From Renibacterium sp. (lineage in GTDB: Bacteria; Actinomycetota; Actinomycetes; Actinomycetales; Micrococcaceae): DNA of 64,000 nt. The stretch covers positions 310,001-374,000 of the forward strand of contig JAFOLH010000006.1 in assembly GCA_017419405.1 (NCBI GenBank), written 5' to 3'. This document shows positions 1-64,000 of the stretch, one piece after another (the first letter of the stretch is position 1; each line of letters begins with the position of its first letter). The translations under genes and the position numbers were made by a program. The notes beneath the pieces are model-generated. The model was not told the origin of the DNA. It ran no database searches and saw only the letters and a program-made list of their open reading frames with translations.

Positions 1-1
1 G

Positions 2-676
2 GGCACCGAGGAGATGGTTGAACTCCTGGTCCGGGCACATGCCGCCGACCTCAACGAGCGGATCCTGGACAGTCGCCGGGCCCGACCAGACGAGGTCTTC
101 GCAGTCCACGATATTCCCCTTCCGGAGCAGCTCGGATTCGATCCGGAAACCAATCCGACCCCGTCGCATGAACCGTTCGTGGTGTTCCGGGACGATGCCG
201 TGACGGTCAGCGCGGTGCTGGTCCGGCATCCCCCGGTCGCTCCGGCTTTCGCTTTCCGCTTCGACACCGCAGCGGGTTCGGTCACCATTTCCGGAGACAC
301 CGCTGCCTGCGAAAACGTGGTTGCACTGGCCCGTGATTGCGATTTGCTGCTGCATGAAGCGATCGACCTCGAGTGGGTGCAGAGCAGATTCCCAGCCTCC
401 GCCGACCAGCGCTCCGAGGCGGCGAGGTCGCACCACCTCAGAGCCCATACCAGCGTGGCCGAAGCCGTGGATATCGCGCAGCGCTCGAACAGCCGCCAGC
501 TCGCCCTGCACCATCTCGTTCCGGGGAATACGCCGCGCCAGCGTTGGCTCGACTGGGCCAGCGGTTTTCCCGGGCGTTTTCACGTGCCATCGGATCTGGA
601 GGTGATTCCCTTCGGGTACCAGGAACTCGCGGATCCGGGACTCGCTGCGGCACCCGGAGCGAACCGTGCGCGCTGA
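2..676 (+). CDS. Metallo-beta-lactamase-fold hydrolase, C-terminal part (5' end outside window)
   Basis: The reading frame is open back to the first bases of the window, so only the C-terminal ~224 residues are present and the true start lies upstream. The visible part has the late motifs of an RNase Z/arylsulfatase-like metallo-beta-lactamase fold: SGDTAACENVVALARDCDLLLHEA (metal-binding Asp and the HEA motif), then a SHHLRAHTS segment and a final ALHHLVPG histidine pair. Such enzymes use two metal ions to hydrolyse esters, phosphodiesters or lactones; the substrate cannot be read from the sequence. The stop overlaps the GTG start of the next gene by 11 bases, so the two are probably co-translated and the transporter may import this enzyme's substrate or product (inference). 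Confidence 0.8.
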   Translation, partial: GTEEMVELLVRAHAADLNERILDSRRARPDEVFAVHDIPLPEQLGFDPETNPTPSHEPFVVFRDDAVTVSAVLVRHPPVAPAFAFRFDTAAGSVTISGDTAACENVVALARDCDLLLHEAIDLEWVQSRFPASADQRSEAARSHHLRAHTSVAEAVDIAQRSNSRQLALHHLVPGNTPRQRWLDWASGFPGRFHVPSDLEVIPFGYQELADPGLAAAPGANRAR

Positions 677-2009
677 AGCCGACGCCCCGAGCGAACTGAA
701 CAGCTCCGCCATGCGGCGGATCCTGGCCTCCAGTTTCATCGGCACCGCCATCGAGTACTACGACTTCATCCTGTACGCCACCGCGGCCAGCCTGGTTTTC
801 GGCCAAGTCTTTTTCGCCAACCTCGGACCAGGCCTGGGCTTGCTCGCCTCGTTCGCCACGCTCGCGGTCGGCTACCTGGTCCGGCCGTTGGGCGGGGTGA
901 TCTTCGGGCATTTCGGCGACACCGTCGGCCGTAAAAAGATGCTCATCATCTCGATGACCATGATGGGCGTGGCCACGACGACCATCGGTTTGCTGCCGGG
1001 GAGCGATCAAATCGGCCAGCTGGCTCCACTGCTCCTGATCATGCTGCGCATCGTCCAAGGCGTCGCCGTCGGCGGCGAATGGGGCGGTGCCGCCCTGATG
1101 GCGATGGAACACGGGCCCAAGAACCGCCGCGGGCTCAGCACTTCGTTCGCGAACGCCGGCGGCCCCGCGGGTGCCATCCTGGCGACCTTGGTAGTGGCGG
1201 TCATGGTGCCGCTCTCCGGAGACGGATTCCTCAGTTGGGGTTGGCGGGTGCCATTCCTGCTGAGCGTGGTGCTGATCGCCGTCGGCATGGTGATCCGGTT
1301 GAAAGTCGCCGAAAGTCCGCAATTCGAGCAGCTTGCCGAAAAAGCCAAGCAGAAGAAGATCCCGTTGCTCACCGTGCTCCGCCGGCAGCCCAAGGCCTTG
1401 CTCGTCACGTTGCTGGCCTGCAGCGGCTTCTATTACGTGCAATCGCTGATCACGGTCTGGGGACTGTCGGTCGTCAGTGCCCGGGGTGCTGATCCCGGGC
1501 CGATCCTGGTCATGAAAGCGGTGGCGGCCTGTTTGTTGTTGATCACCACGTTCTACTTCGCGAATCTGAGCGACAAGCTGGGACGGCGACCAGTGCTGAT
1601 TGCCGGAGCAATCGCGGCCGCGGTGCTGATCTACCCGCTGCTCCTGCTCATCGACACCGGAAACAGTTGGGCCTATCTAGTGGTCCTGCTCATCGGCAAC
1701 GGCCTGATTCAGGGCTGCCTCTACGGCCCTATCGGCGCCTTCACCGCGGAACGGTTTCCGCCGGAGACCCGCTACACCGGAGCTTCCTTGGCCTATCAAG
1801 GAGCGTCCACACTCGGCGCCGGATTCACTCCGGTGATCGCGAGCAGTTTGGTCTTGGCCGCCGGCGGCGGAATGTGGCTTTTGGGCCTGTTCAGCGCCGT
1901 CGTGATGGCGATCGTCGGCTGGTGCGTCTTCGTCACCACGGAAGCCGTGGTCAAAGAGCCGCCGGAAATCCGGCACGCCGCCGTGGACGGGGCCGAAGGC
2001 CGGGTCTAG
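666..2009 (+). CDS. MFS transporter, metabolite:H+ symporter (MHS) type
   Basis: A 447-residue polytopic membrane protein with about 12 hydrophobic segments. The opening FIGTAIEYYDFILYATAA is typical of the MHS/ShiA-ProP branch of the major facilitator superfamily, and the loop 2-3 signature appears as FGDTVGRKK near residue 90. Family members import organic acids, shikimate, alpha-ketoglutarate or compatible solutes with protons; the substrate here is unknown. The GTG at 666 overlaps the hydrolase gene. An ATG at 711 (MRRILASS) is an alternative start that would keep all membrane segments. It converges on a small minus-strand gene, with the two stops overlapping by 4 bases. Confidence 0.88.
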   Translation: MRAEADAPSELNSSAMRRILASSFIGTAIEYYDFILYATAASLVFGQVFFANLGPGLGLLASFATLAVGYLVRPLGGVIFGHFGDTVGRKKMLIISMTMMGVATTTIGLLPGSDQIGQLAPLLLIMLRIVQGVAVGGEWGGAALMAMEHGPKNRRGLSTSFANAGGPAGAILATLVVAVMVPLSGDGFLSWGWRVPFLLSVVLIAVGMVIRLKVAESPQFEQLAEKAKQKKIPLLTVLRRQPKALLVTLLACSGFYYVQSLITVWGLSVVSARGADPGPILVMKAVAACLLLITTFYFANLSDKLGRRPVLIAGAIAAAVLIYPLLLLIDTGNSWAYLVVLLIGNGLIQGCLYGPIGAFTAERFPPETRYTGASLAYQGASTLGAGFTPVIASSLVLAAGGGMWLLGLFSAVVMAIVGWCVFVTTEAVVKEPPEIRHAAVDGAEGRV

Positions 2010-2209
2010 TCCCGGATCTCGATCCCCAACCGCTCCTCGAGCAGCCCGGGAACCGTCCAGTCGATGGTCACCCGCTGGTGGGTCTTGGGATCGTAGATGG
2101 TGGTTTCATTAGGGTGCGGCAGCTGCTCCCGGTAGTTCAACAGCGCTTGGCCGCGAGTGATGTATCCCCAAGGGGTAAGAATGAGACGGGGCAATTCGTA
2201 GGTTTTCAT
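2006..2209 (-). CDS. Small conserved-looking hypothetical protein (67 aa)
   Basis: A 67-residue soluble protein beginning MKTYELPRLILTPWGYITRG. It has no membrane segment and no motif I can assign. Many charged and aromatic residues and an ordinary composition argue for a real protein rather than a shadow, and no other gene covers this stretch. The ribosome site is weak (AGAGAG about 11 bases before ATG). Its end overlaps the stop of the convergent transporter gene by 4 bases. No function is proposed. Confidence 0.55.
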   Translation of the reverse strand: MKTYELPRLILTPWGYITRGQALLNYREQLPHPNETTIYDPKTHQRVTIDWTVPGLLEERLGIEIRD

Positions 2210-2305
2210 TGTCTACAGTCTCTCTTGATGAACCTGGATGATTGCTTTGGGCATCATGATAGCTTGCTGCGAACCAACCGGCTCAGATTCACGACCAGGC
2301 GTGCC

Positions 2306-3004
2306 TCAGGCCCCCGATCTGGAAATCGAGGCGACGCTGACGCTATTCGCATCGCGGATTTCGATCTCCGCCATATTGTCGATCGTGATCGGCGTCGCGC
2401 CGACTACTTTGACCTGGCCCTGCGCAGTGGCGCTCCAACTTGCCGCCCGGTCGTAGTTCCCCGAACTGTCTTTGACCCAGAGCGAGAGCGTCCCTTGGGT
2501 CGGCAGGCTGCTCCCCTCGACATCGAGTTCGGTGCCCCAACCCTTTTTCAGCAGATCCAATTTGACCACGGTGCCAGCGGTGCTGGTCATGGTGTATTTT
2601 TCATCGGGACCCGGCCCCTGGGTCAGGAGCGGTCCGGCAATCACGCCGATCCCCAGGAAAGCTGCCGCGACGCCGGCGAGCAGAGCGAAAGTCCGCCGGC
2701 GGCTCTGCCGGCGCCGAGCCGCAAGTTCGCCCATCAGCGGGATGATGTTGCTAGCTTCAGGATCCGACTCCGGAGAGCTGTCCCGGTCCTGCGGACCGCC
2801 GGCGGCCAGCGCGGTCGCAGTGTCCAGCGGAACCGAGTCCAGCAATCCCGGCAGGGACTGCAAAGATGCCAACTCGCTGGCGCACGAATCGCATTCAGCC
2901 AGGTGGTCTTCGAACACCTGGGTTTCCTGGCTGTCCAGTCCGTTGAAAAGATAAGCACCCATCATCTGCCGCACCGCCTCATGGTCACGAGGGTCTTCCT
3001 TCAC
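2306..3004 (-). CDS. Anti-sigma factor (zinc-binding ZAS / RskA type)
   Basis: A 232-residue membrane protein that should hold the adjacent ECF sigma factor inactive. The cytosolic N-terminus carries the HxxxCxxC zinc anti-sigma motif (His34, Cys38, Cys41). A basic stretch (RRRQSRRR) leads into one membrane helix at about residues 105-127, and the rest forms an RskA-like extracytoplasmic domain. Its ATG overlaps the sigma gene stop by 4 bases (ATGA), so synthesis is translationally coupled. In this family, release usually follows redox change or regulated proteolysis of the anti-sigma factor; which one applies here is not visible. Confidence 0.88.
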   Translation of the reverse strand: MKEDPRDHEAVRQMMGAYLFNGLDSQETQVFEDHLAECDSCASELASLQSLPGLLDSVPLDTATALAAGGPQDRDSSPESDPEASNIIPLMGELAARRRQSRRRTFALLAGVAAAFLGIGVIAGPLLTQGPGPDEKYTMTSTAGTVVKLDLLKKGWGTELDVEGSSLPTQGTLSLWVKDSSGNYDRAASWSATAQGQVKVVGATPITIDNMAEIEIRDANSVSVASISRSGA

Positions 3005-3501
3005 GATTCCATTCCCATCTCGTTCAAAACTGCACGGAGCGACTTCGCTGCATAAAATGCCCGGGACTTGGCGGTACCGGTCGGAATCCGCAGTTTTTGG
3101 GCGGCTTCGACCACCGTGAGCCGCTGATAGTGCAGCGCCACGATCACCTCGCGGTGCTCCGGGCTGATCCGTTTCAATGCTTCTTCCATCAATACCTTCG
3201 TCACGATCGAATCCGTGGATTCCACAGCCACCGCCAGCTGCTCCGGATCCACTGCCGAAGCCTGTTGCGGCCGCCGTTGCTGCCGGCGGAAATTGTCGAT
3301 CACGATGTTCCGGGCGATCCGGAACAGATAACTCCTGATGCTCGTCGTGATCTCCGGGTTCTGCTGCCAGACCCGGACTATCGCTTCCTGTACGACGTCT
3401 TCGGCTTGTTCCGGATTCGAGGTGAGGCCCAGGACGAAACTGCGAAGCGCCGGAGCATGCTCTTGATAGATCGCAGCGACTACCTGCTCATCCAACGGCA
3501 T
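3001..3501 (-). CDS. ECF-type RNA polymerase sigma factor
   Basis: A 166-residue group 4 sigma factor with only regions 2 and 4. Region 2 (AEDVVQEAIVRVWQQ, then SYLFRIARNIVIDNFRR) binds the -10 element and core polymerase. Region 4 (SPEHREVIVALHYQRLTVVEAAQKLRIPTGTAKSR) is the -35-recognising helix-turn-helix. It is encoded directly before its anti-sigma factor and divergently from a lipoprotein gene. The intergenic region holds the same promoter-like motif (TGAACC, 16-17 bases, CGTCTTA) facing both ways, which predicts autoregulation and control of the lipoprotein. The motif resembles what I recall for mycobacterial SigL-type factors; that link is inference. Confidence 0.92.
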   Translation of the reverse strand: MPLDEQVVAAIYQEHAPALRSFVLGLTSNPEQAEDVVQEAIVRVWQQNPEITTSIRSYLFRIARNIVIDNFRRQQRRPQQASAVDPEQLAVAVESTDSIVTKVLMEEALKRISPEHREVIVALHYQRLTVVEAAQKLRIPTGTAKSRAFYAAKSLRAVLNEMGMES

Positions 3502-3545
3502 TAACGCCTCATCGTTTTCTATCAGTTGCTTGTCTCATCGGGTAA

Positions 3546-3571
3546 GACGCCGCCGACCCGGAAAAGGTTCA
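3546..3571 (-). promoter_or_regulatory. Candidate ECF promoter for the sigma/anti-sigma operon
   Basis: On the minus strand TGAACC (3571-3566) is followed after 16 bases by CGTC (3549-3546) and TTA. The GAAC -35 core and CGTC -10 core are typical of ECF sigma promoters. It lies 45 bases before the sigma-factor start, so it would form an autoregulatory loop. Confidence 0.6.
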
Positions 3572-3594
3572 TCCGGAAAAATTTTCCGACCGAT

Positions 3595-3621
3595 TGAACC
3601 GAATCCAAACCGCCCGGCGTC
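3595..3621 (+). promoter_or_regulatory. Candidate ECF promoter for the lipoprotein gene
   Basis: On the plus strand TGAACC (3595-3600) is followed after 17 bases by CGTC (3618-3621) and TTA, the same hexamer and heptamer as the opposite-facing promoter 25 bases away. It lies about 100 bases before the lipoprotein ATG, leaving a long 5' leader. Confidence 0.6.
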
Positions 3622-3719
3622 TTAGGGGCATTGGTCGATCATCCCATCCGCAGCGGTGCTCGGCCAGCCACGGGCCGAATCGCCCAGTGGGAAGCTCAAA
3701 ATCTTAGGAGTCAAGCATT

Positions 3720-4217
3720 ATGAAGAAACAATTGATCATCGCCCTCGCCGGAGTGTCGTTGAGCGCTCTGGCGCTCACCGGGTGCAGCGGCACGGCAGCT
3801 GACTCCTCCGGCTCGGCGTCCGCCTCTGCCTCGGCCTCCAGCACGGCGGCAGCCGCGGAACTGAAGACCGCCCAGACCTCGCTGGGCAACATCCTGGTCG
3901 ATGGCAAAGGCATGTCGGTCTACTTGTTCGACAAGGACGTCAAAGATTCCGGGACCAGCGCTTGCGCCGGTGAATGCATTGCCAATTGGCCAGCGGTGAC
4001 CACTAGCTCCAGCGCTCCGGTGCTCGAGGGCGTCACCGGACAGGTCGGCACGATCGGCACCGCTGACGGAAAACGGCAGATCACGGTCAACGGGATGCCG
4101 CTCTACTACTTCGCCAAGGACTCTGCCGCCGGCGACACCGCAGGCCAGGGCGTCAACGGCGTTTGGTGGGTGCTCGACCCCGCTGGAGCAAAGATCGGCG
4201 CTCCCGCAGCATCGTAA
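3720..4217 (+). CDS. Secreted lipoprotein with YxFxxD repeats (COG4315-like)
   Basis: A 165-residue lipoprotein. The signal peptide ends in a lipobox (LALTGC, lipidated Cys22) and is followed by a Ser/Ala-rich linker. The folded part has two copies of the repeat typical of the COG4315 / PF03640 family, each ending in an aromatic-acidic motif: SVYLFDKD and PLYYFAKD, with a Cys pair in SACAGECIANWP between them. The family is widespread in actinobacteria and often sits beside ECF sigma/anti-sigma genes, but its biochemical role is not established. The RBS is TTAGGAG. It is probably the main target of the divergent sigma factor, and its mRNA likely ends at the hairpin at 4262-4312. Confidence 0.85.
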   Translation: MKKQLIIALAGVSLSALALTGCSGTAADSSGSASASASASSTAAAAELKTAQTSLGNILVDGKGMSVYLFDKDVKDSGTSACAGECIANWPAVTTSSSAPVLEGVTGQVGTIGTADGKRQITVNGMPLYYFAKDSAAGDTAGQGVNGVWWVLDPAGAKIGAPAAS

Positions 4218-4261
4218 GCACTTCCCTGAAGCCGCGCGGCCGCCTCGGCCGTGCGGCAATG

Positions 4262-4312
4262 GCGGTCCAGCAGACGGGAAAATCATTGGGGGTTGCCCGT
4301 CTGCTGGACCGC
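4262..4312. terminator. Strong inverted repeat between convergent genes
   Basis: Two perfect 17-base arms (4262-4278 GCGGTCCAGCAGACGGG and its complement at 4296-4312) flank a 17-base loop. It lies between the stops of the convergent lipoprotein and acetyltransferase genes, so it probably terminates transcription from both sides. There is no clear T-tract, only GTTCTT on the plus-strand side. Confidence 0.6.
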
Positions 4313-4338
4313 GTTCTTCGCCGGCCCCGGAACCAGGA

Positions 4339-4905
4339 TCAACTCCGGCGCAACGGCCATTCTTCGGCCAGGATCGCATAGATTTCCAGATCGGCCCACG
4401 CGCCCTTGAACCGGAGACTGCTCAGATGGCTCGCCTCATGGCGCATTCCCAACCGCTCGGCGAGCTTTGCCGAGGCATGGTTCCCACCGTTGATCCGCGC
4501 AATCACCCGGTGCAGGCCCAGTTCCCCGAACGCCAGGTCCAAAAGCGCGGAACAGGCTTCCGAGGCGTAGCCCCGGCCAGTGGCTTCCGGGTGGAATACA
4601 TAACCGATCTCGCCGGCCCGATGTTCTGCCGAATGGAAAAACAGCACGACGTCGCCGATCAAGCTCCCCGATTCGGCGGACTCCACGCCCAAAGTGAGCG
4701 CTTGGGCTTCTCCGGTGAGCGCCGTCCGGGCGAAATCACCGGCCAGCCGCTGGGCCAGCACCGCTTCGTCCATCGGCTCGAAGGGCAAGAACCGGCAGAC
4801 TTCCGCATCGCCCCGATACGCCAGCAGATCGGGGGTGTCCTCGGGCCTCAGCGGCCGCAATCGCAACCGGGGAGTCTCGATCGGGTAATCCGGGTGTAGC
4901 TGCAC
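4339..4905 (-). CDS. GNAT-family N-acetyltransferase (RimJ/RimL-like)
   Basis: A 188-residue acetyltransferase. It opens with the usual ETPRLRLRPLRPEDTPDLLAY strand of RimJ/RimL-type GNAT proteins. The acetyl-CoA binding region is GEIGYVFHPEATGRGYASEACSALLDLAFGELGLHRV, with the Q/RxxGxG/A loop as ATGRGYA. It ends with the family's LGMRHEA segment. Such enzymes acetylate the N-terminus of a ribosomal protein, an amino acid or a small toxic amine; the substrate is unknown. The start is GTG at 4905. It stands alone between a terminator-like hairpin and the GMC oxidoreductase gene, which lies 33 bases upstream on the same strand and could be co-transcribed. Confidence 0.85.
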   Translation of the reverse strand: MQLHPDYPIETPRLRLRPLRPEDTPDLLAYRGDAEVCRFLPFEPMDEAVLAQRLAGDFARTALTGEAQALTLGVESAESGSLIGDVVLFFHSAEHRAGEIGYVFHPEATGRGYASEACSALLDLAFGELGLHRVIARINGGNHASAKLAERLGMRHEASHLSSLRFKGAWADLEIYAILAEEWPLRRS

Positions 4906-4938
4906 CCCCTGATTCTGCCAGGTCCACAGCCGGGCAGG

Positions 4939-6801
4939 TCAACCGGCCGAAAGAATCTGGTCCGCAGCCCGTTCCGCCAAGGTCGCCGTGGGCGCCCAGA
5001 TGAAGCTGCCCGGGATCCGGTTGAACGCCGAAGCATCGACCACCCGCAGTCCAGAGGTTCCCCGCACCCGGTGTTTGGAGTCCAAGACCGCCATCGGGTC
5101 ACTCGCCGCCCCGATCGGGTTGGTGCACGAACCGTGGTGTCCGAATTGCTCTTTGCGGATGTAATCGGTCAGATTGGCCGACGTTCCGGGCGCCACTTCG
5201 ACGCCGGACAGACCCGCCCGTTTGTTGATCCGGCGGGCAACCTCGATCCCCTCGGAAATGGCAGCAATGTCATAAGCACCGTTGCTGCCGTCGTCGAAGG
5301 ACTGTTTGTTGACATACGGCGTGTTCAACGGATCCGCAGAACGCAGCCGGACATAGCCCTTGCGGCTCTGCGAATATGCTTTGACCACAATCCAGGTCAG
5401 GTACTGGGACGGGGTCTGCAATGCCGTGTCCACCCAGCCGGGCCGGAAGTTGTAGAACTCCCCGAAAACGCCCAAAAGCGCCACCTCCGGACGTTCCGAT
5501 CCGGCGGAGTAGCGCCGTCGCAGGTAGAACGGTGCACCGTTGCTGCCGTATACCGAAGCAGTCCCGCCGGCTTGCCAACCGGTCATGCAGACGACGTCTT
5601 CCGGGCCTCCGGTGAGCGTGCATCCCGCGGTCAGGCTCAGTGGCCGGTCCAACCGGGTAACCACAGTGGCCTCATTGCGATCCTGGAAATTGCTGCCGAC
5701 GCCGGGCAACGGGACTTTGACTTCGATGCCCTGGCTGCGCAGCTGTTCGGCCGGCCCGATGCCGGAAAGCATGAGCAGCTGGGGCGAGTTGTAGCATCCG
5801 CCGGCCAGGATGACCTCCTTGCGCGCCCGGATGGTGCGGCGCAGCTTCGCACGGGTTCCCTCGCTCGGATTGCCGGCGTCGGGATCCGCCGAGTACAGGT
5901 GCTGGCTGGCCAAATACTGTACGCCCACGGCTTTCTGCGCGCCGTCGGGGGCGCGTTCCAGGAGCACCTTTTCGGCGAGCGCGCCGTTCAGGATGGTCAG
6001 GCCGGGGTTCTTCGCGGCCGCCGCGAGCAGCCGTTCACGCGGGCCGATGCGCCGGCCGTTCCGTGAGTTCTGCGGTGTGAGGTAAGCCCCTTGGGCGCTC
6101 TGCGAAGTGTTGAGGTAGGAGTTCGGGTCCGGGCCGATCTTGACCGCGGCCCCCTGCGGCAACAACGCGTTTTCTGCTTCGAAGGAGGCCAGCAGCCGGG
6201 CGACTTGGTCGTCGGTGGCCGCGCGCAGCGGGGTGACTTGTTGCAATGGCTGCCAAGACAGCACCTTTTCCCAATACCCCCACATCGTTTCCGGGTCGAA
6301 GGACGCATCTCCGGTGAGATTCTGCAGATAGCTCCAGTCGCCGGGGCTCGCGTTGATGGTGACCATCGCGTGATGCGCGGAACACCCGCCGAGGGTTGCT
6401 GCCCTCGGGTAAAGCACGCCGTCTTTTTGCGGCACGAACTGCCCGCCGTGCGCTGCTGCGTCGGCATAGTGCCGGACGAAGTAGTCCCAACGGATCGCGG
6501 GGTCGGAAACCGTCCTCGGCCAAAGTGCCGGCACGTCGTAATAGGTGCTGTTCCCCTGGTCCGGCCCGGCTTCCAGGACGACGACGACGTAACCGGCCTC
6601 CGCCAACCGGGCAGCCACCGGGGCACCGCCGGGTCCGCTGCCGACCACGATGTAGTCGACTTCGCTCGGCGGATTGGCGGCATCGCGCACCGCCATGGGC
6701 TGCGGTAAACCGAAGGCGCCCAGCGGCAAAGCACCCAGGGTCATCCCGGTCAGGACATTGCGTCTGGTCAGATCGTTGGTTCCGGTCACGTCATCGGCCA
6801 T
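4939..6801 (-). CDS. GMC-family FAD oxidoreductase, probably Tat-exported
   Basis: A 620-residue FAD-dependent oxidoreductase. The N-terminus (LTRRNVLTGMTLGALPLGAFG) has the twin-arginine pattern and a short hydrophobic stretch, suggesting folded export. The dinucleotide fold follows as VVGSGPGGAPVAARLAEAG ending in LEAG. The GMC signatures GGCSAHHAM and LAGGCYNSPQLLMLSGIGP are present. Near the C-terminus are the active-site histidine region (FGHHGSCTNPIG) and the closing FAD motif RVVDASAFNRIPGSFIWAPTATLAERAAD. GMC enzymes oxidise alcohols such as choline, cholesterol or sugars. The short insert sizes and export suggest an extracellular alcohol or sugar substrate, but which one cannot be read. 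Confidence 0.87.
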   Translation of the reverse strand: MADDVTGTNDLTRRNVLTGMTLGALPLGAFGLPQPMAVRDAANPPSEVDYIVVGSGPGGAPVAARLAEAGYVVVVLEAGPDQGNSTYYDVPALWPRTVSDPAIRWDYFVRHYADAAAHGGQFVPQKDGVLYPRAATLGGCSAHHAMVTINASPGDWSYLQNLTGDASFDPETMWGYWEKVLSWQPLQQVTPLRAATDDQVARLLASFEAENALLPQGAAVKIGPDPNSYLNTSQSAQGAYLTPQNSRNGRRIGPRERLLAAAAKNPGLTILNGALAEKVLLERAPDGAQKAVGVQYLASQHLYSADPDAGNPSEGTRAKLRRTIRARKEVILAGGCYNSPQLLMLSGIGPAEQLRSQGIEVKVPLPGVGSNFQDRNEATVVTRLDRPLSLTAGCTLTGGPEDVVCMTGWQAGGTASVYGSNGAPFYLRRRYSAGSERPEVALLGVFGEFYNFRPGWVDTALQTPSQYLTWIVVKAYSQSRKGYVRLRSADPLNTPYVNKQSFDDGSNGAYDIAAISEGIEVARRINKRAGLSGVEVAPGTSANLTDYIRKEQFGHHGSCTNPIGAASDPMAVLDSKHRVRGTSGLRVVDASAFNRIPGSFIWAPTATLAERAADQILSAG

Positions 6802-6872
6802 GGTTCCATCTCTCGAAAGGATCGGTGCTCAGCGTTGGAGCCAGGTCAGAATCACGCCCTGACGGCAGCGGC

Positions 6873-6897
6873 GGCGGCCACGGATCCCGTGGCCGCC
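6873..6897 (-). terminator. GC-rich hairpin downstream of the serine protease
   Basis: A perfect 11-base stem (GGCGGCCACGG, 6873-6883, and its complement 6887-6897) with a 3-base loop lies 37 bases past the stop of the minus-strand protease gene. It fits a transcription terminator, although no T-tract follows. Confidence 0.5.
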
Positions 6898-6934
6898 ACC
6901 CCGTGCCGTCATAGGCCTCAAGGCATCACTGTTG

Positions 6935-7891
6935 CTAGGCGGCAGCAGCTGTCTTGTAGGTGTTTTGGATGACGGTCCCCCAATACGGCCCGTACATCAT
7001 TTGCACTCCGTTGTAGCCGTAGCTGTTGACGCTGTTCTGCAGTCCGTTGGAACCGGTCCCGATGAACCAGGGGCCACCCGACGATCCGCCGGTCATCGTG
7101 CACGGGATGCCCTGCGTGGTGTTGCCCGAGTTGATCCGGTCATTGGTCGCCTTGCCCGCGCAGCTCCACAGCCGTTGGCCGTCATAGGGCGCCGCGGCCG
7201 GGTACCCGTACGCGGTGTAGTTCAGCCCACGGGATTGGTTGAAGGCCACTCCGGAAGCCCCGACCACATCAGCCAAGCGCTTGCCGTTGAGTGTCGAGAC
7301 GACCGCGAATCCGGTGTCGTAGTTGATATCCCCGTTGTTGACCCACTGGCTGGTGGCGATGAGGGTTCTGGCCGGCCATTTTCCGTACGGAGCCGCACCA
7401 TTTTCATAGGCGGGTACGAACACGAAGTCCTTGTAGTAGACGCCGGGCCCTTCGTTCATGCAGTGGCCCGCAGTCGATACGGTACTGCCGTTGGTCGAGT
7501 TCACCGAGTTGCCTGAGCAGACATATCCGGAACCGTTGATTGTGAAGAACACCTTGCCGATATTGGAGATCGGCGTCAACGGGCCGCTTGTCGCCCGCAA
7601 CACCGGCTGCTGCGCCGGCACCGTGGTGGGCAGGCCGGTTTGCGGTTGGACCGTTGGTCCGGCAACTTTGTCCGCGACGAGCGAATCACCCGGGATCGCG
7701 GCTTTCATCCGCTCCGGCGTCCAGTAATCCTGTGCCGCCTGGGCCTCGGAAGTTGAAATCGCGGTGGAACTGACATCGCCGCTGCTGACCGGCTCGGCAG
7801 CCGCCTGGCTCATACCCGCGCCAAACAATGCCGTTACCGCAGCCACTACGAGAAACGTCAGCGGAACCTGCTTCTTGAGCTTCGTGTTCAT
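6935..7891 (-). CDS. Secreted trypsin-like serine peptidase (S1/V8-like)
   Basis: A 318-residue secreted protease. The signal peptide (residues 1 to about 32, cut near MSQAAA) is followed by a ~75-residue propeptide-like region. The catalytic triad is readable: His143 in STAGHCM, Asp192 in NYDTGFAVV and Ser271 in MTGGSSGGPWF. Cysteine pairs such as Cys125/Cys144 and Cys244/Cys264 probably form disulfides. The layout resembles the V8/glutamyl-endopeptidase branch of family S1. The start is ATG with GGGAG seven bases upstream. Two hairpins lie directly before the RBS and could affect expression. It acts outside the cell, probably in protein scavenging. Confidence 0.87.
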   Translation of the reverse strand: MNTKLKKQVPLTFLVVAAVTALFGAGMSQAAAEPVSSGDVSSTAISTSEAQAAQDYWTPERMKAAIPGDSLVADKVAGPTVQPQTGLPTTVPAQQPVLRATSGPLTPISNIGKVFFTINGSGYVCSGNSVNSTNGSTVSTAGHCMNEGPGVYYKDFVFVPAYENGAAPYGKWPARTLIATSQWVNNGDINYDTGFAVVSTLNGKRLADVVGASGVAFNQSRGLNYTAYGYPAAAPYDGQRLWSCAGKATNDRINSGNTTQGIPCTMTGGSSGGPWFIGTGSNGLQNSVNSYGYNGVQMMYGPYWGTVIQNTYKTAAAA

Positions 7892-8289
7892 GTTCTCCCA
7901 ATTCGATATTCACTAGTGAGCTGCGGAGCGCTGCATCAATGAAGCGCTCCGGCTTGCCGACCTCGGACCCCCGGCAAGCCACCCGTCGAATTCAGCACCT
8001 TCAGGCCGCCGACCTTCGCACTCGATGATCGACCCGTCCATGCCGATACCAAAATATTTTGATATTTAATCATTTGAATTTTAAGAACCGGAGATAACCG
8101 ATTAACTCCCTGGATGAAGGCTGTATTTTTCCCATGAACCCTGTGACCCGTCGAACCGAGTCGCACATCGATCTGGATCTTCGACGCTTTGCGATCTTGC
8201 CTACCTGAATATTCGCCAATCTATGGTTTTCGCAGAATTTTAAGGTGATACTTATGCCAATAAACCGTAGATAGTCCACAAGGAGAAGC
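7892..8289. other. Intergenic region between divergent protease and PLP-enzyme genes
   Basis: A 398-base region without a credible gene. Apart from the two hairpins near 7924-7980 it is much more AT-rich than the surroundings, especially 8049-8100 (runs such as AAAATATTTTGATATTTAA). It must contain the promoters of both divergent genes. The plus-strand gene has a good ribosome site (AAGGAG, 8279-8284). An open frame on the minus strand here (8070-8378) overlaps the start of the PLP-enzyme gene and has no protein-like features. No riboswitch fold was recognised. Confidence 0.5.
7924..7980 (-). other. Two abutting hairpins in the 5' leader of the protease gene
   Basis: Arm CGGAGCGCT (7924-7932) pairs with AGCGCTCCG (7943-7951), and directly adjoining it GGCTTGCCG (7951-7959) pairs with CGGCAAGCC (7972-7980). 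Both are perfect 9-base stems, sharing one base at the junction. They lie 33-89 bases before the minus-strand protease start, so they would fold in its mRNA leader if transcription begins upstream of 7980. Confidence 0.45.
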
Positions 8290-9453
8290 ATGTTTTCCCT
8301 CGACACCACCGCAGTCCACGCGGGCCGCGACGGACTCACCGACCAGGGCCTGCATGCGGTTCCGATCGACCTTTCCACTACCGCACCGCTCCCCTCAGTG
8401 CACGACGGCGGCTTGGCCTATGAGCACCTGGCGACCGGCGGTCCGCCTGAAGCCGGCCAGAGCACGGTCTACCAGCGGCTGTGGAATCCGACCGTGGCAC
8501 GCTTCGAAGCCGGCGTCGCGACCTTGGAAAACGCCCCCGAGTCCGTCGCCTTCGCCACCGGCATGGCGGCGCTCAGCGCGGTCCTGTTGGCCGTGGTCGC
8601 CACCGGGAAAAAGCACGTCGTCGCGGTTCGCCCGCTCTACGGCGGAAGCGACCACGTGCTCGCTTCCGGAATGTTGGGCACCGAGGTGAGCTTCGTGACG
8701 CCGGACGGCGTGGCCGGCGCGCTGCGGCAGGACACCGGCTTGGTCATCGTGGAGACTCCGGCCAATCCGAGCCTGGAATTGGTGGACGTCTCCGGGCTCG
8801 TGGCCTCCGCGGACGGTGTGCCGGTGCTGGTGGACAATACCTTCGCCAGCCCGGTCCTGCAGCAACCGCTCAATGACGGAGCCGCCATGGTGCTGCACAG
8901 CGCCACCAAATTCCTCGGCGGCCACGGCGACGCCATGGGCGGCGTGGTGGCCGCCGCCCCGCTTTGGACCAGCCGGCTGCGTCAGATCCGCGCGGTCACT
9001 GGTGGAATCCTGACCCCTTGGCCGGCCTATCTGCTGCACCGCGGGCTTGCCACCTTGCCGATCAGAGTGCGGGCGCAACAGGAAACCGCCGGGAAAATCG
9101 CCAGCTCCCTGGCCGGGCACGAACTGGTGGGCCGGGTCCGCTACCCGGGACTGCCCGAGTGCGATCCGCTCGGCCTGGTCGGCACGCAAATGGCCGGCCC
9201 AGGTTCGTTGCTCGCCTTCGAAGTAGCCTCCGCTGAGCATGCCGAGCGGATACCGGGCGCCCTCAAGCTGATCACCCATGCGGTATCGCTGGGCGGCATC
9301 GACACGCTCATCCAGCACCCCGCTGGCCTGACCCATCGACCGGTCGCAGCCGATGCCAAGCCGCAACCGAACTTGCTCCGGCTTTCCGTCGGCCTGGAAA
9401 GCGCCGACGACATCGTCGCGGATCTGCAGCAAGCGATTGAGGCAACCCGCTAG
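8290..9453 (+). CDS. Cys/Met-metabolism PLP-dependent enzyme (cystathionine gamma-synthase / methionine gamma-lyase family)
   Basis: A 387-residue fold-type I PLP enzyme of the trans-sulfuration family. Key motifs: YQRLWNPTVARFE, the phosphate-cup ATGMAALSAVL, the PLP-stacking RPLYGGS, ETPANPSLELVD, VDNTFASPVLQQPL, and the Schiff-base lysine in HSATKFLGGHGD (Lys207). The C-terminal SLGGIDTLIQHPAGLTH segment is also typical. It could be cystathionine gamma-synthase (methionine synthesis) or a gamma-lyase. The absence of other sulfur genes nearby leaves this open. It is transcribed alone from an AT-rich intergenic region, with RBS AAGGAG before ATG. Confidence 0.88.
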   Translation: MFSLDTTAVHAGRDGLTDQGLHAVPIDLSTTAPLPSVHDGGLAYEHLATGGPPEAGQSTVYQRLWNPTVARFEAGVATLENAPESVAFATGMAALSAVLLAVVATGKKHVVAVRPLYGGSDHVLASGMLGTEVSFVTPDGVAGALRQDTGLVIVETPANPSLELVDVSGLVASADGVPVLVDNTFASPVLQQPLNDGAAMVLHSATKFLGGHGDAMGGVVAAAPLWTSRLRQIRAVTGGILTPWPAYLLHRGLATLPIRVRAQQETAGKIASSLAGHELVGRVRYPGLPECDPLGLVGTQMAGPGSLLAFEVASAEHAERIPGALKLITHAVSLGGIDTLIQHPAGLTHRPVAADAKPQPNLLRLSVGLESADDIVADLQQAIEATR

Positions 9454-9499
9454 CCGGATCGGACGGCTCGGACCGGGCCGGCCCCGGCTCGTTGCCGGC

Positions 9500-10474
9500 T
9501 CAAGCGCGCACCGACAGCACCACCTTCCCCAGGATCCCGCCCCCACCCACCTGCCGCACCGCCTGCGCGGCCTCGGCCAGCGAATAGCTCTTCGCCACCA
9601 CCGGCGTCACCGAGCCTGCCTCGATCAGCCGGGAAAGCGCGGCCAGCCCTTCCGGGTTCGTGAAGGCCATCAGCCCTTTCAACCGCTGCCGCACAAAAGG
9701 CGAAAGCAGCAATGCCCGGAGCGTCCGGCCCAACGGGCCGAAGAGCCGTCCGCCGGTTTCCGAACCGACGATCACCAAGGTTCCACTGCTGGTCAGCAGC
9801 CGCCGGAGCCGACGCAGCGGACGGCCGCCGGCAATGTCCAGAATCAGGTGGTACTTCCGCTCCGGCGCCAAGGGGGCTTTTGCATAGTCGATCACTGCAT
9901 CGGCACCGAGCGAACGCACGAACTCCACGCCCCGGCTGCTGCAGACCGCAGTGACTTCGGCACCCATCGCGTGCGCGATCTGCACCGCGAATGCGCCTAC
10001 CCCTCCGGAGGCGCCGACGACCAGCACGGCTTGGCCGGCTTGCAAGCCGCCTACCGTGCGCAACGCGGCCAGAGCAGTGATCGCCGACGTCGGCGCGGCA
10101 GCCGCCTGCTCGAAGCTCAGCACGGCAGGCTTCACGATGAAGGAGCTCGCCGGCCCGCAGGCATATTCGGCATACGCGCCGCTGCAGGAGCCGAAAACCT
10201 GATCGCCGACGGCGAAGCCGGTGACCGCGGAGCCGATGGCAACGACGGTTCCCGCGACGTCGCGCCCGGCCGTCGGCACCCGCGGTCGACGGAAACCGTA
10301 TCCGGACAGTCGGAGCAAGTACGGCAAGCCAGTGGTCAGATGCCAGGTGCCGCGGTCGACTCCGGCGGCGTGGACCTCGATCAGCACTTGGTCATCGGAG
10401 ACCTCGGGCACCGGGAGGTCAACCAGCTGCAAGACTTCGGGCGGACCATAACGGTCTTGGATGACCGCTTTCAT
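9500..10474 (-). CDS. Zinc-independent NAD(P)-dependent alcohol dehydrogenase / quinone oxidoreductase
   Basis: A 324-residue medium-chain dehydrogenase/reductase of the quinone-oxidoreductase branch. The N-terminal catalytic domain begins MKAVIQDRYGPPEVLQLVDLP and has GRDVAGTVVAIG. The nucleotide-binding fold is VLVVGASGGVGAFAVQIAHAMGA, followed by AVIDY. It ends in GGGILGKVVL, which is characteristic of these proteins. The zinc ligands of classical alcohol dehydrogenases are missing. The open frame runs further upstream, but ATG at 10474 matches the family start and overlaps the stop of the XRE regulator (ATGA). It is thus the third gene of the membrane protein/XRE/reductase operon. The likely role is NADPH-dependent reduction of quinones or enones. 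Confidence 0.87.
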   Translation of the reverse strand: MKAVIQDRYGPPEVLQLVDLPVPEVSDDQVLIEVHAAGVDRGTWHLTTGLPYLLRLSGYGFRRPRVPTAGRDVAGTVVAIGSAVTGFAVGDQVFGSCSGAYAEYACGPASSFIVKPAVLSFEQAAAAPTSAITALAALRTVGGLQAGQAVLVVGASGGVGAFAVQIAHAMGAEVTAVCSSRGVEFVRSLGADAVIDYAKAPLAPERKYHLILDIAGGRPLRRLRRLLTSSGTLVIVGSETGGRLFGPLGRTLRALLLSPFVRQRLKGLMAFTNPEGLAALSRLIEAGSVTPVVAKSYSLAEAAQAVRQVGGGGILGKVVLSVRA

Positions 10475-10704
10475 GATGCACCCCCGGATGATTCCGGATA
10501 ATGGAAGACCTCGTCCAACGGGACGCCGAAGACCCGGGCGATTTGGAAGGCGACTTCCAAGGAGGGCGAATAGCGGCCCTGTTCGATCGCAATCACGGTT
10601 TGCCGGGTCAGCTCGATGCGTTCCGCGAGCTGCGCCTGGGTCATCTCGCCGTGCGCAAAACGCAGCTGCCGGATCGAGTTGCTGACCCGAGTCGGTTTCA
10701 CCAT
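10471..10704 (-). CDS. XRE/Cro-type small helix-turn-helix regulator
   Basis: A 77-residue protein that is almost entirely one Cro/CI helix-turn-helix: SIRQLRFAHGEMTQAQLAERIELTRQTVIAIEQGRYSPSLEVAFQIARVFGVPLDEVF. It ends in the FHYPE-like tail seen in the YozG/transmembrane-partner group. The ATG at 10704 overlaps the end of the upstream membrane-protein gene by 7 bases, and its TGA overlaps the ATG of the reductase gene. Small XRE proteins co-encoded with a four-helix membrane protein are a common actinobacterial and Firmicute pair. The perfect inverted repeat at 11139-11202 in front of the operon is the obvious candidate operator. Confidence 0.88.
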   Translation of the reverse strand: MVKPTRVSNSIRQLRFAHGEMTQAQLAERIELTRQTVIAIEQGRYSPSLEVAFQIARVFGVPLDEVFHYPESSGGAS

Positions 10705-11126
10705 TTTTGGAACCCCCTGCGGTACCCCACGATTTTGGCGATCGAACCGAGCACGGCGGACAGCGCGAAACACAGATACAAGAGGTTCGCAATCCAGAAG
10801 TAGCCGAGTTCGAAGATCGCCAGAAGCAGTGCCCCGACTCCGCCGATCACCAGGAACGCCTGGCCTACAGATTCGCCGAATCTGCCGATTTCGCGGTCCC
10901 GGGAGTCCTTCCGCCTGCTTTTTTCCGCAGCGGCCAACGAAGTCGCCAGGTCGAGCAGGATCGAGAGCGCGATCGCCCCCGCGATGGTCCAGAGCATGGC
11001 CGGAACGTAATCGACGTCGACCAGCGGTTGCCCCTGGGCTTGGACCAGCACCAGGACCAAGTAGCCGCAATAACCGAGCGCAGCAAGAATCCCGATGATC
11101 CAGGAGCGCTTCTCTTCGGTTGCCAT
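10698..11126 (-). CDS. Four-helix membrane protein paired with the XRE regulator
   Basis: A 142-residue integral membrane protein with about four hydrophobic helices: residues ~9-29, 43-62, 88-105 and 108-130. A charged cytosolic loop (EKSRRKDSRDREIGRFGE) lies between the second and third. It is the first gene of the operon. Its stop lies inside the start of the XRE gene, so the two are translationally coupled. In similar two-gene modules the membrane protein is thought to sense membrane state or to sequester the regulator; that is inference here. RBS GGAGG stands six bases before ATG. Confidence 0.8.
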   Translation of the reverse strand: MATEEKRSWIIGILAALGYCGYLVLVLVQAQGQPLVDVDYVPAMLWTIAGAIALSILLDLATSLAAAEKSRRKDSRDREIGRFGESVGQAFLVIGGVGALLLAIFELGYFWIANLLYLCFALSAVLGSIAKIVGYRRGFQKW

Positions 11127-11138
11127 GATGCCTCCGAT

Positions 11139-11202
11139 TGTAAAAAATAGTTGACATCTTAAAAGTAAAGAACAACATACTTTAAGTCAACTATTTTTTA
11201 CA
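11139..11202. promoter_or_regulatory. Perfect 17-bp inverted repeat: candidate operator/promoter of the XRE operon
   Basis: TGTAAAAAATAGTTGAC (11139-11155) is repeated exactly in inverse form at 11186-11202, with a 30-base spacer. The inner flanks continue the dyad imperfectly (CTTAAAAGTA against TACTTTAAG). On the minus strand the right arm contributes TTGACT as a -35 element, with TACTTT 17 bases on as a -10, and RBS GGAGG and ATG follow. It therefore looks like two regulator sites covering the promoter and start region of the operon. Confidence 0.7.
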
Positions 11203-11255
11203 TTGCGTGCGACCCGGAACAGCTCACCGGCACTGCCGGATCTTCTGGGAGGAAC

Positions 11256-11684
11256 TCAGGACGCAGTGTCGATCCGGCCGAGGTTGTCGATGATCTGGCC
11301 CAGGAACTCGCGGAGTCCGCCTTCGTCCAGGCCGGTGTTCTCCAACAGGCCCTTTTCCATCTGCTGGGCGAGGCCGAGCACCCGCAGCCCCTCTTCGGTG
11401 ACCGAAACCAATTGGCTGCGCCGGTCCTCAGTGCTGCGCACCCGCTGCACGTGCCCCCGCGACTCGAGCCGACTGAGTGTTTTGCCCATGGTCTGCGCTT
11501 GGACTCTGACCCACGACGCGAGTTCGGCTTGGGACATGCTCCCCTTGGCGACCAAGACGTCGAGCGCAATCACTCCGGCGTGGGTGACCCCGATGGCGGC
11601 AAGTCTTTCGTTCCAATCGTGCTCGACCAGCCGGGCGGCCGTGGTGAGCAGACGTCCAGTCGGCCACTGGTCCATGTCTGGCAT
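11256..11684 (-). CDS. MarR-family transcriptional regulator
   Basis: A winged-helix regulator of 142 residues from ATG 11684 (MPDMDQWPTGRLL). The frame is open to a GTG at 11753, which would add 23 residues unlike the family. DNA-binding elements are SMSQAELASWVRVQAQTMGKTLSRLESRGHVQRVRS and the wing TEDRRSQLVSVTEEG. A TATACT hexamer ends six bases before the ATG, so the transcript may be nearly leaderless, which favours the shorter start. It is divergent from bcp, 115 bases apart, and may regulate that peroxidase in response to oxidants (inference). Confidence 0.83.
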   Translation of the reverse strand: MPDMDQWPTGRLLTTAARLVEHDWNERLAAIGVTHAGVIALDVLVAKGSMSQAELASWVRVQAQTMGKTLSRLESRGHVQRVRSTEDRRSQLVSVTEEGLRVLGLAQQMEKGLLENTGLDEGGLREFLGQIIDNLGRIDTAS

Positions 11685-11799
11685 GAGGTTAGTATAGCTT
11701 CCCCATTTGACAGCCTGATCGGCAATACGATAAGGGTGCTTATCAATTTTCACCGCGATATGCTGAATCCTGAATCATTCCCGGATCCAGGAGTTCACC

Positions 11800-12273
11800 A
11801 TGACTGAAAACCGTCTCACCCCCGGCAGCAAGGCGCCGGACTTCAGCCTCGCCGATGCGCAGGAAAAGTCGGTTTCGCTCAAGGACTTCGCCGGGAAAAA
11901 GGTCGTTGTCTACTTCTACCCGGCAGCCTCGACGCCAGGATGCACCAAAGAAGCCTGCGATTTCCGGGACAACCTGAATTCGCTCGCCACTGCCGGCTAC
12001 GCGGTGGTCGGCATCTCACCGGACAAGCCAGCAGCATTGGCGAAGTTCAGCAGCAAAGAATCCCTGAACTTCCCGCTGCTCTCCGACCCGGACCACGCGG
12101 TCGCCGAAGCCTACGGGGCCTGGGGTGAAAAGAAAAACTACGGCCGTACCTACGAAGGCTTGATCCGGTCGACCTTCGTGCTCGACGGTTCCGGCGTCGT
12201 CGAACTGGCCCAATACAACGTCCGGGCCACCGGCCACGTGGCCAAATTGCGCCGCGATCTCGGGCTAGACTAG
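11800..12273 (+). CDS. bcp: Thiol peroxidase of the Bcp/PrxQ (peroxiredoxin) family
   Basis: A 157-residue 2-Cys peroxiredoxin that reduces hydrogen and organic hydroperoxides with thioredoxin. The peroxidatic cysteine is Cys48 in the PxxxTxxC motif (PAASTPGC). The resolving cysteine is five residues on (Cys53 in CTKEACDFRD), the hallmark of the atypical Bcp/PrxQ type. Length and the GIRSTFVLDG-like segment (LIRSTFVLDGSG) match the family. RBS CAGGAG precedes ATG. It is divergent from a MarR regulator and is followed by a UUCG-loop hairpin and tRNA-Leu. Confidence 0.93.
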   Translation: MTENRLTPGSKAPDFSLADAQEKSVSLKDFAGKKVVVYFYPAASTPGCTKEACDFRDNLNSLATAGYAVVGISPDKPAALAKFSSKESLNFPLLSDPDHAVAEAYGAWGEKKNYGRTYEGLIRSTFVLDGSGVVELAQYNVRATGHVAKLRRDLGLD

Positions 12274-12278
12274 TTGGC

Positions 12279-12294
12279 GGCCGGTTCGCCGGCC
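12279..12294 (+). terminator. UUCG-tetraloop hairpin after bcp
   Basis: GGCCGG (12279-12284), loop TTCG, CCGGCC (12289-12294) directly after the bcp stop and just before tRNA-Leu. It is a stable GC hairpin that may end or process the bcp transcript. There is no T-tract. Confidence 0.4.
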
Positions 12295-12297
12295 AGC

Positions 12298-12379
12298 GCG
12301 CGAGTGGTGAAATTGGTATACACGCCAGATTTAGGTTCTGGTGTCTTCGGACGTGCGGGTTCGAGTCCCGCCTCGCGCA
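12298..12379 (+). tRNA. tRNA-Leu (anticodon UAG)
   Basis: The cloverleaf is complete. The acceptor stem GCGCGAG pairs with CTCGCGC. The D-arm contains the Leu-type GGTATAC segment. The anticodon stem CCAGA/TCTGG encloses TTTAGGT, giving anticodon TAG. A long variable arm (GTCTTCGGAC) marks a class II tRNA, and the T-arm is GCGGGTTCGAGTCCCGC. The discriminator is A at 12379 and CCA is not encoded. It reads CUA/CUN leucine codons. Confidence 0.96.
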
Positions 12380-12406
12380 CCCGCTCCCATCGGCCGTGAG
12401 GACCAG

Positions 12407-13210
12407 ATGCCTGAATCCGAGCCCTCAGCGACCTCCGCGCGCTTTGCGGTCAGCGACATCCACGGCCATCCGGAGGAGTTCCGTTCCGCGCTGCAGCGAA
12501 AGCACCTCGTCGATGCCTCCGGCCGCTGGACCGGGGGCACGGCGCAGCTGTGCTGCTTGGGCGACTACTTCGATCGCGGCACGGACGGGATCGCGGTCAT
12601 CGAGCTCCTGATCCGGCTGCAGCAGGAAGCCGCCGATGCCGGCGGCAGCGTCACCGCGCTGCTGGGCAACCACGAGGTCCTGGCGTTGGGCATGCACCGT
12701 TTCGGTAGGCAGAGCATCGCCACTGCCCACGGTCCGCGCTCTTTCGAAGCCTCGTGGACCCGTAACCAAGGCCAGGCCTCGGACCAGGCCCGATTGACCG
12801 ACCAGCACCTCGATTGGCTCCAGCGGCTGCCCGCGATGGCGAAATCCGGTTCGGACATCTTGTTGCATTCGGATATTTCCGGTTATCAGGAATGGGGCCG
12901 CGATCCGCACCAAGTGAACGCCCAAGTCGGCGTGCGCTTGCGCAGCGCTTCCGCAGAGACGCTCTGGGGCCTGTGGTCCGATCTGACCCGACGGCGGCAG
13001 TTCCGCGGCCCGGCCGGCAGCCGCACGGCGAACGGCTTCCTGGCGCACTTCGACGGCGATCGCATCGTGCACGGGCACAGCGTGATCGGCGAGGCCGATG
13101 GCCGTCCGGCAATGCAGAACACCAGGGCCGAAAGCTATGCCGGGGGCCGGGTCCTGGCCATCGATGCCGGCCTGTCCGCCGGCGGGCCCTGTCTGATCGT
13201 GGAGCTCTGA
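12407..13210 (+). CDS. Calcineurin-like metallophosphoesterase (Ser/Thr phosphatase type)
   Basis: A 267-residue dinuclear-metal phosphoesterase with the ordered motifs VSDIHGHPEEF (D-x-H), LGDYFDRGTDG (GD-x2-DRG), LLGNHEVLALG (GNHE), LLHSDISGYQEWG (H) and IVHGHSVIGEADG (GH-x-H-like). The GDxxDRG motif groups it with PPP-type phosphatases (bacterial PrpA/ApaH-like), which dephosphorylate proteins or nucleotides. ATG at 12407 is preferred over the longer open frame because the latter would begin inside the tRNA. It stands alone, convergent with the SGNH lipoprotein gene. Confidence 0.85.
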   Translation: MPESEPSATSARFAVSDIHGHPEEFRSALQRKHLVDASGRWTGGTAQLCCLGDYFDRGTDGIAVIELLIRLQQEAADAGGSVTALLGNHEVLALGMHRFGRQSIATAHGPRSFEASWTRNQGQASDQARLTDQHLDWLQRLPAMAKSGSDILLHSDISGYQEWGRDPHQVNAQVGVRLRSASAETLWGLWSDLTRRRQFRGPAGSRTANGFLAHFDGDRIVHGHSVIGEADGRPAMQNTRAESYAGGRVLAIDAGLSAGGPCLIVEL

Positions 13211-13258
13211 GCCGGGCGGCCGGATCCCGGACCCGGTGAATCCCGAGACCGCAGCCGG

Positions 13259-14071
13259 CTACGGCGTGGGAACCGCCACACCGAGCAGCGGAGCCACAAT
13301 GGTTTCGAATTTCTGCGACAGATAAACGTGCCCGGCGACACTGGGGTGATCGCCGTCGGGGCCGATCAGGTCTTCCCGGTCGCCCATGATCCACTGCTCC
13401 TGGATCGGATCGACGAACGCCGCGCCCGCGGATTCGGCACCCTGGGCGATCTGGTCCCGAATCGCGGTCAAATCCGGGTCCACATCCGGATCATAGGATG
13501 CCGGACCGACGAAGACCACTTTCGCCTCCGGAGCGAGCTCCCGGACCGCGGCGCTGATCGCCTCGACTTTTGAGCTGATCTGCGCCACATCTTCGCCGAT
13601 GTCGTTCTCCGAACCGTAGACCAGCACCACATCCGCGTCGGGCGGAACCGACGACCGGGCTTGTTCCTCGAAGGTCATCCCTTCACCACCCGGGACCAGG
13701 TAGCCCGCACCGTTTTCCGCGGCGTTGACCACGGTCACCGGAAAGCCCGCCCGGTCAAAATCCTGCATCAGCAGGTTCGGCCAGGAATCCTCGACCGAGG
13801 TCTGGTACCCGGTGCTGATCGAGTCGCCGATCACCACCACTACGGCCCCTTCGGTGGCACTGTATCCGGCTGTGCCGACCTGTGCGGGCGCGGCCGGGTT
13901 TGCAGTCCGGTTGTCGGGGGTGAGCGTGATCGCCCCGGTTTCCGGCGAACTCGCGCCGAGAAACGCCAACCCGCAACCGCTCAGGAGTAAAGTCATCCCC
14001 GCAATCATCGCGAAAACCGGCGCGCTCCAGAGGAGTCGCACCCGCCTCTGCCGACGTCGCGTCCAAGTCAT
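13259..14071 (-). CDS. SGNH/GDSL-type esterase lipoprotein
   Basis: A 270-residue extracytoplasmic hydrolase. A basic N-terminus and hydrophobic stretch end in a lipobox (LLLSGC, Cys33). The SGNH blocks follow: GDSISTGYQ (nucleophile Ser), NAAENGAGY (oxyanion Gly), YGSEND (Asn) and PDGDHPSVAGH (catalytic Asp and His). Such enzymes deacylate cell-envelope glycans or lipids outside the membrane; the substrate is unknown. The start is taken at ATG 14071. It is convergent with the phosphoesterase gene and divergent from the peptide-binding lipoprotein gene. Confidence 0.87.
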   Translation of the reverse strand: MTWTRRRQRRVRLLWSAPVFAMIAGMTLLLSGCGLAFLGASSPETGAITLTPDNRTANPAAPAQVGTAGYSATEGAVVVVIGDSISTGYQTSVEDSWPNLLMQDFDRAGFPVTVVNAAENGAGYLVPGGEGMTFEEQARSSVPPDADVVLVYGSENDIGEDVAQISSKVEAISAAVRELAPEAKVVFVGPASYDPDVDPDLTAIRDQIAQGAESAGAAFVDPIQEQWIMGDREDLIGPDGDHPSVAGHVYLSQKFETIVAPLLGVAVPTP

Positions 14072-14243
14072 TCCTCCACGCTAGCCCACCCGGGGCGGCC
14101 GGGGACAACTCCGGCCCCGTGATTCCCGCGACACAGGGCAGATTGCCAGCAAGCATCCAGGCTGAAACCAGCGCACAGCTACGACCTATCCAGCTGAATT
14201 ACACTGGTAGGAATTCAAAGACGCGAAGAAAGTTGAGAACCGA

Positions 14244-15899
14244 GTGCGACGACGATCCATGCTGCCCATCGCGGTGGCAGCCGTGCTGGCACTCGGCTTG
14301 GCCTCCTGCACCGCGCACCCCACCAATCCGACCTCGGGTTCGGCTTCGGCGTCGGCCTCGGCCAGCCCGGTGGTCTTCAATTTCGGCACCTCGGCGGACC
14401 CGCTGAGCCTGGATCCGGCACTGGCCACGGATTCCGATTCGGAACGGGTTTCCCGGCAGATTTTCGAAGGCCTGGTATCGCTCGACCCGACGACCGGCAA
14501 ACCCTCCCCGGCACTGGCCACGAGTTGGACCTCGTCGAACAACGGCTACGCGTACCAGTTCAAGCTGCGGGAAAACGTGACATTCCAGGACGGCCAGCCG
14601 TTCGATGCCGCTGCGGTCTGCACCAACTTCAACCGCTGGTTCAATTACCCGGTGCAGAGCAACCCGGCTTCGCTGCCTGCCACCTTCCGGGACGTGTTCA
14701 AAGCTTTCAGCAATGACCCGGGCAACTCGGTCTTCAAGGGCTGCACGGCAAGCGACGCTTCGACCGTGGAGATCGCGCTCTCCGTGGCCGTCACCAACTT
14801 CGTCGAAGCGCTCAGCCAACCCGGCTTCGGAATCGCCTCGCCGGCGGCCCTGACCTCGGGGACTGCCGACGTCTTGGACCAGAAAGCCGGCGCCAACCCG
14901 GTCTCCAACTTCGGCCTCAACCCGGTAGGCACCGGACCGTTCAAATTCGCCAGTTGGCAAAACGGCACCGTGACCTTGACGCAGAACCCGGACTACTGGG
15001 GCGACAAGGGCCAAATCGAAACGGTCAACTTCGTCACCTACCGGCAGTCTGCCGCGCGGTTGCAGGCATTGCTTTCCGGACGCATCGACGGTTTCGACTT
15101 CGTGACCACGGACAGTTACGACGCTTTGGTCAAGCAGGGCCTGCAGATCCTGCCGCGAGACCCGTTCTCCGTGATGTATGTCGGTTTGAACCAGCAGATC
15201 CCAGTGATGCAGGACTTGAAGGTGCGCCAGGCGGCGGCGATGGCGATCAACAAGGACGCCATCGTGAAAAGCTACTTCATCGACGGCTCGGCACCGACCA
15301 GCCAATTCATCCCGCCGAAGTTGAGCGGCTTCAACAACCAAGTGCCCGGAATCGGCTACAACCCGGAGAACGCCAAGAAGACGCTTTCCGAATCGAGTTA
15401 CCAGGGCGAGCCGCTGGAGTTCTACTACCCCTTGAACGTGACCCGGTCCTATTTGCCGGCCCCGGAAAAGATCTACGCCGAGATTGCCGCCCAGTTGACC
15501 GCAGTGGGCTTCAACATCAAGCCGGTTCCGATCGAGTGGTCGGACAATTACCTGGCCAAGGTCACCAGCCCGGGCACCCGCGCCTTCGACCTGCTCGGCA
15601 CCCAGGGCACCTACTCCGACCCGGACAACTTCGTCGGCAACCTCTTCGGCGGCCCGAACACCGAGCTCGGCTACAACGACCCGCAGCTGATCAGCAAGAT
15701 CAACCGGGCGCGGAGCCTGCCGGACGGCGCCGAGCGGGTTGCCGCATACCAGGCCATCAACAACGACATCGTCTCGACGGTTCCGGCGATTCCGATCGTG
15801 TTCCCGATCTCCGCCCTGGCGCTCTCCGCCAAAGTCACCAGCTACCCGGTCAGCCCGGTGCTGAGCGAAGTATTCAACAAGATCAAGCTCAGCAGTTGA
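14244..15899 (+). CDS. Peptide/nickel-type ABC transporter substrate-binding lipoprotein (SBP family 5)
   Basis: A 551-residue solute-binding protein. The N-terminus MRRRSMLPIAVAAVLALGLASC ends in a lipobox cysteine, followed by an Ala/Ser linker. The mature part shows the family 5 pattern: GTSADPLSLDPALATDSDSERVSRQIFEGLV, YQFKLRENVTFQDGQPFDAAAV, GTGPFKFASW and the C-terminal WSDNYLAKV region. These proteins deliver oligopeptides, or sometimes sugars or opines, to a permease. No permease or ATPase genes follow, so this is an orphan binding protein that must share a transporter encoded elsewhere. Start GTG at 14244. Confidence 0.88.
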   Translation: MRRRSMLPIAVAAVLALGLASCTAHPTNPTSGSASASASASPVVFNFGTSADPLSLDPALATDSDSERVSRQIFEGLVSLDPTTGKPSPALATSWTSSNNGYAYQFKLRENVTFQDGQPFDAAAVCTNFNRWFNYPVQSNPASLPATFRDVFKAFSNDPGNSVFKGCTASDASTVEIALSVAVTNFVEALSQPGFGIASPAALTSGTADVLDQKAGANPVSNFGLNPVGTGPFKFASWQNGTVTLTQNPDYWGDKGQIETVNFVTYRQSAARLQALLSGRIDGFDFVTTDSYDALVKQGLQILPRDPFSVMYVGLNQQIPVMQDLKVRQAAAMAINKDAIVKSYFIDGSAPTSQFIPPKLSGFNNQVPGIGYNPENAKKTLSESSYQGEPLEFYYPLNVTRSYLPAPEKIYAEIAAQLTAVGFNIKPVPIEWSDNYLAKVTSPGTRAFDLLGTQGTYSDPDNFVGNLFGGPNTELGYNDPQLISKINRARSLPDGAERVAAYQAINNDIVSTVPAIPIVFPISALALSAKVTSYPVSPVLSEVFNKIKLSS

Positions 15900-16057
15900 A
15901 CCGGCTTTCCGGAACTGGACCGCGGGCGTGATCCAAGCCTCCTGATTTAAGGAACTCACTCGCTGGGCGTTAGTCTTCTAGAGCACACGTTCCGGCTGGA
16001 ATTCGGAGCGCGAAGCAACAAATTCTCAGCCAGCACCGCAGTTTTTGGAGACGGAAC

Positions 16058-17545
16058 GTGACCTTCATTTCGCAGACCAAAGAAGCCGACGTCGTCTTGA
16101 TCGGCGGCGGCATCATGAGCGCAACCTTGGGCGCGATGATCCGGCAGCTCCAACCCGATTGGTCGGTGGTGGTTTTCGAACAGCTCGACGAGCTCGGCTT
16201 GGAGTCCTCGGGCCCTTGGAACAACGCGGGCACCGGGCATTCCGCACTCTGCGAATTGAACTACTCCCCTGCTGCCGCGGACGGGTCGGTCGATCCGGCC
16301 AAGGCCATCTCGATCAACGAGCAGTTCCAACTGTCCCGGCAGTTCTGGGCGCACATGGTGTCCTCGGGATACATCGGTTCGCCGAAGGGTTTCATCAATA
16401 CCGTGCCGCACATGTCCTTCGTGATGGGCGAGGAGCACAGCAAATACCTGCGCACCCGCTACGAAGCGCTCAAGCCGAACCCGCTGTTCGCCTCGATGGA
16501 ATACTCCGAAGACCGGAATCAGATCGAAAGCTGGGCGCCATTGGTGATGCGCGGCCGGGCCGACACCGGCCGGCTCGCCGCGACCCGGGCGGCCGAAGGC
16601 ACCGACGTCGACTTCGGCCGGCTCACCAAGGAGCTGATCGGTTTCCTCGGCACGCACGACGGCGAGATCAACTACGGCACCACGGTCACCGACGTCCGCC
16701 GCGGCACCGACAAGAAATGGCAGCTCAAGCTCAAGCACAAGGCCTCCGGCGAGCACGGCTCGATCAAAGCCCGGTTCGTCTTCATCGGCAGCGGCGGCGG
16801 CGCCCTGCATTTGCTGCAACGGTCCGGCATCCCGCAAGGCAAGGGCTACGGCGGATTCCCGGTCTCCGGTCAGTTCTTCCGGTGCACCAACGAGGACATC
16901 GCCGCGCAGCACCATGCGAAGGTCTACGGCCAGGCTTCGGTCGGCGCACCGCCCATGTCGGTGCCGCACCTGGACACCAGGTATGTCGGTGGCAAGAAAT
17001 CTTTGCTCTTCGGCCCGTATGCCGGATTTTCGACAAACTTTCTCAAATCCGGATCTTTGTGGGATTTGCCGCTTTCGATTAGGCCGTCGAATATCTACCC
17101 TATGGCTGCCGCCGGTCTGCATAACTTGGGCCTGACCAAGTATCTGGTTTCCGAGGTGCTCAAGTCGCGTTCCGCCAAGGTTTCCGCGATGCAGGAATAC
17201 CTGCCGGAGGCGAACGGCGCCGACTGGGAGCTGATCACCGCCGGGCAGCGCGTCCAGATCATGAAAAAAGACCGGAAACAAGGCGGAATCCTGCAGTTCG
17301 GCACCGAGGTCATCAGTTCTTCGGACGGCTCGATCAGCGCCCTGCTCGGGGCCTCCCCGGGAGCATCCACCGCAGTGCCGATCATGCTCGAAATTCTGCA
17401 GCGTTGCTTCCCGCGGGAATTCAAGTTGCAGTGGCAAGACGGCCTGAAACAAATGATTCCCACGCTCGGCGTCAAATTGAATGATAATCCGGACCTCGCA
17501 GCGGATACGATGGCCCAGACAGCTTCAGTTTTGCAATTGGATTAA
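16058..17545 (+). CDS. mqo: Malate:quinone oxidoreductase
   Basis: A 495-residue FAD-dependent membrane-associated malate dehydrogenase that feeds electrons from malate to the quinone pool in the TCA cycle. The FAD fold is [18 protein letters not shown]. Family signatures are [64 protein letters not shown] and [18 protein letters not shown]. Length is full for the family. Start GTG at 16058 is preceded by a GAGACGGAAC leader. It is followed after 39 bases by the RND exporter gene on the same strand, perhaps only by chance. Confidence 0.96.
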
Positions 17546-17584
17546 GGCTTTCTCCACCACCGAGCAACTTCTGGGAGACGATCG

Positions 17585-20500
17585 ATGTTTCGCCTGGCCA
17601 CTTTGTCTTTGGGTAACCGCGCGCTCATCGCGCTGATCACGATCTTCGCCGCGGTATTCGGGGTGATCTCCGCCGGCTCGCTCAAGCAGGAACTCATTCC
17701 CTCGCTGGAGTTCCCGCAGATCAGTGTGATCAGCTCGATGCCGGGAGCCTCTCCCGAGGTGGTCGACGCACAGGTCAGCCGGCCATTGGAAACCGCGCTC
17801 AACGCGGTGGAAGGATTGGATTCCTCCAGCTCCACTTCGCGCAGCGGGATCTCCACGATCTCCTTGACCTTCGCCTACGGGACGAATCTGGACCGGGCCC
17901 GCAACCAGATCGACCGGGCGATCGCCAACACCAGGCAGCAACTGCCCAGCGACGTCCAGCCGCAAGCCATCGCCGGCAGCGTCAGCGACTTCCCGATCCG
18001 GTATCTGGCGGTATCCTCGGACAAGTCCTTGGCCGAGCTCAACGGCGATCTGCAGCGCATTGCGGTGCCGAAAATCCTCAAGCTGGACGGCGTCCGCGGC
18101 GCTGACGTGACCGGAGCCAATGGCCAGCACATCGAGATCATGCCGGATCCGGCCAAGCTCGCCGCTGCGGGATTGCCAGTCACCTCGATCGTCGACGCAC
18201 TGAAGAACAACGGTTCCCTGGTGCCGGCCGGCACGATCACCGATCAAGGGAAATCGCTCTCCGTCCAGATCGGCAGCCCGGTGGGTTCCTTGGACGCGGT
18301 TAAGGGGCTGCCTTTGGGCGGAGCCGCCACCGGGACCACCCCGCCGACGATCGGTTCGGTCGCCGCGGTCACCCTGCAGGACGACCCGACGACCTCGATC
18401 ACCCGAACCGACGGCAAACCAACCTTGGCCCTGTCGGTGACCAAGAAACCCGAGGCGGACACGGTCACGGTTTCGCACGCCATCGATGCGCTGCTGCCCC
18501 AGCTCACTGCCGACCTCGGCTCTAACGTCACGTTCACCACGGTTTTCGACCAGGCTCCGTTCATCGAGAAGTCGATCAAAGACCTCGGCGTGGAAGGGCT
18601 GCTCGGCCTGGGCTTCGCGGTGATCATCATCCTGCTTTTCCTGCTTTCGGTGCGCTCCACGCTGGTGACCGCGATTTCCATCCCGCTCTCACTGCTGATC
18701 ACCTTGATCGGGCTTTGGGCGGCAAAATATTCGCTCAACATCTTGACCCTCGGCGCCTTGACGATCGCGATCGGCCGAGTCGTCGACGACTCGATCGTGG
18801 TGATCGAGAACATCAAACGGCATCAGAGCTATGGCGAGCCCAAGCTCACCGCGATCACCTCGGCGATCAAAGAAGTGGCCGGCGCAGTCACCGCCTCCAC
18901 GCTGACCACGGTGGCGGTCTTCGCGCCGATCGCCTTCGTCGGCGACATCGCCGGTGAACTCTTCCGTCCGTTCGCGCTGACCGTGACCATCGCCTTGGTG
19001 GCCTCCCTGCTGGTTTCCTTGACCATCGTGCCCGTGCTGGCGTATTGGTTCCTGCGCGCACCGAAGTCGGTGGACAACGCCTTGGCCGAGGCCGGCACGC
19101 CGGAGCAGAAAGCCGAGGCCCTGGCCGCCTTGGACGAAAAAGAACGCAAAGGCTGGTTGCAGCGCGGCTACTTGCCGATTCTGCACGGGACTCAGAAACA
19201 CCCGGTCTGGACGGTCAGCGCAGGTCTGCTGATTCTGGCCGTGACCTTGCTGATGACGCCGTTGCTCCCGCAGAACCTGTTGGGCGACTCCGGCCAGAAC
19301 TCGCTCTCGATCAACCAGACGATGCCGGCCGGGACCAGCCTGGACGCCACCAGCGAGGCCGCCAAAAAGGTCGAAGACGCACTCAACGGCATCGACGGCA
19401 TCGAAACCGTCCAAGTCACCGTGGGCAACTCTTCCGGAGCACTCGCCTCGTTCACCTCCGGCGGCTCGACCAGCGCCAATTTCCAGGTGGTCACCGACGA
19501 GAAGGCGAATCAACCCAAGCTGCAGGACTCCGTCCGGACCGCGCTGGACGGCATCAAAGATGCCGGAACCATCAAGTTGAGCGCATCCGGCGGCGGTCTG
19601 GGCACCTCCAGCACGGTGGATGTCAACATCAAGGCCAGCAATACCGCCGACCTGCAGAAAGCCAATGACGCGGTCGTCGCCACACTGAAGGACGTGCCGG
19701 ACACCCGGGACGTGACCAGCAACCTCTCTGCGGCCAACCCGGTGGTGCAGATCAGTGTCGACCGGGCCAAAGTGGTCGCCGCCGGGCTGTCCGAGCAGCA
19801 AGTCGCGGCCGTCCTGGCCGCGGCGGTGAGCCCGATTCCGGCCGGTACCGTGCGCATCGACACCACCGACTTCAAAGTCCAAATCGGCAAGGGAACCCAG
19901 TTCACCTCCATCGACGCCTTGGCCAATGCCCCGATCCAGACCGGAGCCGGGTCGGTGCCCTTGTCCTCGCTGGCCAGCGTCAAGCAGGTCAATGTGCCCA
20001 CCAGCATCACCTCGTCGAACGGCCAGCGCAGCGCCCGGGTCTCGCTGACCCCGACGGGCGACGACCTCGGCTCGCTCAGCAGCGCGGTCGAAAAGAAGCT
20101 GCAGGATGCGAACCTGCCGGCCGGTGCCACCGCGACCCTGGGCGGCGCCACCACGCAGCAACGCGAATCCTTCGGACAGTTGGGGCTGGCTTTGCTGGCC
20201 GCAATCGCCATCGTGTACGTGATCATGGTCGCGACCTTCAAATCGCTGGTCCAGCCGCTGATCCTGCTGGTTTCGATCCCGTTCGCGGCTACCGGGGCCA
20301 TCGGCCTGCTGCTGATCAGCCGGGTTCCGCTCGGGCTGCCTTCGCTGATCGGCATGCTGATGCTGGTCGGCATCGTGGTGACGAATGCGATCGTGCTGAT
20401 CGATCTGATCAACCAGGCCAGGAAACCCGCGCCGGGCAGACCGGCGATGCGGGTCTCCGAAGCCATCGAGTACGGCGCCCGGCACCGCTTGCGCCCGATC

Positions 20501-20809
20501 CTGATGACCGCCCTGGCCACGGTCTTCGCGCTGACCCCGATGGCCCTGGGCATCACCGGTGGCGGCGGGTTCATTTCGCAACCATTGGCGATCGTCGTCG
20601 TGGGCGGCTTGATTTCCTCGACCGCACTGACTTTGGTCCTGGTACCGGTGCTCTACCGGCTGGTGGAAGGCAGCCGGGAACGCCGCCAGCTGCTCAAGGA
20701 CCTGCAGGTCGTACCGGCGGCGACCGCTGCGCCGGGCGGGAACGAATCGCAGGATTGGACCACCGGCGCGATCCCGAAGGTCAAAGGGCGCCGCTCCGCG
20801 AACCCCTGA
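17585..20809 (+). CDS. RND-superfamily exporter (HAE1/AcrB-like permease)
   Basis: A 1,074-residue proton-driven exporter with the RND layout: helix 1, a large extracytoplasmic domain, helices 2-6, a second large domain and helices 8-12. Family motifs are MPGASPEVVDAQVSRPLETAL, GRVVDDSIVVIENIKRH in helix 4 (the proton-relay Asp-Asp pair) and the matching helix 10 segment GIVVTNAIVLIDLINQ. It resembles the actinobacterial one-component AcrB-like pumps. No membrane-fusion or outer-membrane partner is nearby, as expected for a monoderm cell. Start ATG with GGGAGACG upstream. The TetR gene downstream is convergent, not obviously its regulator. Confidence 0.9.
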   Translation: MFRLATLSLGNRALIALITIFAAVFGVISAGSLKQELIPSLEFPQISVISSMPGASPEVVDAQVSRPLETALNAVEGLDSSSSTSRSGISTISLTFAYGTNLDRARNQIDRAIANTRQQLPSDVQPQAIAGSVSDFPIRYLAVSSDKSLAELNGDLQRIAVPKILKLDGVRGADVTGANGQHIEIMPDPAKLAAAGLPVTSIVDALKNNGSLVPAGTITDQGKSLSVQIGSPVGSLDAVKGLPLGGAATGTTPPTIGSVAAVTLQDDPTTSITRTDGKPTLALSVTKKPEADTVTVSHAIDALLPQLTADLGSNVTFTTVFDQAPFIEKSIKDLGVEGLLGLGFAVIIILLFLLSVRSTLVTAISIPLSLLITLIGLWAAKYSLNILTLGALTIAIGRVVDDSIVVIENIKRHQSYGEPKLTAITSAIKEVAGAVTASTLTTVAVFAPIAFVGDIAGELFRPFALTVTIALVASLLVSLTIVPVLAYWFLRAPKSVDNALAEAGTPEQKAEALAALDEKERKGWLQRGYLPILHGTQKHPVWTVSAGLLILAVTLLMTPLLPQNLLGDSGQNSLSINQTMPAGTSLDATSEAAKKVEDALNGIDGIETVQVTVGNSSGALASFTSGGSTSANFQVVTDEKANQPKLQDSVRTALDGIKDAGTIKLSASGGGLGTSSTVDVNIKASNTADLQKANDAVVATLKDVPDTRDVTSNLSAANPVVQISVDRAKVVAAGLSEQQVAAVLAAAVSPIPAGTVRIDTTDFKVQIGKGTQFTSIDALANAPIQTGAGSVPLSSLASVKQVNVPTSITSSNGQRSARVSLTPTGDDLGSLSSAVEKKLQDANLPAGATATLGGATTQQRESFGQLGLALLAAIAIVYVIMVATFKSLVQPLILLVSIPFAATGAIGLLLISRVPLGLPSLIGMLMLVGIVVTNAIVLIDLINQARKPAPGRPAMRVSEAIEYGARHRLRPILMTALATVFALTPMALGITGGGGFISQPLAIVVVGGLISSTALTLVLVPVLYRLVEGSRERRQLLKDLQVVPAATAAPGGNESQDWTTGAIPKVKGRRSANP

Positions 20810-20824
20810 TCTCGGTCCGCCGGA

Positions 20825-21430
20825 CTAATCGGAGGATCGGCTGAGCAACGGCAGGAAGACCAGGTCGACGATCTCCTCGATGGCCGGTTCCGGGACGGCT
20901 TCCATGGTCCACAGCACTTCGTGCCGGAAGAGATCAGCTGGCAGCCGGGCGATTCGATCGGGTATCTGGCCGGCCGGGATTTCGCCCCGACCGACGGCGC
21001 GTTCGAGGGCCTGGTCCATGAGCGAACGCCGCTGGCCCCAGATCATCTCGGTCAGCTTCGCCAGGCTGGTGTCCGTGTTCCGGAGCAGTCCGCCGAATTG
21101 CACCATGCGAATGATCCCCAGCCGCGACCGCCGCTGGTTGACCTCCTGAAGCAGTGCAATGACATCACCGCGCAGGCTCCCGGTATCCGGCGCCGTCTCG
21201 ACCGCATCCTGTTTGACCAGATACGCGACGGCCGCGATCGCCAGTTCCTGTTTGTCGTTCCAGCGCCGATAGATCACCGCACGGCTGGTTGCCGCGCGGG
21301 CCGCCACCGCATCGATGGTGAACTCGCCGAAGTCCTTTTCCATCAGCTCGTCCCCGGCCGCCGCCAAGATCGCATCCTGCAGCGCTTGTCCACGACGGCG
21401 CTGCGGCGCACTTTCATCTTTAAGATACAT
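20825..21430 (-). CDS. TetR/AcrR-family transcriptional repressor
   Basis: A 201-residue regulator. The N-terminal TetR helix-turn-helix is FTIDAVAARAATSRAVIYRRWNDKQELAIAAVAYL (about residues 37-71). The rest is an all-helical ligand-binding domain. It is divergent from an FAD monooxygenase gene 75 bases away, and the gap holds a perfect AGATACA-GAT-TGTATCT palindrome. The half-site TGTATCTTA recurs at the regulator's own start codon. The usual arrangement predicts that it represses itself and the monooxygenase until a small aromatic or hydrophobic ligand binds. Confidence 0.9.
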   Translation of the reverse strand: MYLKDESAPQRRRGQALQDAILAAAGDELMEKDFGEFTIDAVAARAATSRAVIYRRWNDKQELAIAAVAYLVKQDAVETAPDTGSLRGDVIALLQEVNQRRSRLGIIRMVQFGGLLRNTDTSLAKLTEMIWGQRRSLMDQALERAVGRGEIPAGQIPDRIARLPADLFRHEVLWTMEAVPEPAIEEIVDLVFLPLLSRSSD

Positions 21431-21466
21431 TGCGTTTCCTATTTTTCTGATCTACCATCGAGCCGT

Positions 21467-21483
21467 AGATACAGATTGTATCT
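21467..21483. promoter_or_regulatory. Candidate TetR operator
   Basis: A perfect palindrome AGATACA-GAT-TGTATCT between the divergent TetR and monooxygenase genes, 23 bases before the monooxygenase ATG. A further half-site (AAGATACA, 21422-21429) overlaps the TetR start codon, so binding could block both genes. Confidence 0.6.
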
Positions 21484-21505
21484 TATTTGGCGAAAGAAGA
21501 ACCAG

Positions 21506-22621
21506 ATGCGCATCCTCATTTCCGGCGCCGGCGTGGCCGGCCTCAGCACCGGCATCACCCTCGGCAACCTGGGCCACGAAGTGACCATCGTGGAACGGGC
21601 CGCGCACTTGCGCACCACGGGTTCGGCCATCGACGTCCGCGGCGAGGCGCTCGAGGTCGCGGACCGGATGGGACTGCTCGGCTCGATCCGCGCACATCGG
21701 GTCAGGATGACCGAATCGTCCACGTTCATCGACCCCGAAGGGAACCGCATCGCCGGCATGCCGGTCGCCGAAGTCAACGATTCCCCCGGCGACACGGAAA
21801 TCTCCCGCAAGGACCTGGCGGCCATCTTGCACGCCGCCTTGCCGCCGACCACCGGAGTGGTCTTCAACGAGTCGATCAAAACGCTGCACGACGACGGCGA
21901 AACGGTGCAGGTCGGTTTCGCTTCGGGAAACCAGCGCCAGTATGACTTGGTCGTCGGCGCGGACGGTCTGCACTCGGCCACCCGCCGACTCGTCTTCGGG
22001 CCCGAATCCGACTACCTGAAACACCTCGGCTACTACGTCGCACTCACCGAGCTGGCTCCGCAACCGGCCCTCGAAGGAGCCAGCCCGCTGCTCAACCTGC
22101 CGGATCGCATGGTGGGCATCGTCTGCTTCAAGGACTCCGCCGTCGGCGTCTTCACCTTCCGCTCGCCCTGGATCGACTACGACTACCACGACTCGGCCGC
22201 ACCGAAGCAGATCCTGCTCGACGCCTACGCCGGACACCAGGAATGGCGCATCCCCGAACTGCTCGACGCGGTCCGGACCGACCCGGAGCTCTATTTCGAT
22301 TCGGTCAGCCAGATCCAGATGCCGAGCTGGCATTCCGGCCGCGTGGTCCTGGTCGGCGATGCCGCCCATTGCGCGTCGCTGCTCTCCGGCCGCGGCACCT
22401 CGATCGCGATGACCGGGGCCCGGTTCCTGGCTGAAAGCCTCCGGCAGCACCCGGCGGACTTGGCTGCGGCATTGACCGGCTACGAGCACTTGCAGCGGCC
22501 CCGGGCCGAACGCGCACAAGCCACGGCCGCTCCCGGCGGTGAGCTCCTGGTCCCGGCAACCCAAGCCGCCATCGATGCCCGCAACGAACATTTCCGTTCG
22601 CTCGAACCGGCCCGGCACTGA
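21506..22621 (+). CDS. FAD-dependent aromatic monooxygenase (PHBH/TetX-like)
   Basis: A 371-residue group A flavoprotein monooxygenase. The motifs are GAGVAGLSTGITL (GxGxxG, residues 7-12), the DG-type segment VVGADGLHSATRRLVF, and the FAD-ribityl motif VVLVGDAAHCASLLSGRGTSIAMTGA. Such enzymes hydroxylate phenols, polyketides or antibiotics using NAD(P)H and oxygen. The best start is ATG 21506 (MRILISGAG) with AAGAAGAACC upstream, although the frame is open far upstream. It is divergently paired with a TetR repressor and convergent with a drug-type exporter, which suggests modification plus efflux of a xenobiotic. Confidence 0.88.
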   Translation: MRILISGAGVAGLSTGITLGNLGHEVTIVERAAHLRTTGSAIDVRGEALEVADRMGLLGSIRAHRVRMTESSTFIDPEGNRIAGMPVAEVNDSPGDTEISRKDLAAILHAALPPTTGVVFNESIKTLHDDGETVQVGFASGNQRQYDLVVGADGLHSATRRLVFGPESDYLKHLGYYVALTELAPQPALEGASPLLNLPDRMVGIVCFKDSAVGVFTFRSPWIDYDYHDSAAPKQILLDAYAGHQEWRIPELLDAVRTDPELYFDSVSQIQMPSWHSGRVVLVGDAAHCASLLSGRGTSIAMTGARFLAESLRQHPADLAAALTGYEHLQRPRAERAQATAAPGGELLVPATQAAIDARNEHFRSLEPARH

Positions 22622-24046
22622 CTAGCGCACGGCAACCTGTCCCGGAACGGCCGTCCGGAAGGCCAGCTTCGGCACGAAGAACAACAGCGCCGCCGCCAGG
22701 AACCCGGTGGCCCCGCAGACGATCCAGACCAGCAGATACCCATTGAGCGAGCCTGCGGTGCTGCCCGGCACTGCGGCCGCGCTGCCGGCGAACTGACTCG
22801 CCAGGGCGATGCCGAAGACGCAGGAGGCAAACGAGCCGCCGATGGTTTTGGTGGCGTTGGTCAGCCCGGTGGCCATTCCGGTCTGGCGCAGCGGCGCCGC
22901 GGCGGCAGCGGCTGCCGGAAGCGCCGCGACCAGGGCTCCGGTACCGAGTCCGGCGACCAGCATGTTGGCCATCACCTGCCAGACCTGGTCGTGGAACGGG
23001 ACGAAGAGCGAATACCCCAGGCCGATCAGCGAAGCGGCGCCGATCAAGGTGATCCGCGGGGTGCTGATCCGGGAAACCCAGGAGAACAGCAATGCCCCGG
23101 CCACCATCGCGATGAGGTAGATGCCGATCAGCAATGAAACCGTACTCGAGCCGACGCCCAAGCCGTAGCCGACCACCGTGGGATCGGTCCGGGCGAAGGT
23201 GGACAGCGGCACCTGCGAACCCAGGACCGAAACGCCGAACAAGAACGCCGTGAGCATCACCGGCCAGATCGCGGACGAACGCAGCAACCTGATGTCCACC
23301 ATCGGGTCCGGATGCCGCAATTCGTGCCGGACAAAGGGCCAGAGTGCCAGAACGCCGAGCCCGACGGCGAGCCAGGCCCACCAGGTGCCCGGACCGTTGG
23401 TGCGCATGAAGGTCAGCCCGGCGGTGATCAACAACAAGGCGAAACTGATCAGGATCAGTCCGGTGCTGTCCAGCCGGCCGCCGGTACGCACCGGCGACTC
23501 CGGAACACCCCGCCAGATCACGATGAAACACAGGCTGACACAGATCGCCGGGATCATCAGGACGAGCCAGAGTTTCCCGGCCAGCAGCTCGCCCAGCACA
23601 CCGCCGGAGACCGCACCCAGGATCGCACCGGCTTCCAGGCCGACCACCAACAACCCGGCGGCTTTGCGGGTCAGCGCTGCCGGATCCGGGCTTTCCTGGC
23701 TCCGCGAATAGATCAACGCGATCTCCAGCGGAAGCCAGACCACGTAAAAGCCCTGCAACGACCAGGCGATCAGGAAACTCCAAAAGTCTCCGGAAAAGAC
23801 CAGGGCCCAGGTGGCCAACGCCGTGACCGCGGTCGATGCCAGCAAGATCTTCCGGTGCCCGAACATGTCGCCGAGCTTGGCCAGCGCCGGCACCACCAAA
23901 GCGCTGACCATCAGCTGCGCCGCTTCGAACCAGTTGACGTCGGCGTCGTGGATGCCCAGATGGCGTGCGATATCGGTGAACAACGGCGTGTAGTACCCCT
24001 GCAGCACACCGGAAGTCATTTCCACCAGGACCAGAAATCCGACCAC
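22622..24046 (-). CDS. MFS drug exporter, DHA2 (14-helix) type
   Basis: A 474-residue membrane protein with about 14 hydrophobic segments, and the DHA2 features VNWFEAAQLMVSALVVPALAKLGDMFGHRKILL and LGEL in the fifth helix region. It resembles EmrB/QacA-type proton antiporters. The only conventional start is GTG 24046, which clips the first helix. In-frame sequence upstream (AIVTRTTSRRLLGPASA, 24047-24100) reads like a natural N-terminus but has no ATG/GTG/TTG. The true start is therefore uncertain. It is convergent with the monooxygenase gene with no gap and divergent from the luciferase-like gene. Confidence 0.83.
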   Translation of the reverse strand: MVGFLVLVEMTSGVLQGYYTPLFTDIARHLGIHDADVNWFEAAQLMVSALVVPALAKLGDMFGHRKILLASTAVTALATWALVFSGDFWSFLIAWSLQGFYVVWLPLEIALIYSRSQESPDPAALTRKAAGLLVVGLEAGAILGAVSGGVLGELLAGKLWLVLMIPAICVSLCFIVIWRGVPESPVRTGGRLDSTGLILISFALLLITAGLTFMRTNGPGTWWAWLAVGLGVLALWPFVRHELRHPDPMVDIRLLRSSAIWPVMLTAFLFGVSVLGSQVPLSTFARTDPTVVGYGLGVGSSTVSLLIGIYLIAMVAGALLFSWVSRISTPRITLIGAASLIGLGYSLFVPFHDQVWQVMANMLVAGLGTGALVAALPAAAAAAAPLRQTGMATGLTNATKTIGGSFASCVFGIALASQFAGSAAAVPGSTAGSLNGYLLVWIVCGATGFLAAALLFFVPKLAFRTAVPGQVAVR

Positions 24047-24152
24047 CGCCGAAGCCGGGCCGAGAAGTCTCCTGGACGTCGTGCGAGTAACGATTGCGAC
24101 CCCCTGATGACGGGAATATCTCCGGCCCCCCGCCGGTTGATTCGAATATTAG

Positions 24153-24164
24153 ATGCAAACGCAT
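24153..24164. promoter_or_regulatory. Candidate MarR operator between divergent genes
   Basis: ATGC-AAAC-GCAT dyad in an AT-rich stretch 54 bases before the luciferase-like gene and about 107 bases before the exporter. The MarR regulator is encoded in the operon that this region drives. The dyad is short, so the call is tentative. Confidence 0.35.
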
Positions 24165-24217
24165 ATACTTGGTGAACGCGAACTCCACCGGTATCGAAAC
24201 GAAAGAAGGACCGAACC

Positions 24218-25327
24218 GTGCAAATCGGCATCTTCACTGTGGGCGACGTTACAACAGATCCCACCAGCAACACCACCCCCTCGGAACACGAGCGGATCAA
24301 GGCGATGGTGACGATCGCGAAACACGCCGAAGAAATCGGCATGGACGTCTTCGCCACCGGGGAGCACCACAACCCCCCGTTCGTGCCCAGCTCCCCCACC
24401 ACGATGCTCGGCTACATCGCGGCGCAGACCGAAAAGATCATCCTTTCCACCTCGACCACACTGATCACCACCAATGATCCAGTCAAAATCGCCGAAGACT
24501 TCGCGATGCTCCAGCACTTGGCCGACGGCCGGGTCGATCTGATCATGGGCCGCGGAAATACCGGCCCGGTCTACCCGTGGTTCGGCAAGAACATGCAGGA
24601 CAGCGTGGAACTGACCGTGGAGAATTATGCGCTGCTGCGCCGGCTCTGGGATGAGGAGGTCGTCACGTGGCAGGGCAAGCACCGCACGCCGCTGACCGGA
24701 TTCACCGCCACGCCCAGGCCCTTGGACGGCGTGGCGCCCTTCGTCTGGCACGGCTCGATCCGCACGCCCCAGGTCGCCGAAATCGCCGCATACTACGGCG
24801 ACGGATTCTTCGCGAACAACATCTTCTGGCCCAAAGAGCACTACCAGCAGCTGATCGGCCTCTACCGGGAACGCTACGCGCACTACGGCCACGGTGCCGC
24901 CGATCAGGCGATCGTGGGCTTGGGCGGGCAGTTCTTCATGCGGAAGAATTCGCAGGACGCGGTCAAGGAATTCCGGCCGTATTTCGACAATGCCCCGGTC
25001 TACGGACATGGGCCGTCGCTGGAAGACTTCACCTCGCAGACCCCGCTGACTGTGGGCAGCCCGCAGGAAGTGATCGAAAAGACGCTCAGCTTCCGGGAGT
25101 TCTTCGGCGACTACCAGCGCCAGCTGTTCCTGGTCGATCATGCCGGCCTGCCGCTGAAGACCGTCTTGGAACAGCTCGATTTGTTCGGCGAAGAAGTCCT
25201 GCCGACCCTGCGCAAGGAATTCGAATCCCGGAAACCGGCGCACGTGCCAGACGCTCCGACGCACGCCAGCCGCAAGGCCGCATTGGCCGGGGCCGCTGCG
25301 CCGGAGACCGCCGAGGTGAGCGCGTGA
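24218..25327 (+). CDS. LLM-class (luciferase-like) flavin monooxygenase
   Basis: A 369-residue F420/FMN-type TIM-barrel oxidoreductase. It begins MQIGIFTVGDV and contains GMDVFATGEHHNPPFV, STTLITTNDPVKIAEDFAMLQHLADGRVDLIMGRGNTGPVYPWFG and the substrate-cap region FVWHGSIRTPQVAEIAAYYGDGFFANN. The sequence matches the corynebacterial CE1758-like FMN monooxygenase group, to my recollection. The reaction is probably oxidation of a small organic compound with reduced flavin. The RBS is GAAAGAAGGA before GTG at 24218. Its TGA overlaps the GTG of the MarR gene, so the regulator is co-translated. Confidence 0.87.
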   Translation: MQIGIFTVGDVTTDPTSNTTPSEHERIKAMVTIAKHAEEIGMDVFATGEHHNPPFVPSSPTTMLGYIAAQTEKIILSTSTTLITTNDPVKIAEDFAMLQHLADGRVDLIMGRGNTGPVYPWFGKNMQDSVELTVENYALLRRLWDEEVVTWQGKHRTPLTGFTATPRPLDGVAPFVWHGSIRTPQVAEIAAYYGDGFFANNIFWPKEHYQQLIGLYRERYAHYGHGAADQAIVGLGGQFFMRKNSQDAVKEFRPYFDNAPVYGHGPSLEDFTSQTPLTVGSPQEVIEKTLSFREFFGDYQRQLFLVDHAGLPLKTVLEQLDLFGEEVLPTLRKEFESRKPAHVPDAPTHASRKAALAGAAAPETAEVSA

Positions 25328-25866
25328 GCCGACCGGAGCCGGATGGACGGTCCGGCTCCGGCGGGTCTTCCGGTCCGAGGCAGCCTTCGCAGTCGGACCG
25401 GCCGGCGCGGCTGAGCAATGCCGAACACCGCAAGCTCAGCGTCCAGGCCTGGGAATCGCTGTTCAGCGCACAGGTCAGCGTGATCCGCAGTCTCCGCGAC
25501 AACCCGGTGTTCAAACGGTTGTCGATGCGCGAGTACGACGTGCTCTACACGCTGTCCAAATGCCCCAGCGGATGGTTGCGGCTCAACGAGATCAACCGGC
25601 ACGTGCTGCTGACCCAGCCGAGCATTTCACGACTGGTCGAGCGGTTGGAAGCCCGCGGCCTGGTGCAGCGCAAACTGGTTGCCGAAGACCGGCGCGGAGT
25701 GCTGATCGGCCTCACCGAGCCAGGGAAGCAGATGCAACGCGAGCTGGGCCGGGAACACGTCAAAGACATCCAACAGGTCGTCGGTTCGGTGCTCGACGAA
25801 GCCGAGCTGCGCGAATTGGCCCGGATCACCCGCAAGCTCGACGCGGCCGTCCGGGAACGGGAGTAG
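25324..25866 (+). CDS. MarR-family regulator co-translated with the luciferase-like enzyme
   Basis: A 180-residue winged-helix regulator with a disordered Gly/Ser/Pro-rich N-terminus. DNA-binding parts are LNEINRHVLLTQPSISRLVERLEARGLVQRKLV and the wing AEDRRGVLIGLTEPG. The start GTG 25324 lies inside the stop of the preceding gene (GTGA). The location predicts ligand-responsive autoregulation of the two-gene operon and perhaps of the divergent exporter. It ends immediately next to the stop of the convergent transglutaminase-like gene. Confidence 0.87.
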   Translation: MSRPEPDGRSGSGGSSGPRQPSQSDRPARLSNAEHRKLSVQAWESLFSAQVSVIRSLRDNPVFKRLSMREYDVLYTLSKCPSGWLRLNEINRHVLLTQPSISRLVERLEARGLVQRKLVAEDRRGVLIGLTEPGKQMQRELGREHVKDIQQVVGSVLDEAELRELARITRKLDAAVRERE

Positions 25867-26670
25867 TCAGCCGATCGAGACCAATTCGGCCGGGTCTTCG
25901 GCAGGCAGGTCGCCGTCCAGGACCGCACTGACCGAGATTTCTTTGAGCGTCAGCCCGCCGCCCACGGTGGACAGGAACGCCGTATCGGAAGCATCCCGGC
26001 CGGTCGAGATCCGCAGCATCGAAGCCCGCGGCGCCATGCCAGTCGCATCGATCGTGTACCACCGCCCGTCGACCCAGGCTTCGGCCACGGCATGGAAATC
26101 CATCGGCGCCAGCCCCGGGGCATAGACCGCCGCGAGCCGGGCCGGGACGTCTTTGGCGCGCAACAATGAAATCGCCAAATGTGCGAAGTCCCGGCACACG
26201 CCTCGGCGGGCCAGCAGGGTCTCCACTGCTCCGTCGGTCCCCCGGGACGAGCCGCTCACATAGCGCAATTCCTGGGCCACCCAGCTCCGGACCGCGGCCA
26301 GCAGGGCCAGCCCCCGCAGCCCGGGGAATTCGGCGTAGGAAGTCGGCAGCAGCCGGTCCGACTCGCAGTACCGGCTCGGTCGCACGTAGCGGATGAGCTG
26401 GCTCTCCGTCGTGGTTTCGACGCCGGCCGTGCCGGTGACCACAGCACGGTATTCCAACGAGACTTCGGCGGGTTCGGCCAGGCTGAAGGCGAAGAGCCGG
26501 CCGCCGTGCGGTTCCGGCAGCTCCCGGTAATCGACCGGCTGCCCATCAGCCAGGAGCACGACCGATTCGTCCAGCTCGTCGTATCCCCGGTCCGCCACCG
26601 CGACGTTGAGCACCACCGAAGTTTGCGCCTGGGTCGCGAACAGCAGACGGGATGAAACAGTGCGTTGCAC
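25867..26670 (-). CDS. Transglutaminase-like (papain-fold) protein
   Basis: A 267-residue protein of the COG1305 transglutaminase-like cysteine protease group. An N-terminal beta domain (VQRTVSSRLLFATQAQTSVVLNVAVADRG) precedes the catalytic core with Cys159 in ARRGVCRDFAHLAISLLRA, His193 in APMDFHAVAEAWV and Asp208 in GRWYTIDATG. No signal peptide is seen, so it is probably cytosolic, acting as a peptidase or amidase. The frame extends upstream, but GTG 26670 has AGGAG eight bases before it and gives the usual family N-terminus. The 45-base gap to the upstream M20 peptidase suggests co-transcription. Confidence 0.83.
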   Translation of the reverse strand: MQRTVSSRLLFATQAQTSVVLNVAVADRGYDELDESVVLLADGQPVDYRELPEPHGGRLFAFSLAEPAEVSLEYRAVVTGTAGVETTTESQLIRYVRPSRYCESDRLLPTSYAEFPGLRGLALLAAVRSWVAQELRYVSGSSRGTDGAVETLLARRGVCRDFAHLAISLLRAKDVPARLAAVYAPGLAPMDFHAVAEAWVDGRWYTIDATGMAPRASMLRISTGRDASDTAFLSTVGGGLTLKEISVSAVLDGDLPAEDPAELVSIG

Positions 26671-26715
26671 GGGGGCTCCTGGAATAGCTACGGCGGCGAG
26701 CGCCGCGAACACATT

Positions 26716-28134
26716 CTACGCGGGATCGCCGTCGTCGGCCTGCTCGCACAGGACCAGCAGCGCACGGTAGAAGGCCACGCCCTCGGCCAAGGTGGCCACT
26801 GAGATCTTCTCGTTCGCAGCGTGCAGGCTCGCCCGTGCCGCGGCATCCATCCGGAACGGGGCGAACCGGTAGACGGCCGGGGAAATCTCGTTGAAGCGAC
26901 GGGAATCGGTCATCGCCATCACGATGTAGGGGGCCACCGCAGCATCCGGGAAGACCCGGCGCACCGCGGCGGTCAGCAGGCCGAACTGCCGATTGTCGAT
27001 CGGCGAAACCGGCGAGGGTTCGCTGGATTCGAAAACCTCGAACTCCACCAACGGGTCGCGCACCGCCCGCCGCAACCGGCGCAGGGTGTCCGCCACGCTG
27101 CTGCCCGGCGCAATCCGCACGTTGACCGTGGCGCTTGCGGTCTCAGCCAGCACATTGGCCGCCTTGCTACCGCTGAGCTGGGTCACTGCGGCCGTGGTCC
27201 GCACCGAAGCATTGGCTTCGGGACCGAAGAACGGGAAGATCCGGGCCAGCAGCCAGCCGAGCTGCTGGGCCCGGCCGAGCAGATGGCGTTGCGGGCCGGA
27301 CATGTTGGCCGCCAGGACCTGCACCATCTGCGCTGTGGCCGGATGCAGGGCCGGCGGAAACGGATTGCGGCTGACCCGGCTGATCGCCCGGGCCAGCCGG
27401 GCTGTGGCGGTCAGTTTCGGCGGGGTCGAAGAATGTCCGCCCGGATCCGCGGCACTCATCCGGACGTTGACCGAGCCCTTTTCGGCCACGCCGATCATGG
27501 CCACCGGCCGCGCCACGCCCGGGAACGCCTGCTCCGCGACCGCGCCGCCTTCATCCAGCACCAACCAGGGCCGGACCCCGCGGGCGCGCAGCAGCTCCAT
27601 TGCGGCCAGAGCGTCCAGACCGCCGGTTTCCTCGTCGCCGCCGAAGGAGAGGTAGACATCATGCGAGGGAGTGAATCCAGTGCCGAGCAAGGCCTCGACC
27701 GCGGTCAGGATCGCGACCGCGGAACCCTTGTCGTCGAGCGTGCCGCGGCCCCAGAGATAACCGTCCTGCAGCACCCCGGAGAAGGCCGGCTGTTGCCACG
27801 GTGCATCCGGGTCCACCGGCACCACGTCCAGATGCGCCAGCAGAACCAGGACCCGCTGCGCCGGCCGTCCGGGCTCTGCCGCTGCGGAACCGGCCCAGCG
27901 ATACAGCAATCCGGCCCGGCCCACCCGTTCCAGGCCCAGCTGTTCATGGACCAGCGGATAGAACTCCCGCAGGGCTTCGATCTGCAACTCGAATTCTGCC
28001 TGGCCCTCCGCTTCCGACGGGTCCGCCGGATCGGGCCGCCACGCAGCGACCGTTTTGAATCGGACCAACTTGCTCAGGTGCGCTGCGGCACGGTCCCCCG
28101 CCGCGGGATCAATCGCGAAATCTGGATCAGCCAT
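26716..28134 (-). CDS. M20-family metallopeptidase (Gly-X carboxypeptidase / PM20D1-like)
   Basis: A 472-residue di-zinc exopeptidase/aminoacylase. Motifs are LLAHLDVVPV (His101, Asp103), WGRGTLDDKGSAVAIL (bridging Asp134 with Asp135) and FGGDEETGG (catalytic and metal Glu168-Glu169), then the dimerisation domain and a C-terminal AMTDSRRFNEIS segment typical of the PM20D1/carboxypeptidase S branch. Members release C-terminal amino acids from dipeptides or hydrolyse N-acyl amino acids. No export signal is seen. Start ATG 28134. Together with the transglutaminase-like gene downstream it may form a small peptide-processing operon (inference). Confidence 0.88.
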   Translation of the reverse strand: MADPDFAIDPAAGDRAAAHLSKLVRFKTVAAWRPDPADPSEAEGQAEFELQIEALREFYPLVHEQLGLERVGRAGLLYRWAGSAAAEPGRPAQRVLVLLAHLDVVPVDPDAPWQQPAFSGVLQDGYLWGRGTLDDKGSAVAILTAVEALLGTGFTPSHDVYLSFGGDEETGGLDALAAMELLRARGVRPWLVLDEGGAVAEQAFPGVARPVAMIGVAEKGSVNVRMSAADPGGHSSTPPKLTATARLARAISRVSRNPFPPALHPATAQMVQVLAANMSGPQRHLLGRAQQLGWLLARIFPFFGPEANASVRTTAAVTQLSGSKAANVLAETASATVNVRIAPGSSVADTLRRLRRAVRDPLVEFEVFESSEPSPVSPIDNRQFGLLTAAVRRVFPDAAVAPYIVMAMTDSRRFNEISPAVYRFAPFRMDAAARASLHAANEKISVATLAEGVAFYRALLVLCEQADDGDPA

Positions 28135-28181
28135 GACCGGAGTGTACCGCGCCCGAGCCGCCCCGACGGCGCTGGATTAAC

Positions 28182-28231
28182 GGGAAATGAACAGTTGTTT
28201 CATGGAACTGATTTCCATGGACAGTTGGTTC
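28182..28231. promoter_or_regulatory. Composite dyad and direct-repeat element upstream of the phn-type operon
   Basis: A perfect dyad CATGGAA-ctgat-TTCCATG (28201-28219) is framed by the direct repeats ACAGTTGTTTC (28191-28201) and ACAGTTGGTTC (28221-28231), exactly 30 bases or about three helical turns apart. It ends 22 bases before the first gene of the operon. Likely binders are the RpiR regulator encoded at the operon's end or a PhoP-type response regulator. The minus strand also contains a GTTCATTTCCC word resembling a PHO-box unit. Confidence 0.5.
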
Positions 28232-28253
28232 TCGATGATTTAGGGTTTCGAAC

Positions 28254-29015
28254 GTGAGCAGCAATCCGATCACCGGCCACGGCCCGGCCAGAGCCCGTTT
28301 GATCCTCGACTTCGACGGCACGGTCGCTTTGGGCGACGGCCCGGTTTACGCCTACGCGCAAGCCGTCGCGGAGTTCCTCGACGCGAAGGACCGGGCGGCG
28401 CTGCTGGCTGCTTTGGAAGCCTTTCTGGCCGGTTCTGGAGGCGCGCCGGAAGCCCGCTTCAAGGACGGGTACGACGCCGTCGCCCAGCTCAGCGCGCACG
28501 CGGTGAGCCGGGCCCAGCGCAATGCCGCGTACCGCTCCAGCCGGGAAGCCATCGCGCGCGGCGACGTCGCAGTGCACGCGCCCGACGGACTGGAAGATTT
28601 CCTGGTCAGCGTCGCCCCGTTCGCCGAGCGGGTGCTGCTGACCAACGCACCGTTGACCGGAGTCGCGGAGAGCTTGGCCGCACTCGGTCTGGCCGAGGTG
28701 ATCGATTCGATCATTCCGGATGCCGGGAAACCCGACGGTTTCGCCGAGAAGCTTCCCGGGCTGCTGCAGGGCCTGGCCCCGGAGGAACTGCTGAGCGTGG
28801 GCGATGTCTGGCTCAACGACATCGCGCATCCATTGGCTGCCGGTTGCGCCACGGCGTTCATCGACAGATTCAATCTGGCCTCGGGGCCGGCGCATCTGCG
28901 GGCCGCGCGCATCGAAGAGCTTTATCCGGGAATGCTCGAATGGGCCGGGGACCCATCGGCATTCAGTCGAAACCACGCGGGGCAGATCCCGCACTCGGAA
29001 ACACCAGCACACTGA
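28254..29015 (+). CDS. HAD-superfamily phosphatase of the phn-type operon
   Basis: A 253-residue haloacid-dehalogenase-fold hydrolase. Motif I is LILDFDGTVAL (nucleophile Asp and acid Asp), motif II is VLLTNAPLT, the lysine is in PDAGKPDGF, and motif IV is LSVGDVWLNDIAHPL. The cap lies between motif I and II. HAD phosphatases remove phosphate from small molecules. As the first gene before phnD/C/E-type transport genes it probably processes an imported phosphorylated compound or its metabolite. The motif order (DxD, S/T, K, GD-x4-D) is intact. Start GTG at 28254. Confidence 0.83.
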   Translation: MSSNPITGHGPARARLILDFDGTVALGDGPVYAYAQAVAEFLDAKDRAALLAALEAFLAGSGGAPEARFKDGYDAVAQLSAHAVSRAQRNAAYRSSREAIARGDVAVHAPDGLEDFLVSVAPFAERVLLTNAPLTGVAESLAALGLAEVIDSIIPDAGKPDGFAEKLPGLLQGLAPEELLSVGDVWLNDIAHPLAAGCATAFIDRFNLASGPAHLRAARIEELYPGMLEWAGDPSAFSRNHAGQIPHSETPAH

Positions 29016-29061
29016 AACACCGCACTCGCCTTCTCCTTCCACTCCACCGAAGAGGTCCTTC

Positions 29062-30072
29062 ATGAAAAAGCATCTGACGCTGGGCGCCATCGCCCTGATC
29101 GGCGCACTCGCCCTTTCCGCTTGCGGGGTCAGCCAAGACGCTGCGGACGGCAATTCCAGCTCGGGGCCCAGTGCCGCCTGCGCAGGCAGCAGCACCGATT
29201 CCGCGCCCGCGCCCACCGAATTGACCCTGGCCTTGGTGCCTTCCGGTGACGCCAAGAAATTGGTCGACACCGTAAAACCGCTCGAAACCGCACTGACCTC
29301 CCGTTTGGGCATCCCGGTCAAGGGCGTGATCACCGCCGACTACCAAGCCGCAGTCGAGGCGATCGGATCCAACCAGGCCCAAATCGGCATGTTGCCGTCT
29401 TTGCAGATGAGCCAGGCCTGCGACAAGTACGGCGCAAAACCGGCCTTGCAGACGCAGCGCAAAACCAAGAGCAGCTACGCGGCGCAGATGTTCACCAACG
29501 ACCCGGCCAAGTACTGCAAGGACACCCCGGCACCGGGCCCCAACGGCATGCTCTACTGCAATGGCACGGCAAGCGGCAACGGCCCGGCCGGTGCCGAGCA
29601 GATCGCCAAGCTCAAGGGCGCCAAGGTCGCGATGCTCTCCTCGGCCTCACCGGCCGGATACATCTTCCCGGTGGCCGCGATGAAGGCGCAGAACGTCGCC
29701 GTCGACGACGTCTCGCCGATCAAGGTCACCGCGAACGACGCCTCGGTGCTGGCCGTCTACAAAGGCGATGCCGAAGTAGGTTTCAGCTACTGGGACGCCC
29801 GTGAAGTGGTCAAAAAGGACAACCCCGACGTCGGGCAGAAAGTCGTGGTCTTCGCGCTCACCGACGAAATCCCCAATGACGGCGTCTCGCTCAGCTCCAA
29901 GTTGAGCGCCGACTGGCAGCAGAAGGTCTCCGCGGCGATGCTCGACTTCGCCAAGACTCCGGACGGCGTCGCCGCCTTGACCGCGATCTACCAGATCACC
30001 GGCCTGCAACCGGCGGACGTCGCCAGTCTGAAGAAGACCCAGGACGCCGCCCGCTCCATCGGCTTGGGCTGA
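29062..30072 (+). CDS. phnD: Phosphonate/phosphite-type ABC transporter substrate-binding lipoprotein
   Basis: A 336-residue lipoprotein. The signal MKKHLTLGAIALIGALALSAC ends in a lipobox cysteine. The mature part has the PhnD/PtxB hallmarks: LTLALVPSGDAKKLVDTVKPLETALTSRLGIPVKGVITADYQAAVEAI, IGMLPSLQM, and KVAMLSSASPAGYIFPVAAMK, with a Ser-rich anion-binding loop. It should bind a phosphonate, phosphite or phosphate-ester oxyanion outside the membrane. ATG 29062 is preceded by AGAGGTCC. Two phnE permeases, one ATPase and two phosphoesterases follow. Substrate uncertain. Confidence 0.86.
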   Translation: MKKHLTLGAIALIGALALSACGVSQDAADGNSSSGPSAACAGSSTDSAPAPTELTLALVPSGDAKKLVDTVKPLETALTSRLGIPVKGVITADYQAAVEAIGSNQAQIGMLPSLQMSQACDKYGAKPALQTQRKTKSSYAAQMFTNDPAKYCKDTPAPGPNGMLYCNGTASGNGPAGAEQIAKLKGAKVAMLSSASPAGYIFPVAAMKAQNVAVDDVSPIKVTANDASVLAVYKGDAEVGFSYWDAREVVKKDNPDVGQKVVVFALTDEIPNDGVSLSSKLSADWQQKVSAAMLDFAKTPDGVAALTAIYQITGLQPADVASLKKTQDAARSIGLG

Positions 30073-30078
30073 GCCGCG

Positions 30079-30891
30079 GTGGCGATGCCCGCAATTTCCG
30101 CCCCCGGGGGCGCCCCGATCCGGTTCGAACGGGTCGGGGTGACCTACCCCAACGGGCATACCGGGTTGAAAGACCTCGACGTGGAGATTCCGGCCGGCCA
30201 GATGGTCGGCGTAGTGGGTCTCTCCGGTGCCGGCAAATCGACGCTGATCCGCAGCATCAACGGCCTGGTGCCGATCAGCAGCGGCGAGATCACGGTAGGC
30301 GGCCGGGCCTTGTCCACGCTGCGCGGCCGCGGCCTGCGCGAGCTGCGTTCCGAGATCGGCATGATCTTCCAGAGCTTCAACCTGGCCAAGCGGACCACGG
30401 TGTTGAACAACGTGCTGATGGGCCGGCTGCACGGTACTCCGGCCTGGCGTTCCCTGCTCGCTGCCTGGAAGTCCGACGACATCGAATTGGCGATGCGCGC
30501 CTTGGAGCGGGTGGAAATCGTCTCCAAAGCCTACGAAAAAGCGTCCAGCCTCTCCGGTGGCCAGCAGCAACGGGTGGCGATCGCGCGCGCCTTGGCGCAG
30601 AAACCGCAGGTCATTCTCGCCGATGAACCCGTGGCTTCACTCGATCCGCCCACCTCGCACGTGGTGATGCGGGACTTGCAACGGATCAATGCCGAGCTCG
30701 GCATCACGGTAGTGGTCAACCTGCACTTTTTGGATCTGGCGCGTCGCTACAGCGACCGGCTGATCGGCTTGCGGGCCGGCGAAATCGTCTTCGACGGTTC
30801 CGGAGCGGAGGCCGATGAATCGGTGTTCGAGAACATTTACGGCCGCTCGCTCACCGCCGAAGACGTGCTTGAAGCAAAGCCCGAATTATGA
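30079..30891 (+). CDS. phnC: Phosphonate-type ABC transporter ATPase
   Basis: A 270-residue nucleotide-binding subunit. The Walker A is GLSGAGKST, the Q-loop follows in MIFQSFNLAKRTTVLNNVLMGRL (a PhnC-specific phrase), the signature is LSGGQQQRVAIARAL, Walker B is VILADEPVASLDP and the H-loop is VVVNLHFLDLARRY. It powers uptake by the two downstream permeases. GTG 30079 is six bases after the phnD stop, with ATG two codons later as an alternative. Its stop overlaps the next gene's ATG by 4 bases. Confidence 0.92.
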   Translation: MAMPAISAPGGAPIRFERVGVTYPNGHTGLKDLDVEIPAGQMVGVVGLSGAGKSTLIRSINGLVPISSGEITVGGRALSTLRGRGLRELRSEIGMIFQSFNLAKRTTVLNNVLMGRLHGTPAWRSLLAAWKSDDIELAMRALERVEIVSKAYEKASSLSGGQQQRVAIARALAQKPQVILADEPVASLDPPTSHVVMRDLQRINAELGITVVVNLHFLDLARRYSDRLIGLRAGEIVFDGSGAEADESVFENIYGRSLTAEDVLEAKPEL

Positions 30892-31697
30892 GCACCGCAT
30901 TGCGCTCGGAAACGGCGGCCGCCGGGCGGCCGGTAAAACCCCGGCACACCGGCCAGGCTGCGCTCGTGCTCGCCGTCCTGGTGCTGCTGACCGCCTGGGC
31001 GGCTTGGGGCATCGGCGTGGACCTGCCCAAGGTCTTCGCCAACGCCGGCAATGCCTGGGGCAACCTGGTGCAGTTGGGCCAACCGGACTACGGCTTCATC
31101 CCGAAGACTTTCCCGGCGTTGCTGGAAACTTTGAACATGGCGGTCATCGCCACTGCGCTGGGCGCGGCAGTAGCGCTGCCCTTGAGCTTCCTGGCCTCCC
31201 GGGCCACCAACCCGAACCGTCCGCTGCTGATCGCGGTGCGCACGGTCCTGAACCTGATCCGCTCGGTACCGGACATCCTGTACGCAGCGGTTCTGGTCGC
31301 GGTCGTCGGCGTCGGCGCGCTCTCCGGCATCATGGCGCTGTTCTTGTTCAACATCGGGATCATCGCGAAGCTGGTCTCCGAAGCGCTCGACGGCGAAGAC
31401 CTCGGCGCGCAGGAGGCCGCCCTGGCCGCCGGTGCCAGCTGGTTCAAGGCGGACCGGGCCGCGATGCTGCCGCAAATCATGCCGACCTTCACCTCGCAGA
31501 CCCTGTACACCTTCGAAATCAACATCCGGGCCTCCGCGGTGATCGGTTTGGTCGGTGCCGGCGGGCTGGGCGTGCTGATCGACAATGTGCGCAGCTTTTT
31601 CCGCTATCACGAGCTGTCCTTGATCATTCTCGAAATCCTGGTCATGGTGTTGGTCTTGGAATCCCTTTCGGCCTGGCTGCGGAAGAGGTTGGTCTAG
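30888..31697 (+). CDS. phnE: Phosphonate-type ABC permease, first copy
   Basis: A 269-residue permease with about six membrane helices. The PhnE family phrases are FIPKTFPALLETLNMAVIATALGAAVALPLSFLA, NLIRSVPDILYAAVLVA and the coupling EAA-type loop EALDGEDLGAQEAALAAGASWFK, then INIRASAVIGLVGAGGLGVLID. ATG overlaps the phnC stop, and its TAG overlaps the GTG of the second permease gene. The two permeases are different in sequence, so the channel is probably a heterodimer. Confidence 0.9.
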   Translation: MSTALRSETAAAGRPVKPRHTGQAALVLAVLVLLTAWAAWGIGVDLPKVFANAGNAWGNLVQLGQPDYGFIPKTFPALLETLNMAVIATALGAAVALPLSFLASRATNPNRPLLIAVRTVLNLIRSVPDILYAAVLVAVVGVGALSGIMALFLFNIGIIAKLVSEALDGEDLGAQEAALAAGASWFKADRAAMLPQIMPTFTSQTLYTFEINIRASAVIGLVGAGGLGVLIDNVRSFFRYHELSLIILEILVMVLVLESLSAWLRKRLV

Positions 31698-32584
31698 TGG
31701 CGCTGACTCCCCCGGCGGCCACGCAACGGCCGGCAAAGCCCGGGCACCCGGGCCGGACCATCGCCTGGGCGGTGATTTCGCTGCTGGTGGTCGCCGCTTT
31801 CTGGAGCGCCAAGATCAATTGGTCCGCACTGTCCGACTTCCCTGCGGAGACCGGCAAATACCTGGGCCTGCTGTTCCTGCCGCCGGATTGGTCGAAACTC
31901 GACGAAGCGTTGTCCGCGATGCTGCTCTCGGTGCAAATGGCCTGGATCGGCACGCTGATCGGCATCGTGGTTTCGTTCCCCCTGGGCTTCCTGGCCACCG
32001 CCGGGATCTCCGCCGGTTGGCTCGCTTGGCCGCTGCGCGGCCTGTTCGCCTTGATCCGGGCGGTTCCGGAGGTGGTGATCGCGATCCTGATCCTTTCGGT
32101 CACCGGGCTCACCCCGTTCACCGGCGCCCTCGCCTTGGGCATCGGCTCGATCGGCACCCTCGGCAAATGGGGGTATGAATCGTTCGAAGCCGTGGACCAG
32201 GGGCCGCTCGAGGCGGTCCGTTCGGCCGGCGGCTCACGGCTCGATCTGATGCGCTGGGGAATCTGGCCCTCCGCCCAGGCCGAGGTGTTCTCCTTCTGGC
32301 TCTACCGGTTCGAAATCAATGTCCGCGCTTCGGCGATCCTGGGCCTGATCGGGGCCGGTGGCATCGGCAAGATGCTGCAGGACAACGTCCAGTTCCGCAA
32401 CTGGGACGCCGTCGGCATGCTGCTCATCGTGGTCATCGTGGTCACCATCGTGATCGACCAGCTTTCCGGCCTGCTCCGGCAACGGATCGTGCACGGCCGC
32501 TGGTCCGGCAACCGGGCCGGACGGCGCACCGGCGACCCCGGAAAGCCGGAAATGTCGGAGCCAGCAGGCAGGATGGCACTATGA
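31697..32584 (+). CDS. phnE: Phosphonate-type ABC permease, second copy
   Basis: A 295-residue permease with about six helices. It has LIRAVPEVVIAILILSVTGLTPFTGALALGIGSIG, the coupling loop ESFEAVDQGPLEAVRSAGGSRLDLM and the closing INVRASAILGLIGAGGIGKML. The start GTG 31697 sits in the TAG of the first phnE gene and continues to a TGA that overlaps the ATG of the phosphoesterase gene (ATGA). Paired PhnE proteins are known in several actinobacterial and Bradyrhizobium-type phosphonate transporters. It has an extended polar C-terminus of ~30 residues not seen in the first copy. Confidence 0.87.
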   Translation: MALTPPAATQRPAKPGHPGRTIAWAVISLLVVAAFWSAKINWSALSDFPAETGKYLGLLFLPPDWSKLDEALSAMLLSVQMAWIGTLIGIVVSFPLGFLATAGISAGWLAWPLRGLFALIRAVPEVVIAILILSVTGLTPFTGALALGIGSIGTLGKWGYESFEAVDQGPLEAVRSAGGSRLDLMRWGIWPSAQAEVFSFWLYRFEINVRASAILGLIGAGGIGKMLQDNVQFRNWDAVGMLLIVVIVVTIVIDQLSGLLRQRIVHGRWSGNRAGRRTGDPGKPEMSEPAGRMAL

Positions 32585-33510
32585 GCACTTCGAACAGCTA
32601 CGGAACCTTGAGCATCCTGCACCTCTCGGACACCCACTTGCTCGCGCAGGGCCTGCATTCGCAGTCCGTGGACACCCGGCAGACCCTGCTGGAGGCGCTG
32701 CGCAGCTTGCTGCCGTTGGAAGAGTTGGACTTGTTGGTGATTTCCGGCGACGTCTCCGACGACGGTACCCCGGAGTCCTACCGGAGCGTGCGCGAGCTCG
32801 CCGAAGACTACGCGCACCGGCGCGACGCCCTGGTGCTGTACGCGATCGGGAACCACGACGCCCGGCCCGGTTTCTGGGCTGTGCTCGGCAATGGGCACCC
32901 GGGTTCCCCGGCCGAGCCCGACGGCGGCCAGCTGCCGGTCTACGGCAGCACCCTGCTCGGCGGATTCCGGATCGTGAGCTTGGACTCCTCGGTTCCGGGA
33001 CGCACCCACGGCTACCTCGACCCGGGCCAGCTGGATTGGCTCACCGGGGAGCTTTCGACGCCCAGTGAGTCCGGTACCGTCCTGGTGCTGCACCACCCGC
33101 CGGTCGAGCCGGTGACCCCGTTGCACGACGGGATCGAATTGCAAAACCCCGAAGCCCTGGTCGAAGCACTGCAAGGCAGCGACGTCCGGCTGATCCTCTC
33201 CGGGCACTACCACCACGCCCTGGGCGACACGCTGCTGGTCGGCGACCGGGCGATCCCGGTGCTGGTGGCGCCCGGTGTGGTCAATCTCAATGACGTGCTC
33301 GCTGCAGAGGGCCACGAACGCGCGCTCCGGGCCAGCGGCGCGCAATTCGTCACGGTCTTCCGCGCCGATCCCGCAGCAGCAGCCGCCCGAGTGCGCTCCC
33401 TGCCGTTGAACCTGGGCCGGGCCGAGCCGCTCTTCGATTTGCCGCCCGAAGAAGTCGCCGCGATCTCGGCCAGGATCTCCGCCCGACCGGATGAATCCGG
33501 CAATGGCTGA
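32581..33510 (+). CDS. Calcineurin-like phosphodiesterase (CpdA/GpdQ-like) of the phn-type operon
   Basis: A 309-residue dinuclear metallophosphoesterase. Motifs: LHLSDTHLL (DxH), VISGDVSDDG (GDxxD), AIGNHDARPGF (GNHD), LVLHHPPVEP (H) and ILSGHYHHALG (GHxH). The GNHD form and the spacing resemble class III cyclic-nucleotide or glycerophosphodiester phosphodiesterases. ATG overlaps the stop of the second permease gene. In this setting it probably hydrolyses an imported phosphodiester, with the HAD enzyme then removing phosphate; this is inference from position. Confidence 0.87.
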   Translation: MSTSNSYGTLSILHLSDTHLLAQGLHSQSVDTRQTLLEALRSLLPLEELDLLVISGDVSDDGTPESYRSVRELAEDYAHRRDALVLYAIGNHDARPGFWAVLGNGHPGSPAEPDGGQLPVYGSTLLGGFRIVSLDSSVPGRTHGYLDPGQLDWLTGELSTPSESGTVLVLHHPPVEPVTPLHDGIELQNPEALVEALQGSDVRLILSGHYHHALGDTLLVGDRAIPVLVAPGVVNLNDVLAAEGHERALRASGAQFVTVFRADPAAAAARVRSLPLNLGRAEPLFDLPPEEVAAISARISARPDESGNG

Positions 33511-34462
33511 GCCGAGCCGGGCCGCCGAAACCGGCCAGCCAATCGGGCCTGCCTCGGAGCAGGGTAAGGTCGGCCATGCCCCGGGCAAGGTCCTGGCGAC
33601 TATCCGTTCGCTCTTGCCTTCGCTGCTGCCTGCCGAGCAGGCAGTTGCCTCGGTCCTGTTGGAACGGGCCGCCCAGGTGGTGGAACTGTCTTCGCAACAA
33701 GTCGCCGAACTCTCCGGTGCGTCCCGGGCGACCGTGGTGCGCACCTGTCAGAGCCTGGGCTTCACCGGTTACCAGCAATTGCGGGTTCTGATCGCTCGGG
33801 ATGCAGGCTACCCCGGTACCGAAGTCGCCGCCGGAACACCTGCGCCTGGCCGCGGTTCCGGCCCCGGCCAGGCGCAGGTCGCGGGAGCTGCGGCCATTGT
33901 GGCCGCCTCGTTCGCCCAGGTACGTTCCGCCGTCGACGCGATGACTGCGCTGCTGCACGGGCCCGACGTCGAACGCGCGGTCCAAGTGCTGGGCAGTGCG
34001 AACCGCGTCGTAGTCTCCGGCAATGGCCTGTCCGCGGCGCTTGCCATGGACACTGCGGCCCGGTTGAGCGCGATTGGCCGGCCCGCCGAGTTCCAGGCCG
34101 ACGCGATCGGGCAGCAAATCACCGCCCGGCTGCTCGGTTCCGCGGATGCCTTGCTGCTGATCAGTGGCAGCGGAGCCAATTCGGCGAGTTTCAAGGTGGC
34201 CCAGGCCGCGCGGAACGCGGGCGCCGAGGTCATCGTGGTCACTGCTTTCGCCCGGTCGCCGTTGACCTCGCTCGGAACCGTGAATCTGATCGTCGGCATG
34301 CCGGATCTGAGCTTCCAGGACGAAGTCACGGTCACCACCAGGATTCCGCAAACGATCCTGGCCGAAGGTCTGATCGCTGCGCTCACCGCCGAGTTGGGAC
34401 CAGTCGCGGCCCGGGCCAAAGCTGCCGGTCTGGAAGTCATCGGCGACAATCTCGCCGAATGA
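33491..34462 (+). CDS. RpiR/MurR-family regulator with SIS domain
   Basis: A 323-residue two-domain regulator. The N-terminal RpiR helix-turn-helix is KVLATIRSLLPSLLPAEQAVASVLLERAAQVVELSSQQVAELSGASRATVVRTCQSLGFTGYQQLRVLIARD. The C-terminal SIS domain (VVVSGNGLSAALAMDTAARLSAIG, LLISGSGANSASFKVAQAARNAGAEVIVVT) binds phosphosugars. ATG 33491 overlaps the upstream gene; ATG 33503 is an alternative start. The SIS domain hints that the operon's metabolite is a phosphosugar or sugar-phosphate diester rather than a simple phosphonate (inference). The dyad at 28201-28219 is a candidate target. Confidence 0.87.
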   Translation: MNPAMAEPSRAAETGQPIGPASEQGKVGHAPGKVLATIRSLLPSLLPAEQAVASVLLERAAQVVELSSQQVAELSGASRATVVRTCQSLGFTGYQQLRVLIARDAGYPGTEVAAGTPAPGRGSGPGQAQVAGAAAIVAASFAQVRSAVDAMTALLHGPDVERAVQVLGSANRVVVSGNGLSAALAMDTAARLSAIGRPAEFQADAIGQQITARLLGSADALLLISGSGANSASFKVAQAARNAGAEVIVVTAFARSPLTSLGTVNLIVGMPDLSFQDEVTVTTRIPQTILAEGLIAALTAELGPVAARAKAAGLEVIGDNLAE

Positions 34463-34497
34463 TCCTGGCCCCCGGGAACGGGGACTAGCCTTGGACC

Positions 34498-35148
34498 ATG
34501 GAGCACAGCGAGTTGAACGCGGCGCAAGTGGCCGATTGGCGGATGCAGACCTTCGAGCTCTATGCCGTGGTCCGTTCGATCGCCGAAACCGACCCGGCGG
34601 CGGCGCACCGGTACTGGGTCCGGCAGCGGAATGAATTGTTCCGCAGCCATCCGGCCTCCGCACTGTCGGCACAAGCCAAAGCGGCATTCACCGGGCTGCC
34701 GGTCGGCGGCTATGACCCGGATTACCGGTTCCAGCTGGAAGTCCTCGAGCACGGCTCCGGGGAATCCCGGACCGTGCAGACCGGCACCGACGGCGAAGTC
34801 CACTTCGAGCGCTTGGGCACCGTGGCGGCCGAGGGACTGGGCACGCTCGGACTCTGGCGGCACTGCGGCTACGGCGGTGGCGTCTTCCTGCCTTTCCGCG
34901 ATGATTCGTCCGGACTGCTCGGCGGAAGCTATGGTGCCGGCCGGTATCTGCTCGACACCATCAAGGGCGCCCACCTGGGTGCCGCAGGCAGCACCTGGGT
35001 GATCGATTTCAACTTCGCCTACAACCCGTCCTGCGCTTACGACGAAACCTGGGCCTGCCCGCTGCCGGGTCCCGAAAACCGGCTGACCTCGCTCATCCCG
35101 GTGGGCGAACTCTATGCGCCGGAGCTGGCGGCCTCCGGCACCGGCTGA
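34498..35148 (+). CDS. DUF1684-family protein
   Basis: A 216-residue soluble protein with the unmistakable DUF1684 signature in its second half: FLPFRDDSSG, then YGAGRYLLDTIKGAHLG, then FNFAYNPSCAYDETWACPLPGPENRLTSLIPVGE. Family members are common in actinobacteria and Bacteroidetes and have no established function. The cysteine/histidine-poor, glycine-rich pocket suggests ligand binding, but nothing more can be said. It follows the RpiR gene by 35 bases on the same strand. Confidence 0.83.
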   Translation: MEHSELNAAQVADWRMQTFELYAVVRSIAETDPAAAHRYWVRQRNELFRSHPASALSAQAKAAFTGLPVGGYDPDYRFQLEVLEHGSGESRTVQTGTDGEVHFERLGTVAAEGLGTLGLWRHCGYGGGVFLPFRDDSSGLLGGSYGAGRYLLDTIKGAHLGAAGSTWVIDFNFAYNPSCAYDETWACPLPGPENRLTSLIPVGELYAPELAASGTG

Positions 35149-35211
35149 TTCACAGTCGGCGACCCGGCAGCATTTGGCCAGGACAAGGGAACCTGTCAGA
35201 GTTTAAGTACT

Positions 35212-35703
35212 ATGGCTAGCGACATCGCAGACCCGGCTGCTGCGGCACGGCCCGTCGGAGGGCTCCTTTCCGACTCGAGCACACCCGAAACACCGCAACC
35301 CCGAGCCAGCCTGCGCCAGCAGATCGGCGGCTTCCTGATCGTCGGCGCGATCTGCACCGCCGCTTCCTTGGCGATTTTCACCGCATTGCGGCCGCTTGCC
35401 GGAACCCAGTGGGCAAATCTGATCGCTCTAGTACTCACCTCGGTACTGAACACCGAACTCAACCGGAGGCACAGCTGGTCGATCCGCGACCGCCGGCATT
35501 GGTTCGCAGATCAGAGCAAGGGCCTCTGGGTGATGTTCCTGGCTTTGCTGCTGACCTCTTCGAGCCTGCTCCTGCTGCACACGGTCAACCCCCGCTCCAC
35601 GGTGATGGACGAGGTCTTGACCATCACCGCAGCCAATGTGCTGGCCGCCCTCACCCGGTTTCTGCTACTGCGCTACTGGATCTTCCGCCGGGTCCGCCGC
35701 TGA
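35212..35703 (+). CDS. GtrA-family membrane protein
   Basis: A 163-residue protein with a ~40-residue polar N-terminus and four membrane helices, matching the GtrA fold: QIGGFLIVGAICTAASLAIFTAL, ANLIALVLTSVLNTELNRRHSW, LWVMFLALLLTSSSLLLL and NVLAALTRFLLLRYWIFRR. The helix-2 motif (S/N)-x3-N-F/TE-x-N-R-x-W/TF is typical. GtrA proteins flip or organise lipid-linked sugars for cell-wall glycosylation. Start ATG 35212 follows TTTAAGTACT; no strong RBS is visible. It converges on the P450 gene with 5 bases between stops. Confidence 0.85.
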   Translation: MASDIADPAAAARPVGGLLSDSSTPETPQPRASLRQQIGGFLIVGAICTAASLAIFTALRPLAGTQWANLIALVLTSVLNTELNRRHSWSIRDRRHWFADQSKGLWVMFLALLLTSSSLLLLHTVNPRSTVMDEVLTITAANVLAALTRFLLLRYWIFRRVRR

Positions 35704-35708
35704 GCGGT

Positions 35709-37061
35709 TCAGCCCAAAGCCTCGGCTGCAGCCGGCTTCCGCCGCACAGTCACTCGTCCACCACGCCTGGGCACTAGGGCGATCCCCCGGTTGTAAGTCT
35801 TCTCGGCAGCCTCGGTACTGACCGTGATCTCGAAATTCCGCAGGATCTCGCGGAGCACCAAATCCATTTCCATCATCGCGAACCCTTCGCCGATGCATCG
35901 CCGGACCCCGCCGCCGAACGGAGTCCACTTGGTCGATTCCGGGGCTTTCCTGGCCAGGAAACGGTCGGGGTCGAATTCTTCCGGACGCTCGTAATTCCGC
36001 TCGTCCCGATGCAGATTCGTGGTCGAGACCACGATGTTGGTCCCCCGCGGCAGTACCCAATCGCCTAGTGCAAACGGCGTCATCACCCGACGGAAGAAGG
36101 CCGGAATGATCGGCCGCACCCGCTGCAGTTCCAAGATCGTGGCCATGCGGAGCGTGGATTCCTCGCCCTGCGCCTCCTCGACCAGGCGCGCCAGCAATTC
36201 CGGGTGCCGTTGCAACCGCTCGATCATCCAGGCCAGCGACGATGCAGTGGTTTCATGGCCGGCGGCCAACATGGTCATCAATTCGTCCAGGATGTCCCGC
36301 CGGGTCATCCTGGTGCCATCGTCGTAGCTGCTCTGCACCAGAGAGGCGAGCACATCCGCCCGGTTTGCCAAGTCCGGGTCGGCGCCGGCCTCATCGACCA
36401 TTTCACCGAGCACCTCGTAGCAGTGGTCCCGGAGTTTGAGGAACTTCGTCCACGGGCTCAACGGGCCCCAGTCCTTGTGCAGACCCGGCAGCGGCGCCAG
36501 CTTGGAGCCCAGCTCCACGGCCCGCGGCAGATCGCGCTTCAGCTCATCGAAATGCTCGCCTTCGGCGCCGAAAACCGCTCGCAGAATCGCGGCCAGCGTA
36601 ATCCGCATGAACGGGTCGAGGGTGGCGAACGGCTTCCCTTCCGGCCAATCGCGCATCTCCCGCCGCGCCTCAGCCACGATGATCTCGCGGTAGGAACGCA
36701 TCCGATCCCCCCGGAACGACGGTGAGATCAACCGGCGCTCCTTGGTGTGCCGGTCTTCCTCCAGCGCGAACATCGAACCGTGGCCGAGTACCGACGTCAG
36801 CGGATGCGGATCCCCGTTGTGCAGCACGTCGTTTTTGGCGCTCAACACCTGCTTGACCAGGGCCGGATCGGAGACCACCACGGCCTTGCCGATCGATGGC
36901 AGCTGGACGGTGTAGGCATCGCCGTATCGGCGTTGCAAGGCATGCATCGAAGCGCGCGGAGAAGCGACGAAGAGGATCGCGAAGGCCCAGCCCGGAGCCC
37001 GGAACCGCGGCGGCATCGACATTGCGCCCTCGTTTGCGGTTTGCTGCTGGTCGATGGCCAT
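35709..37061 (-). CDS. Cytochrome P450
   Basis: A 450-residue soluble cytochrome P450. The I-helix oxygen-activation motif is AAGHETTASS (about residues 267-275), the K-helix ExxR is ELQR (Glu311-Arg314), and the heme-ligand loop is PFGGGVRRCIGEGFAMMEM with Cys389. The PERF-like motif is FDPDRF. An electron-transfer partner (ferredoxin or reductase) is not encoded nearby. Substrate unknown. The upstream LysR regulator, on the same strand, and an inverted repeat in the gap suggest LysR control. ATG 37061 has AAGGAGTCG upstream. Confidence 0.92.
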   Translation of the reverse strand: MAIDQQQTANEGAMSMPPRFRAPGWAFAILFVASPRASMHALQRRYGDAYTVQLPSIGKAVVVSDPALVKQVLSAKNDVLHNGDPHPLTSVLGHGSMFALEEDRHTKERRLISPSFRGDRMRSYREIIVAEARREMRDWPEGKPFATLDPFMRITLAAILRAVFGAEGEHFDELKRDLPRAVELGSKLAPLPGLHKDWGPLSPWTKFLKLRDHCYEVLGEMVDEAGADPDLANRADVLASLVQSSYDDGTRMTRRDILDELMTMLAAGHETTASSLAWMIERLQRHPELLARLVEEAQGEESTLRMATILELQRVRPIIPAFFRRVMTPFALGDWVLPRGTNIVVSTTNLHRDERNYERPEEFDPDRFLARKAPESTKWTPFGGGVRRCIGEGFAMMEMDLVLREILRNFEITVSTEAAEKTYNRGIALVPRRGGRVTVRRKPAAAEALG

Positions 37062-37141
37062 GCGACTCCTTCGTCGGGTGCTCCGAGCCGGAAACCTTTG
37101 AATTCAGCCGCCGCAGGCAGCCGAAGGACCCGCTCGAATGT

Positions 37142-37166
37142 GATACACACTAGCCATATATGTATC
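37142..37166. promoter_or_regulatory. Inverted repeat upstream of the P450 gene
   Basis: GATACA (37142-37147) and TGTATC (37161-37166) form a 6-base dyad with a 13-base spacer in the AT-rich gap between LysR and P450. The geometry fits a LysR-type binding site (T-N11-A within a dyad), but short dyads arise by chance. Confidence 0.35.
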
Positions 37167-37171
37167 TTTGG

Positions 37172-38065
37172 TCAATGCCGGGGCCGGCCAGACAGACCAT
37201 GCTCCCGGGCCAACTCGATGAATTTCAGCACCGCCGGCGAGGCTTCATCCGCCCACAGGAGGTCCACTCGGCTTCGCGGTTCCGCACCATCGAAACCGAG
37301 CAATCGGACACCTCGGGCGGATCGGCCCGCAGACTCGTTCAGCACCGCGACGCCCAGGCCGCGGGCAGCCAGAGCCGCGACCGCAGCCGGATCGCTCGCC
37401 TGCAGATCCGGTCGGAACGGAATTCCGGCCGCCCGCCAAAGCGATTCCGCCGCAGTGCGGGATCCACTCCCCGGCGGCAAGGCGATCAACTGCCGTCCCG
37501 CCACTTCGGTGACGGCCACGGAGGTCCGCGGCGCCAAGGGGTCGGATTCGGCCACGGCGAGCACCACCGCTTCGTCGAAGACCGGGATCGAAACCGATCC
37601 GGGCGGCCGTTCCCCGGTCAGCCCGGCCAGCACCACATCGAATCGGCCAGCCGCAACCCCGGCCAGCAAATCGGCACTCCCCGCTTCCGACAAGGCGATC
37701 TGGACTCCGGGGTGTGCTTCGTGGAAATCCGAGATCACTTCGACCAGGGCCGGCAACGTGGTTGCTTGCAAGGTGCCGATCGACAACCGGCCGCTGAGCA
37801 GACCGCGTAGCTGCGCGGCCTCGACCCGGATCGACTCGACGCCGGCCAGTGCCTTGTAGGCCAGCGGCAATAGCCTCGCCCCGGCATCGGTCAGCAAGCT
37901 CTGCCTGCTGCCGCGCTGGAAAAGCCGGAGACCGAGTTCGTCTTCCAACTGCCGCACCTGCGCACTGACCGCTGGCTGGGCCAGCTTCAAGCGGATTGCC
38001 GCGTAGGTGAAGCTCTCCTCCTCGGCCACCGCGGCAAAGGTCCGGAGCTGTCTGATATCCATCAC
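37172..38065 (-). CDS. LysR-family transcriptional regulator
   Basis: A 297-residue LysR protein. The DNA-binding domain MDIRQLRTFAAVAEEESFTYAAIRLKLAQPAVSAQVRQLEDELGLRLFQR occupies residues 1-51. The periplasmic-binding-like effector domain follows (LSGRLSIGTLQATTLPALVEVISDFHEAHPGVQIALSE). It lies between the P450 gene (same strand, 110 bases downstream) and the divergent NTF2-like gene, so it may control either or both. The effector is not readable. Confidence 0.92.
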   Translation of the reverse strand: MMDIRQLRTFAAVAEEESFTYAAIRLKLAQPAVSAQVRQLEDELGLRLFQRGSRQSLLTDAGARLLPLAYKALAGVESIRVEAAQLRGLLSGRLSIGTLQATTLPALVEVISDFHEAHPGVQIALSEAGSADLLAGVAAGRFDVVLAGLTGERPPGSVSIPVFDEAVVLAVAESDPLAPRTSVAVTEVAGRQLIALPPGSGSRTAAESLWRAAGIPFRPDLQASDPAAVAALAARGLGVAVLNESAGRSARGVRLLGFDGAEPRSRVDLLWADEASPAVLKFIELAREHGLSGRPRH

Positions 38066-38169
38066 AAAATATTATGGCAGTGATTCTTTTGAGCTATTTT
38101 TCTTCTGGCCGATGGACTCGGAGAATGAATCCGGGCAGTCCCGCCGAACCGAGTCATGGAGGAACCATC

Positions 38170-38529
38170 ATGAGCCGCTCGAACACTGAAACCGTTGAAG
38201 AATATTTCCGCGCTTGGCTCGCCGACGACCAGGCGGCTTTCCGCTCATTGCTGGCCGACGACGTCGATTTCCTGGGGCCGATGGGGCACGTCGACAACGC
38301 CGAGGACTGCACGAGCTCGATCAGCAAGCTCCGTTCGATGCTCACCGACATCGTTCCGCTGCACCGATGGGCCGACGGTGATGAAGTGATCACCTGGTTC
38401 GAGTTGCACACCAGCTGGACGGCGCCGATTCCAGTAGCGAATTGGAGCCATTTCGAGAATGGCAAAATCACCCGGATCCGAGTCACTTTCGACGCCAGGA
38501 AGTTCTTCGAAGGCATGCCCCAGGGCTAG
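38170..38529 (+). CDS. NTF2-like / SnoaL-type small protein
   Basis: A 119-residue cone-shaped NTF2-fold protein: TVEEYFRAWLADDQAAFRSLLADDVDFLGPMGHVDNAEDCTSSISKLRSML, then WFELHTSW and WSHFENGKITRIRVTFDARKFFE. The N-terminal helix pair and the closing G-K-I-x-R-I-R-V strand are diagnostic. Members act as small isomerases, hydrolases or dimerising domains on polyketides and steroids. ATG 38170 with GAGGAACC upstream is preferred to the longer frame. It is divergent from the LysR gene, a typical partner arrangement. Confidence 0.8.
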   Translation: MSRSNTETVEEYFRAWLADDQAAFRSLLADDVDFLGPMGHVDNAEDCTSSISKLRSMLTDIVPLHRWADGDEVITWFELHTSWTAPIPVANWSHFENGKITRIRVTFDARKFFEGMPQG

Positions 38530-38597
38530 CAACCAGCACCCATCAGGACTCTGCGCAGCATGCCGGGACGGCATTGCTTAGATCCGGAGACCTCCCC

Positions 38598-38965
38598 TTA
38601 GATCAGGTGGGACCCATTTCGCTGCGCTTTGCGATCCGGGTCGATCCATGGTGGCGGAATGCAGACCGGCACGCCGGCTTGGATTTCCAGCCGCCAATCA
38701 CCTTGGTGGATCACCTGGTGATGCCGGGAACAAAGCAACGCGCCATTGTCCACCGAGGTTGCGCCTCCGCGCGACCGACGTCGAGCACTTCGCCCTGACC
38801 GCCCAGCAACACCGGAATAATCAGGTCGGCATCACACGCCGGCGATCTGAGCAGTCCCGCCGGAACCGGTCCGGTGAATTCGACCGACGCGCTTCCCGTG
38901 CGCCGGACCAGGTCCTCGTCCAGTTGCCGGTAATCGATGAGCACCGAAAGCTGCTGAGCCCGGTC
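38598..38965 (-). pseudogene. Remnant of a DUF222/HNH endonuclease gene
   Basis: Two pieces of a DUF222-HNH (13E12-type) protein lie in different frames on the minus strand. The upstream piece (QQLSVLIDYRQLDEDL, then FTGPVPAGLLRSPACDADLI and PVLLGGQGEVLDVGRAEAQP) is preceded in frame by a TGA. The downstream piece (VDNGALLCSRHH, then PPPWIDPDRKAQRN) ends at TAA 38600-38598. The ~40 residues that normally join them, with the CxxC and the first HH of the HNH centre, are missing, and the N-terminal DUF222 region is gone. The product would be inactive. The family is multicopy in many actinobacterial genomes. The rest of 38530-39039 shows nothing else. Confidence 0.8.
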
Positions 38966-39039
38966 TCACCCAGGCCCCGGCGGTCGAAGCAGCGTGGGCC
39001 GCCTTTCGACGTCGGCCGGATCTCCGATAGGTTTTCAGC

Positions 39040-39204
39040 ATGACTGAGTTCACGATCGGCCAGACGGTGAAGATCATTGGAAAGACCATGACCGGGAATG
39101 TCGGCACGGTGGTCCACCTGGATGAAAAGCGGCAAAAATATCTGGTTCGGATCAGCGACCTGACGCAAAACTATTTCTTCGCCGACGAGCTCGAGCAGTT
39201 TTAG
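39040..39204 (+). CDS. 54-residue KOW-like small protein
   Basis: A complete short frame from ATG 39040 to TAG 39204: MTEFTIGQTVKIIGKTMTGN, then VGTVVHLDEKRQKYLVRISD and LTQNYFFADELEQF. The pattern of small beta strands with hydrophobic-glycine turns resembles a KOW/SH3-like barrel. Candidate RBS material is weak (TTTTCAGC), so it may be read from a short leader. It is convergent with the cysteine desulfurase gene. Strong amphipathic patterning, a sensible start and stop, and no competing gene support it. Function unknown; nucleic-acid or ribosome binding is a guess from the fold. Confidence 0.6.
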   Translation: MTEFTIGQTVKIIGKTMTGNVGTVVHLDEKRQKYLVRISDLTQNYFFADELEQF

Positions 39205-39230
39205 CCTCCGCTGCCAGTTCCGACCTGGAC

Positions 39231-40403
39231 TCACCGCTTCGGGGCGGCGCCCCGGAAGCGGGTCAACGCAGCTACCGCCTCCACCACCGCATCGGCTGCC
39301 GCGGCTAGTTCCGTTCCGGTCACTGCAGAGGGAAAACTGAACCGGACCGCGGTCTGCGCCAACTCGGCGCCCAGGCCCAGGGCCAAAAGCACCGCGGACG
39401 GCTCGCTGGAGCCTGCCGCGCACGCGGATCCGGAGGAGCAAATCACCGAACGCCGCTCCAATTCCAGCAGCACCGATTCGCCGTGCGTCCCCCGAAAACA
39501 AAACGACGCCACCGACGGCAACCGGCGGCCGGAAGCCGGTCCGGTCAGTTGCGCCCCGGGAACTCTGCCCAACACCGCCTGGATGAACTCGTCGCGCAAT
39601 GCCGACACCCGGACTGCTGCTTCGACGCGTTCTGCCTCGGCCAATTGCGCTGCCGCGGCAAAAGCCACCGCGAACGCCACGTTCTCGGTGCCTGAGCGCA
39701 AGCCCGCTTGCTGCCCGCCGCCGTGGATCAACGGCTCGATCGGAGTCGGCGAGCGCAGCACCAGGGCACCGATCCCTTTGGGTGCTCCGAACTTGTGCCC
39801 GGAAAGGCTCATCGCCTGGACCCCGAGCTCACCGGTGTCCAGGCTCAACCAGCCTGCTGCCTGAACCGCATCGGTGTGCACCGGCACGCGGTGCCGGGCC
39901 GCGAGCGCGGACAGGCCGGTCAAATCCTGCACCGTTCCGATCTCGTTGTTCGCGTACATCACGCTCAACAATGCGACATCCGGAGCCAGGGCTTCCGCGC
40001 AGCTGCGTTCGCTGACGAAGCCCTCCGCGTCCACCGGCAATTCGGCGATTTCGAATCCGTGCACGCGCTGCAGGTAGCGCGCGCTTTCCAACACCGCGGG
40101 GTGTTCGATCGCGCTCAGCAAAATCCGGTTGCGCTGCGGGTCCGCTGCCCGGCGGGCCAAGGCGATGCCCTTGAGCGCCAGGTTGTCGGCCTCAGTGCCT
40201 CCGGAGGTGAAGATCACCTCGTCCGGCCGCGATCCAACGACGTCGGCAATCGCCTGGCGTGCCTCGGCCAACGCGCGGGCAGCCTGCTCGCCGAGCCCGT
40301 GATGGCTCGACGGATTGCCGAAGGCCCCGGTCAGGTACGGGAACATGGCTTCGATCGCTTCGCGGCGCACCTGAGAGGTGGCTGCCGCATCGAGGTAGAT
40401 CAC
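39231..40403 (-). CDS. Cysteine desulfurase (NifS/IscS-like)
   Basis: A 390-residue PLP enzyme that takes sulfur from cysteine to build Fe-S clusters. Motifs: YLDAAATSQV at the start, FTSGGTEADNLALKG, the PLP aspartate region VHTDAVQAAGW, the Schiff-base lysine in MSLSGHKFGAPKGIGAL, RSGTEN, and the active-site cysteine loop CSSGSACAAGSSEPS. As the last gene of the NAD operon it may supply sulfur for the [4Fe-4S] cluster of quinolinate synthase (NadA), as in other nadABC-nifS operons. It begins four bases after the nadC stop. Confidence 0.92.
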   Translation of the reverse strand: MIYLDAAATSQVRREAIEAMFPYLTGAFGNPSSHHGLGEQAARALAEARQAIADVVGSRPDEVIFTSGGTEADNLALKGIALARRAADPQRNRILLSAIEHPAVLESARYLQRVHGFEIAELPVDAEGFVSERSCAEALAPDVALLSVMYANNEIGTVQDLTGLSALAARHRVPVHTDAVQAAGWLSLDTGELGVQAMSLSGHKFGAPKGIGALVLRSPTPIEPLIHGGGQQAGLRSGTENVAFAVAFAAAAQLAEAERVEAAVRVSALRDEFIQAVLGRVPGAQLTGPASGRRLPSVASFCFRGTHGESVLLELERRSVICSSGSACAAGSSEPSAVLLALGLGAELAQTAVRFSFPSAVTGTELAAAADAVVEAVAALTRFRGAAPKR

Positions 40404-40407
40404 CGGC

Positions 40408-41292
40408 TCAGGACTGCGGTTCGAAAGCGATGTCGAGGCCCAGGTCCAGGGCGCGCACGCTGTGCGTCAGGGCACCGGCCGAAATGATGTCCACTCCGGT
40501 TTCCGCGATCGGCGCCACGGTGTCCACCCGGACATTCCCGCTAGCTTCGACCAAAGCGCGTCCAGCCACCAATTGCACCCCGGTGCGCAAATCCTCGAGG
40601 CTGAAATTGTCCAGCAGGATGGTGTCCACACCGGCCGCCAGCACCGGCTCGATCTGTTCCAGCCGATCGACCTCCACCTCGATATGCGTGGTGTGCGAAA
40701 GTCGATCGCGCAGTCCGGACAGCACCTCGGTCAGCTTGGCCGGGTCGCCGCCGGTGAGCACAGCCAGGTGGTTGTCCTTCGCCATCACCGCATCGGAAAG
40801 GCCGAACCGGTGGTTGTGGCCACCGCCGCAGCGGACCGCATAGCGTTCCAGGGCGCGCAGGCCGGGCGTGGTCTTGCGGATATCCACGATCCGGGCCTTG
40901 GTGCCGGCGGTTTCCGCGACGAACTGCGCCGCCAGGGTGGCGATTCCGCTCATCCGCTGCAGCAGGTTCAGGCCCACCCGCTCCCCGGTCAACAACGGTC
41001 TCGCCGGGCCGGTCACCGTCGCCAGGCGGTCCCCGGCCGCGAACCGGTCGCCGTCGGCGATCGCCCACTGCACGCTGATCCCGGGGTCGCTCAGCCGCAT
41101 CGCGGCATCGAAGACCGCGGAGCCGCTGAGCACGCCCGGCTCCCGGGCGCCCACGGTCGCCACGGCGCTTGCCGATTCCGGGATCAGAAGCTGCGAGGTC
41201 AGATCGCCCGCGGGTGCGTCTTCGAGCAGCGCCGCAGCGACCACGGATTCGATCTGCTGCCGGGTGAGTCCTTGGATGAAGTGTTCGGCCAT
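40408..41292 (-). CDS. nadC: Nicotinate-nucleotide pyrophosphorylase (carboxylating)
   Basis: A 294-residue quinolinate phosphoribosyltransferase making nicotinic acid mononucleotide from quinolinate and PRPP. Motifs are EDAPAGDLTSQLLIP, RVGLNLLQRMSGIATLAAQFV, IVDIRKTTPGLRALERYAVRCGGGHNHRFGLSDAVMAKDNHL and IEVEVDRLEQ, plus the closing VDIISAGALTHSVRALDLGLDI. All catalytic basic residues (in RKTTPG and HNHR) are present. It follows nadB with a two-base gap. Length and all motifs fit an intact, active enzyme. Confidence 0.95.
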   Translation of the reverse strand: MAEHFIQGLTRQQIESVVAAALLEDAPAGDLTSQLLIPESASAVATVGAREPGVLSGSAVFDAAMRLSDPGISVQWAIADGDRFAAGDRLATVTGPARPLLTGERVGLNLLQRMSGIATLAAQFVAETAGTKARIVDIRKTTPGLRALERYAVRCGGGHNHRFGLSDAVMAKDNHLAVLTGGDPAKLTEVLSGLRDRLSHTTHIEVEVDRLEQIEPVLAAGVDTILLDNFSLEDLRTGVQLVAGRALVEASGNVRVDTVAPIAETGVDIISAGALTHSVRALDLGLDIAFEPQS

Positions 41293-41294
41293 GG

Positions 41295-42842
41295 TCAGGA
41301 TGCCAGCCTTTCGGAGTTGATCCAGGAACGCCGGGGCGTTGCACTGGGCTGTGGAAGATCACGGTGCGGGAAGTCGGAACGCCAATGCGCGCCGATCGAG
41401 CCTTCCCGGGCTTGGGCGGCGGCGACCAGAAGCTGGGCGGCGGTCACCAGCGGAGCATCCGGGCGGAAAAGCGCCAGCTGCTTGGCGGCCACGGCGAGCG
41501 AACCGGCGTCCCGGATCAGTCCCGCCCGGCTCATCATGAGCCGCGGGATTTCGCCGGGCTCCGGATCCAGCAGTCCGTTTTCCAAACCGAGCGGGGTCGC
41601 CTCGAAGACCGGCCACGGCCCGTGGTGCTCGGCGCCGAGGGCGGTCCGGGCCGCCCGGGCCGCGAACACCGCCGCTTCCAGCAACGAATTGGAGGCCAAG
41701 CGGTTCGCTCCATGGGCTCCGGTGCAGGCAGCCTCACCGATTGCGAACAGCCCGCGCAGTGAACTGCGGCCGGCCAGATCGGTGGCGATCCCGCCCATCC
41801 AGTAATGCGCTCCTGGGATCACCGGAACCGGCTGCCGGGCCCAATCGAAGCCGCGGTCCGCCAGCTGCGCCGAGATTCCGGGGAACCGCCGGGCCAGGAA
41901 TCCTGCACCCCGTTCGGCGGCAATCCCGCGGGCATCCAGGAAGACCTTGCCACCGGAGGCGATTTTCGCCGCGATCCCCCGGGCCACCACATCGCGCGGC
42001 GCCAATTCGGCGGCCGGGTCGACGTCGAGCATGAACCGCTCGCCGTGCTCATCGAGCAGCACCGCGCCTTCGCCGCGCACCGCTTCGGACACCATGAACG
42101 GGCGTTCGTGGTCGACCAACGTCGGGTGGAACTGGAAGAACTCCAAGTCCTGCACCACGGCTCCAGCACGCCAGGCGGCAGCCAGCCCGTCCGCAGTGGC
42201 GCCGGCCGGATTGGTCGTGTGCTCGAAAAGCTGGCCTCCGCCGCCGCTGGCCAGCAGCACGGCGTCGAACTCCTGTTCGGTTTCAGCCCCGGACCCGGTC
42301 CGGGTACGCACTCCGTGCACCGCACCGTCCCGCACCAGCAGCTCGAGCAATTCGGTGTGCTCTCGCAATTGCAGGGTGCCGGCCTCGACACAGCGGTGCA
42401 CTGCCGCAGCGAGCGCGGCCACGATCCCGGTACCGCTGGCATCGCCGCCCACATGCAGGATCCGGGCGAAGCTGTGCGCTGCCTCCAAGCCCAAGGCCCA
42501 ATGCCCGGAACCCGGCGGCCAGGCTTCGTCGGCGTCGAAATCGACGCCGTGCCCGGCCAGTACCCCGATCACCGAAGCAGCTTCGCGGCAGAGCAATTCG
42601 ACCGCCGCCGGGTCATTGAGCCCGGCACCGGCGGCCAGGGTGTCCGCGACATGCCAGGCGACGGTGTCCCCGGGCGTCCGCAATTCCGGATCCAGCACTG
42701 CGGCGATGCCGCCCTGGGCGTACCGGGAGTTGGACTCGCCGAGTCCGGCCTTGCAGAACACCGTGGTCTCGGCCCGGCCGGCCAAAGCCAAGCCGGCAAT
42801 CAGCCCGGCGATCCCGGAGCCGACGACGGCGATCCTCAACAT
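41295..42842 (-). CDS. nadB: L-aspartate oxidase
   Basis: A 515-residue FAD enzyme oxidising L-aspartate to iminoaspartate for quinolinate synthesis. The FAD fold is VVGSGIAGLIAGLALAG. Family signatures: SNSRYAQGGIAAVLDP, SFARILHVGGDASGTGI, VLLASGGGGQLFEHTTNP, EFFQFHPT, the EAVRGEGAVLLDEHGERFM segment, and GAHYWMGGIATDLAGRSSLRGLFAIGEAACTGAHGANRLASNSLLEA. It is positioned between nadA and nadC with gaps of seven and two bases, as in a compact operon. Confidence 0.95.
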   Translation of the reverse strand: MLRIAVVGSGIAGLIAGLALAGRAETTVFCKAGLGESNSRYAQGGIAAVLDPELRTPGDTVAWHVADTLAAGAGLNDPAAVELLCREAASVIGVLAGHGVDFDADEAWPPGSGHWALGLEAAHSFARILHVGGDASGTGIVAALAAAVHRCVEAGTLQLREHTELLELLVRDGAVHGVRTRTGSGAETEQEFDAVLLASGGGGQLFEHTTNPAGATADGLAAAWRAGAVVQDLEFFQFHPTLVDHERPFMVSEAVRGEGAVLLDEHGERFMLDVDPAAELAPRDVVARGIAAKIASGGKVFLDARGIAAERGAGFLARRFPGISAQLADRGFDWARQPVPVIPGAHYWMGGIATDLAGRSSLRGLFAIGEAACTGAHGANRLASNSLLEAAVFAARAARTALGAEHHGPWPVFEATPLGLENGLLDPEPGEIPRLMMSRAGLIRDAGSLAVAAKQLALFRPDAPLVTAAQLLVAAAQAREGSIGAHWRSDFPHRDLPQPSATPRRSWINSERLAS

Positions 42843-42849
42843 TGCGGCC

Positions 42850-44142
42850 TCATGGTTTTGCCGCCAACATGCGCTCCAGCGCGATCCGGGCCGGCACCGT
42901 GACCTGCTCCGGCACGGTGATCTGGTTCTGCACTTCGCCCTCGAGCAAAGCTTCCAGGACCCAGGCCAGATACCCGGGGTGGATCCGGTACATCGTGGAG
43001 CACGGGCAGATCACCGGATCCAGGCAGAAGATCGTGTGCTCCGGGTACTCCGCGGCCAGCCGGTTGACCAGGTTGATTTCGGTACCGATCGCGAAGGTGC
43101 TCCCGGCGGGGGCCGCCTGAATCGCCTTGACGATGTAGTCCGTGGAGCCGGCCTCGTCGGCCGCATCGACCACCGGCATCGGGCATTCCGGGTGCACGAT
43201 GACCCGCACTCCTGGGAATTCGGCCCGGGCTTTGTCGATCTGCGCCACGCTAAACCGCTTGTGCACCGAGCAGAACCCGTGCCACAGGATCACCCTGGCC
43301 TGTTCGAGCGACTCCAGATCGTTGCCGCCCAACGGTTTCCGCGGCGACCACATCGGCATCTGCTCCAGCGGCACGCCCATCGCCTTGGCGGTATTGCGGC
43401 CCAAATGCTGATCCGGGAAGAACAGCACCCGCTGGCCGCGTTGGAAAGCCCATTCGAGCACCGTCTTGGCATTCGACGAAGTGCAGACGATTCCGCCGTG
43501 TTCCCCGCAGAACCCCTTCAGCGCGGCCGAAGAATTCATGTAGGTCACCGGGATCACCGGGACTTTGCCCTCGGCGTCGACCGCGTCCATCGGGCCGTAG
43601 ACTTCTTCGAGCTGCGCCCAGCAGGCTTCCACCGAAGCGATGTCCGCCATGTCCGCCATCGAGCAACCGGCGGCCAGGTTGGGCAGAATCACCTTCTGAT
43701 CCGGTCCGGAGAGCATATCTGCGGTTTCCGCCATGAAGTGCACTCCGCAGAAAATGATCGCCTCGGCGTCCGGCTTGGATTTCGCGGCGTTGGCGAGCTG
43801 GAAGGAGTCTCCGACGAAATCGGCGTACTTGATCACCTCGTCACGCTGGTAGAAGTGCCCCAGGACTACCGCCCGGTCGCCCAAGGCGGCCTTCGCCGCG
43901 ATGATCCGGGCATCCAGTTCCTCGGCGCTGGCGTCCTTGTATTCCTGCGGGATCTGGGCTTGCCGCGGGGTGCTGGGCGGTGCCGGATCGGCGACCGAAG
44001 CGCCGGGGCCATATCCGGGAACACCATCGAGCGCGGCCGCCAGGTCGAACTCCCAGGGCCCCTTGGCCAAATCGGTGCCGCAGGTCGAGGCGGCGGAGGC
44101 TCCGCGGACGGAGAGCTGAATCGCGGTGTTGACTGAACTCAC
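42850..44142 (-). CDS. nadA: Quinolinate synthase
   Basis: A 430-residue [4Fe-4S] enzyme condensing iminoaspartate with dihydroxyacetone phosphate. Cluster and catalytic phrases are VVLGHFYQRDEVIKYADFVGDSFQLA, IFCGVHFMAETADML, LPNLAAGCSMADMA, VIPVTYMNSSAALKGFCGEHGGIVCTSSNA, FFPDQHLGRNTA, WHGFCSVHKRF, HPECPMPVVDAAD and LDPVICPCSTMYRIHP. A ~70-residue N-terminal extension of low complexity precedes the core, as in other actinobacterial NadA proteins. It starts eight bases after the nrtR stop. Confidence 0.95.
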   Translation of the reverse strand: MSSVNTAIQLSVRGASAASTCGTDLAKGPWEFDLAAALDGVPGYGPGASVADPAPPSTPRQAQIPQEYKDASAEELDARIIAAKAALGDRAVVLGHFYQRDEVIKYADFVGDSFQLANAAKSKPDAEAIIFCGVHFMAETADMLSGPDQKVILPNLAAGCSMADMADIASVEACWAQLEEVYGPMDAVDAEGKVPVIPVTYMNSSAALKGFCGEHGGIVCTSSNAKTVLEWAFQRGQRVLFFPDQHLGRNTAKAMGVPLEQMPMWSPRKPLGGNDLESLEQARVILWHGFCSVHKRFSVAQIDKARAEFPGVRVIVHPECPMPVVDAADEAGSTDYIVKAIQAAPAGSTFAIGTEINLVNRLAAEYPEHTIFCLDPVICPCSTMYRIHPGYLAWVLEALLEGEVQNQITVPEQVTVPARIALERMLAAKP

Positions 44143-44149
44143 GGTGATC

Positions 44150-44932
44150 TCACTTACTGCTGGCGGGGATAGATGGGTCTGGATTAGGTTGGCTTTGGCT
44201 GAAAGATTCGGTGTTCCCGGTGTAGCGGTAAAGCCGGGGCGGGCGGTGCTTGCCGCCCTGCAAATACTCTTCGGTGGCCACGATGTGCGGCGTAGCCTTG
44301 AGCTGGCGTCGGAAGTTCGCCGGATCTAGCTCCCGGCCGAGCACTGCCTCGTAGACTTCGCGGACTTGGGCCAGGGTGAATTTCTCGCCCAGCAAGTGGT
44401 ACGCGATCGAGGCGTATTCGAGCTTGTTGCGCAATCGCCACAGGGCGTAGGCCACGATCTCATTGTGGTCGAATGCCAAGTCCCGGGCCGAGGCGCTGCC
44501 CAAAGCGTCCGCCTTGAACCAGCGCACATTGTCCGATTCGAGTGCCAGGGCAGCTTCGGTCGGCTGCACCAGGGCCCAGTACACAATCGAGACGACGCGC
44601 GGAGCCAGCACCGCCGGCGAGCAATTCGCCGCCCTTTGCAGTCCGCCGAAGGCATACAGCTGCTCGAGGTACCGGGGGTTCAATCCGGTGGTTTCCGCGA
44701 GGTTTCGCGAGGCCGCGCTTTGCAGTGATTCGGAGTGGCTCAACGGGCCGCCGGGCAGTGCCCATTGGCCCTTGAACGGCTCCCGGATCCGACGGACCAA
44801 AGGCAACCAGAGGCTTGGCCGACTTTCGCCTTCTGCGGTGCGGAGCGCGAAGATCACGGTGGAAATCGCCAACGACGGCGGTGCCGACTGGCGTTCGGAG
44901 ACGTTCGCCGTGATTGGATAACCCACACTCAT
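44150..44932 (-). CDS. nrtR: NrtR: NUDIX-related NAD-metabolism repressor
   Basis: A 260-residue regulator joining a NUDIX-like domain to a winged helix. The NUDIX part (IFALR, then WLPLVRRIREPFKGQWALPGGPLSHSESLQSAASRNLAETTGLNPRYLEQLYAFGG) senses ADP-ribose or related metabolites. The C-terminal part (LEYASIAYHLLGEKFTLAQVREVYEAVLGRELDPANFRRQLKAT) binds DNA. The NUDIX box is degenerate, consistent with a ligand sensor rather than an enzyme. It heads the nadABC operon and is preceded by a 47-bp perfect palindrome that contains a recognisable NrtR-type box. Confidence 0.93.
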   Translation of the reverse strand: MSVGYPITANVSERQSAPPSLAISTVIFALRTAEGESRPSLWLPLVRRIREPFKGQWALPGGPLSHSESLQSAASRNLAETTGLNPRYLEQLYAFGGLQRAANCSPAVLAPRVVSIVYWALVQPTEAALALESDNVRWFKADALGSASARDLAFDHNEIVAYALWRLRNKLEYASIAYHLLGEKFTLAQVREVYEAVLGRELDPANFRRQLKATPHIVATEEYLQGGKHRPPRLYRYTGNTESFSQSQPNPDPSIPASSK

Positions 44933-44947
44933 TCGGAACCTCCGTCC

Positions 44948-44994
44948 GGGCTAAGATTAGTTATAGTCAATATGACTATAACTAATCTTAGCCC
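44948..44994. promoter_or_regulatory. NrtR operator: 47-bp perfect palindrome
   Basis: Two perfect 22-base arms around ATA at 44970-44972. The core TTATAGTCA-ATA-TGACTATAA matches the NrtR box pattern (GTTATAGTC/GACTATAAC) known for NAD-metabolism regulons. It lies 15 bases before the nrtR start and probably covers the promoter of nrtR-nadA-nadB-nadC-desulfurase. Confidence 0.88.
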
Positions 44995-45055
44995 TACACC
45001 AGCCGAGCAGCAAATCCACCCCGCCGCCACCCCCCCTCTCCCCGCGCACCCTCCC

Positions 45056-45120
45056 CGCGCGAGCGCGCAGTTGTGGCAGGTATTTTCGGAAAACATCCGC
45101 CACAACTGTGCACTCGCGCG
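45056..45120. repeat. Palindromic intergenic element (CGAG-type), 22-base arms
   Basis: Left arm 45056-45077 and right arm 45099-45120 pair at 20 of 22 positions around a 21-base loop. The arms read CGCGCGAG(C/T)GC(G/A)CAGTTGTGGC. It lies in the gene-poor gap 44933-45238, between the NrtR palindrome and the PadR operator, which otherwise holds only C-rich spacer. Similar palindromes are, to my recollection, dispersed in Arthrobacter genomes. Confidence 0.55.
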
Positions 45121-45168
45121 AGAAAAAAGGCAGCGGAGAGACGCTTGCCTTTTAACTACTTAGCGGTA

Positions 45169-45209
45169 CTATGTACTGGTAGCTAGTATTACTGAGTACT
45201 AGTACATAG
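45169..45209. promoter_or_regulatory. Candidate PadR operator
   Basis: CTATGTACT (45169-45177) is inverted as AGTACATAG (45201-45209), a perfect 9-base dyad with a 23-base AT-rich centre that also contains GAGTACT and CTAGTA repeats. It lies 30-70 bases before the PadR start. PadR operators commonly contain ATGT/ACAT half-sites. Confidence 0.55.
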
Positions 45210-45238
45210 CAGTAATGAGTAGTGAAAGGAGCTATCCG

Positions 45239-45568
45239 ATGGGCAAACAGATCACCGAGATGCTCAAAGGCACCTTGGAGGGCATTGTCCTGGCCCTCCT
45301 GGTCGGAAATCCCGCATACGGCTACGAGATCACCACGATGCTCCGAGCCAAGGGATTCACCGAGATCGCCGAAGGAACGGTATACGCGCTGCTCGTCAGA
45401 ATCGAACAAAAGGGTCTTGTCGATGTGGCGAAGCGGCCCTCCGAGAAAGGGCCGCCGCGCAAGGTGTACTCGCTCAACGAGCAGGGCAAAAAGGAACTGG
45501 ACGAATTCTGGAACACCTGGAGCTTTCTGTCCGACCGACTGGAACAGCTCCGCCAAGGAGGGAATTGA
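45239..45568 (+). CDS. PadR-family transcriptional regulator
   Basis: A 109-residue winged-helix repressor: MGKQITEMLKGTLEGIVLALLVGNPAYGYEITTMLRAKGFTEIAEGTVYALLVRIEQKGLVDVAKRPSEKGPPRKVYSLNEQGKKEL. The Y-G-Y-E-I, GTVYALL and PPRKVYSLNEQG motifs are diagnostic. ATG 45239 with AGGAGCTATCC upstream is chosen over an in-frame upstream start. It leads a four-gene operon (DUF1048, ABC ATPase, ABC permease) that it probably represses until an exported toxic compound appears. Confidence 0.92.
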   Translation: MGKQITEMLKGTLEGIVLALLVGNPAYGYEITTMLRAKGFTEIAEGTVYALLVRIEQKGLVDVAKRPSEKGPPRKVYSLNEQGKKELDEFWNTWSFLSDRLEQLRQGGN

Positions 45569-45569
45569 A

Positions 45570-45950
45570 ATGGCAGCAGGATGGATCGAGCAACTCACGG
45601 GGTCGCTCGAACAAAAGAAGCAGTACCGGCAGTACAAGGCCCGGATGGCGCAACTCCCCGGAGGCTACCGCGAAGCGGTGAGCGCACTGGAACGCTACTT
45701 GATGTATTTCGGCTCGATTTCGAAGGGCGAGGTGCTGGTCACCATGATCGGAGACTTGGTCGACCTCTTCGAACAGAGCGCCGCCGACGGCACGCCGATC
45801 CGAGACATCGTCGGCGAGGACCCGGTGGAGTTCGCCGAGACCTTCATGCGCAACTACGCAGGCGGGCAATGGATCAGCAAGGAGCGCGACCGTCTCGTCA
45901 AAGCAATTGAGGTCGCAGCCGACGGCGCAGGAACAGGACCGGGCCAATGA
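45570..45950 (+). CDS. DUF1048-family protein
   Basis: A 126-residue helical protein with the DUF1048 pattern: EQKKQYRQYKARMAQLPGGYREAVSALERYLMYFGSISKGEVLVTMIGDLVDLFEQSAADGTPIRDIVGEDPVEFAETFMRNYAGGQWISKERDRL. DUF1048 genes regularly follow PadR regulators and precede DrrA/DrrB-type exporters, and the function is unknown. It starts one base after the PadR stop, with AAGGAGGG upstream. Its stop overlaps the ATPase gene by 4 bases. Confidence 0.83.
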   Translation: MAAGWIEQLTGSLEQKKQYRQYKARMAQLPGGYREAVSALERYLMYFGSISKGEVLVTMIGDLVDLFEQSAADGTPIRDIVGEDPVEFAETFMRNYAGGQWISKERDRLVKAIEVAADGAGTGPGQ

Positions 45951-46759
45951 ACTCCCCCACTGGCCACGACGCACCCGCGATCCGGGTGCAGGGCATAACC
46001 AAGTCCTACCGCGACCTCCACGTGCTGCGCGGCGTGGACTTCGAGGTGGCCCGCGGCAGCATCTTCGCCCTGCTCGGCTCGAATGGCGCTGGGAAGACCA
46101 CCATGGTGAAGATTCTGGCCACGCTGCTCAAACCGGATGCCGGATCGGCTTCGGTCCAAGGATTCGACGTCGCCGGGCAAGCCGCCGAGATCCGCGCATC
46201 GATCAGCCTGACCGGGCAGTTCGCGGCAGTCGACGACATCCTCTCCGGCCGGGAGAACCTGGTCATGGTGGCCAAGTTGCGGCATCTGGACCATCCCGGC
46301 CAGATCGCCGACGAGTTGCTCGCCCGGTTCAGCCTCACCGAGGCCGCGACCCGGAAAGTCGCCGCCTATTCCGGCGGCATGCGCCGCCGTCTGGACATTG
46401 CCATGAGTCTGATCGGCCGGCCTCCGGTGATCTTCCTCGACGAACCCACCACCGGATTGGACCCGGAAGCCCGCCTCGAAGTCTGGCAGGCAGTGAAGGA
46501 ACTGGCCGCCGCCGGAACCACGGTACTGCTCACCACGCAGTACTTGGACGAGGCCGAACAGCTCGCTGACCGGATCGCGATCCTGCATCAAGGCAAGATC
46601 ATTGCGAACGGGACCCTCGCCGAGCTGAAGCGATTGCTGCCGCCCGCCGAGGTCGAATATGTGGAAAAACAACCCAGCCTGGAGGACATCTTCTTGGTCC
46701 TGGTGGGCTCCGACGGCACAGAGGAACTTTCTGCCGCTTCCCGGAAGGAATCATCATGA
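45947..46759 (+). CDS. ABC exporter ATPase (DrrA-like)
   Basis: A 270-residue nucleotide-binding protein. Walker A is LLGSNGAGKTTMVKIL, the signature is YSGGMRRRLDIAMSLIGRPP and Walker B is VIFLDEPTTGLDPEARLEVWQ. The H-loop is LLTTQYLDEAEQLADRIAI, which has Q instead of the usual H at the tQYLdEAd position typical of DrrA drug exporters. The C-terminal segment (PSLEDIFLVL) matches the DrrA tail. It energises the adjacent permease. ATG overlaps the DUF1048 stop. Confidence 0.92.
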   Translation: MNSPTGHDAPAIRVQGITKSYRDLHVLRGVDFEVARGSIFALLGSNGAGKTTMVKILATLLKPDAGSASVQGFDVAGQAAEIRASISLTGQFAAVDDILSGRENLVMVAKLRHLDHPGQIADELLARFSLTEAATRKVAAYSGGMRRRLDIAMSLIGRPPVIFLDEPTTGLDPEARLEVWQAVKELAAAGTTVLLTTQYLDEAEQLADRIAILHQGKIIANGTLAELKRLLPPAEVEYVEKQPSLEDIFLVLVGSDGTEELSAASRKESS

Positions 46760-47523
46760 GCACGCACCTTTTCGCGGATACCGGCGTCCTACTCGGCCGT
46801 TCCATGCGGCACATCACCCGCAGCGTGGACACCATCATCACCACGGCGATCACGCCGATCGCCCTGATGCTGCTTTTCGTCTTCGTCTTCGGCGGCGCGA
46901 TCAAAGGCACCATCGGCAACGAGAATTACGTCAACTACCTGCTTCCGGGCATCATGCTGATTGCGATCGCCTCAGGCATCGCCTACACCGCGATGCGCTT
47001 GTTCACCGATCTGCAAAGCGGCATTTTCGAACGCTTCCAATCCATGCCGATCAACCGCTCTTCGGTGCTCTGGGCGCACGTGCTGACTTCGCTGGCCGCC
47101 AACGCGATCACCCTGGTGATCATCGTCCTGGTGGGTCTGTTGATGGGGTTCCGCAGTTCGGCGGGCCCGCTGGCCTGGCTCGGCGTCGTCGGCATCCTGA
47201 TGCTGTTCACCCTGGCCCTGACCTGGCTGGCGATCATCGCCGGCCTTTCGGCCAAGTCCGTGGACGGCGCCACCGCCTTCTCCTACCCGCTGATCTTCCT
47301 GCCGTTCATCTCGTCGGCCTTCGTGCCGACCGCGACCATGCCTGGCCCGGTCCGCTGGTTCGCCGAAAATCAACCGGTGACCTCGATCGTGAACACGATC
47401 CAGAACCTGCTCGCCGATCGCCCGGTCGGCGGCGAGATCTGGATCGCACTGGCTTGGTGCCTCGGCATCCTGCTCATCGCCTATGGCTTCGCGATGGTCG
47501 TCTATCGCCGCCGCATCGCCTGA
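46756..47523 (+). CDS. ABC-2 type exporter permease (DrrB-like)
   Basis: A 255-residue membrane protein with about six helices and ABC-2/DrrB phrases: SVDTIITTAITPIALMLLFVFVFGGAI, NYVNYLLPGIMLIAIASGIAYTAMRLFTDLQSGIFERFQSMPINRSSVLWAHVLTSL, and FVPTATMPGPVRWFAENQPVT. Such pumps expel drugs, lipids or antibiotic peptides. ATG overlaps the ATPase stop by 4 bases. It is the last gene of the PadR operon. Confidence 0.92.
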   Translation: MSTHLFADTGVLLGRSMRHITRSVDTIITTAITPIALMLLFVFVFGGAIKGTIGNENYVNYLLPGIMLIAIASGIAYTAMRLFTDLQSGIFERFQSMPINRSSVLWAHVLTSLAANAITLVIIVLVGLLMGFRSSAGPLAWLGVVGILMLFTLALTWLAIIAGLSAKSVDGATAFSYPLIFLPFISSAFVPTATMPGPVRWFAENQPVTSIVNTIQNLLADRPVGGEIWIALAWCLGILLIAYGFAMVVYRRRIA

Positions 47524-47546
47524 ACCGGCAGCCTCGGGGAACGCAA

Positions 47547-48011
47547 TTATTCGGCAGACGCCTCGAAAAGCGGCAGCGTCCGCGCTTCGAAATGCGTGTC
47601 CAAGGCGAGCATCGTGGAGGACCGCACCACCACCTTGGTCGCCGAAATCGCATCCAGCACCCGCTGCAGGTCCGAATTCGACCGGGCCGCGACCTTGACC
47701 AGCATGTCGCTCTCCCCGGAGACCGTATGCACGTCGATGATCTCCGGAATATCCACCAGAGCATCCACCACGGCTCCGTGCCCCTTGTCCTGCTCGATGG
47801 TCAGAAAACAGAACGCCAGCACCGGGTAGCCGAAATTCATCGGCTGCAGACTCGGCGCCCAAGAGCGGATCGCCCCGGTAGCCTGGAGCTTGTCCAGACG
47901 GGAGACCAAGGTCGCCCGGGCAACCCCCAGCTGGCGCGAAGCTTCAAGTATCGAGGTGCGAGGTTCAAGAGTGTAAAGCTTGACAATCCTTGCATCGAGT
48001 GCGTCCACCAC
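47547..48011 (-). CDS. Lrp/AsnC-family regulator
   Basis: A 154-residue regulator from GTG 48011 (a TTG at 48050 would add 13 residues). The N-terminal helix-turn-helix is DALDARIVKLYTLEPRTSILEASRQLGVARATLVSRLDKLQATGAIRSW. The C-terminal RAM/ligand domain follows: VSGESDMLVKVAARSNSDLQRVLDAI. AGGA stands about eight bases before GTG. It is divergent from an amino-acid permease and a 2-oxoacid dehydrogenase operon. As with BkdR of Pseudomonas, it may activate that operon in response to a branched-chain amino acid (inference). Confidence 0.87.
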   Translation of the reverse strand: MVDALDARIVKLYTLEPRTSILEASRQLGVARATLVSRLDKLQATGAIRSWAPSLQPMNFGYPVLAFCFLTIEQDKGHGAVVDALVDIPEIIDVHTVSGESDMLVKVAARSNSDLQRVLDAISATKVVVRSSTMLALDTHFEARTLPLFEASAE

Positions 48012-48124
48012 TGGGCAATCCTTAAGGTTGAAATACCGTTCCCCCGACAATATGGTAAGTGTCGTGGGTCACACAATTGTGACTTCGACCCCTTCAGAGA
48101 TCCTTCCGAAGCAGAAAGCTTTCA

Positions 48125-49516
48125 ATGGCGACCGCAGATACCGCGAGCAGTACCGGCAGCACCCAGAAATCCCTGAACCGGGGGCTCAAACCACGTCAGC
48201 TGATCATGATGGCCCTGGGCTCTTCGATCGGTACCGGGCTGTTCATCGGCTCGGGCACCGCGATCGGCGTTGCCGGACCGGCGGTGCTGATCTCCTTCCT
48301 GGTCGCCGGAGCCATCATCATCTTCGTAATGCGGATGCTCGGCGAAATGGCGGCCGCGCACCCGAACAGCGGGGCCTTTTCCTACTATGCCGAGCGGGCG
48401 ATGGGCCGGGTCGCCGGTGCCACCGTGGGCTGGCTCTGGTGGGTGCAGATCGTCGTGGTGATCGCCGCCGAGGCAACCGGCGCGGCCCAGATCCTGAGCA
48501 GTTTGTGGCCGGTGCTGCCGCAATGGCTGCTCGCTTTGGTGTTCATGGTGGTCTTCACCGCGATCAATTTGCTGGGCGTCGGCAAGTTCGGCGAAATGGA
48601 ATTCTGGTTCGCGATCCTGAAGGTCGCGGTGATCGTGCTCTTCCTGGTGCTCGGTGCACTGCTGATCACCGGCGTCATCCCGAGCAGCTCCGGCCCCGGC
48701 TTCGGAAACCTGTTCGCCCACGGCGGCTTCCTCCCCCAGGGCTGGGCCGGCGTGGCCGCCGGGCTGTTGATCGTGATGTTCGCCTTCGGCGGCACCGAGC
48801 TGGTCACCATCGCCGCCGCCGAAACGGAAAACGCCGAGCACAACGTGGGCCGCGCGATCCGTTCGGTGCTGTGGCGGATCCTGGTCTTCTACATCGGCTC
48901 GGTGTTGGTCATGGTCACGGTATTGCCCTGGAATTCGGAGGAGACCAAGAATCCATTCGCCTCGGTGCTCGCCGAAGCCAACATCCCGTTCGCCAAGGAA
49001 CTCACCACCTTGGTGATTGCGATCGCGGTGCTTTCCGCACTCAACGCCAATCTCTACGGTTCCTCGCGGATGATCTTCTCACTCAGCCAGCGCGGCCTGG
49101 CCCCGAAGTTCCTCAGCCGGGTCAATGCCGACCGGGTTCCGCGATTCGCGGTGATCGCTTCAGTGCTCTTCGGCTTCGTGGCCGTGCTGCTGAACTACCT
49201 CGACCCGGAGAACACGCTCCGGATCTTGCTGCAGCTCGTCGGCTCCACGGTCTTGATGATGTGGGTTTCCACCTGCGTTTCGCAGATCATCCTGCGCCGC
49301 CGCGCGGATGCCGCCGGCGAGAAGATGGCACTGCCGATGTGGGGATTCCCCTACCTGTCCTGGTTGGCCCTGGCGCTATTGGCCGCGGTATTCGTCCTGG
49401 GGTTCACCGACCCCAGCGTCGGCATTCAGCTGCTGAGCACCATAGGACTCACGGCCGGAATCGCGATTCTGAGTTGGATTGGCATCAAATTGTCAGCCAA
49501 AAAAGGTTCTGACTAG
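48125..49516 (+). CDS. APC-family amino-acid permease
   Basis: A 463-residue permease with twelve helices. The hallmarks of the AAT/GABA-aromatic group are LKPRQLIMMALGSSIGTGLFIGSGTAIGVAGPAVLISFLVAGAIIIFVMRMLGEMAA, NSGAFSYYAERAMG and FGGTELVTIAAAETENAEHNVGRAIRSVLWRI. Substrate: probably an aromatic, aliphatic or GABA-type amino acid. It lies between the Lrp regulator and the dehydrogenase operon, 108 bases before E1-alpha, so it may feed that complex with amino-acid precursors. Confidence 0.92.
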   Translation: MATADTASSTGSTQKSLNRGLKPRQLIMMALGSSIGTGLFIGSGTAIGVAGPAVLISFLVAGAIIIFVMRMLGEMAAAHPNSGAFSYYAERAMGRVAGATVGWLWWVQIVVVIAAEATGAAQILSSLWPVLPQWLLALVFMVVFTAINLLGVGKFGEMEFWFAILKVAVIVLFLVLGALLITGVIPSSSGPGFGNLFAHGGFLPQGWAGVAAGLLIVMFAFGGTELVTIAAAETENAEHNVGRAIRSVLWRILVFYIGSVLVMVTVLPWNSEETKNPFASVLAEANIPFAKELTTLVIAIAVLSALNANLYGSSRMIFSLSQRGLAPKFLSRVNADRVPRFAVIASVLFGFVAVLLNYLDPENTLRILLQLVGSTVLMMWVSTCVSQIILRRRADAAGEKMALPMWGFPYLSWLALALLAAVFVLGFTDPSVGIQLLSTIGLTAGIAILSWIGIKLSAKKGSD

Positions 49517-49624
49517 ACATTTTGTGTCAAGTTGACCAGTTTGATGTGGCAACATTGCAAGGTCCCTCCTGGGTGACTAGGCTCACAGCAAGAAGGCTTC
49601 GATCCACCGAGCAGAAAGGCTCCT

Positions 49625-50698
49625 GTGAGCATCGCACCACGCCATGAACGCACGACCACGGCACCGACCCTCGAGGTGCCCGCAGCCGAGCTGACCGTCG
49701 AACAACAACGTGAGTTGTACCGGCTGCTCGCCGCAGTGCGGCACCTCGATGTTTCCGCCATCGCCTGGCAACGCCAAGGCATCATCCCGGGTTACGCTCC
49801 GGGGCGCGGGCAGGAAGCCGCCCAGGTGGGCAGCGCGTTCGCGTTGGAGCGGGGGTCGGACTTCGTTTTCCCCACCTATCGGGAAGTCGGCGTGGCCCGG
49901 GCTTGGGGTGTGGACATGGTGGCCTACATGTCCACGCACAAAGCCACCTGGCATGGCGGCCTCTACGATCCTGCGGCCAGCCGTTTCGCCCCGATCCAAG
50001 CCGTGGTCGGCGGATCCGTGCTGCACGCCGTCGGCTGGGCGCACGGCCAGACCCTGGACGGCCGGAAGGCCGACGGCACCCTGAACGTGGCGATCAGCTA
50101 CTTCGGCGATGGCGCTTCCTCCCAGGGCGATGTGCACGAAGCGATGAACTTCGCGGCGATCTTCAAAGCGCCGGTGATCTTCTTCGTGCAGAACAACGGC
50201 TGGGCGATCTCGGTGCCCACCGAACGGCAGGTGGCCGGCGGCTCGGTCGCGGCCCGGGCTCTCGGCTATGGCATGGCCACTGTCCAGGTGGACGGCAACG
50301 ACGTCGAAGCGGTGTACGCGGCGACCAAAGCCGCCCGCACGTACGCGGCGGCCGGCCATGGCCCGGTACTGATCGAGGCGATGACCTACCGTCGCGGCCC
50401 GCATTCGACCAGTGACGACCCCGGCCGCTACCGGAGTCTGGAAGACGAACGGACCGACGGCGGCCAAGACCCGGTGGACCGCTACGCCGAGGCGTTGCGC
50501 ACCGCCGGCGTCGCCGACGACGAGTTCTTCGCACAGGCCCTGGCCGAGGCGCAGGCCGAAGAGAACGCCATCCGCGAAGGCGTCGCCGCGCTGGGCCCGC
50601 GGCCGGGCACCGAGATGTTCGACTTCGTCTTCCAGGAACCGACCGGGGCGTTGCGCGCCCAAGCCAAGCACTGGCGCGAGGAGAGCGAACATGTCTGA
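49625..50698 (+). CDS. 2-oxoacid dehydrogenase E1 component, alpha subunit
   Basis: A 357-residue thiamine-diphosphate subunit. The TPP motif runs ISYFGDGASSQGDVHEAMNFAAIFKAPVIFFVQNNGWAISVPTERQ (GDG to NN). The loop RRGPHSTSDDPGRYRS is the site phosphorylated in mitochondrial counterparts. It begins with the EQQRELYRLLAAVR head and GYAPGRGQEAAQVG typical of pyruvate and branched-chain 2-oxoacid E1-alpha. Start GTG 49625. Substrate is not fixed by sequence: pyruvate, branched-chain 2-oxoacids and acetoin are all possible. Confidence 0.93.
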   Translation: MSIAPRHERTTTAPTLEVPAAELTVEQQRELYRLLAAVRHLDVSAIAWQRQGIIPGYAPGRGQEAAQVGSAFALERGSDFVFPTYREVGVARAWGVDMVAYMSTHKATWHGGLYDPAASRFAPIQAVVGGSVLHAVGWAHGQTLDGRKADGTLNVAISYFGDGASSQGDVHEAMNFAAIFKAPVIFFVQNNGWAISVPTERQVAGGSVAARALGYGMATVQVDGNDVEAVYAATKAARTYAAAGHGPVLIEAMTYRRGPHSTSDDPGRYRSLEDERTDGGQDPVDRYAEALRTAGVADDEFFAQALAEAQAEENAIREGVAALGPRPGTEMFDFVFQEPTGALRAQAKHWREESEHV

Positions 50699-51725
50699 GT
50701 CAGTGATCGAGAAGCAGGCCGCGGCCGCGTACCCGGCACCGGCGGTCGAAGAGCTTTCGATGCAGAAAGCGATCAACCGCGCACTGGCTGATGCCCTGCG
50801 CGCAGACCCCAAGGTCCTGGTGCTGGGTGAGGACGTCGGCCAGCTGGGCGGCGTCTTCCGGGTCACCGCGGATCTGCAGGCCGAATTCGGCGCCGACCGG
50901 GTTTTCGACACCCCCTTGGCCGAATCCGGCATCCTGGGCATGAGCGTCGGCTTGGCGATGGCCGGCTACCACCCGATCCCGGAAGTCCAATTCGACGGCT
51001 TCGCCTACCCTGCGGTCAACCAGATCATCGCGCAGATCGGCCGGATGAACTACCGCAGCCGCGGCAAATTGCCGATGCCGATCACGCTACGGGTCCCGAG
51101 CTTCGGCGGGCTGCGCGCCCCGGAGATGCACACCGAAAGCCTCGAAGCGCTGTTCGCGCACGTACCCGGGCTCAAGGTGGTTTCCCCGGCCAATCCGCAC
51201 CAGGCGTACCACCTGATGCGTTTGGCCGCGACCATGCCGGATCCGGTGATGTTCTTGGAACCGAAGCCGCGGTACTGGCAGAAGGAAGCGGTCGATCTGG
51301 CCGAACCCGGGATGCTCGACGGCGCCCGGATCGCCCGGGAAGGCAAGCACGTCACCCTGGTCGCTTACGGCGCCATGGTGGCCCGCTGCTTGCAGGTCGC
51401 CGACCTGGCAGCCGAGGACGGCATCCAGGTCGAGGTGGTCGATCTGCGCTGGATCAAGCCCTTGGACATCGCCACGCTGGCGGGTTCGGTCGCCAAAACC
51501 AAGCGCGCCGTCGTCGTGCATGAAGCGCCGCTGACCGCCGGGATGGGCGGCGAAATCGCGGCGCAACTGACGCAGGCCTGCTTCGACCTGCTCAAAGCAC
51601 CGGTTGAACGGGTGACCGGCTTCGACGTACCGTATCCCTCAGGAGATTTGGAAGACGAATACGTGCCGAATGTGGACCGGATCCTGTTCGGCATCCAACG
51701 GGTATTGGAGTACCGACGTGGCTGA
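50691..51725 (+). CDS. 2-oxoacid dehydrogenase E1 component, beta subunit
   Basis: A 344-residue partner of E1-alpha. It begins with LSMQKAINRALADALRADPKVLVLGEDVGQLGGVFRVT and has DRVFDTPLAESGILGMSVGLAMAGYHPIPEVQFDGFAYPAVNQIIAQIGRMNYRSRGKLPMPITLRVP and EVVDLRWIKPLDIATLAGSVAKTKRAVVVHEAPLTAGMGGEIAAQL. The C-terminal transketolase domain is complete. ATG 50691 overlaps the E1-alpha stop by 8 bases, so the two are co-translated and probably form an alpha2-beta2 enzyme. Confidence 0.94.
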   Translation: MSESVIEKQAAAAYPAPAVEELSMQKAINRALADALRADPKVLVLGEDVGQLGGVFRVTADLQAEFGADRVFDTPLAESGILGMSVGLAMAGYHPIPEVQFDGFAYPAVNQIIAQIGRMNYRSRGKLPMPITLRVPSFGGLRAPEMHTESLEALFAHVPGLKVVSPANPHQAYHLMRLAATMPDPVMFLEPKPRYWQKEAVDLAEPGMLDGARIAREGKHVTLVAYGAMVARCLQVADLAAEDGIQVEVVDLRWIKPLDIATLAGSVAKTKRAVVVHEAPLTAGMGGEIAAQLTQACFDLLKAPVERVTGFDVPYPSGDLEDEYVPNVDRILFGIQRVLEYRRG

Positions 51726-52047
51726 ACTTTCCTTCCCGTTGCCGGACCTCGGCGAGGGGTTGCTCGATGCGACCGTGCTGGAGTGGCTGGTTGCCGAGGG
51801 CGACCAGATCGAGCGCAATACTCCGATGGTCGAGGTGGAAACCACCAAATCCTCTGTGGAGCTGCCTTCGCCGCAGGCCGGAAAAGTCCTGCGGATTTTC
51901 GGCGAGCCAGGCGAGGTGATCCAGGTCGGCGATCCGCTGATCATCTTCGAAGTCCCGGATGACACCGCCGGCATCGTGGGCACCGTGCCGGTGGAAGAAG
52001 CCCCGAAGCGCCGGGTGAAACTTTCCCTGAACCTGGACGAGGACTGA
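51718..52047 (+). CDS. Free lipoyl-domain protein (E2 lacking a catalytic domain)
   Basis: A 109-residue protein containing only a lipoyl domain: SFPLPDLGEGLLDATVLEWLVAEGDQIERNTPMVEVETTKSSVELPSPQAGKVLRIFGEPGEVIQVGDPLIIFEV. The lipoylation lysine is Lys44 in ETTKSS. A normal E2 would continue with a peripheral-subunit-binding domain and a ~230-residue acyltransferase core. Instead there is a ~25-residue polar tail and a stop. GTG 51718 overlaps the E1-beta stop by 8 bases, and the TGA overlaps the next ATG (TGATG). It probably accepts the acyl group from E1. Confidence 0.9.
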   Translation: MAELSFPLPDLGEGLLDATVLEWLVAEGDQIERNTPMVEVETTKSSVELPSPQAGKVLRIFGEPGEVIQVGDPLIIFEVPDDTAGIVGTVPVEEAPKRRVKLSLNLDED

Positions 52048-52841
52048 TGCCGCCGGCGGCGGAAGGCCACGCTGTGGAGGGCCGTGCATCCACGCTGCGG
52101 GTGCATCGTTTCGGTGCCGGCTCCGGCCGCCCGCTGCTGATGCTGCACGGCTTCGGCTCCTCGACCGAATTCAATTGGGTGCAGTCGGGCTGGATCCAGC
52201 CGCTCACCGAAGCCGGCCGCCGGGTGATCGCAGTAGACCTGCCGGGGCACGGTGGCAACCCTGCGCCGGTGGAGTCGGACGAATATGCACCGAGCCGGAT
52301 CCGGGCGGAAATCCTGCAGATCCTGCTCGACGAAGGCGCCAAGCCGCTGGCCGACGGCGATCCGGAGTCCGGCGTGGATATCGTCGGCTACTCGCTCGGT
52401 GCCCGGTTCGCCTGGGAATTCGGTGCCACGCAGCCCGAGTTGGTGCACCGGATGGTGCTCGGCGGGCCGTCTGCCGGCGATCCGCTGGCGATGTTCGATC
52501 TGGCCGAGGCCGAAGAATTCCTGGCCTCCGGCGCGCCGATTAAGGACCCGATGACCGCGGATCTGATCGGCTGGGCCCGGCAGATACCGGGCAACGACAT
52601 GTTCGCGCTGCTCTCGATGGCCCGCGCGGTCAAGACCGAACCCTATGATGCCGCGGAATCGGTGCCGAAAATGCCGATCCTGTTCGTGGCCGGAGAAAAG
52701 GACCAGGTGGCGGCGGAGATGCCGAGGCTGGCAGAACTCAGCGGCCACGCGGAAATTCTGATCCTGCCGGCCCGGAACCATTTCAACGCGATCACCTCAC
52801 GGGCCTTCAAACAGGCCGCGATCGAATTTCTCGCTTCATAA
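52047..52841 (+). CDS. Alpha/beta-fold hydrolase coupled to the lipoyl protein
   Basis: A 264-residue alpha/beta-hydrolase. The oxyanion loop is LLMLHGFGSST, the nucleophile elbow is VDIVGYSLGARFA (Ser116), the acid is likely Asp in VAGEKDQVAAEMP, and the histidine is in LPARNHFNAITS. It begins within the stop codon of the lipoyl-protein gene. In Pseudomonas-type AcoC (acetoin dehydrogenase E2) a lipoyl domain and an alpha/beta-hydrolase domain are fused in one chain; here the same two parts are separate genes. It may transfer or hydrolyse the acyl-lipoamide (inference). It is convergent with the AraC gene. Confidence 0.87.
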   Translation: MPPAAEGHAVEGRASTLRVHRFGAGSGRPLLMLHGFGSSTEFNWVQSGWIQPLTEAGRRVIAVDLPGHGGNPAPVESDEYAPSRIRAEILQILLDEGAKPLADGDPESGVDIVGYSLGARFAWEFGATQPELVHRMVLGGPSAGDPLAMFDLAEAEEFLASGAPIKDPMTADLIGWARQIPGNDMFALLSMARAVKTEPYDAAESVPKMPILFVAGEKDQVAAEMPRLAELSGHAEILILPARNHFNAITSRAFKQAAIEFLAS

Positions 52842-53807
52842 GGCTGCTTCAAGCTGCGGAGTCTTGCGTGCCGCTTGTCGCCGATAACTCGTAGGGCTGG
52901 CGCCGTAGGCTTTTTTGAATGCGGTGCTGAAGGCGAACGGACTGGAAAATCCTAGATCTCTGGCGATTGTGGCTGCTGTGGTTTGTTCTGCGGTGAGCCG
53001 TTCGCTGGCAAGGGTGAGCCGCCATTGGCTGAGATACGACATCGGCGCGACCCCTACCGCAGCCTTGAATCGGGCGGCCAAAGTGGCGCGCGAGACAAAA
53101 CAGCGTCGAGCCAGCTCGGCCACCGTCCAGGATGCAGCTGGCGCTTCATGAATCAGGCTCAGCGCTTGCGCTACCAGCGGGTCCCGGTGCGCATCGGACC
53201 AATTCGGCCCGCCTTGGTGGGCATCTTCGGACCAACGCCGCACCACGTGCAAAAGCAGCAAATCCAGCAACCGGTCCAACGCGCCGGTCTTGCCTTGCTG
53301 TTGCTGGCCCAATTCGCAGTCCAGCAACATCGCCAATGATTTCAGCCGGTCATCTGCGTGGTCCGGAGACACTACGGCCAAGCGTGGCAGCACTGCGGTC
53401 ACCCATGCTCCCACCGCGCCCTCGGCGTCGTAGGTACCGATAAGCATGCTGGTTTGCCCGTGTTGGCTGTTTCCCCAGGTTGAGACACCGAGCGCCATGC
53501 TGACTTCGACGCTGTCGCCGCCTACCGTAGTGCAACCCTGATCCGAGTTGATCCGCACCGACGACTCGGCATCGGGTCGGTCCAGCACCCGATAAGCATC
53601 TGGACCCCGAACAACCGCCACTGAGCCAGCGTCCAAGTGCGTCAAGGCGCCGTCGGCTTCGATCCATGCTGAGCCCTCGAGCACCAACATGAGAGTCAGT
53701 GCTGCCTGGTCTTGGACGTCGAGGCCCCACGGCGGGTCCATCACTATCCTTCTTGTGAAGGCGTGCCGTGCACGGGGTCCATCCAGGTAATAGCTCCAAG
53801 GATCCAT
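52836..53807 (-). CDS. AraC-family transcriptional regulator (cupin_6 type)
   Basis: A 323-residue regulator. The N-terminal half is a cupin-like sensor (AALTLMLVLEGSAWIEADGALTHLDAGSVAVVRGPDAYRV), as in AraC proteins beside oxidoreductases. The C-terminal pair of helix-turn-helices is ASWTVAELARRCFVSRATLAARFKAAVGVAPMSYLSQWRLTLASERL and TTAATIARDLGFSSPFAFSTAFKKAYGASPTSYR. It is divergent from the NmrA-like gene 90 bases away, the usual pairing, so it probably regulates that enzyme. The last 6 bases overlap the convergent hydrolase. Confidence 0.92.
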   Translation of the reverse strand: MDPWSYYLDGPRARHAFTRRIVMDPPWGLDVQDQAALTLMLVLEGSAWIEADGALTHLDAGSVAVVRGPDAYRVLDRPDAESSVRINSDQGCTTVGGDSVEVSMALGVSTWGNSQHGQTSMLIGTYDAEGAVGAWVTAVLPRLAVVSPDHADDRLKSLAMLLDCELGQQQQGKTGALDRLLDLLLLHVVRRWSEDAHQGGPNWSDAHRDPLVAQALSLIHEAPAASWTVAELARRCFVSRATLAARFKAAVGVAPMSYLSQWRLTLASERLTAEQTTAATIARDLGFSSPFAFSTAFKKAYGASPTSYRRQAARKTPQLEAAL

Positions 53808-53897
53808 GGCCTAAGCATAAATCGAATTAGACGATAACGTATGCCCTACAGACTCTGGACCATGTTTCGTCTGAATGATCTTAGATTGACTACCTTC

Positions 53898-54752
53898 ATG
53901 ACCTCAAGAGAAAAGCCCAGAAAAGTCCTCGTCACCGGCGCGACCGGACGAACCGGCAGCCGAATTGTCGACCGGCTGGCAGCACGCGGCGTTGCATATC
54001 GCGCCGGATCCAGAAGCGGCGACCCTCGTTTTGACTGGCATGATCGACTCAGCTGGCCCGCTGCACTGAACGGAATTGACGCTGTCTACCTTTGTTATGC
54101 GCCAGATTTGGCTGCCCCCGGCGCCGCTGAATTGATCGGTGAGTTCACCGCCGCAGCAGCCGCCGCGGGCGTGCGACATGCAGTCCTGCTCACCGGGCGC
54201 GGCGAAGCAGGCGCGGAACGTGCAATAAAGGCAGTCCAGTCGAACATCTCGCAGTGGACAATTCTTCAAGCGTCCTGGTTTGCGCAGAATTTCAGCGAAC
54301 ATGTGCTGCTCGGCCCAATCCAGCGCGGCCGGTTGCTCTTGCCCGCTGGCGAGGTGCACGAACCGACCATCGATTTGGACGACTTTGCCGACGCCGCAGT
54401 GAATGTCCTCACCGAGGACGGCCATGCGGGCCGGACCTACGAACTCACCGGACCGGAATCACTGAGCTTCGCGCAGATGGCGCAACGACTTTCTGCGGCT
54501 ACCGGCCGCGAAATCAGTTACCACGCAAGCGATGTCGCCGAGTTCGTCGCAGATTTGGCGATTGCGGGCATGCCGGCCGGAGATGCAGTGCCTTTGGCCG
54601 AGATGCTTAGCAGCATTTTCGACGGCCGGAATGCCGAGGTAAGTGAAGATCTCGCCGCAATCCTGGGCCGGCCGACGCGAAGCTTCGCCGAGTATGCCAA
54701 CGCAGCGGCAAGCACCGGGCTCTGGCACGCCAGCGACCCGGCAGGAGTCTAA
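53898..54752 (+). CDS. NmrA-like NAD(P)-binding atypical SDR protein
   Basis: A 284-residue Rossmann protein starting at ATG 53898 (MTSREKPRKVLVTGATGRTGSRIVDRL). The GxTGxxG motif sits at residues 14-20. Later features (YLCYAPDLAAPGAAELIGEF, SNISQWTILQASWFAQNF and the LTGPESLSFAQMAQRLS C-terminal piece) mark the NmrA/QOR2-like branch, which lacks the SDR YxxxK catalytic pair and often senses redox cofactors. An upstream in-frame start would add 19 unlikely residues. It is divergent from an AraC regulator. Base composition of the leader is more AT-rich than the average. Confidence 0.88.
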   Translation: MTSREKPRKVLVTGATGRTGSRIVDRLAARGVAYRAGSRSGDPRFDWHDRLSWPAALNGIDAVYLCYAPDLAAPGAAELIGEFTAAAAAAGVRHAVLLTGRGEAGAERAIKAVQSNISQWTILQASWFAQNFSEHVLLGPIQRGRLLLPAGEVHEPTIDLDDFADAAVNVLTEDGHAGRTYELTGPESLSFAQMAQRLSAATGREISYHASDVAEFVADLAIAGMPAGDAVPLAEMLSSIFDGRNAEVSEDLAAILGRPTRSFAEYANAAASTGLWHASDPAGV

Positions 54753-54876
54753 AAACAAGCCGATGACGGCGGCGACGCGCCAAGGCTGGTGCGTTTCCGC
54801 CGTCGTCGGCGTTTGCGGGTTTAAACTGAAGCGCAAAGCCACATGTGTTCACTTCCCACTCATTTTGAGGAACGCA

Positions 54877-55716
54877 ATGGACCGCAATTTTGCTGACCCC
54901 GCGCGTGAGCGCTTCCTACTAGACCGCTACCGATTGGCCGAACGGATCGGCATCGGAGCCTGTGCCGCGGTCTTCCGAGCCGAAGACCTGCGGCTCAAAC
55001 GCAACGTGGCGGTCAAGATCTTCTCCCCCGGACCCACCAGTTGGGAATCCGAACTGGCGATCCTGTGCCGGCTGCAGCATCCGTTCCTGGTCGGCATTCT
55101 GGATTCGGGCAGCTGGGACGACGAATTCGAAGGCACCCGCCCGTTCCTGGTGATGGAATTCATCGACGGTTGCGACCTGCGCACCCTGCTGGCGCGGCAT
55201 CCTGGCGGATTCACCCCGGCCAAAACCGCCCGCCTCGGCTGGGCACTGGCCCAGGGGCTCGACGCGGTTCATTCGGACGGCGTCGTGCATCGGGACGTGA
55301 AGCCGGCGAACATCCTGATGGGCGGCTCCGGATTGCCCAAGCTCTGCGACTTCGGAGTCTCCAGGTTGCACGACGGCGCCGAAGCCACGATCCCCGGGGT
55401 GACCATCGGCACCGCGAGCTACCTCAGCCCGGAACAGGCGCTGGGCGAACCAGTCCACGCCAGTGCGGACATCTACTCCCTGGGCCTGGTGCTTCTGGAG
55501 TGCCTCACCGGGGCCAAAGTATTCCCGGGATCGGCTTTGGAGGCCTCGATCGCCCGACTGCTCCATGACCCGTCGATACCGGAGTGGATCGACACCGATT
55601 GGCGGCAACTGCTCACTGCGATGACGGCACGCGGCGCCGCCCAACGACCGACTGCCGCCGAATGCGGCGAGGCGCTCTTCGAGCTGCAACTTCGACAGCC
55701 CGCGCACGCCGCTTGA
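54877..55716 (+). CDS. Soluble Hanks-type Ser/Thr protein kinase
   Basis: A 279-residue kinase with a complete catalytic domain. The glycine loop is RIGIGACAAVFRAED, the catalytic lysine is Lys47 (NVAVKIFS), the catalytic loop is VVHRDVKPANILM, the magnesium loop is LCDFGVSRL, and the activation region ends TIGTASYLSPEQAL. The C-lobe (SADIYSLGLVLLECLTG) is intact. Unlike PknB-type kinases it has no membrane helix and no extracellular sensor domain, so it is cytosolic. The TSS and RBS are typical (TTGAGGAACGCA before ATG 54877). Its targets are unknown. The next element is a 59-bp palindrome. Confidence 0.92.
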   Translation: MDRNFADPARERFLLDRYRLAERIGIGACAAVFRAEDLRLKRNVAVKIFSPGPTSWESELAILCRLQHPFLVGILDSGSWDDEFEGTRPFLVMEFIDGCDLRTLLARHPGGFTPAKTARLGWALAQGLDAVHSDGVVHRDVKPANILMGGSGLPKLCDFGVSRLHDGAEATIPGVTIGTASYLSPEQALGEPVHASADIYSLGLVLLECLTGAKVFPGSALEASIARLLHDPSIPEWIDTDWRQLLTAMTARGAAQRPTAAECGEALFELQLRQPAHAA

Positions 55717-55727
55717 TCACTCCCCCG

Positions 55728-55786
55728 TCGAGTGGCCGGATCTGCAGGTCAAAACGGGGTTTTGACCTGCAGATCCGGCCACTCGA
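55728..55786. repeat. Palindromic intergenic element, 28-base perfect arms
   Basis: A perfect palindrome with 28-base arms around GGG (55756-55758). The outer part begins TCGAGTGGCCGGATCTGCAG. It lies 12 bases past the kinase stop and may act as a terminator or a mobile palindrome. Its ends share a CGAGTG word with the element at 45056-45120. Confidence 0.75.
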
Positions 55787-55933
55787 TTCAGGTTCTGCTG
55801 CCGTCGTGCGATCGATTCACCGGACAATCCCACTCTAGACATCTGATGTTTAACTGCCTATGCTGAAGCCAAATAACCACCCGAGTCCAAGCCCGGGCGG
55901 TCCATTGGGGGGCGCCTCTCTTCGGAGCGACGC

Positions 55934-58363
55934 ATGACATCAGAGGAATTCGACCCGATGAAAAATGACGATGCTTCAATCAACAACGCAAGCCACGGCC
56001 CCTCCCGGCGTGGATTCCTGATCGGATCGTCGCTATCGGCGACTGCAGCATTGTTCGCACAGCAGCTCTTCGCGGAACAGGCCGCGATAGCCGCCTCATC
56101 CGACGTTCCCTGGCAAACCGGCAATGGCACTGCCCGGACACTGCAGAACTCCTTGAATTCCGCCGCCGCTTGGTCCGGTTTCCTCAGCAACTCGGATCTG
56201 CGCTGGCGCCAATTGCCCGGCGATTTCTATTCGTCACCGTTCCTGGGCAATGGCGGTTTGGGCATCTCATTGTTCAAAGCCGGCTCCAGCAAACGGCTGA
56301 AGATCGACGTCGGGCACAGCGAAGTGCGCGACCATCAAGGCACCGGAGGATCGCTCTGGGGGAACTCCCGGCTCCCCATCGGCAGTTTCGAACTCAAGAC
56401 CGCCGGCGAAATCACCGCCGTCGACTGGCGGCTCTCCTTGTGGGACGCCGAATTGACCGGCACCATCACCACCTCGGCCGGGACCGTGACCATTTCAAGC
56501 TACGTCCATGCCGAACGTGATGCTTTTTTCGTCGAGTTGTCGCCGAGCACCGGTGAAGCAACCGCGAGTTGGGTCTTCACCCCCGAGCTTGCCCGATCCC
56601 CTCGCTTCAACGTGTATCCGGAGCAAAAGCCCGCCGGCCTCAAGGACAATCCTGCAGCGCAGGTGCTGCAAACTCCGGCTGGTGGGCAATCCCTGCAGGA
56701 TCTCACAACCCCGAACGGACACGCGACCGTCTGGACGGTGAGCCAACAAGGATCCACCAAGACGCTGGCGGTTGGCGTCGCTACTGGAGACTCGGCAGCC
56801 GGGGCTGCGGCAACCGCTACCGCTACCATCACCGGGTTGGCCAACGCCGGCGCGGCACGGGATTCACATCGAGCATGGTGGAATGCGTTCTACCCCAAGA
56901 GCATTTTCGCCGTGCCAGACCGCCGTTTCAACAGTTTCTACTGGATCCAGCTCTACAAACTCGCCGCGGCAACTCGCCGGGACCGGCCGGTGCTCAGCAC
57001 CTCGGCGGCCTGGCTGCCAAGGGTCACACCCTGGCCCGGCATCTGGTGGAATCTCAACGTCCAGCTGTCCTACTGGCCGATTCTGGCCACCGGGCACGAC
57101 GAACTTGATTCCTTGACCGCCAGCATCGACCGTTATCGGGACAATCTGGCACAGAACGTGCCGCCCGGAAACCCCGATTCGCTGGCGATCTCCCGATCAA
57201 GCCAGGAGAACTTGATCACCGCCCTGGTGCCGGTGCCCGGAACTCCGGCGCCGGCGACTGCGGAATGCGGCAACCTGCTCTGGGCGATGCACAACGTCTG
57301 GCTCGGTTATCGGCACAGCATGGACCAGGCGGTTTTGCGGGACCTGATCTTCCCAGTGTTGAAAAAGGCGCTCAACTTCTACTTGCCCTATTTGGCCTAC
57401 CAGTCCGACGGCAAACTGCACCTGCCCCGGACCTACTCCCCGGAATACGGTTCCAGCACCGATACCAATTACGACCTGTCGTTGATCTCCTGGGCCGGTC
57501 AGACACTTCTGGAATCCGCCGACACTCTGGGCATCGACGACCCGCTCAAGTCCAAATGGCAGGAAGTCCGGGACAACCTGGTTGCACCACCGCAAGGTTC
57601 GGATGGATTCTGGATCGGCGCCGATCTGAAATTGACCTCCGGGCACCGGCATTATTCGCATTTGCTCTGGTTCTACCCCCTGGCCCTGCTCGACGTCACG
57701 ATCCCGGCCAACCGGGACGCCTTGCTGGCCTCGTTGAAAACCTGGACCGGGTACACCTCCGGACTGCAGGGCTATACCTTCACGGGTTCTTCGTCGATGT
57801 ACTCCCAGCTCGGTGACGGAACGAAGGCGCTGAGCATGCTCAACACGCTGGCCGACAGGTATTTGCAGAAAAACACCATGTACAAGGAGACCGGCCCGGT
57901 CATCGAGACGCCGCTCTCCGCAGCGCAATCCCTGCACGACATGGCTCTGCAAAGCTGGGGTGGCATCGTCCGGGTCTTCCCCGCAGTCGCCCCGGCCTGG
58001 GGCAATCTGGCCTTTCACGACTTCCGCGCCCAAGGCGGATTCGTGATCAGCGCCAAACGGACCGGCGGCGTCACCGGCTTCGTCCGGGTCCGGGCCGGAG
58101 CGAGTGGGACTGCCCGGGTCGCGACGTCGATTTCGGGCCCGATATCGGTCTCCCGGGTCGCGGTCTCCGGCGATGTGCTGGATCAGTTCCCGGACTCAGG
58201 GCGGACCAGCCCGATCGAATACCGGGAAATCGGTGCCGGAGTCCTGGAACTCAAGCTCTCCGCAGACGACGACGTCGTGATCACCCCCGCGGACAGCACC
58301 GGCCCGCTGGTCCTGGAACCGGCACCACTGACCGGCAGCTTCGCCGGCTGGGGACTCCCCTAG
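55934..58363 (+). CDS. Tat-exported glycoside hydrolase (GH95-like)
   Basis: An 809-residue secreted glycosidase. The N-terminus has a twin-arginine signal (SRRGFLIGSSLSATAALFAQQLFAEQAAIA). GH95 phrases are WWNLNVQLSYWPI, LISWAGQTLLESAD, HYSHLLWFYPL and AAQSLHDMALQSWGGIVRVFPAVAPAWGNLAFHDFRAQGGFVISA. The GH95 fold has an N-terminal beta domain, an (alpha/alpha)6 barrel and a C-terminal beta domain, and length fits. GH95 enzymes are alpha-L-fucosidases or galactosidases. Start ATG 55934 with GGAG upstream; ATG 55958 is possible. It precedes the repeat-framed toxin cassette but shares no promoter with it. Confidence 0.83.
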   Translation: MTSEEFDPMKNDDASINNASHGPSRRGFLIGSSLSATAALFAQQLFAEQAAIAASSDVPWQTGNGTARTLQNSLNSAAAWSGFLSNSDLRWRQLPGDFYSSPFLGNGGLGISLFKAGSSKRLKIDVGHSEVRDHQGTGGSLWGNSRLPIGSFELKTAGEITAVDWRLSLWDAELTGTITTSAGTVTISSYVHAERDAFFVELSPSTGEATASWVFTPELARSPRFNVYPEQKPAGLKDNPAAQVLQTPAGGQSLQDLTTPNGHATVWTVSQQGSTKTLAVGVATGDSAAGAAATATATITGLANAGAARDSHRAWWNAFYPKSIFAVPDRRFNSFYWIQLYKLAAATRRDRPVLSTSAAWLPRVTPWPGIWWNLNVQLSYWPILATGHDELDSLTASIDRYRDNLAQNVPPGNPDSLAISRSSQENLITALVPVPGTPAPATAECGNLLWAMHNVWLGYRHSMDQAVLRDLIFPVLKKALNFYLPYLAYQSDGKLHLPRTYSPEYGSSTDTNYDLSLISWAGQTLLESADTLGIDDPLKSKWQEVRDNLVAPPQGSDGFWIGADLKLTSGHRHYSHLLWFYPLALLDVTIPANRDALLASLKTWTGYTSGLQGYTFTGSSSMYSQLGDGTKALSMLNTLADRYLQKNTMYKETGPVIETPLSAAQSLHDMALQSWGGIVRVFPAVAPAWGNLAFHDFRAQGGFVISAKRTGGVTGFVRVRAGASGTARVATSISGPISVSRVAVSGDVLDQFPDSGRTSPIEYREIGAGVLELKLSADDDVVITPADSTGPLVLEPAPLTGSFAGWGLP

Positions 58364-58373
58364 ACAACACCTT

Positions 58374-58455
58374 GCGCCGAGCGTTGACGTATGGCGGCTT
58401 TGCCGGGTTGAATCCAACCACAAGTCAACGCTCGGCGAGCCAAAATCTCCTTGAC
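58374..58455. repeat. 82-bp direct repeat, left copy, with three-way-junction fold
   Basis: Identical over 82 bases to 59395-59476 (1,021 bases apart). An outer 13-base stem (GCCGAGCGTTGAC at 58376-58388, complement at 58424-58436) encloses two adjacent small hairpins: CGGC-TTT-GCCG (58395-58405) and GGTTG-AATC-CAACC (58406-58419). Its end (TTGAC) is in -35 position-like context for whatever follows. It lies 11 bases past the glycosidase stop and may also terminate that gene. Confidence 0.9.
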
Positions 58456-58534
58456 TTTGTAGCTATATTCATAGCAACGTTTTACGTTACAGGTCAGTCC
58501 GAAGAATTGATTTACCTGACGACCAGAGGGTGCT

Positions 58535-59086
58535 ATGAAAAGAATCTCGGCCGCGGCCGCTATTTTAGCCGTCGCTTTACTGGCCTTAACGACGTCAGCG
58601 CTACCGGCTTCAGCGGCAGCTTCGAACGAGTTTGGCGAACGAGCATCCTCTATTCTGCTCAGCACCGAAGATGCCGCCAGGCTGCCTCCCGGAACGATCG
58701 GCCTGTGCAATGCTGGCTGGGGCGATGTCAGCGTCCAACGTTACGATAATGCTAGATTTCTGGGGGTTGTCGACCTTAGATGCGGTGACTCCAATTCTGG
58801 CTATGTACATGTTCGGGCTAACCACCAGAATCAATGGCAGTCCAGAATCAATGCGGTAGGCGGAAGTGGCAACTGGGATGATTTGATGGCTTGGGCAACC
58901 GGAGAAGCGTTACGAGCTCCCGAAGCTGGATATCCCAAGGACGTTGGCGGTGGGAAATGGTGTTACACCGCACCGATTTTCATGTCCGGGCCAAGGGGCA
59001 CCGTCCAATACAAACCAACTATTATCGTGTCTACCAATAACAAGCTCGTGATCACCTCATACCCTTCGACTAACACTGCTTGCTGA
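58535..59086 (+). CDS. Secreted protein, candidate RNase-type toxin
   Basis: A 183-residue secreted protein (signal peptide ~1-28, LALTTSALPASAAAS). The mature part has four cysteines (58, 83, 143, 183), possibly two disulfides. The C-terminal region has a histidine-rich segment (SGYVHVRANHQNQWQSRI, His92 and His97), WDDLMAWATGEAL, KWCYTAPIF and the terminal strands PTIIVSTNNKLVITSYPS. This order resembles BECR-fold (barnase/EndoU/colicin E5/D) RNase toxin domains, which often end in a vIT(S/A)YP strand. That link is by eye. GC content over 58501-59100 is about 53%, below neighbours. RBS GAGGG. The next gene starts in its stop codon. Confidence 0.7.
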   Translation: MKRISAAAAILAVALLALTTSALPASAAASNEFGERASSILLSTEDAARLPPGTIGLCNAGWGDVSVQRYDNARFLGVVDLRCGDSNSGYVHVRANHQNQWQSRINAVGGSGNWDDLMAWATGEALRAPEAGYPKDVGGGKWCYTAPIFMSGPRGTVQYKPTIIVSTNNKLVITSYPSTNTAC

Positions 59087-59385
59087 TGATAGTTGACGAC
59101 CCTCGTCCCGAAATCGAGTTGAGTGTGGATTACGGCTACACCTGGCCGATGTCCACGATCTTCTGGGAGAAAGAGCCCGATTGGCCGGGGCTGCTGCCAG
59201 AGCAGCTCTACAAAGATCTCAAAGGATGGGCTCATTTCTTCAACGAGCATGCGGACCATGGAACCGGACTGTTCGGATCGGAGGAATTGCGCAGGCACTT
59301 CGATCTGGAAGGCTTCCGGCTCCGCGACGAACTAGAACAAGCAGTTGGTGACAAGTTCCGGTTCAGGTTGCGGCTCTGGTTCTGA
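59086..59385 (+). CDS. Candidate cognate immunity protein
   Basis: A 99-residue acidic, soluble protein with no signal peptide (about 20 Asp/Glu against about 13 Lys/Arg). It is rich in aromatic residues: VDYGYTWPMSTIFWEKEPDWPGLLPEQLYKDLKGWAHFFNEH. ATG 59086 overlaps the TGA of the secreted protein (TGATG), so the two are co-translated. Small size, acidity and strict coupling after a secreted protein match barstar-type immunity proteins and cytosolic inhibitors of polymorphic toxins. It ends just before the right copy of the 82-bp repeat. Confidence 0.65.
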   Translation: MIVDDPRPEIELSVDYGYTWPMSTIFWEKEPDWPGLLPEQLYKDLKGWAHFFNEHADHGTGLFGSEELRRHFDLEGFRLRDELEQAVGDKFRFRLRLWF

Positions 59386-59394
59386 AAGACCACC

Positions 59395-59476
59395 GCGCCG
59401 AGCGTTGACGTATGGCGGCTTTGCCGGGTTGAATCCAACCACAAGTCAACGCTCGGCGAGCCAAAATCTCCTTGAC
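59395..59476. repeat. 82-bp direct repeat, right copy
   Basis: Identical to 58374-58455, including the 13-base outer stem and the two inner hairpins. It begins 9 bases after the candidate immunity gene. Its last bases TTGAC, followed by G, form the -35 hexamer of the promoter of the catabolic operon. Confidence 0.9.
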
Positions 59477-59513
59477 GTGACGCGCACCACGTCCTACGCT
59501 GATCGTATACGAT
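59472..59513 (+). promoter_or_regulatory. Promoter and candidate GntR operator of the catabolic operon
   Basis: TTGACG (59472-59477), 17-base spacer and TACGCT (59495-59500) form a plausible sigma-70-type promoter. A perfect 12-base palindrome ATCGTATACGAT (59502-59513) directly follows. GTATAC cores are typical of GntR/FadR-family operators, and a GntR regulator is encoded in the operon. The -35 element lies partly within the 82-bp repeat. Confidence 0.65.
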
Positions 59514-59546
59514 TTAATATCTTATCGGCGATGACTGAGGAGTGCT

Positions 59547-61007
59547 GTGAGTTCAAGCGTGCAGACAATCGACGGCGACGTGCTGCGGAACGCCGGCAAA
59601 GTCATCGCGGTGCATATCAACTATCCATCCCGCGCAGCACAACGCGGACGCACCCCGAAACTGCCGTCCTACTTCCTCAAACCCGGCACTTCGCTGAGCA
59701 TCAGCGGCGTCGTCGAGCGGCCGTCGGGGTGCGAACTGCTCGGTTTCGAAGGTGAAATCGCGCTCATCATCGGCACCGCAGCCCGCCGCGTGTCCCCCGC
59801 CGAAGCCTGGCCGCACGTGCAATGGGTGACCGCCAGCAATGACCTCGGCGTCTATGATCTGCGCTACGCGGACAAGGGCTCCAATCTCCGTTCCAAAGGC
59901 GGTGACGGCTTCACCCCGATCGGTCCGGGACTGATCGCCGCTGCCGAGGTCGACCCCGCCGGATTGCGCATCCAGACCTGGCGCAACGGCGAACTGGTGC
60001 AGGACGACGACACTGCGGATTTGCTCTTCCCATTCAGCCAGCTGATCGCGGACCTGAGCCAGCTGATCACGCTGGAACCGGGCGATGTCATCCTCACCGG
60101 CACGCCTGCCGGCGCTTCGGTCGCGATGCCCGGCGACGTCGTCGAAATCGAAGTTTTTGCCGGCGGCACGTCCACCGGCAGGCTGCGCACCGAGGTGACT
60201 GAAGGCACCGCTCCGTTGGCCGACTACGGTGCCCGGCCCCAGGCCGACGATTTGCAACGCGCCGAGGCCTGGGGAACGCCGGCCGCGGTGCCGGAACCCG
60301 CTCTGACCCCGGAGCTCAAGGCCAAACTGGCCCGGGTCGCCACCGCCACGCTGAGCTCGCAGTTGCGCAAACGCGGATTCAACAACGTCTCGATCGACGG
60401 CCTCTCCGCCACTCGACCGGGCGAAAAGGTCGTCGGAACCGCACGGACCTTGCGCTACATCCCGAACCGGGAAGACCTGTTCAAGGAGTTCGGCGGCGGC
60501 TACAACGCGCAGAAACGGGCCATCGACTCGCTCAATGAAGGCGAAGTGCTGGTCATGGAGGCCCGCGGCGAAAAAGGCACCGGAACCCTCGGCGACATCC
60601 TCGCCCTGCGGGCCATGCACAATGGTGCGGCGGCGATCATTTCCGACGGCGGTGTGCGTGACTACACCGCGGTCGCCGAGCTGGAGCTGCCGGTCTTCGC
60701 AGCCAATCCGCATCCGGCGGTGCTGGGCCGCAAACACGTGCCGTGGGCGGTCGACGAGACCGTCGGCTGCGGCGGCGCCGCAGTGCAGCCCGGCGACATC
60801 ATCGTGGCCGACGACGACGGCATCCTGGTCATCCCGCCGGCTCTGGCCGCCGAATTGGCCGACGACTCCTTGCAGCAAGAACACGAGGAGAGCTTCATCG
60901 CGCAAATGGTGCGGGAAGGCCACGCTGTGGACGGGTTGTACCCGATGAACGCCGGTTGGAAAGAAAAATACGCGGTGTGGGCCCGGGAAAACCCACTGCA
61001 GCGATGA
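59547..61007 (+). CDS. Fusion: fumarylacetoacetate-hydrolase domain plus RraA-like domain
   Basis: A 486-residue two-domain protein. The N-terminal FAH/HpaG-like domain (GFEGEIALIIGTAARRVSPAEAW, ASNDLGVYDLRYADKGSNLRSKGGDGFTPIGPGLI, GDVILTGTPAGASVAMPGDVVEIEV) carries the metal-binding Glu-Glu-Asp set. The C-terminal RraA/HMG-aldolase-like domain (RRAIDSLNEGEVLVMEARGEKGTGTLGDILALRAMHNGAAAIISDGGVRDY) has the GD-x~20-RD active-site motif. The first probably catalyses decarboxylation or isomerisation of a carboxymethyl-hydroxymuconate-type intermediate. The second may be a pyruvate aldolase. RBS TGAGGAG before GTG 59547. Confidence 0.85.
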   Translation: MSSSVQTIDGDVLRNAGKVIAVHINYPSRAAQRGRTPKLPSYFLKPGTSLSISGVVERPSGCELLGFEGEIALIIGTAARRVSPAEAWPHVQWVTASNDLGVYDLRYADKGSNLRSKGGDGFTPIGPGLIAAAEVDPAGLRIQTWRNGELVQDDDTADLLFPFSQLIADLSQLITLEPGDVILTGTPAGASVAMPGDVVEIEVFAGGTSTGRLRTEVTEGTAPLADYGARPQADDLQRAEAWGTPAAVPEPALTPELKAKLARVATATLSSQLRKRGFNNVSIDGLSATRPGEKVVGTARTLRYIPNREDLFKEFGGGYNAQKRAIDSLNEGEVLVMEARGEKGTGTLGDILALRAMHNGAAAIISDGGVRDYTAVAELELPVFAANPHPAVLGRKHVPWAVDETVGCGGAAVQPGDIIVADDDGILVIPPALAAELADDSLQQEHEESFIAQMVREGHAVDGLYPMNAGWKEKYAVWARENPLQR

Positions 61008-61666
61008 GCGTCGAAACCGGGGCAACCAGCAAGTCCGAACTCGCCTACAACTCGATCCGAGACCGCATCCTCTCCGGCGAATATGCTCCCGGGCACCGGC
61101 TGGTGCTGTCCCGGATCGCCGAGGACCTCGCGGTCAGCGTCGTCCCGGTGCGCGAAGCGATCCGGCGGCTCGAAGCCGAGAAGCTGCTCACTTTCGAGCG
61201 GAATGTCGGCGCCACGGTGGCCGGCATCGACCCCACGGAATACCTGTACACGATGCAGACCCTGAGCATCGTGGAAAGTGCCGCGACGGCACTCTCCCTG
61301 CCCGCGCTCGGCGCGGTGGACCTGGCCGAGGCGCAACGGATCAATGCGGCGATGAAGGACTGCCTGGCGCAATTCGATCCGGTGCGCTTCACCTCGCTCA
61401 ACCACGACTTCCACGAAGTGCTGTACCGGTCCTGCCCCAACCCGCATCTTCTGGATCTGGTGCACCGCGGCTGGAACCGGCTCAACGCACTGCGCACCTC
61501 GACCTTCAACTTCATCCCCGGGCGCGCCGCACAGTCGGTCGCCGAACACGAAGAGCTGCTTCGGCTCATTGAATCGCGCGCAGCCCCGGACGTGGTCGAG
61601 GCCGCCGCCCGGGCACACCGCTCCGCCACCCTCGACGCCTATCTCAGCCAACAAAAATCCGCATAG
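61004..61666 (+). CDS. GntR-family regulator (FCD/FadR-like)
   Basis: A 220-residue regulator. The N-terminal winged helix is LAYNSIRDRILSGEYAPGHRLVLSRIAEDLAVSVVPVREAIRRLEAEKLLTFERNVGATVAGI. The rest is an all-helical FCD effector domain (SLNHDFHEVLYRSCPNPHLLDLVHRGWNRL) with the His/Asp ligands for a metal. ATG overlaps the previous stop (ATGA). It probably represses the operon via the GTATAC palindrome at 59502-59513 until a pathway acid is present. Confidence 0.9.
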   Translation: MSVETGATSKSELAYNSIRDRILSGEYAPGHRLVLSRIAEDLAVSVVPVREAIRRLEAEKLLTFERNVGATVAGIDPTEYLYTMQTLSIVESAATALSLPALGAVDLAEAQRINAAMKDCLAQFDPVRFTSLNHDFHEVLYRSCPNPHLLDLVHRGWNRLNALRTSTFNFIPGRAAQSVAEHEELLRLIESRAAPDVVEAAARAHRSATLDAYLSQQKSA

Positions 61667-61674
61667 GGAGAACC

Positions 61675-62619
61675 ATGAAATTCCGTTCCGATCCGGCGAC
61701 ACATTTACGCGGATCCTTTGCCGCGATGTTCACCCCGTTCCGCGACTCAGGTGCGGTGGACCACGATTCGCTGCGCCGCATGGTCGAGTGGCAGATCGCC
61801 TCCGGCTCGCACGGCGTCACCATCGGCGGTTCCACCGGGGAACCCGGTGCGCAATCCGTCGAAGAACGCGCCGAAGCGATCCGCACCGTGGCCGCCGCCG
61901 TCGGCGACCGGGTGCCGTTCCTGGCCGGAACCGGCACCGCGCAGCTGCCGGAGACCCTCGAGTTGACCCAAGCCGCATTCGACGCCGGAGTCGACGCCTC
62001 GATGATCATCACGCCGTACTACGCCCGGCCCACGCAGGAAGCGCTCTACCAGTGGTACGCCACGATCGCCCGGGAATTCCCGAGCATGCCGTTCATCATC
62101 TACAACGTGCCCTCGCGCACCGCCGTCGACATCGCCCCGGAAACCGTCGGCCGCTTGTTCCGCGATTTCGAGAACATCGTGGGCATCAAAGAAACCACCA
62201 AGGACTTCGAGCACTTTTCCCGGGTGCTCCATGTGGCGGGCAAGGATCTGCTGGTCTGGAGCGGGCTGGAGTTGCTCTGCCTGCCGCTCATGGCGCTCGG
62301 CGGCGTCGGATTCATCTCCGCACTGGCCAACATCGCGCCCAAAGCCTCCGCGGACATGTACAACGCCTGGATCGCGGGCGATCTGGAGACCGCGCAGCGC
62401 ATCCACTACGGCGTGCATCCGCTGGTCGACCTGCTCTTCGCGGAAACCAATCCGGCGCCGGCCAAATGGCTCATGGCGCAGCGCGGTTTGATCTCCTCGG
62501 ACTACGTGCGCCCGCCGCTGATCCACCCGACCGAGGGCGGATTGGTGAAGATCAATGCCTTGCTCGAAGCCGGCAAGGACTACCTGACGCCAGTCGACGC
62601 TGCTGAGGTGACCGCATGA
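61675..62619 (+). CDS. Dihydrodipicolinate-synthase-family pyruvate aldolase/lyase
   Basis: A 314-residue class I aldolase of the DapA fold. It opens RGSFAAMFTPFRDSGAVDHDSLRRMVEWQIASGSHGVTIGGSTGEPGAQSVEERAEAIRTVAAAVGDRVPFLAGTGTAQLPETLELTQAAFDAGVDASMIITPYYARPTQEALYQWYATIA. The Schiff-base lysine sits in NIVGIKETTKDF and the Tyr in FIIYNVPSRT. In homoprotocatechuate-type operons such proteins often replace HpaI, cleaving the final oxo-hydroxy acid to pyruvate and succinate semialdehyde. It starts 8 bases after the GntR stop and overlaps the next start. Confidence 0.87.
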   Translation: MKFRSDPATHLRGSFAAMFTPFRDSGAVDHDSLRRMVEWQIASGSHGVTIGGSTGEPGAQSVEERAEAIRTVAAAVGDRVPFLAGTGTAQLPETLELTQAAFDAGVDASMIITPYYARPTQEALYQWYATIAREFPSMPFIIYNVPSRTAVDIAPETVGRLFRDFENIVGIKETTKDFEHFSRVLHVAGKDLLVWSGLELLCLPLMALGGVGFISALANIAPKASADMYNAWIAGDLETAQRIHYGVHPLVDLLFAETNPAPAKWLMAQRGLISSDYVRPPLIHPTEGGLVKINALLEAGKDYLTPVDAAEVTA

Positions 62620-64000
62620 GCCAGCACTACATCCCGGAGAATCTGCCGGCCAAAATCCAGCACCACATCAACGGCGAGTTCGTCGATTCGATCAACGGCG
62701 CCACGTTCGAGGTGCTCGACCCGGTGTCCAACACCACGTACACCACCGCTGCAGCCGGGCAGAAGGAAGACATCGACGCCGCAGTCGCCGCAGCGCGTGA
62801 AGCATTCGTCAACGGCCCCTGGCCTCGGATGAAAGCCCGGGAACGCGCCCGGGTGTTGAACCGGATCGCCGACGCCGTGGAGGCTCAGGAGGACCGGCTC
62901 GCCGAGCTGGAAACCTTCGACACCGGCCTGCCGATCAAGCAGGCCCGTGGTCAGGCGCAGCGCGCGGCGGAGAACTTCCGGTTCTTCGCAGACCTGATCG
63001 TGGCCCAGTTCGACGACGCCATGAAGGTCCCCGGTCTGCAGATCAACTACGTGAACCGCAAACCGATCGGCGTGGCCGGCCTGATCACGCCGTGGAACAC
63101 CCCGTTCATGCTGGAATCCTGGAAACTGGCACCCGCGCTGGCCACCGGCAACTGCGTGGTGCTCAAACCGGCCGAATTCACCCCGCTTTCGGCCTCGCTC
63201 TGGGCGACGATCTTCAAAGACGCCGGCCTGCCCGACGGCGTGTTCAACTTGGTCAACGGCCTCGGCGAAGCAGCCGGCGACGCCTTGGTGAAGCACCCGG
63301 ATGTGCCGCTGATCTCCTTCACCGGCGAGACCACCACCGGGCAGACCATCTTCCGGAACGCCGCCGAGCACCTCAAGGGCCTGTCCATGGAGCTCGGCGG
63401 CAAGTCGCCCGCGGTGATCTTCGAGGATGCGGACCTGGACGCCGCGATCGATTCCACGTTGTTCGGCGTGTTCTCGCTCAACGGCGAGCGCTGCACCGCG
63501 GGATCCCGGATCCTGGTTCACCGCAGCGTGTACGACGAGTTCTGCGAGCGCTATGCGGCCCGGGCCAAGAACATCGTGGTGGGCGATCCGCACGATCCGG
63601 CCACCGAGGTCGGCGCATTGGTGCACCCGGAGCACTACGCCAAGGTGATGTCCTATGTGGAAATCGGCAAGACCGAAGGCCGGCTGTTGGCCGGTGGCGG
63701 GCGGCCGGACGATCTGCCCGCGGGTCAGGAGAACGGCAGCTACGTCTCCCCCACGGTCTTCGCCGACGTCGCACCCAGCGCGCGGATCTTCCAAGAGGAG
63801 ATCTTCGGTCCGGTGGTGGCGATCACGCCTTTCGACACCGATGAAGAGGCGCTCCAGTTGGCGAACGGCGTGAAATACGGCCTGGCCGCGTACATCTGGA
63901 CCCGCGACCTGACCCGGGCCCACAACTTCGCGCAGCGTACCGAAGCCGGCATGGTCTGGCTCAACTCGCACAATGTCCGGGACCTGCGGACCCCGTTCGG
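62616..64000 (+). CDS. hpaE: 5-carboxymethyl-2-hydroxymuconate semialdehyde dehydrogenase (3' end outside window)
   Basis: The first 461 codons of an NAD-dependent aldehyde dehydrogenase, open to the window's end. HpaE-like start: HHINGEFVDSINGATFEVLDPVSNTTYT. Catalytic motifs: NAD loop FTGETTTGQ, general base Glu in LSMELGGKSPAVIFEDADL, nucleophile Cys in FSLNGERCTAGSRILVHRSVYDEF, and EEIFGPVVAITPF. HpaE oxidises the semialdehyde from homoprotocatechuate ring cleavage. ATG 62616 overlaps the previous stop (ATGA). Downstream steps such as a ring-cleavage dioxygenase probably lie just outside the window. Confidence 0.88.
   Translation, partial: MSQHYIPENLPAKIQHHINGEFVDSINGATFEVLDPVSNTTYTTAAAGQKEDIDAAVAAAREAFVNGPWPRMKARERARVLNRIADAVEAQEDRLAELETFDTGLPIKQARGQAQRAAENFRFFADLIVAQFDDAMKVPGLQINYVNRKPIGVAGLITPWNTPFMLESWKLAPALATGNCVVLKPAEFTPLSASLWATIFKDAGLPDGVFNLVNGLGEAAGDALVKHPDVPLISFTGETTTGQTIFRNAAEHLKGLSMELGGKSPAVIFEDADLDAAIDSTLFGVFSLNGERCTAGSRILVHRSVYDEFCERYAARAKNIVVGDPHDPATEVGALVHPEHYAKVMSYVEIGKTEGRLLAGGGRPDDLPAGQENGSYVSPTVFADVAPSARIFQEEIFGPVVAITPFDTDEEALQLANGVKYGLAAYIWTRDLTRAHNFAQRTEAGMVWLNSHNVRDLRTPF

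Follow-up and report, generated by a model that had tools for sequence, protein, structure and literature searches.

The window, a 64,000-nucleotide stretch of Renibacterium sp. DNA, carries one run of overlapping genes at positions 49625-52841. It encodes the two subunits of an E1, a small lipoyl protein (LIP) and an alpha/beta-hydrolase (ABH), together called the quartet below. The genes of interest are arranged as follows:

44150..44932, minus strand: NrtR-type NUDIX repressor (NUDIX and NrtR_WHD domains)
47547..48050, minus strand: Lrp/AsnC regulator (AsnC_trans_reg), divergent from the operon
48125..49516, plus strand: amino-acid permease of the APC family (AA_permease, 356 bits)
49625..50698, plus strand: E1-alpha of a ThDP-dependent 2-oxoacid dehydrogenase (E1_dh, 257 bits; GTG start, 357 aa)
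50691..51725, plus strand: E1-beta (Transket_pyr and Transketolase_C; 344 aa, 8 nt overlap with E1-alpha)
51718..52047, plus strand: LIP, lipoyl protein (Biotin_lipoyl, 63.6 bits; GTG start, 109 aa, 8 nt overlap with E1-beta)
52047..52841, plus strand: ABH, serine alpha/beta-hydrolase (Abhydrolase_1, 63 bits, and Abhydrolase_6; 264 aa, TGATG overlap with LIP)
59547..61007, plus strand: hpaG-like fumarylacetoacetate-hydrolase/RraA fusion (PRK12764, 854 bits)
61022..61666, plus strand: GntR-family regulator of the hpa cluster (62% to a GntR/FCD protein in the hpa cluster of genome G240)
61675..62619, plus strand: hpaI-like DHDPS-family aldolase (TIGR02313, 332 bits, below its cut-off; the dapA model is above cut-off)
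62616..64000, plus strand: hpaE, 5-carboxymethyl-2-hydroxymuconate semialdehyde dehydrogenase (TIGR02299, 618 bits for the truncated protein against a cut-off of 638; the window ends inside the gene)
G000:C2:374172-375059, plus strand: HpaD (above cut-off), 172 bases beyond the window end

The original prediction described E1-alpha, E1-beta, a 109-residue lipoyl-only protein and a 264-residue hydrolase with overlapping stops and starts, accompanied by an Lrp regulator and an amino-acid permease and lacking both an E2 acyltransferase core and an E3. Coordinates and Pfam searches bear this out. Both accompanying genes lie upstream, and the operon contains neither an E3 nor an E2 core (PF00198), five copies of which are found elsewhere in the genome; the subunit-binding domain is missing as well. 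The best family matches of the permease among NCBIfam profiles are GABA permease and AroP, both below cut-off. The Lrp/AsnC regulator is kept beside the quartet, Cryobacterium included, and the NUDIX gene with the adjoining nadA marks a conserved genomic site, being the same neighbour in most loci of the family.

We searched 197 genomes of the family and 246 of the class. LIP was found in 65 of the 197 family genomes, always with ABH directly downstream and never fused to it; the A1 model recognized ABH in 63 of the 65, and the remaining two have a diverged ABH at the same place. The gene order with a LIP of 108-110 aa recurs in all 62 loci measured. E1-beta and LIP overlap by 8 nt in 59 of these, and LIP and ABH, whose spacing ranges from an overlap up to +315 nt, are separate proteins in every one. 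Cryobacterium, a member of a different family, has the same four genes as a unit, and no hpa or nad genes adjoin them in the stretch covered. The four genes form a unit that is conserved among soil actinobacteria. The question of whether its genes always occur together has a one-sided answer: LIP always comes with ABH, but 55 genomes have ABH and no LIP. Searching plasmids with E1-alpha and ABH as queries returned nothing but general homologues.

According to Pfam, LIP consists of a Biotin_lipoyl domain alone, with no match to E3_binding (PF02817) or to the 2-oxoacid_dh core. Each of the genome's three other E1-linked E2s combines a lipoyl domain, E3_binding and a catalytic core. The predicted lipoyl lysine, Lys44, is conserved in alignment A2, as is a tail of the form AGIVGTVP...APKRRVRLS..LDED. 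With a single lipoyl domain, this lysine and no further domain, LIP has the predicted make-up of a free carrier resembling the H protein. It also retains a remnant of the linker found in actinobacterial E2s and looks like a truncated member of that group. The structure model of LIP (pLDDT 43) is too poor to judge docking of the tail.

In the E1 subunits, the catalytic positions are retained: equivalents of Q81, Y102, I206 and H271 (G. stearothermophilus E1-alpha numbering) are conserved in 51 of 51 E1-alpha sequences, and those of E59, F82, F85 and H128 in 71 of 71 E1-beta sequences. E1 residues including H128-beta and H271-alpha serve decarboxylation and lipoyl acylation (PMC2663715). Pfam domains and catalytic residues together indicate a ThDP-dependent E1 with a lipoyl-acylating active site. 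Its best structural match is the pyruvate E1 of G. stearothermophilus, and the substrate is not readable from the E1 sequence. The quartet looks like a pyruvate-dehydrogenase relative that has lost its acyl-transfer core.

Among actinobacterial E1s, the E1-beta proteins of the quartet group apart, in a clade that has full support and a long stem, and they have a distinct C-terminal PSGDLEDEY segment in common. We asked whether this C-terminus reveals that docking was lost and rejected the idea: C-terminal extensions are also found in E2-coupled E1s, so the segment is not diagnostic. As for E3, which the original prediction proposed to locate, the sole lipoamide dehydrogenase above the family cut-off lies elsewhere in the genome, at C6:288504, unlinked to the operon and beside an E2 gene.

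ABH is a serine alpha/beta-hydrolase with a Ser-Asp-His triad in the corresponding fold; the proposed residues, Ser116, Asp219 and His245, are invariant in 106 of 106 sequences. In its confident structure model (pLDDT 89), the closest folds are those of esterases and an enol-lactonase (Z 24). Matches to solved structures and Foldseek matches are general esterases, C-C hydrolases and epoxide hydrolases, which do not fix the reaction. In the 55 genomes without LIP, some of them with deletion scars, ABH is under purifying selection and must therefore have a second, LIP-independent role.

The name "split AcoC", under which the locus had been described, did not hold. Against the AcoC profile NF011457, with its cut-off of 307 bits, ABH scored 56 bits and LIP 47 bits, and no protein above the cut-off was found in the 246 class genomes. 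Taken with the separate E1-beta clade and the E2 linker relic in LIP, this leaves descent from AcoC by splitting unsupported; the quartet follows an AcoC-like logic and looks like an independent arrangement that converged with AcoC on the same parts. Our literature search found no paper on the AcoC hydrolase domain.

Two observations go beyond the original prediction, namely the retention of ABH without LIP and the linkage to hpa genes downstream. Within the window, the sequence continues into hpaG-gntR-hpaI-hpaE on the same strand as the quartet. In 51 of 102 genomes, HpaD is encoded downstream of ABH at a distance of up to 35 kb, and in each of these the two genes share a strand. In Sinomonas and other genera, hpaG-gntR-hpaE-hpaD begins about 110-330 nt after ABH, and the hpaG of the window matches the copy directly after ABH in other genera at 63%. 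We dropped the presence or absence of HpaD as a test of co-occurrence, since it is nearly universal (179 of 197 family genomes); linkage alone is informative. In most Cryobacterium loci, the quartet adjoins a TrpX-like ABC transporter of the aromatic type and a HisC-type aminotransferase, both names being family labels. These neighbours and the hpa genes of the window both point to aromatic amino acids.

Enzymes of the hpa pathway act on free acids, not on CoA esters. A dehydrogenase feeding them with 4-hydroxyphenylacetate would fit what is described for tyrosine use in Arthrobacter: A. arilaitensis uses tyrosine, with its 4-hydroxyphenylpyruvate oxidase gene "not located" (PMC2991359, which cites Blakley 1977 for such an activity in Arthrobacter), and for growth on tyrosine, Arthrobacter sp. 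Rue61a takes the route through 4-hydroxyphenylacetate (PMC3534580). GapMind omits the pathway from 4-hydroxyphenylpyruvate to 4-hydroxyphenylacetate for lack of knowledge (PMC9007349). 4-Hydroxyphenylpyruvate dioxygenase was found in none of the 197 family genomes. All that this shows is that the sampled genomes do not use the homogentisate route; a test for anti-correlation with the quartet had no contrast to work with.

We tentatively favour, with slightly less than even confidence, a quartet that acts as a 2-oxo-acid oxidative decarboxylase and frees 4-hydroxyphenylacetate. E1 (alpha2beta2, ThDP) would decarboxylate an aromatic 2-oxo acid, most likely tyrosine-derived 4-hydroxyphenylpyruvate, and reductively acylate the lipoyl group that we expect on Lys44 of LIP. 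The Ser-His-Asp triad of ABH would then hydrolyse the arylacetyl-S-dihydrolipoyl thioester to arylacetate, and a shared lipoamide dehydrogenase would re-oxidise LIP, yielding NADH. The product, 4-hydroxyphenylacetate, would enter the linked homoprotocatechuate pathway. LIP would thus diffuse between its partners in place of a scaffolded E2, as the H protein does in glycine cleavage. The fuller claim, in which the quartet both forms free arylacetate with a diffusible lipoate carrier and supplies the missing tyrosine-degradation step in quartet-bearing relatives of Arthrobacter, is doubtful.

The decarboxylase reading is supported by the lack of a core and subunit-binding domain in LIP, the constant LIP-ABH pairing and the kept E1 and ABH residues, as well as by the hpa linkage, the Cryobacterium neighbours, the family-wide lack of the dioxygenase and the Arthrobacter literature. 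It is weakened by the ABH genes kept without LIP, which are also found beside hpa genes, and by an E1 with a pyruvate enzyme as its top structural match and a substrate that its sequence does not reveal. About half of the quartets are unlinked to HpaD, and part of the linkage may reflect a gene order passed down by descent; with HpaD near-universal, moreover, many genomes with hpa genes do without the quartet.

The original prediction left it open whether the acyl group is transferred or hydrolysed. Hydrolysis gains support from the neighbouring free-acid-using hpa genes, and its main rival, which we consider unlikely, is that ABH takes the acyl group off dihydrolipoyl-LIP and hands it to CoA, which would make the quartet an ordinary dehydrogenase that forms acyl-CoA and has an AcoC-type E2 made of two proteins. 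Alpha/beta-hydrolase folds can serve as acyltransferases, AcoC joins such a fold to a lipoyl domain and is annotated as an acetyltransferase in the name of NF011457, and the LIP-ABH pairing is strict; ABH nevertheless falls far below the AcoC cut-off, and CoA esters are not what the adjoining pathway takes. ABH might instead be an independent hydrolase, for example of arylacetate esters or thioesters, co-regulated with aromatic catabolism, with LIP unloaded in trans by the E2 core of another complex. This we judge rather improbable. The persistence of ABH without LIP, the nearest folds in its model and the three full E2s of the genome would agree with it, but LIP has never lost ABH while ABH has often lost LIP, and in Cryobacterium the four genes stand as a unit. 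A full-length E2 elsewhere had been named as grounds for refuting the original prediction; three other E1-E2 pairs do exist, but each E2 has its own E1, which makes this result ambiguous, and one of these E2s might still act in trans.

A maintenance role, in which ABH clears stalled acyl groups or other adducts from LIP and other E2s as mammalian ABHD11 might, has a small chance of being right. ABHD11 preserves functional lipoylation and is associated with the 2-oxoglutarate dehydrogenase complex (PMC7426941), and a similar ABH would explain why LIP depends on ABH and also why ABH persists where LIP is absent. However, the likeness is one of fold and function, and this role would leave unexplained both the hpa linkage and how LIP hands on its acyl group during normal turnover. 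That the locus is a fused gene broken by a frameshift or in decay, or that its reading frames came together by chance, is close to impossible, even with deletion scars in relatives L009, L126 and L179: conserved active sites, carriage by two families and the consistently unfused proteins, up to 315 nt apart, rule out the simple frameshift that had been named as a refutation.

2-Oxoacid dehydrogenases are scaffolded machines in which the E2 core makes acyl-CoA. If the decarboxylase reading is true, the core and the docking domain have been dropped and the carrier is unloaded by a hydrolase. Lipoate would then be used in a different way, and the enzyme would become an NAD-linked decarboxylase forming free acid. 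The quartet supplies candidate genes for the tyrosine step unlocated in Arthrobacter (PMC2991359) and left out of pathway annotation (PMC9007349).

Several known systems resemble the quartet in part. Actinobacterial E1-E2 dehydrogenases of the pdhABC/bkdABC type are homologous in E1-alpha, E1-beta and the lipoyl domain: the E1s match the genome's own paralogues at 42-52%, and the lipoyl domain at about 50%, with the same VLVGYG..RRRR linker motif. The quartet differs from them in lacking a subunit-binding domain and catalytic core and in its separate E1-beta clade. AcoC-type E2s (PRK14875 / NF011457) likewise lack a 2-oxoacid_dh core and pair an alpha/beta-hydrolase fold with a lipoyl domain, but they do so in one polypeptide and for acetoin, whereas the quartet has two proteins, a linkage to aromatic catabolism and an actinobacterial linker relic. 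The H protein of glycine cleavage and the lipoate-binding proteins LbpA (PMC6067878) are free single-domain carriers, as LIP would be, shuttling between enzymes and perhaps sharing E3; LIP, in contrast, is an E2-type lipoyl domain paired with a ThDP E1. ABHD11 is a serine alpha/beta-hydrolase acting on a lipoylated 2-oxoacid dehydrogenase (PMC7426941), but it maintains a complete E2, and no operon joins it to a free lipoyl carrier. Finally, the 4-hydroxyphenylpyruvate oxidase of Arthrobacter would catalyse the identical conversion to 4-hydroxyphenylacetate in related bacteria, whereas the route proposed here would be NAD-linked, via lipoate and Lpd, rather than that of an oxidase.

The four genes that the original prediction read as one run are present at the positions it gave, in the following surroundings:

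44150-44932: NrtR NUDIX repressor
45947-47523: paired ABC transporter genes (one ATPase, one permease) that separate NrtR from the Lrp gene
49625-52841 (+ strand): the quartet, namely E1-alpha, E1-beta, LIP (109-residue lipoyl-only protein) and ABH (264-residue serine alpha/beta-hydrolase)
52836-58363: AraC-type regulator, SDR-like gene, protein kinase and large secreted protein, between ABH and hpaG

Overlaps of 8 nt link E1-alpha to E1-beta and E1-beta to LIP, and LIP and ABH share the sequence TGATG. Besides a marginal overlapping HlyD_3 match, the lipoyl domain was the only Pfam family over its cut-off in LIP; each of the three other E1-linked E2s in the same genome carries lipoyl, E3-binding and catalytic domains. 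Genome-wide there are 5 E2 cores, 5 E1_dh matches and 1 lipoamide dehydrogenase over the cut-off. All the cores and the E3 lie elsewhere, so the operon indeed lacks both, as had been proposed.

The arrangement of the quartet is genuine and unusual, and it is conserved. In a scan of public genomes this gene order recurred in Sinomonas, Arthrobacter, Pseudarthrobacter and 9 Cryobacterium genomes. Within the window's family, full-length LIP occurs in 65 and ABH in 118 of 197 genomes. Since 63 of the 65 LIP genomes match ABH strongly and the other 2 carry a diverged ABH at the same position, LIP without ABH was never seen among them. Across 62 loci LIP measures 108-110 residues, and in 59 of them E1-beta and LIP overlap by 8 nt; LIP-to-ABH spacing ranges from overlap up to +315 nt. 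Equivalents of the E1 catalytic residues defined in G. stearothermophilus (PMC2663715), including H128-beta and H271-alpha, are kept in every quartet tested. In genus g346 (L111, L112), ABH is 31-33% identical to the window's and E1-beta and LIP 65-72%; judged by these values, ABH evolves much faster there than its partners.

ABH also occurs without LIP in 55 genomes, where it either follows the permease or stands by itself at this same position next to NrtR-nadA. This neighbourhood is a stable genomic site: in most genomes of the family, NrtR and nadA adjoin the quartet or an orphan ABH. Immediately upstream of an intact ABH, a LIP fragment lies in L009 (a public Arthrobacter MAG, outside the 55) and E1-beta fragments in L179 and L126; these three remnants show the direction of change, in which the dehydrogenase was recently lost and the hydrolase stayed. 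A quick ABH tree with several weak forks requires the quartet state to have changed to non-quartet or back at least 14 times. Purifying selection still acts on ABH genes without LIP (median pN/pS 0.14-0.38 in the larger groups), and Ser, Asp and His are kept in 106/106 aligned ABH sequences. ABH looks broken in 2 genomes of one LIP-less genus, with an internal stop in L130 (G876) and a very short frame in L161 (G849). From these distributions, E1-LIP seems to depend on ABH, but ABH does not depend on E1-LIP. A Dormibacterota genome encodes a 35% identical ABH (L023, 5980-6723) with neither E1 nor a lipoyl gene nearby.

Further along the window, on the same strand, lie an hpaG-like FAAH/RraA fusion, a GntR regulator, an hpaI-like aldolase and hpaE, and HpaD starts 172 bases past the window end. 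In Sinomonas and several other genera hpaG-gntR-hpaE-hpaD begins about 110-330 nt after ABH, whereas the AraC-to-secreted-protein stretch intervenes in the window. Upstream of the quartet, nothing related to the window's ABC pair was seen at the corresponding position of the loci used for comparison. In 51 of the 102 genomes with both positions listed, HpaD and ABH are no more than 35 kb apart, and HpaD is then always downstream on the same strand; we estimate the chance of such proximity under random placement at about 1-2% at this genome size. The linkage may partly be inherited gene order. In Cryobacterium no hpa genes were found within the stretch fetched around the quartet, and a cassette of a TrpX-like ABC transporter and a HisC-type aminotransferase lies close by, whole or in part, in 8 of 9 public loci. 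Both of these neighbourhoods, although different, thus point to aromatic amino acids.

We propose that a carrier-bound arylacetyl thioester would be hydrolysed, not handed to CoA, and would thus feed directly into the homoprotocatechuate pathway. The entry compound of that pathway is free 4-hydroxyphenylacetate, and for this reason hydrolysis is favoured, by context only, over a transfer of the acyl group to CoA by ABH. Alternatively, another E2 might unload LIP in trans while ABH does something else, or ABH might be a lipoyl maintenance enzyme, a role described for ABHD11 (PMC7426941). The predicted structure of ABH resembles esterases and an enol-lactonase, a likeness that does not discriminate among these readings. 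As ABH is kept under selection without LIP, any model must leave room for a second substrate of ABH.

Arthrobacter relatives grow on tyrosine via 4-hydroxyphenylacetate (PMC3534580), the 4-hydroxyphenylpyruvate oxidase gene was not located in Arthrobacter work (PMC2991359), and GapMind left out the oxidase pathway for lack of knowledge (PMC9007349). We found 4-hydroxyphenylpyruvate dioxygenase in 0 of 197 family genomes, with a positive control search in Caulobacter. The free-acid reading suggested in the original prediction acquires a plausible substrate and a plausible pathway that it had lacked.

As to origin, the quartet E1-betas form a single, fully supported clade with a long stem in a quick tree, sister to E2-coupled actinobacterial E1-betas. 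The final 30 residues of LIP (AGIVGTVP...APKRRVRLS..LDED) are nearly invariant in the alignment and correspond in position and pattern to the VLVGYG...RRRR motif of actinobacterial E2s; judged by this pattern, LIP resembles a truncated E2 that ends shortly ahead of the subunit-binding domain. Most of the actinobacterial E2s inspected carry the motif (L083, L085, L088, L090-L092, L095, L100, L101, L103-L108, L110, and the genome's own L143-L145); it is a conserved stretch of the linker that joins the lipoyl to the subunit-binding domain and is variable elsewhere. Descent from AcoC, the acetoin dehydrogenase E2 with a lipoyl domain fused to an alpha/beta-hydrolase, finds no support: LIP and ABH both score far below the cut-off of the AcoC profile, which no protein exceeded in 246 genomes of the class. 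On these grounds, convergence in parts best accounts for the likeness to AcoC.
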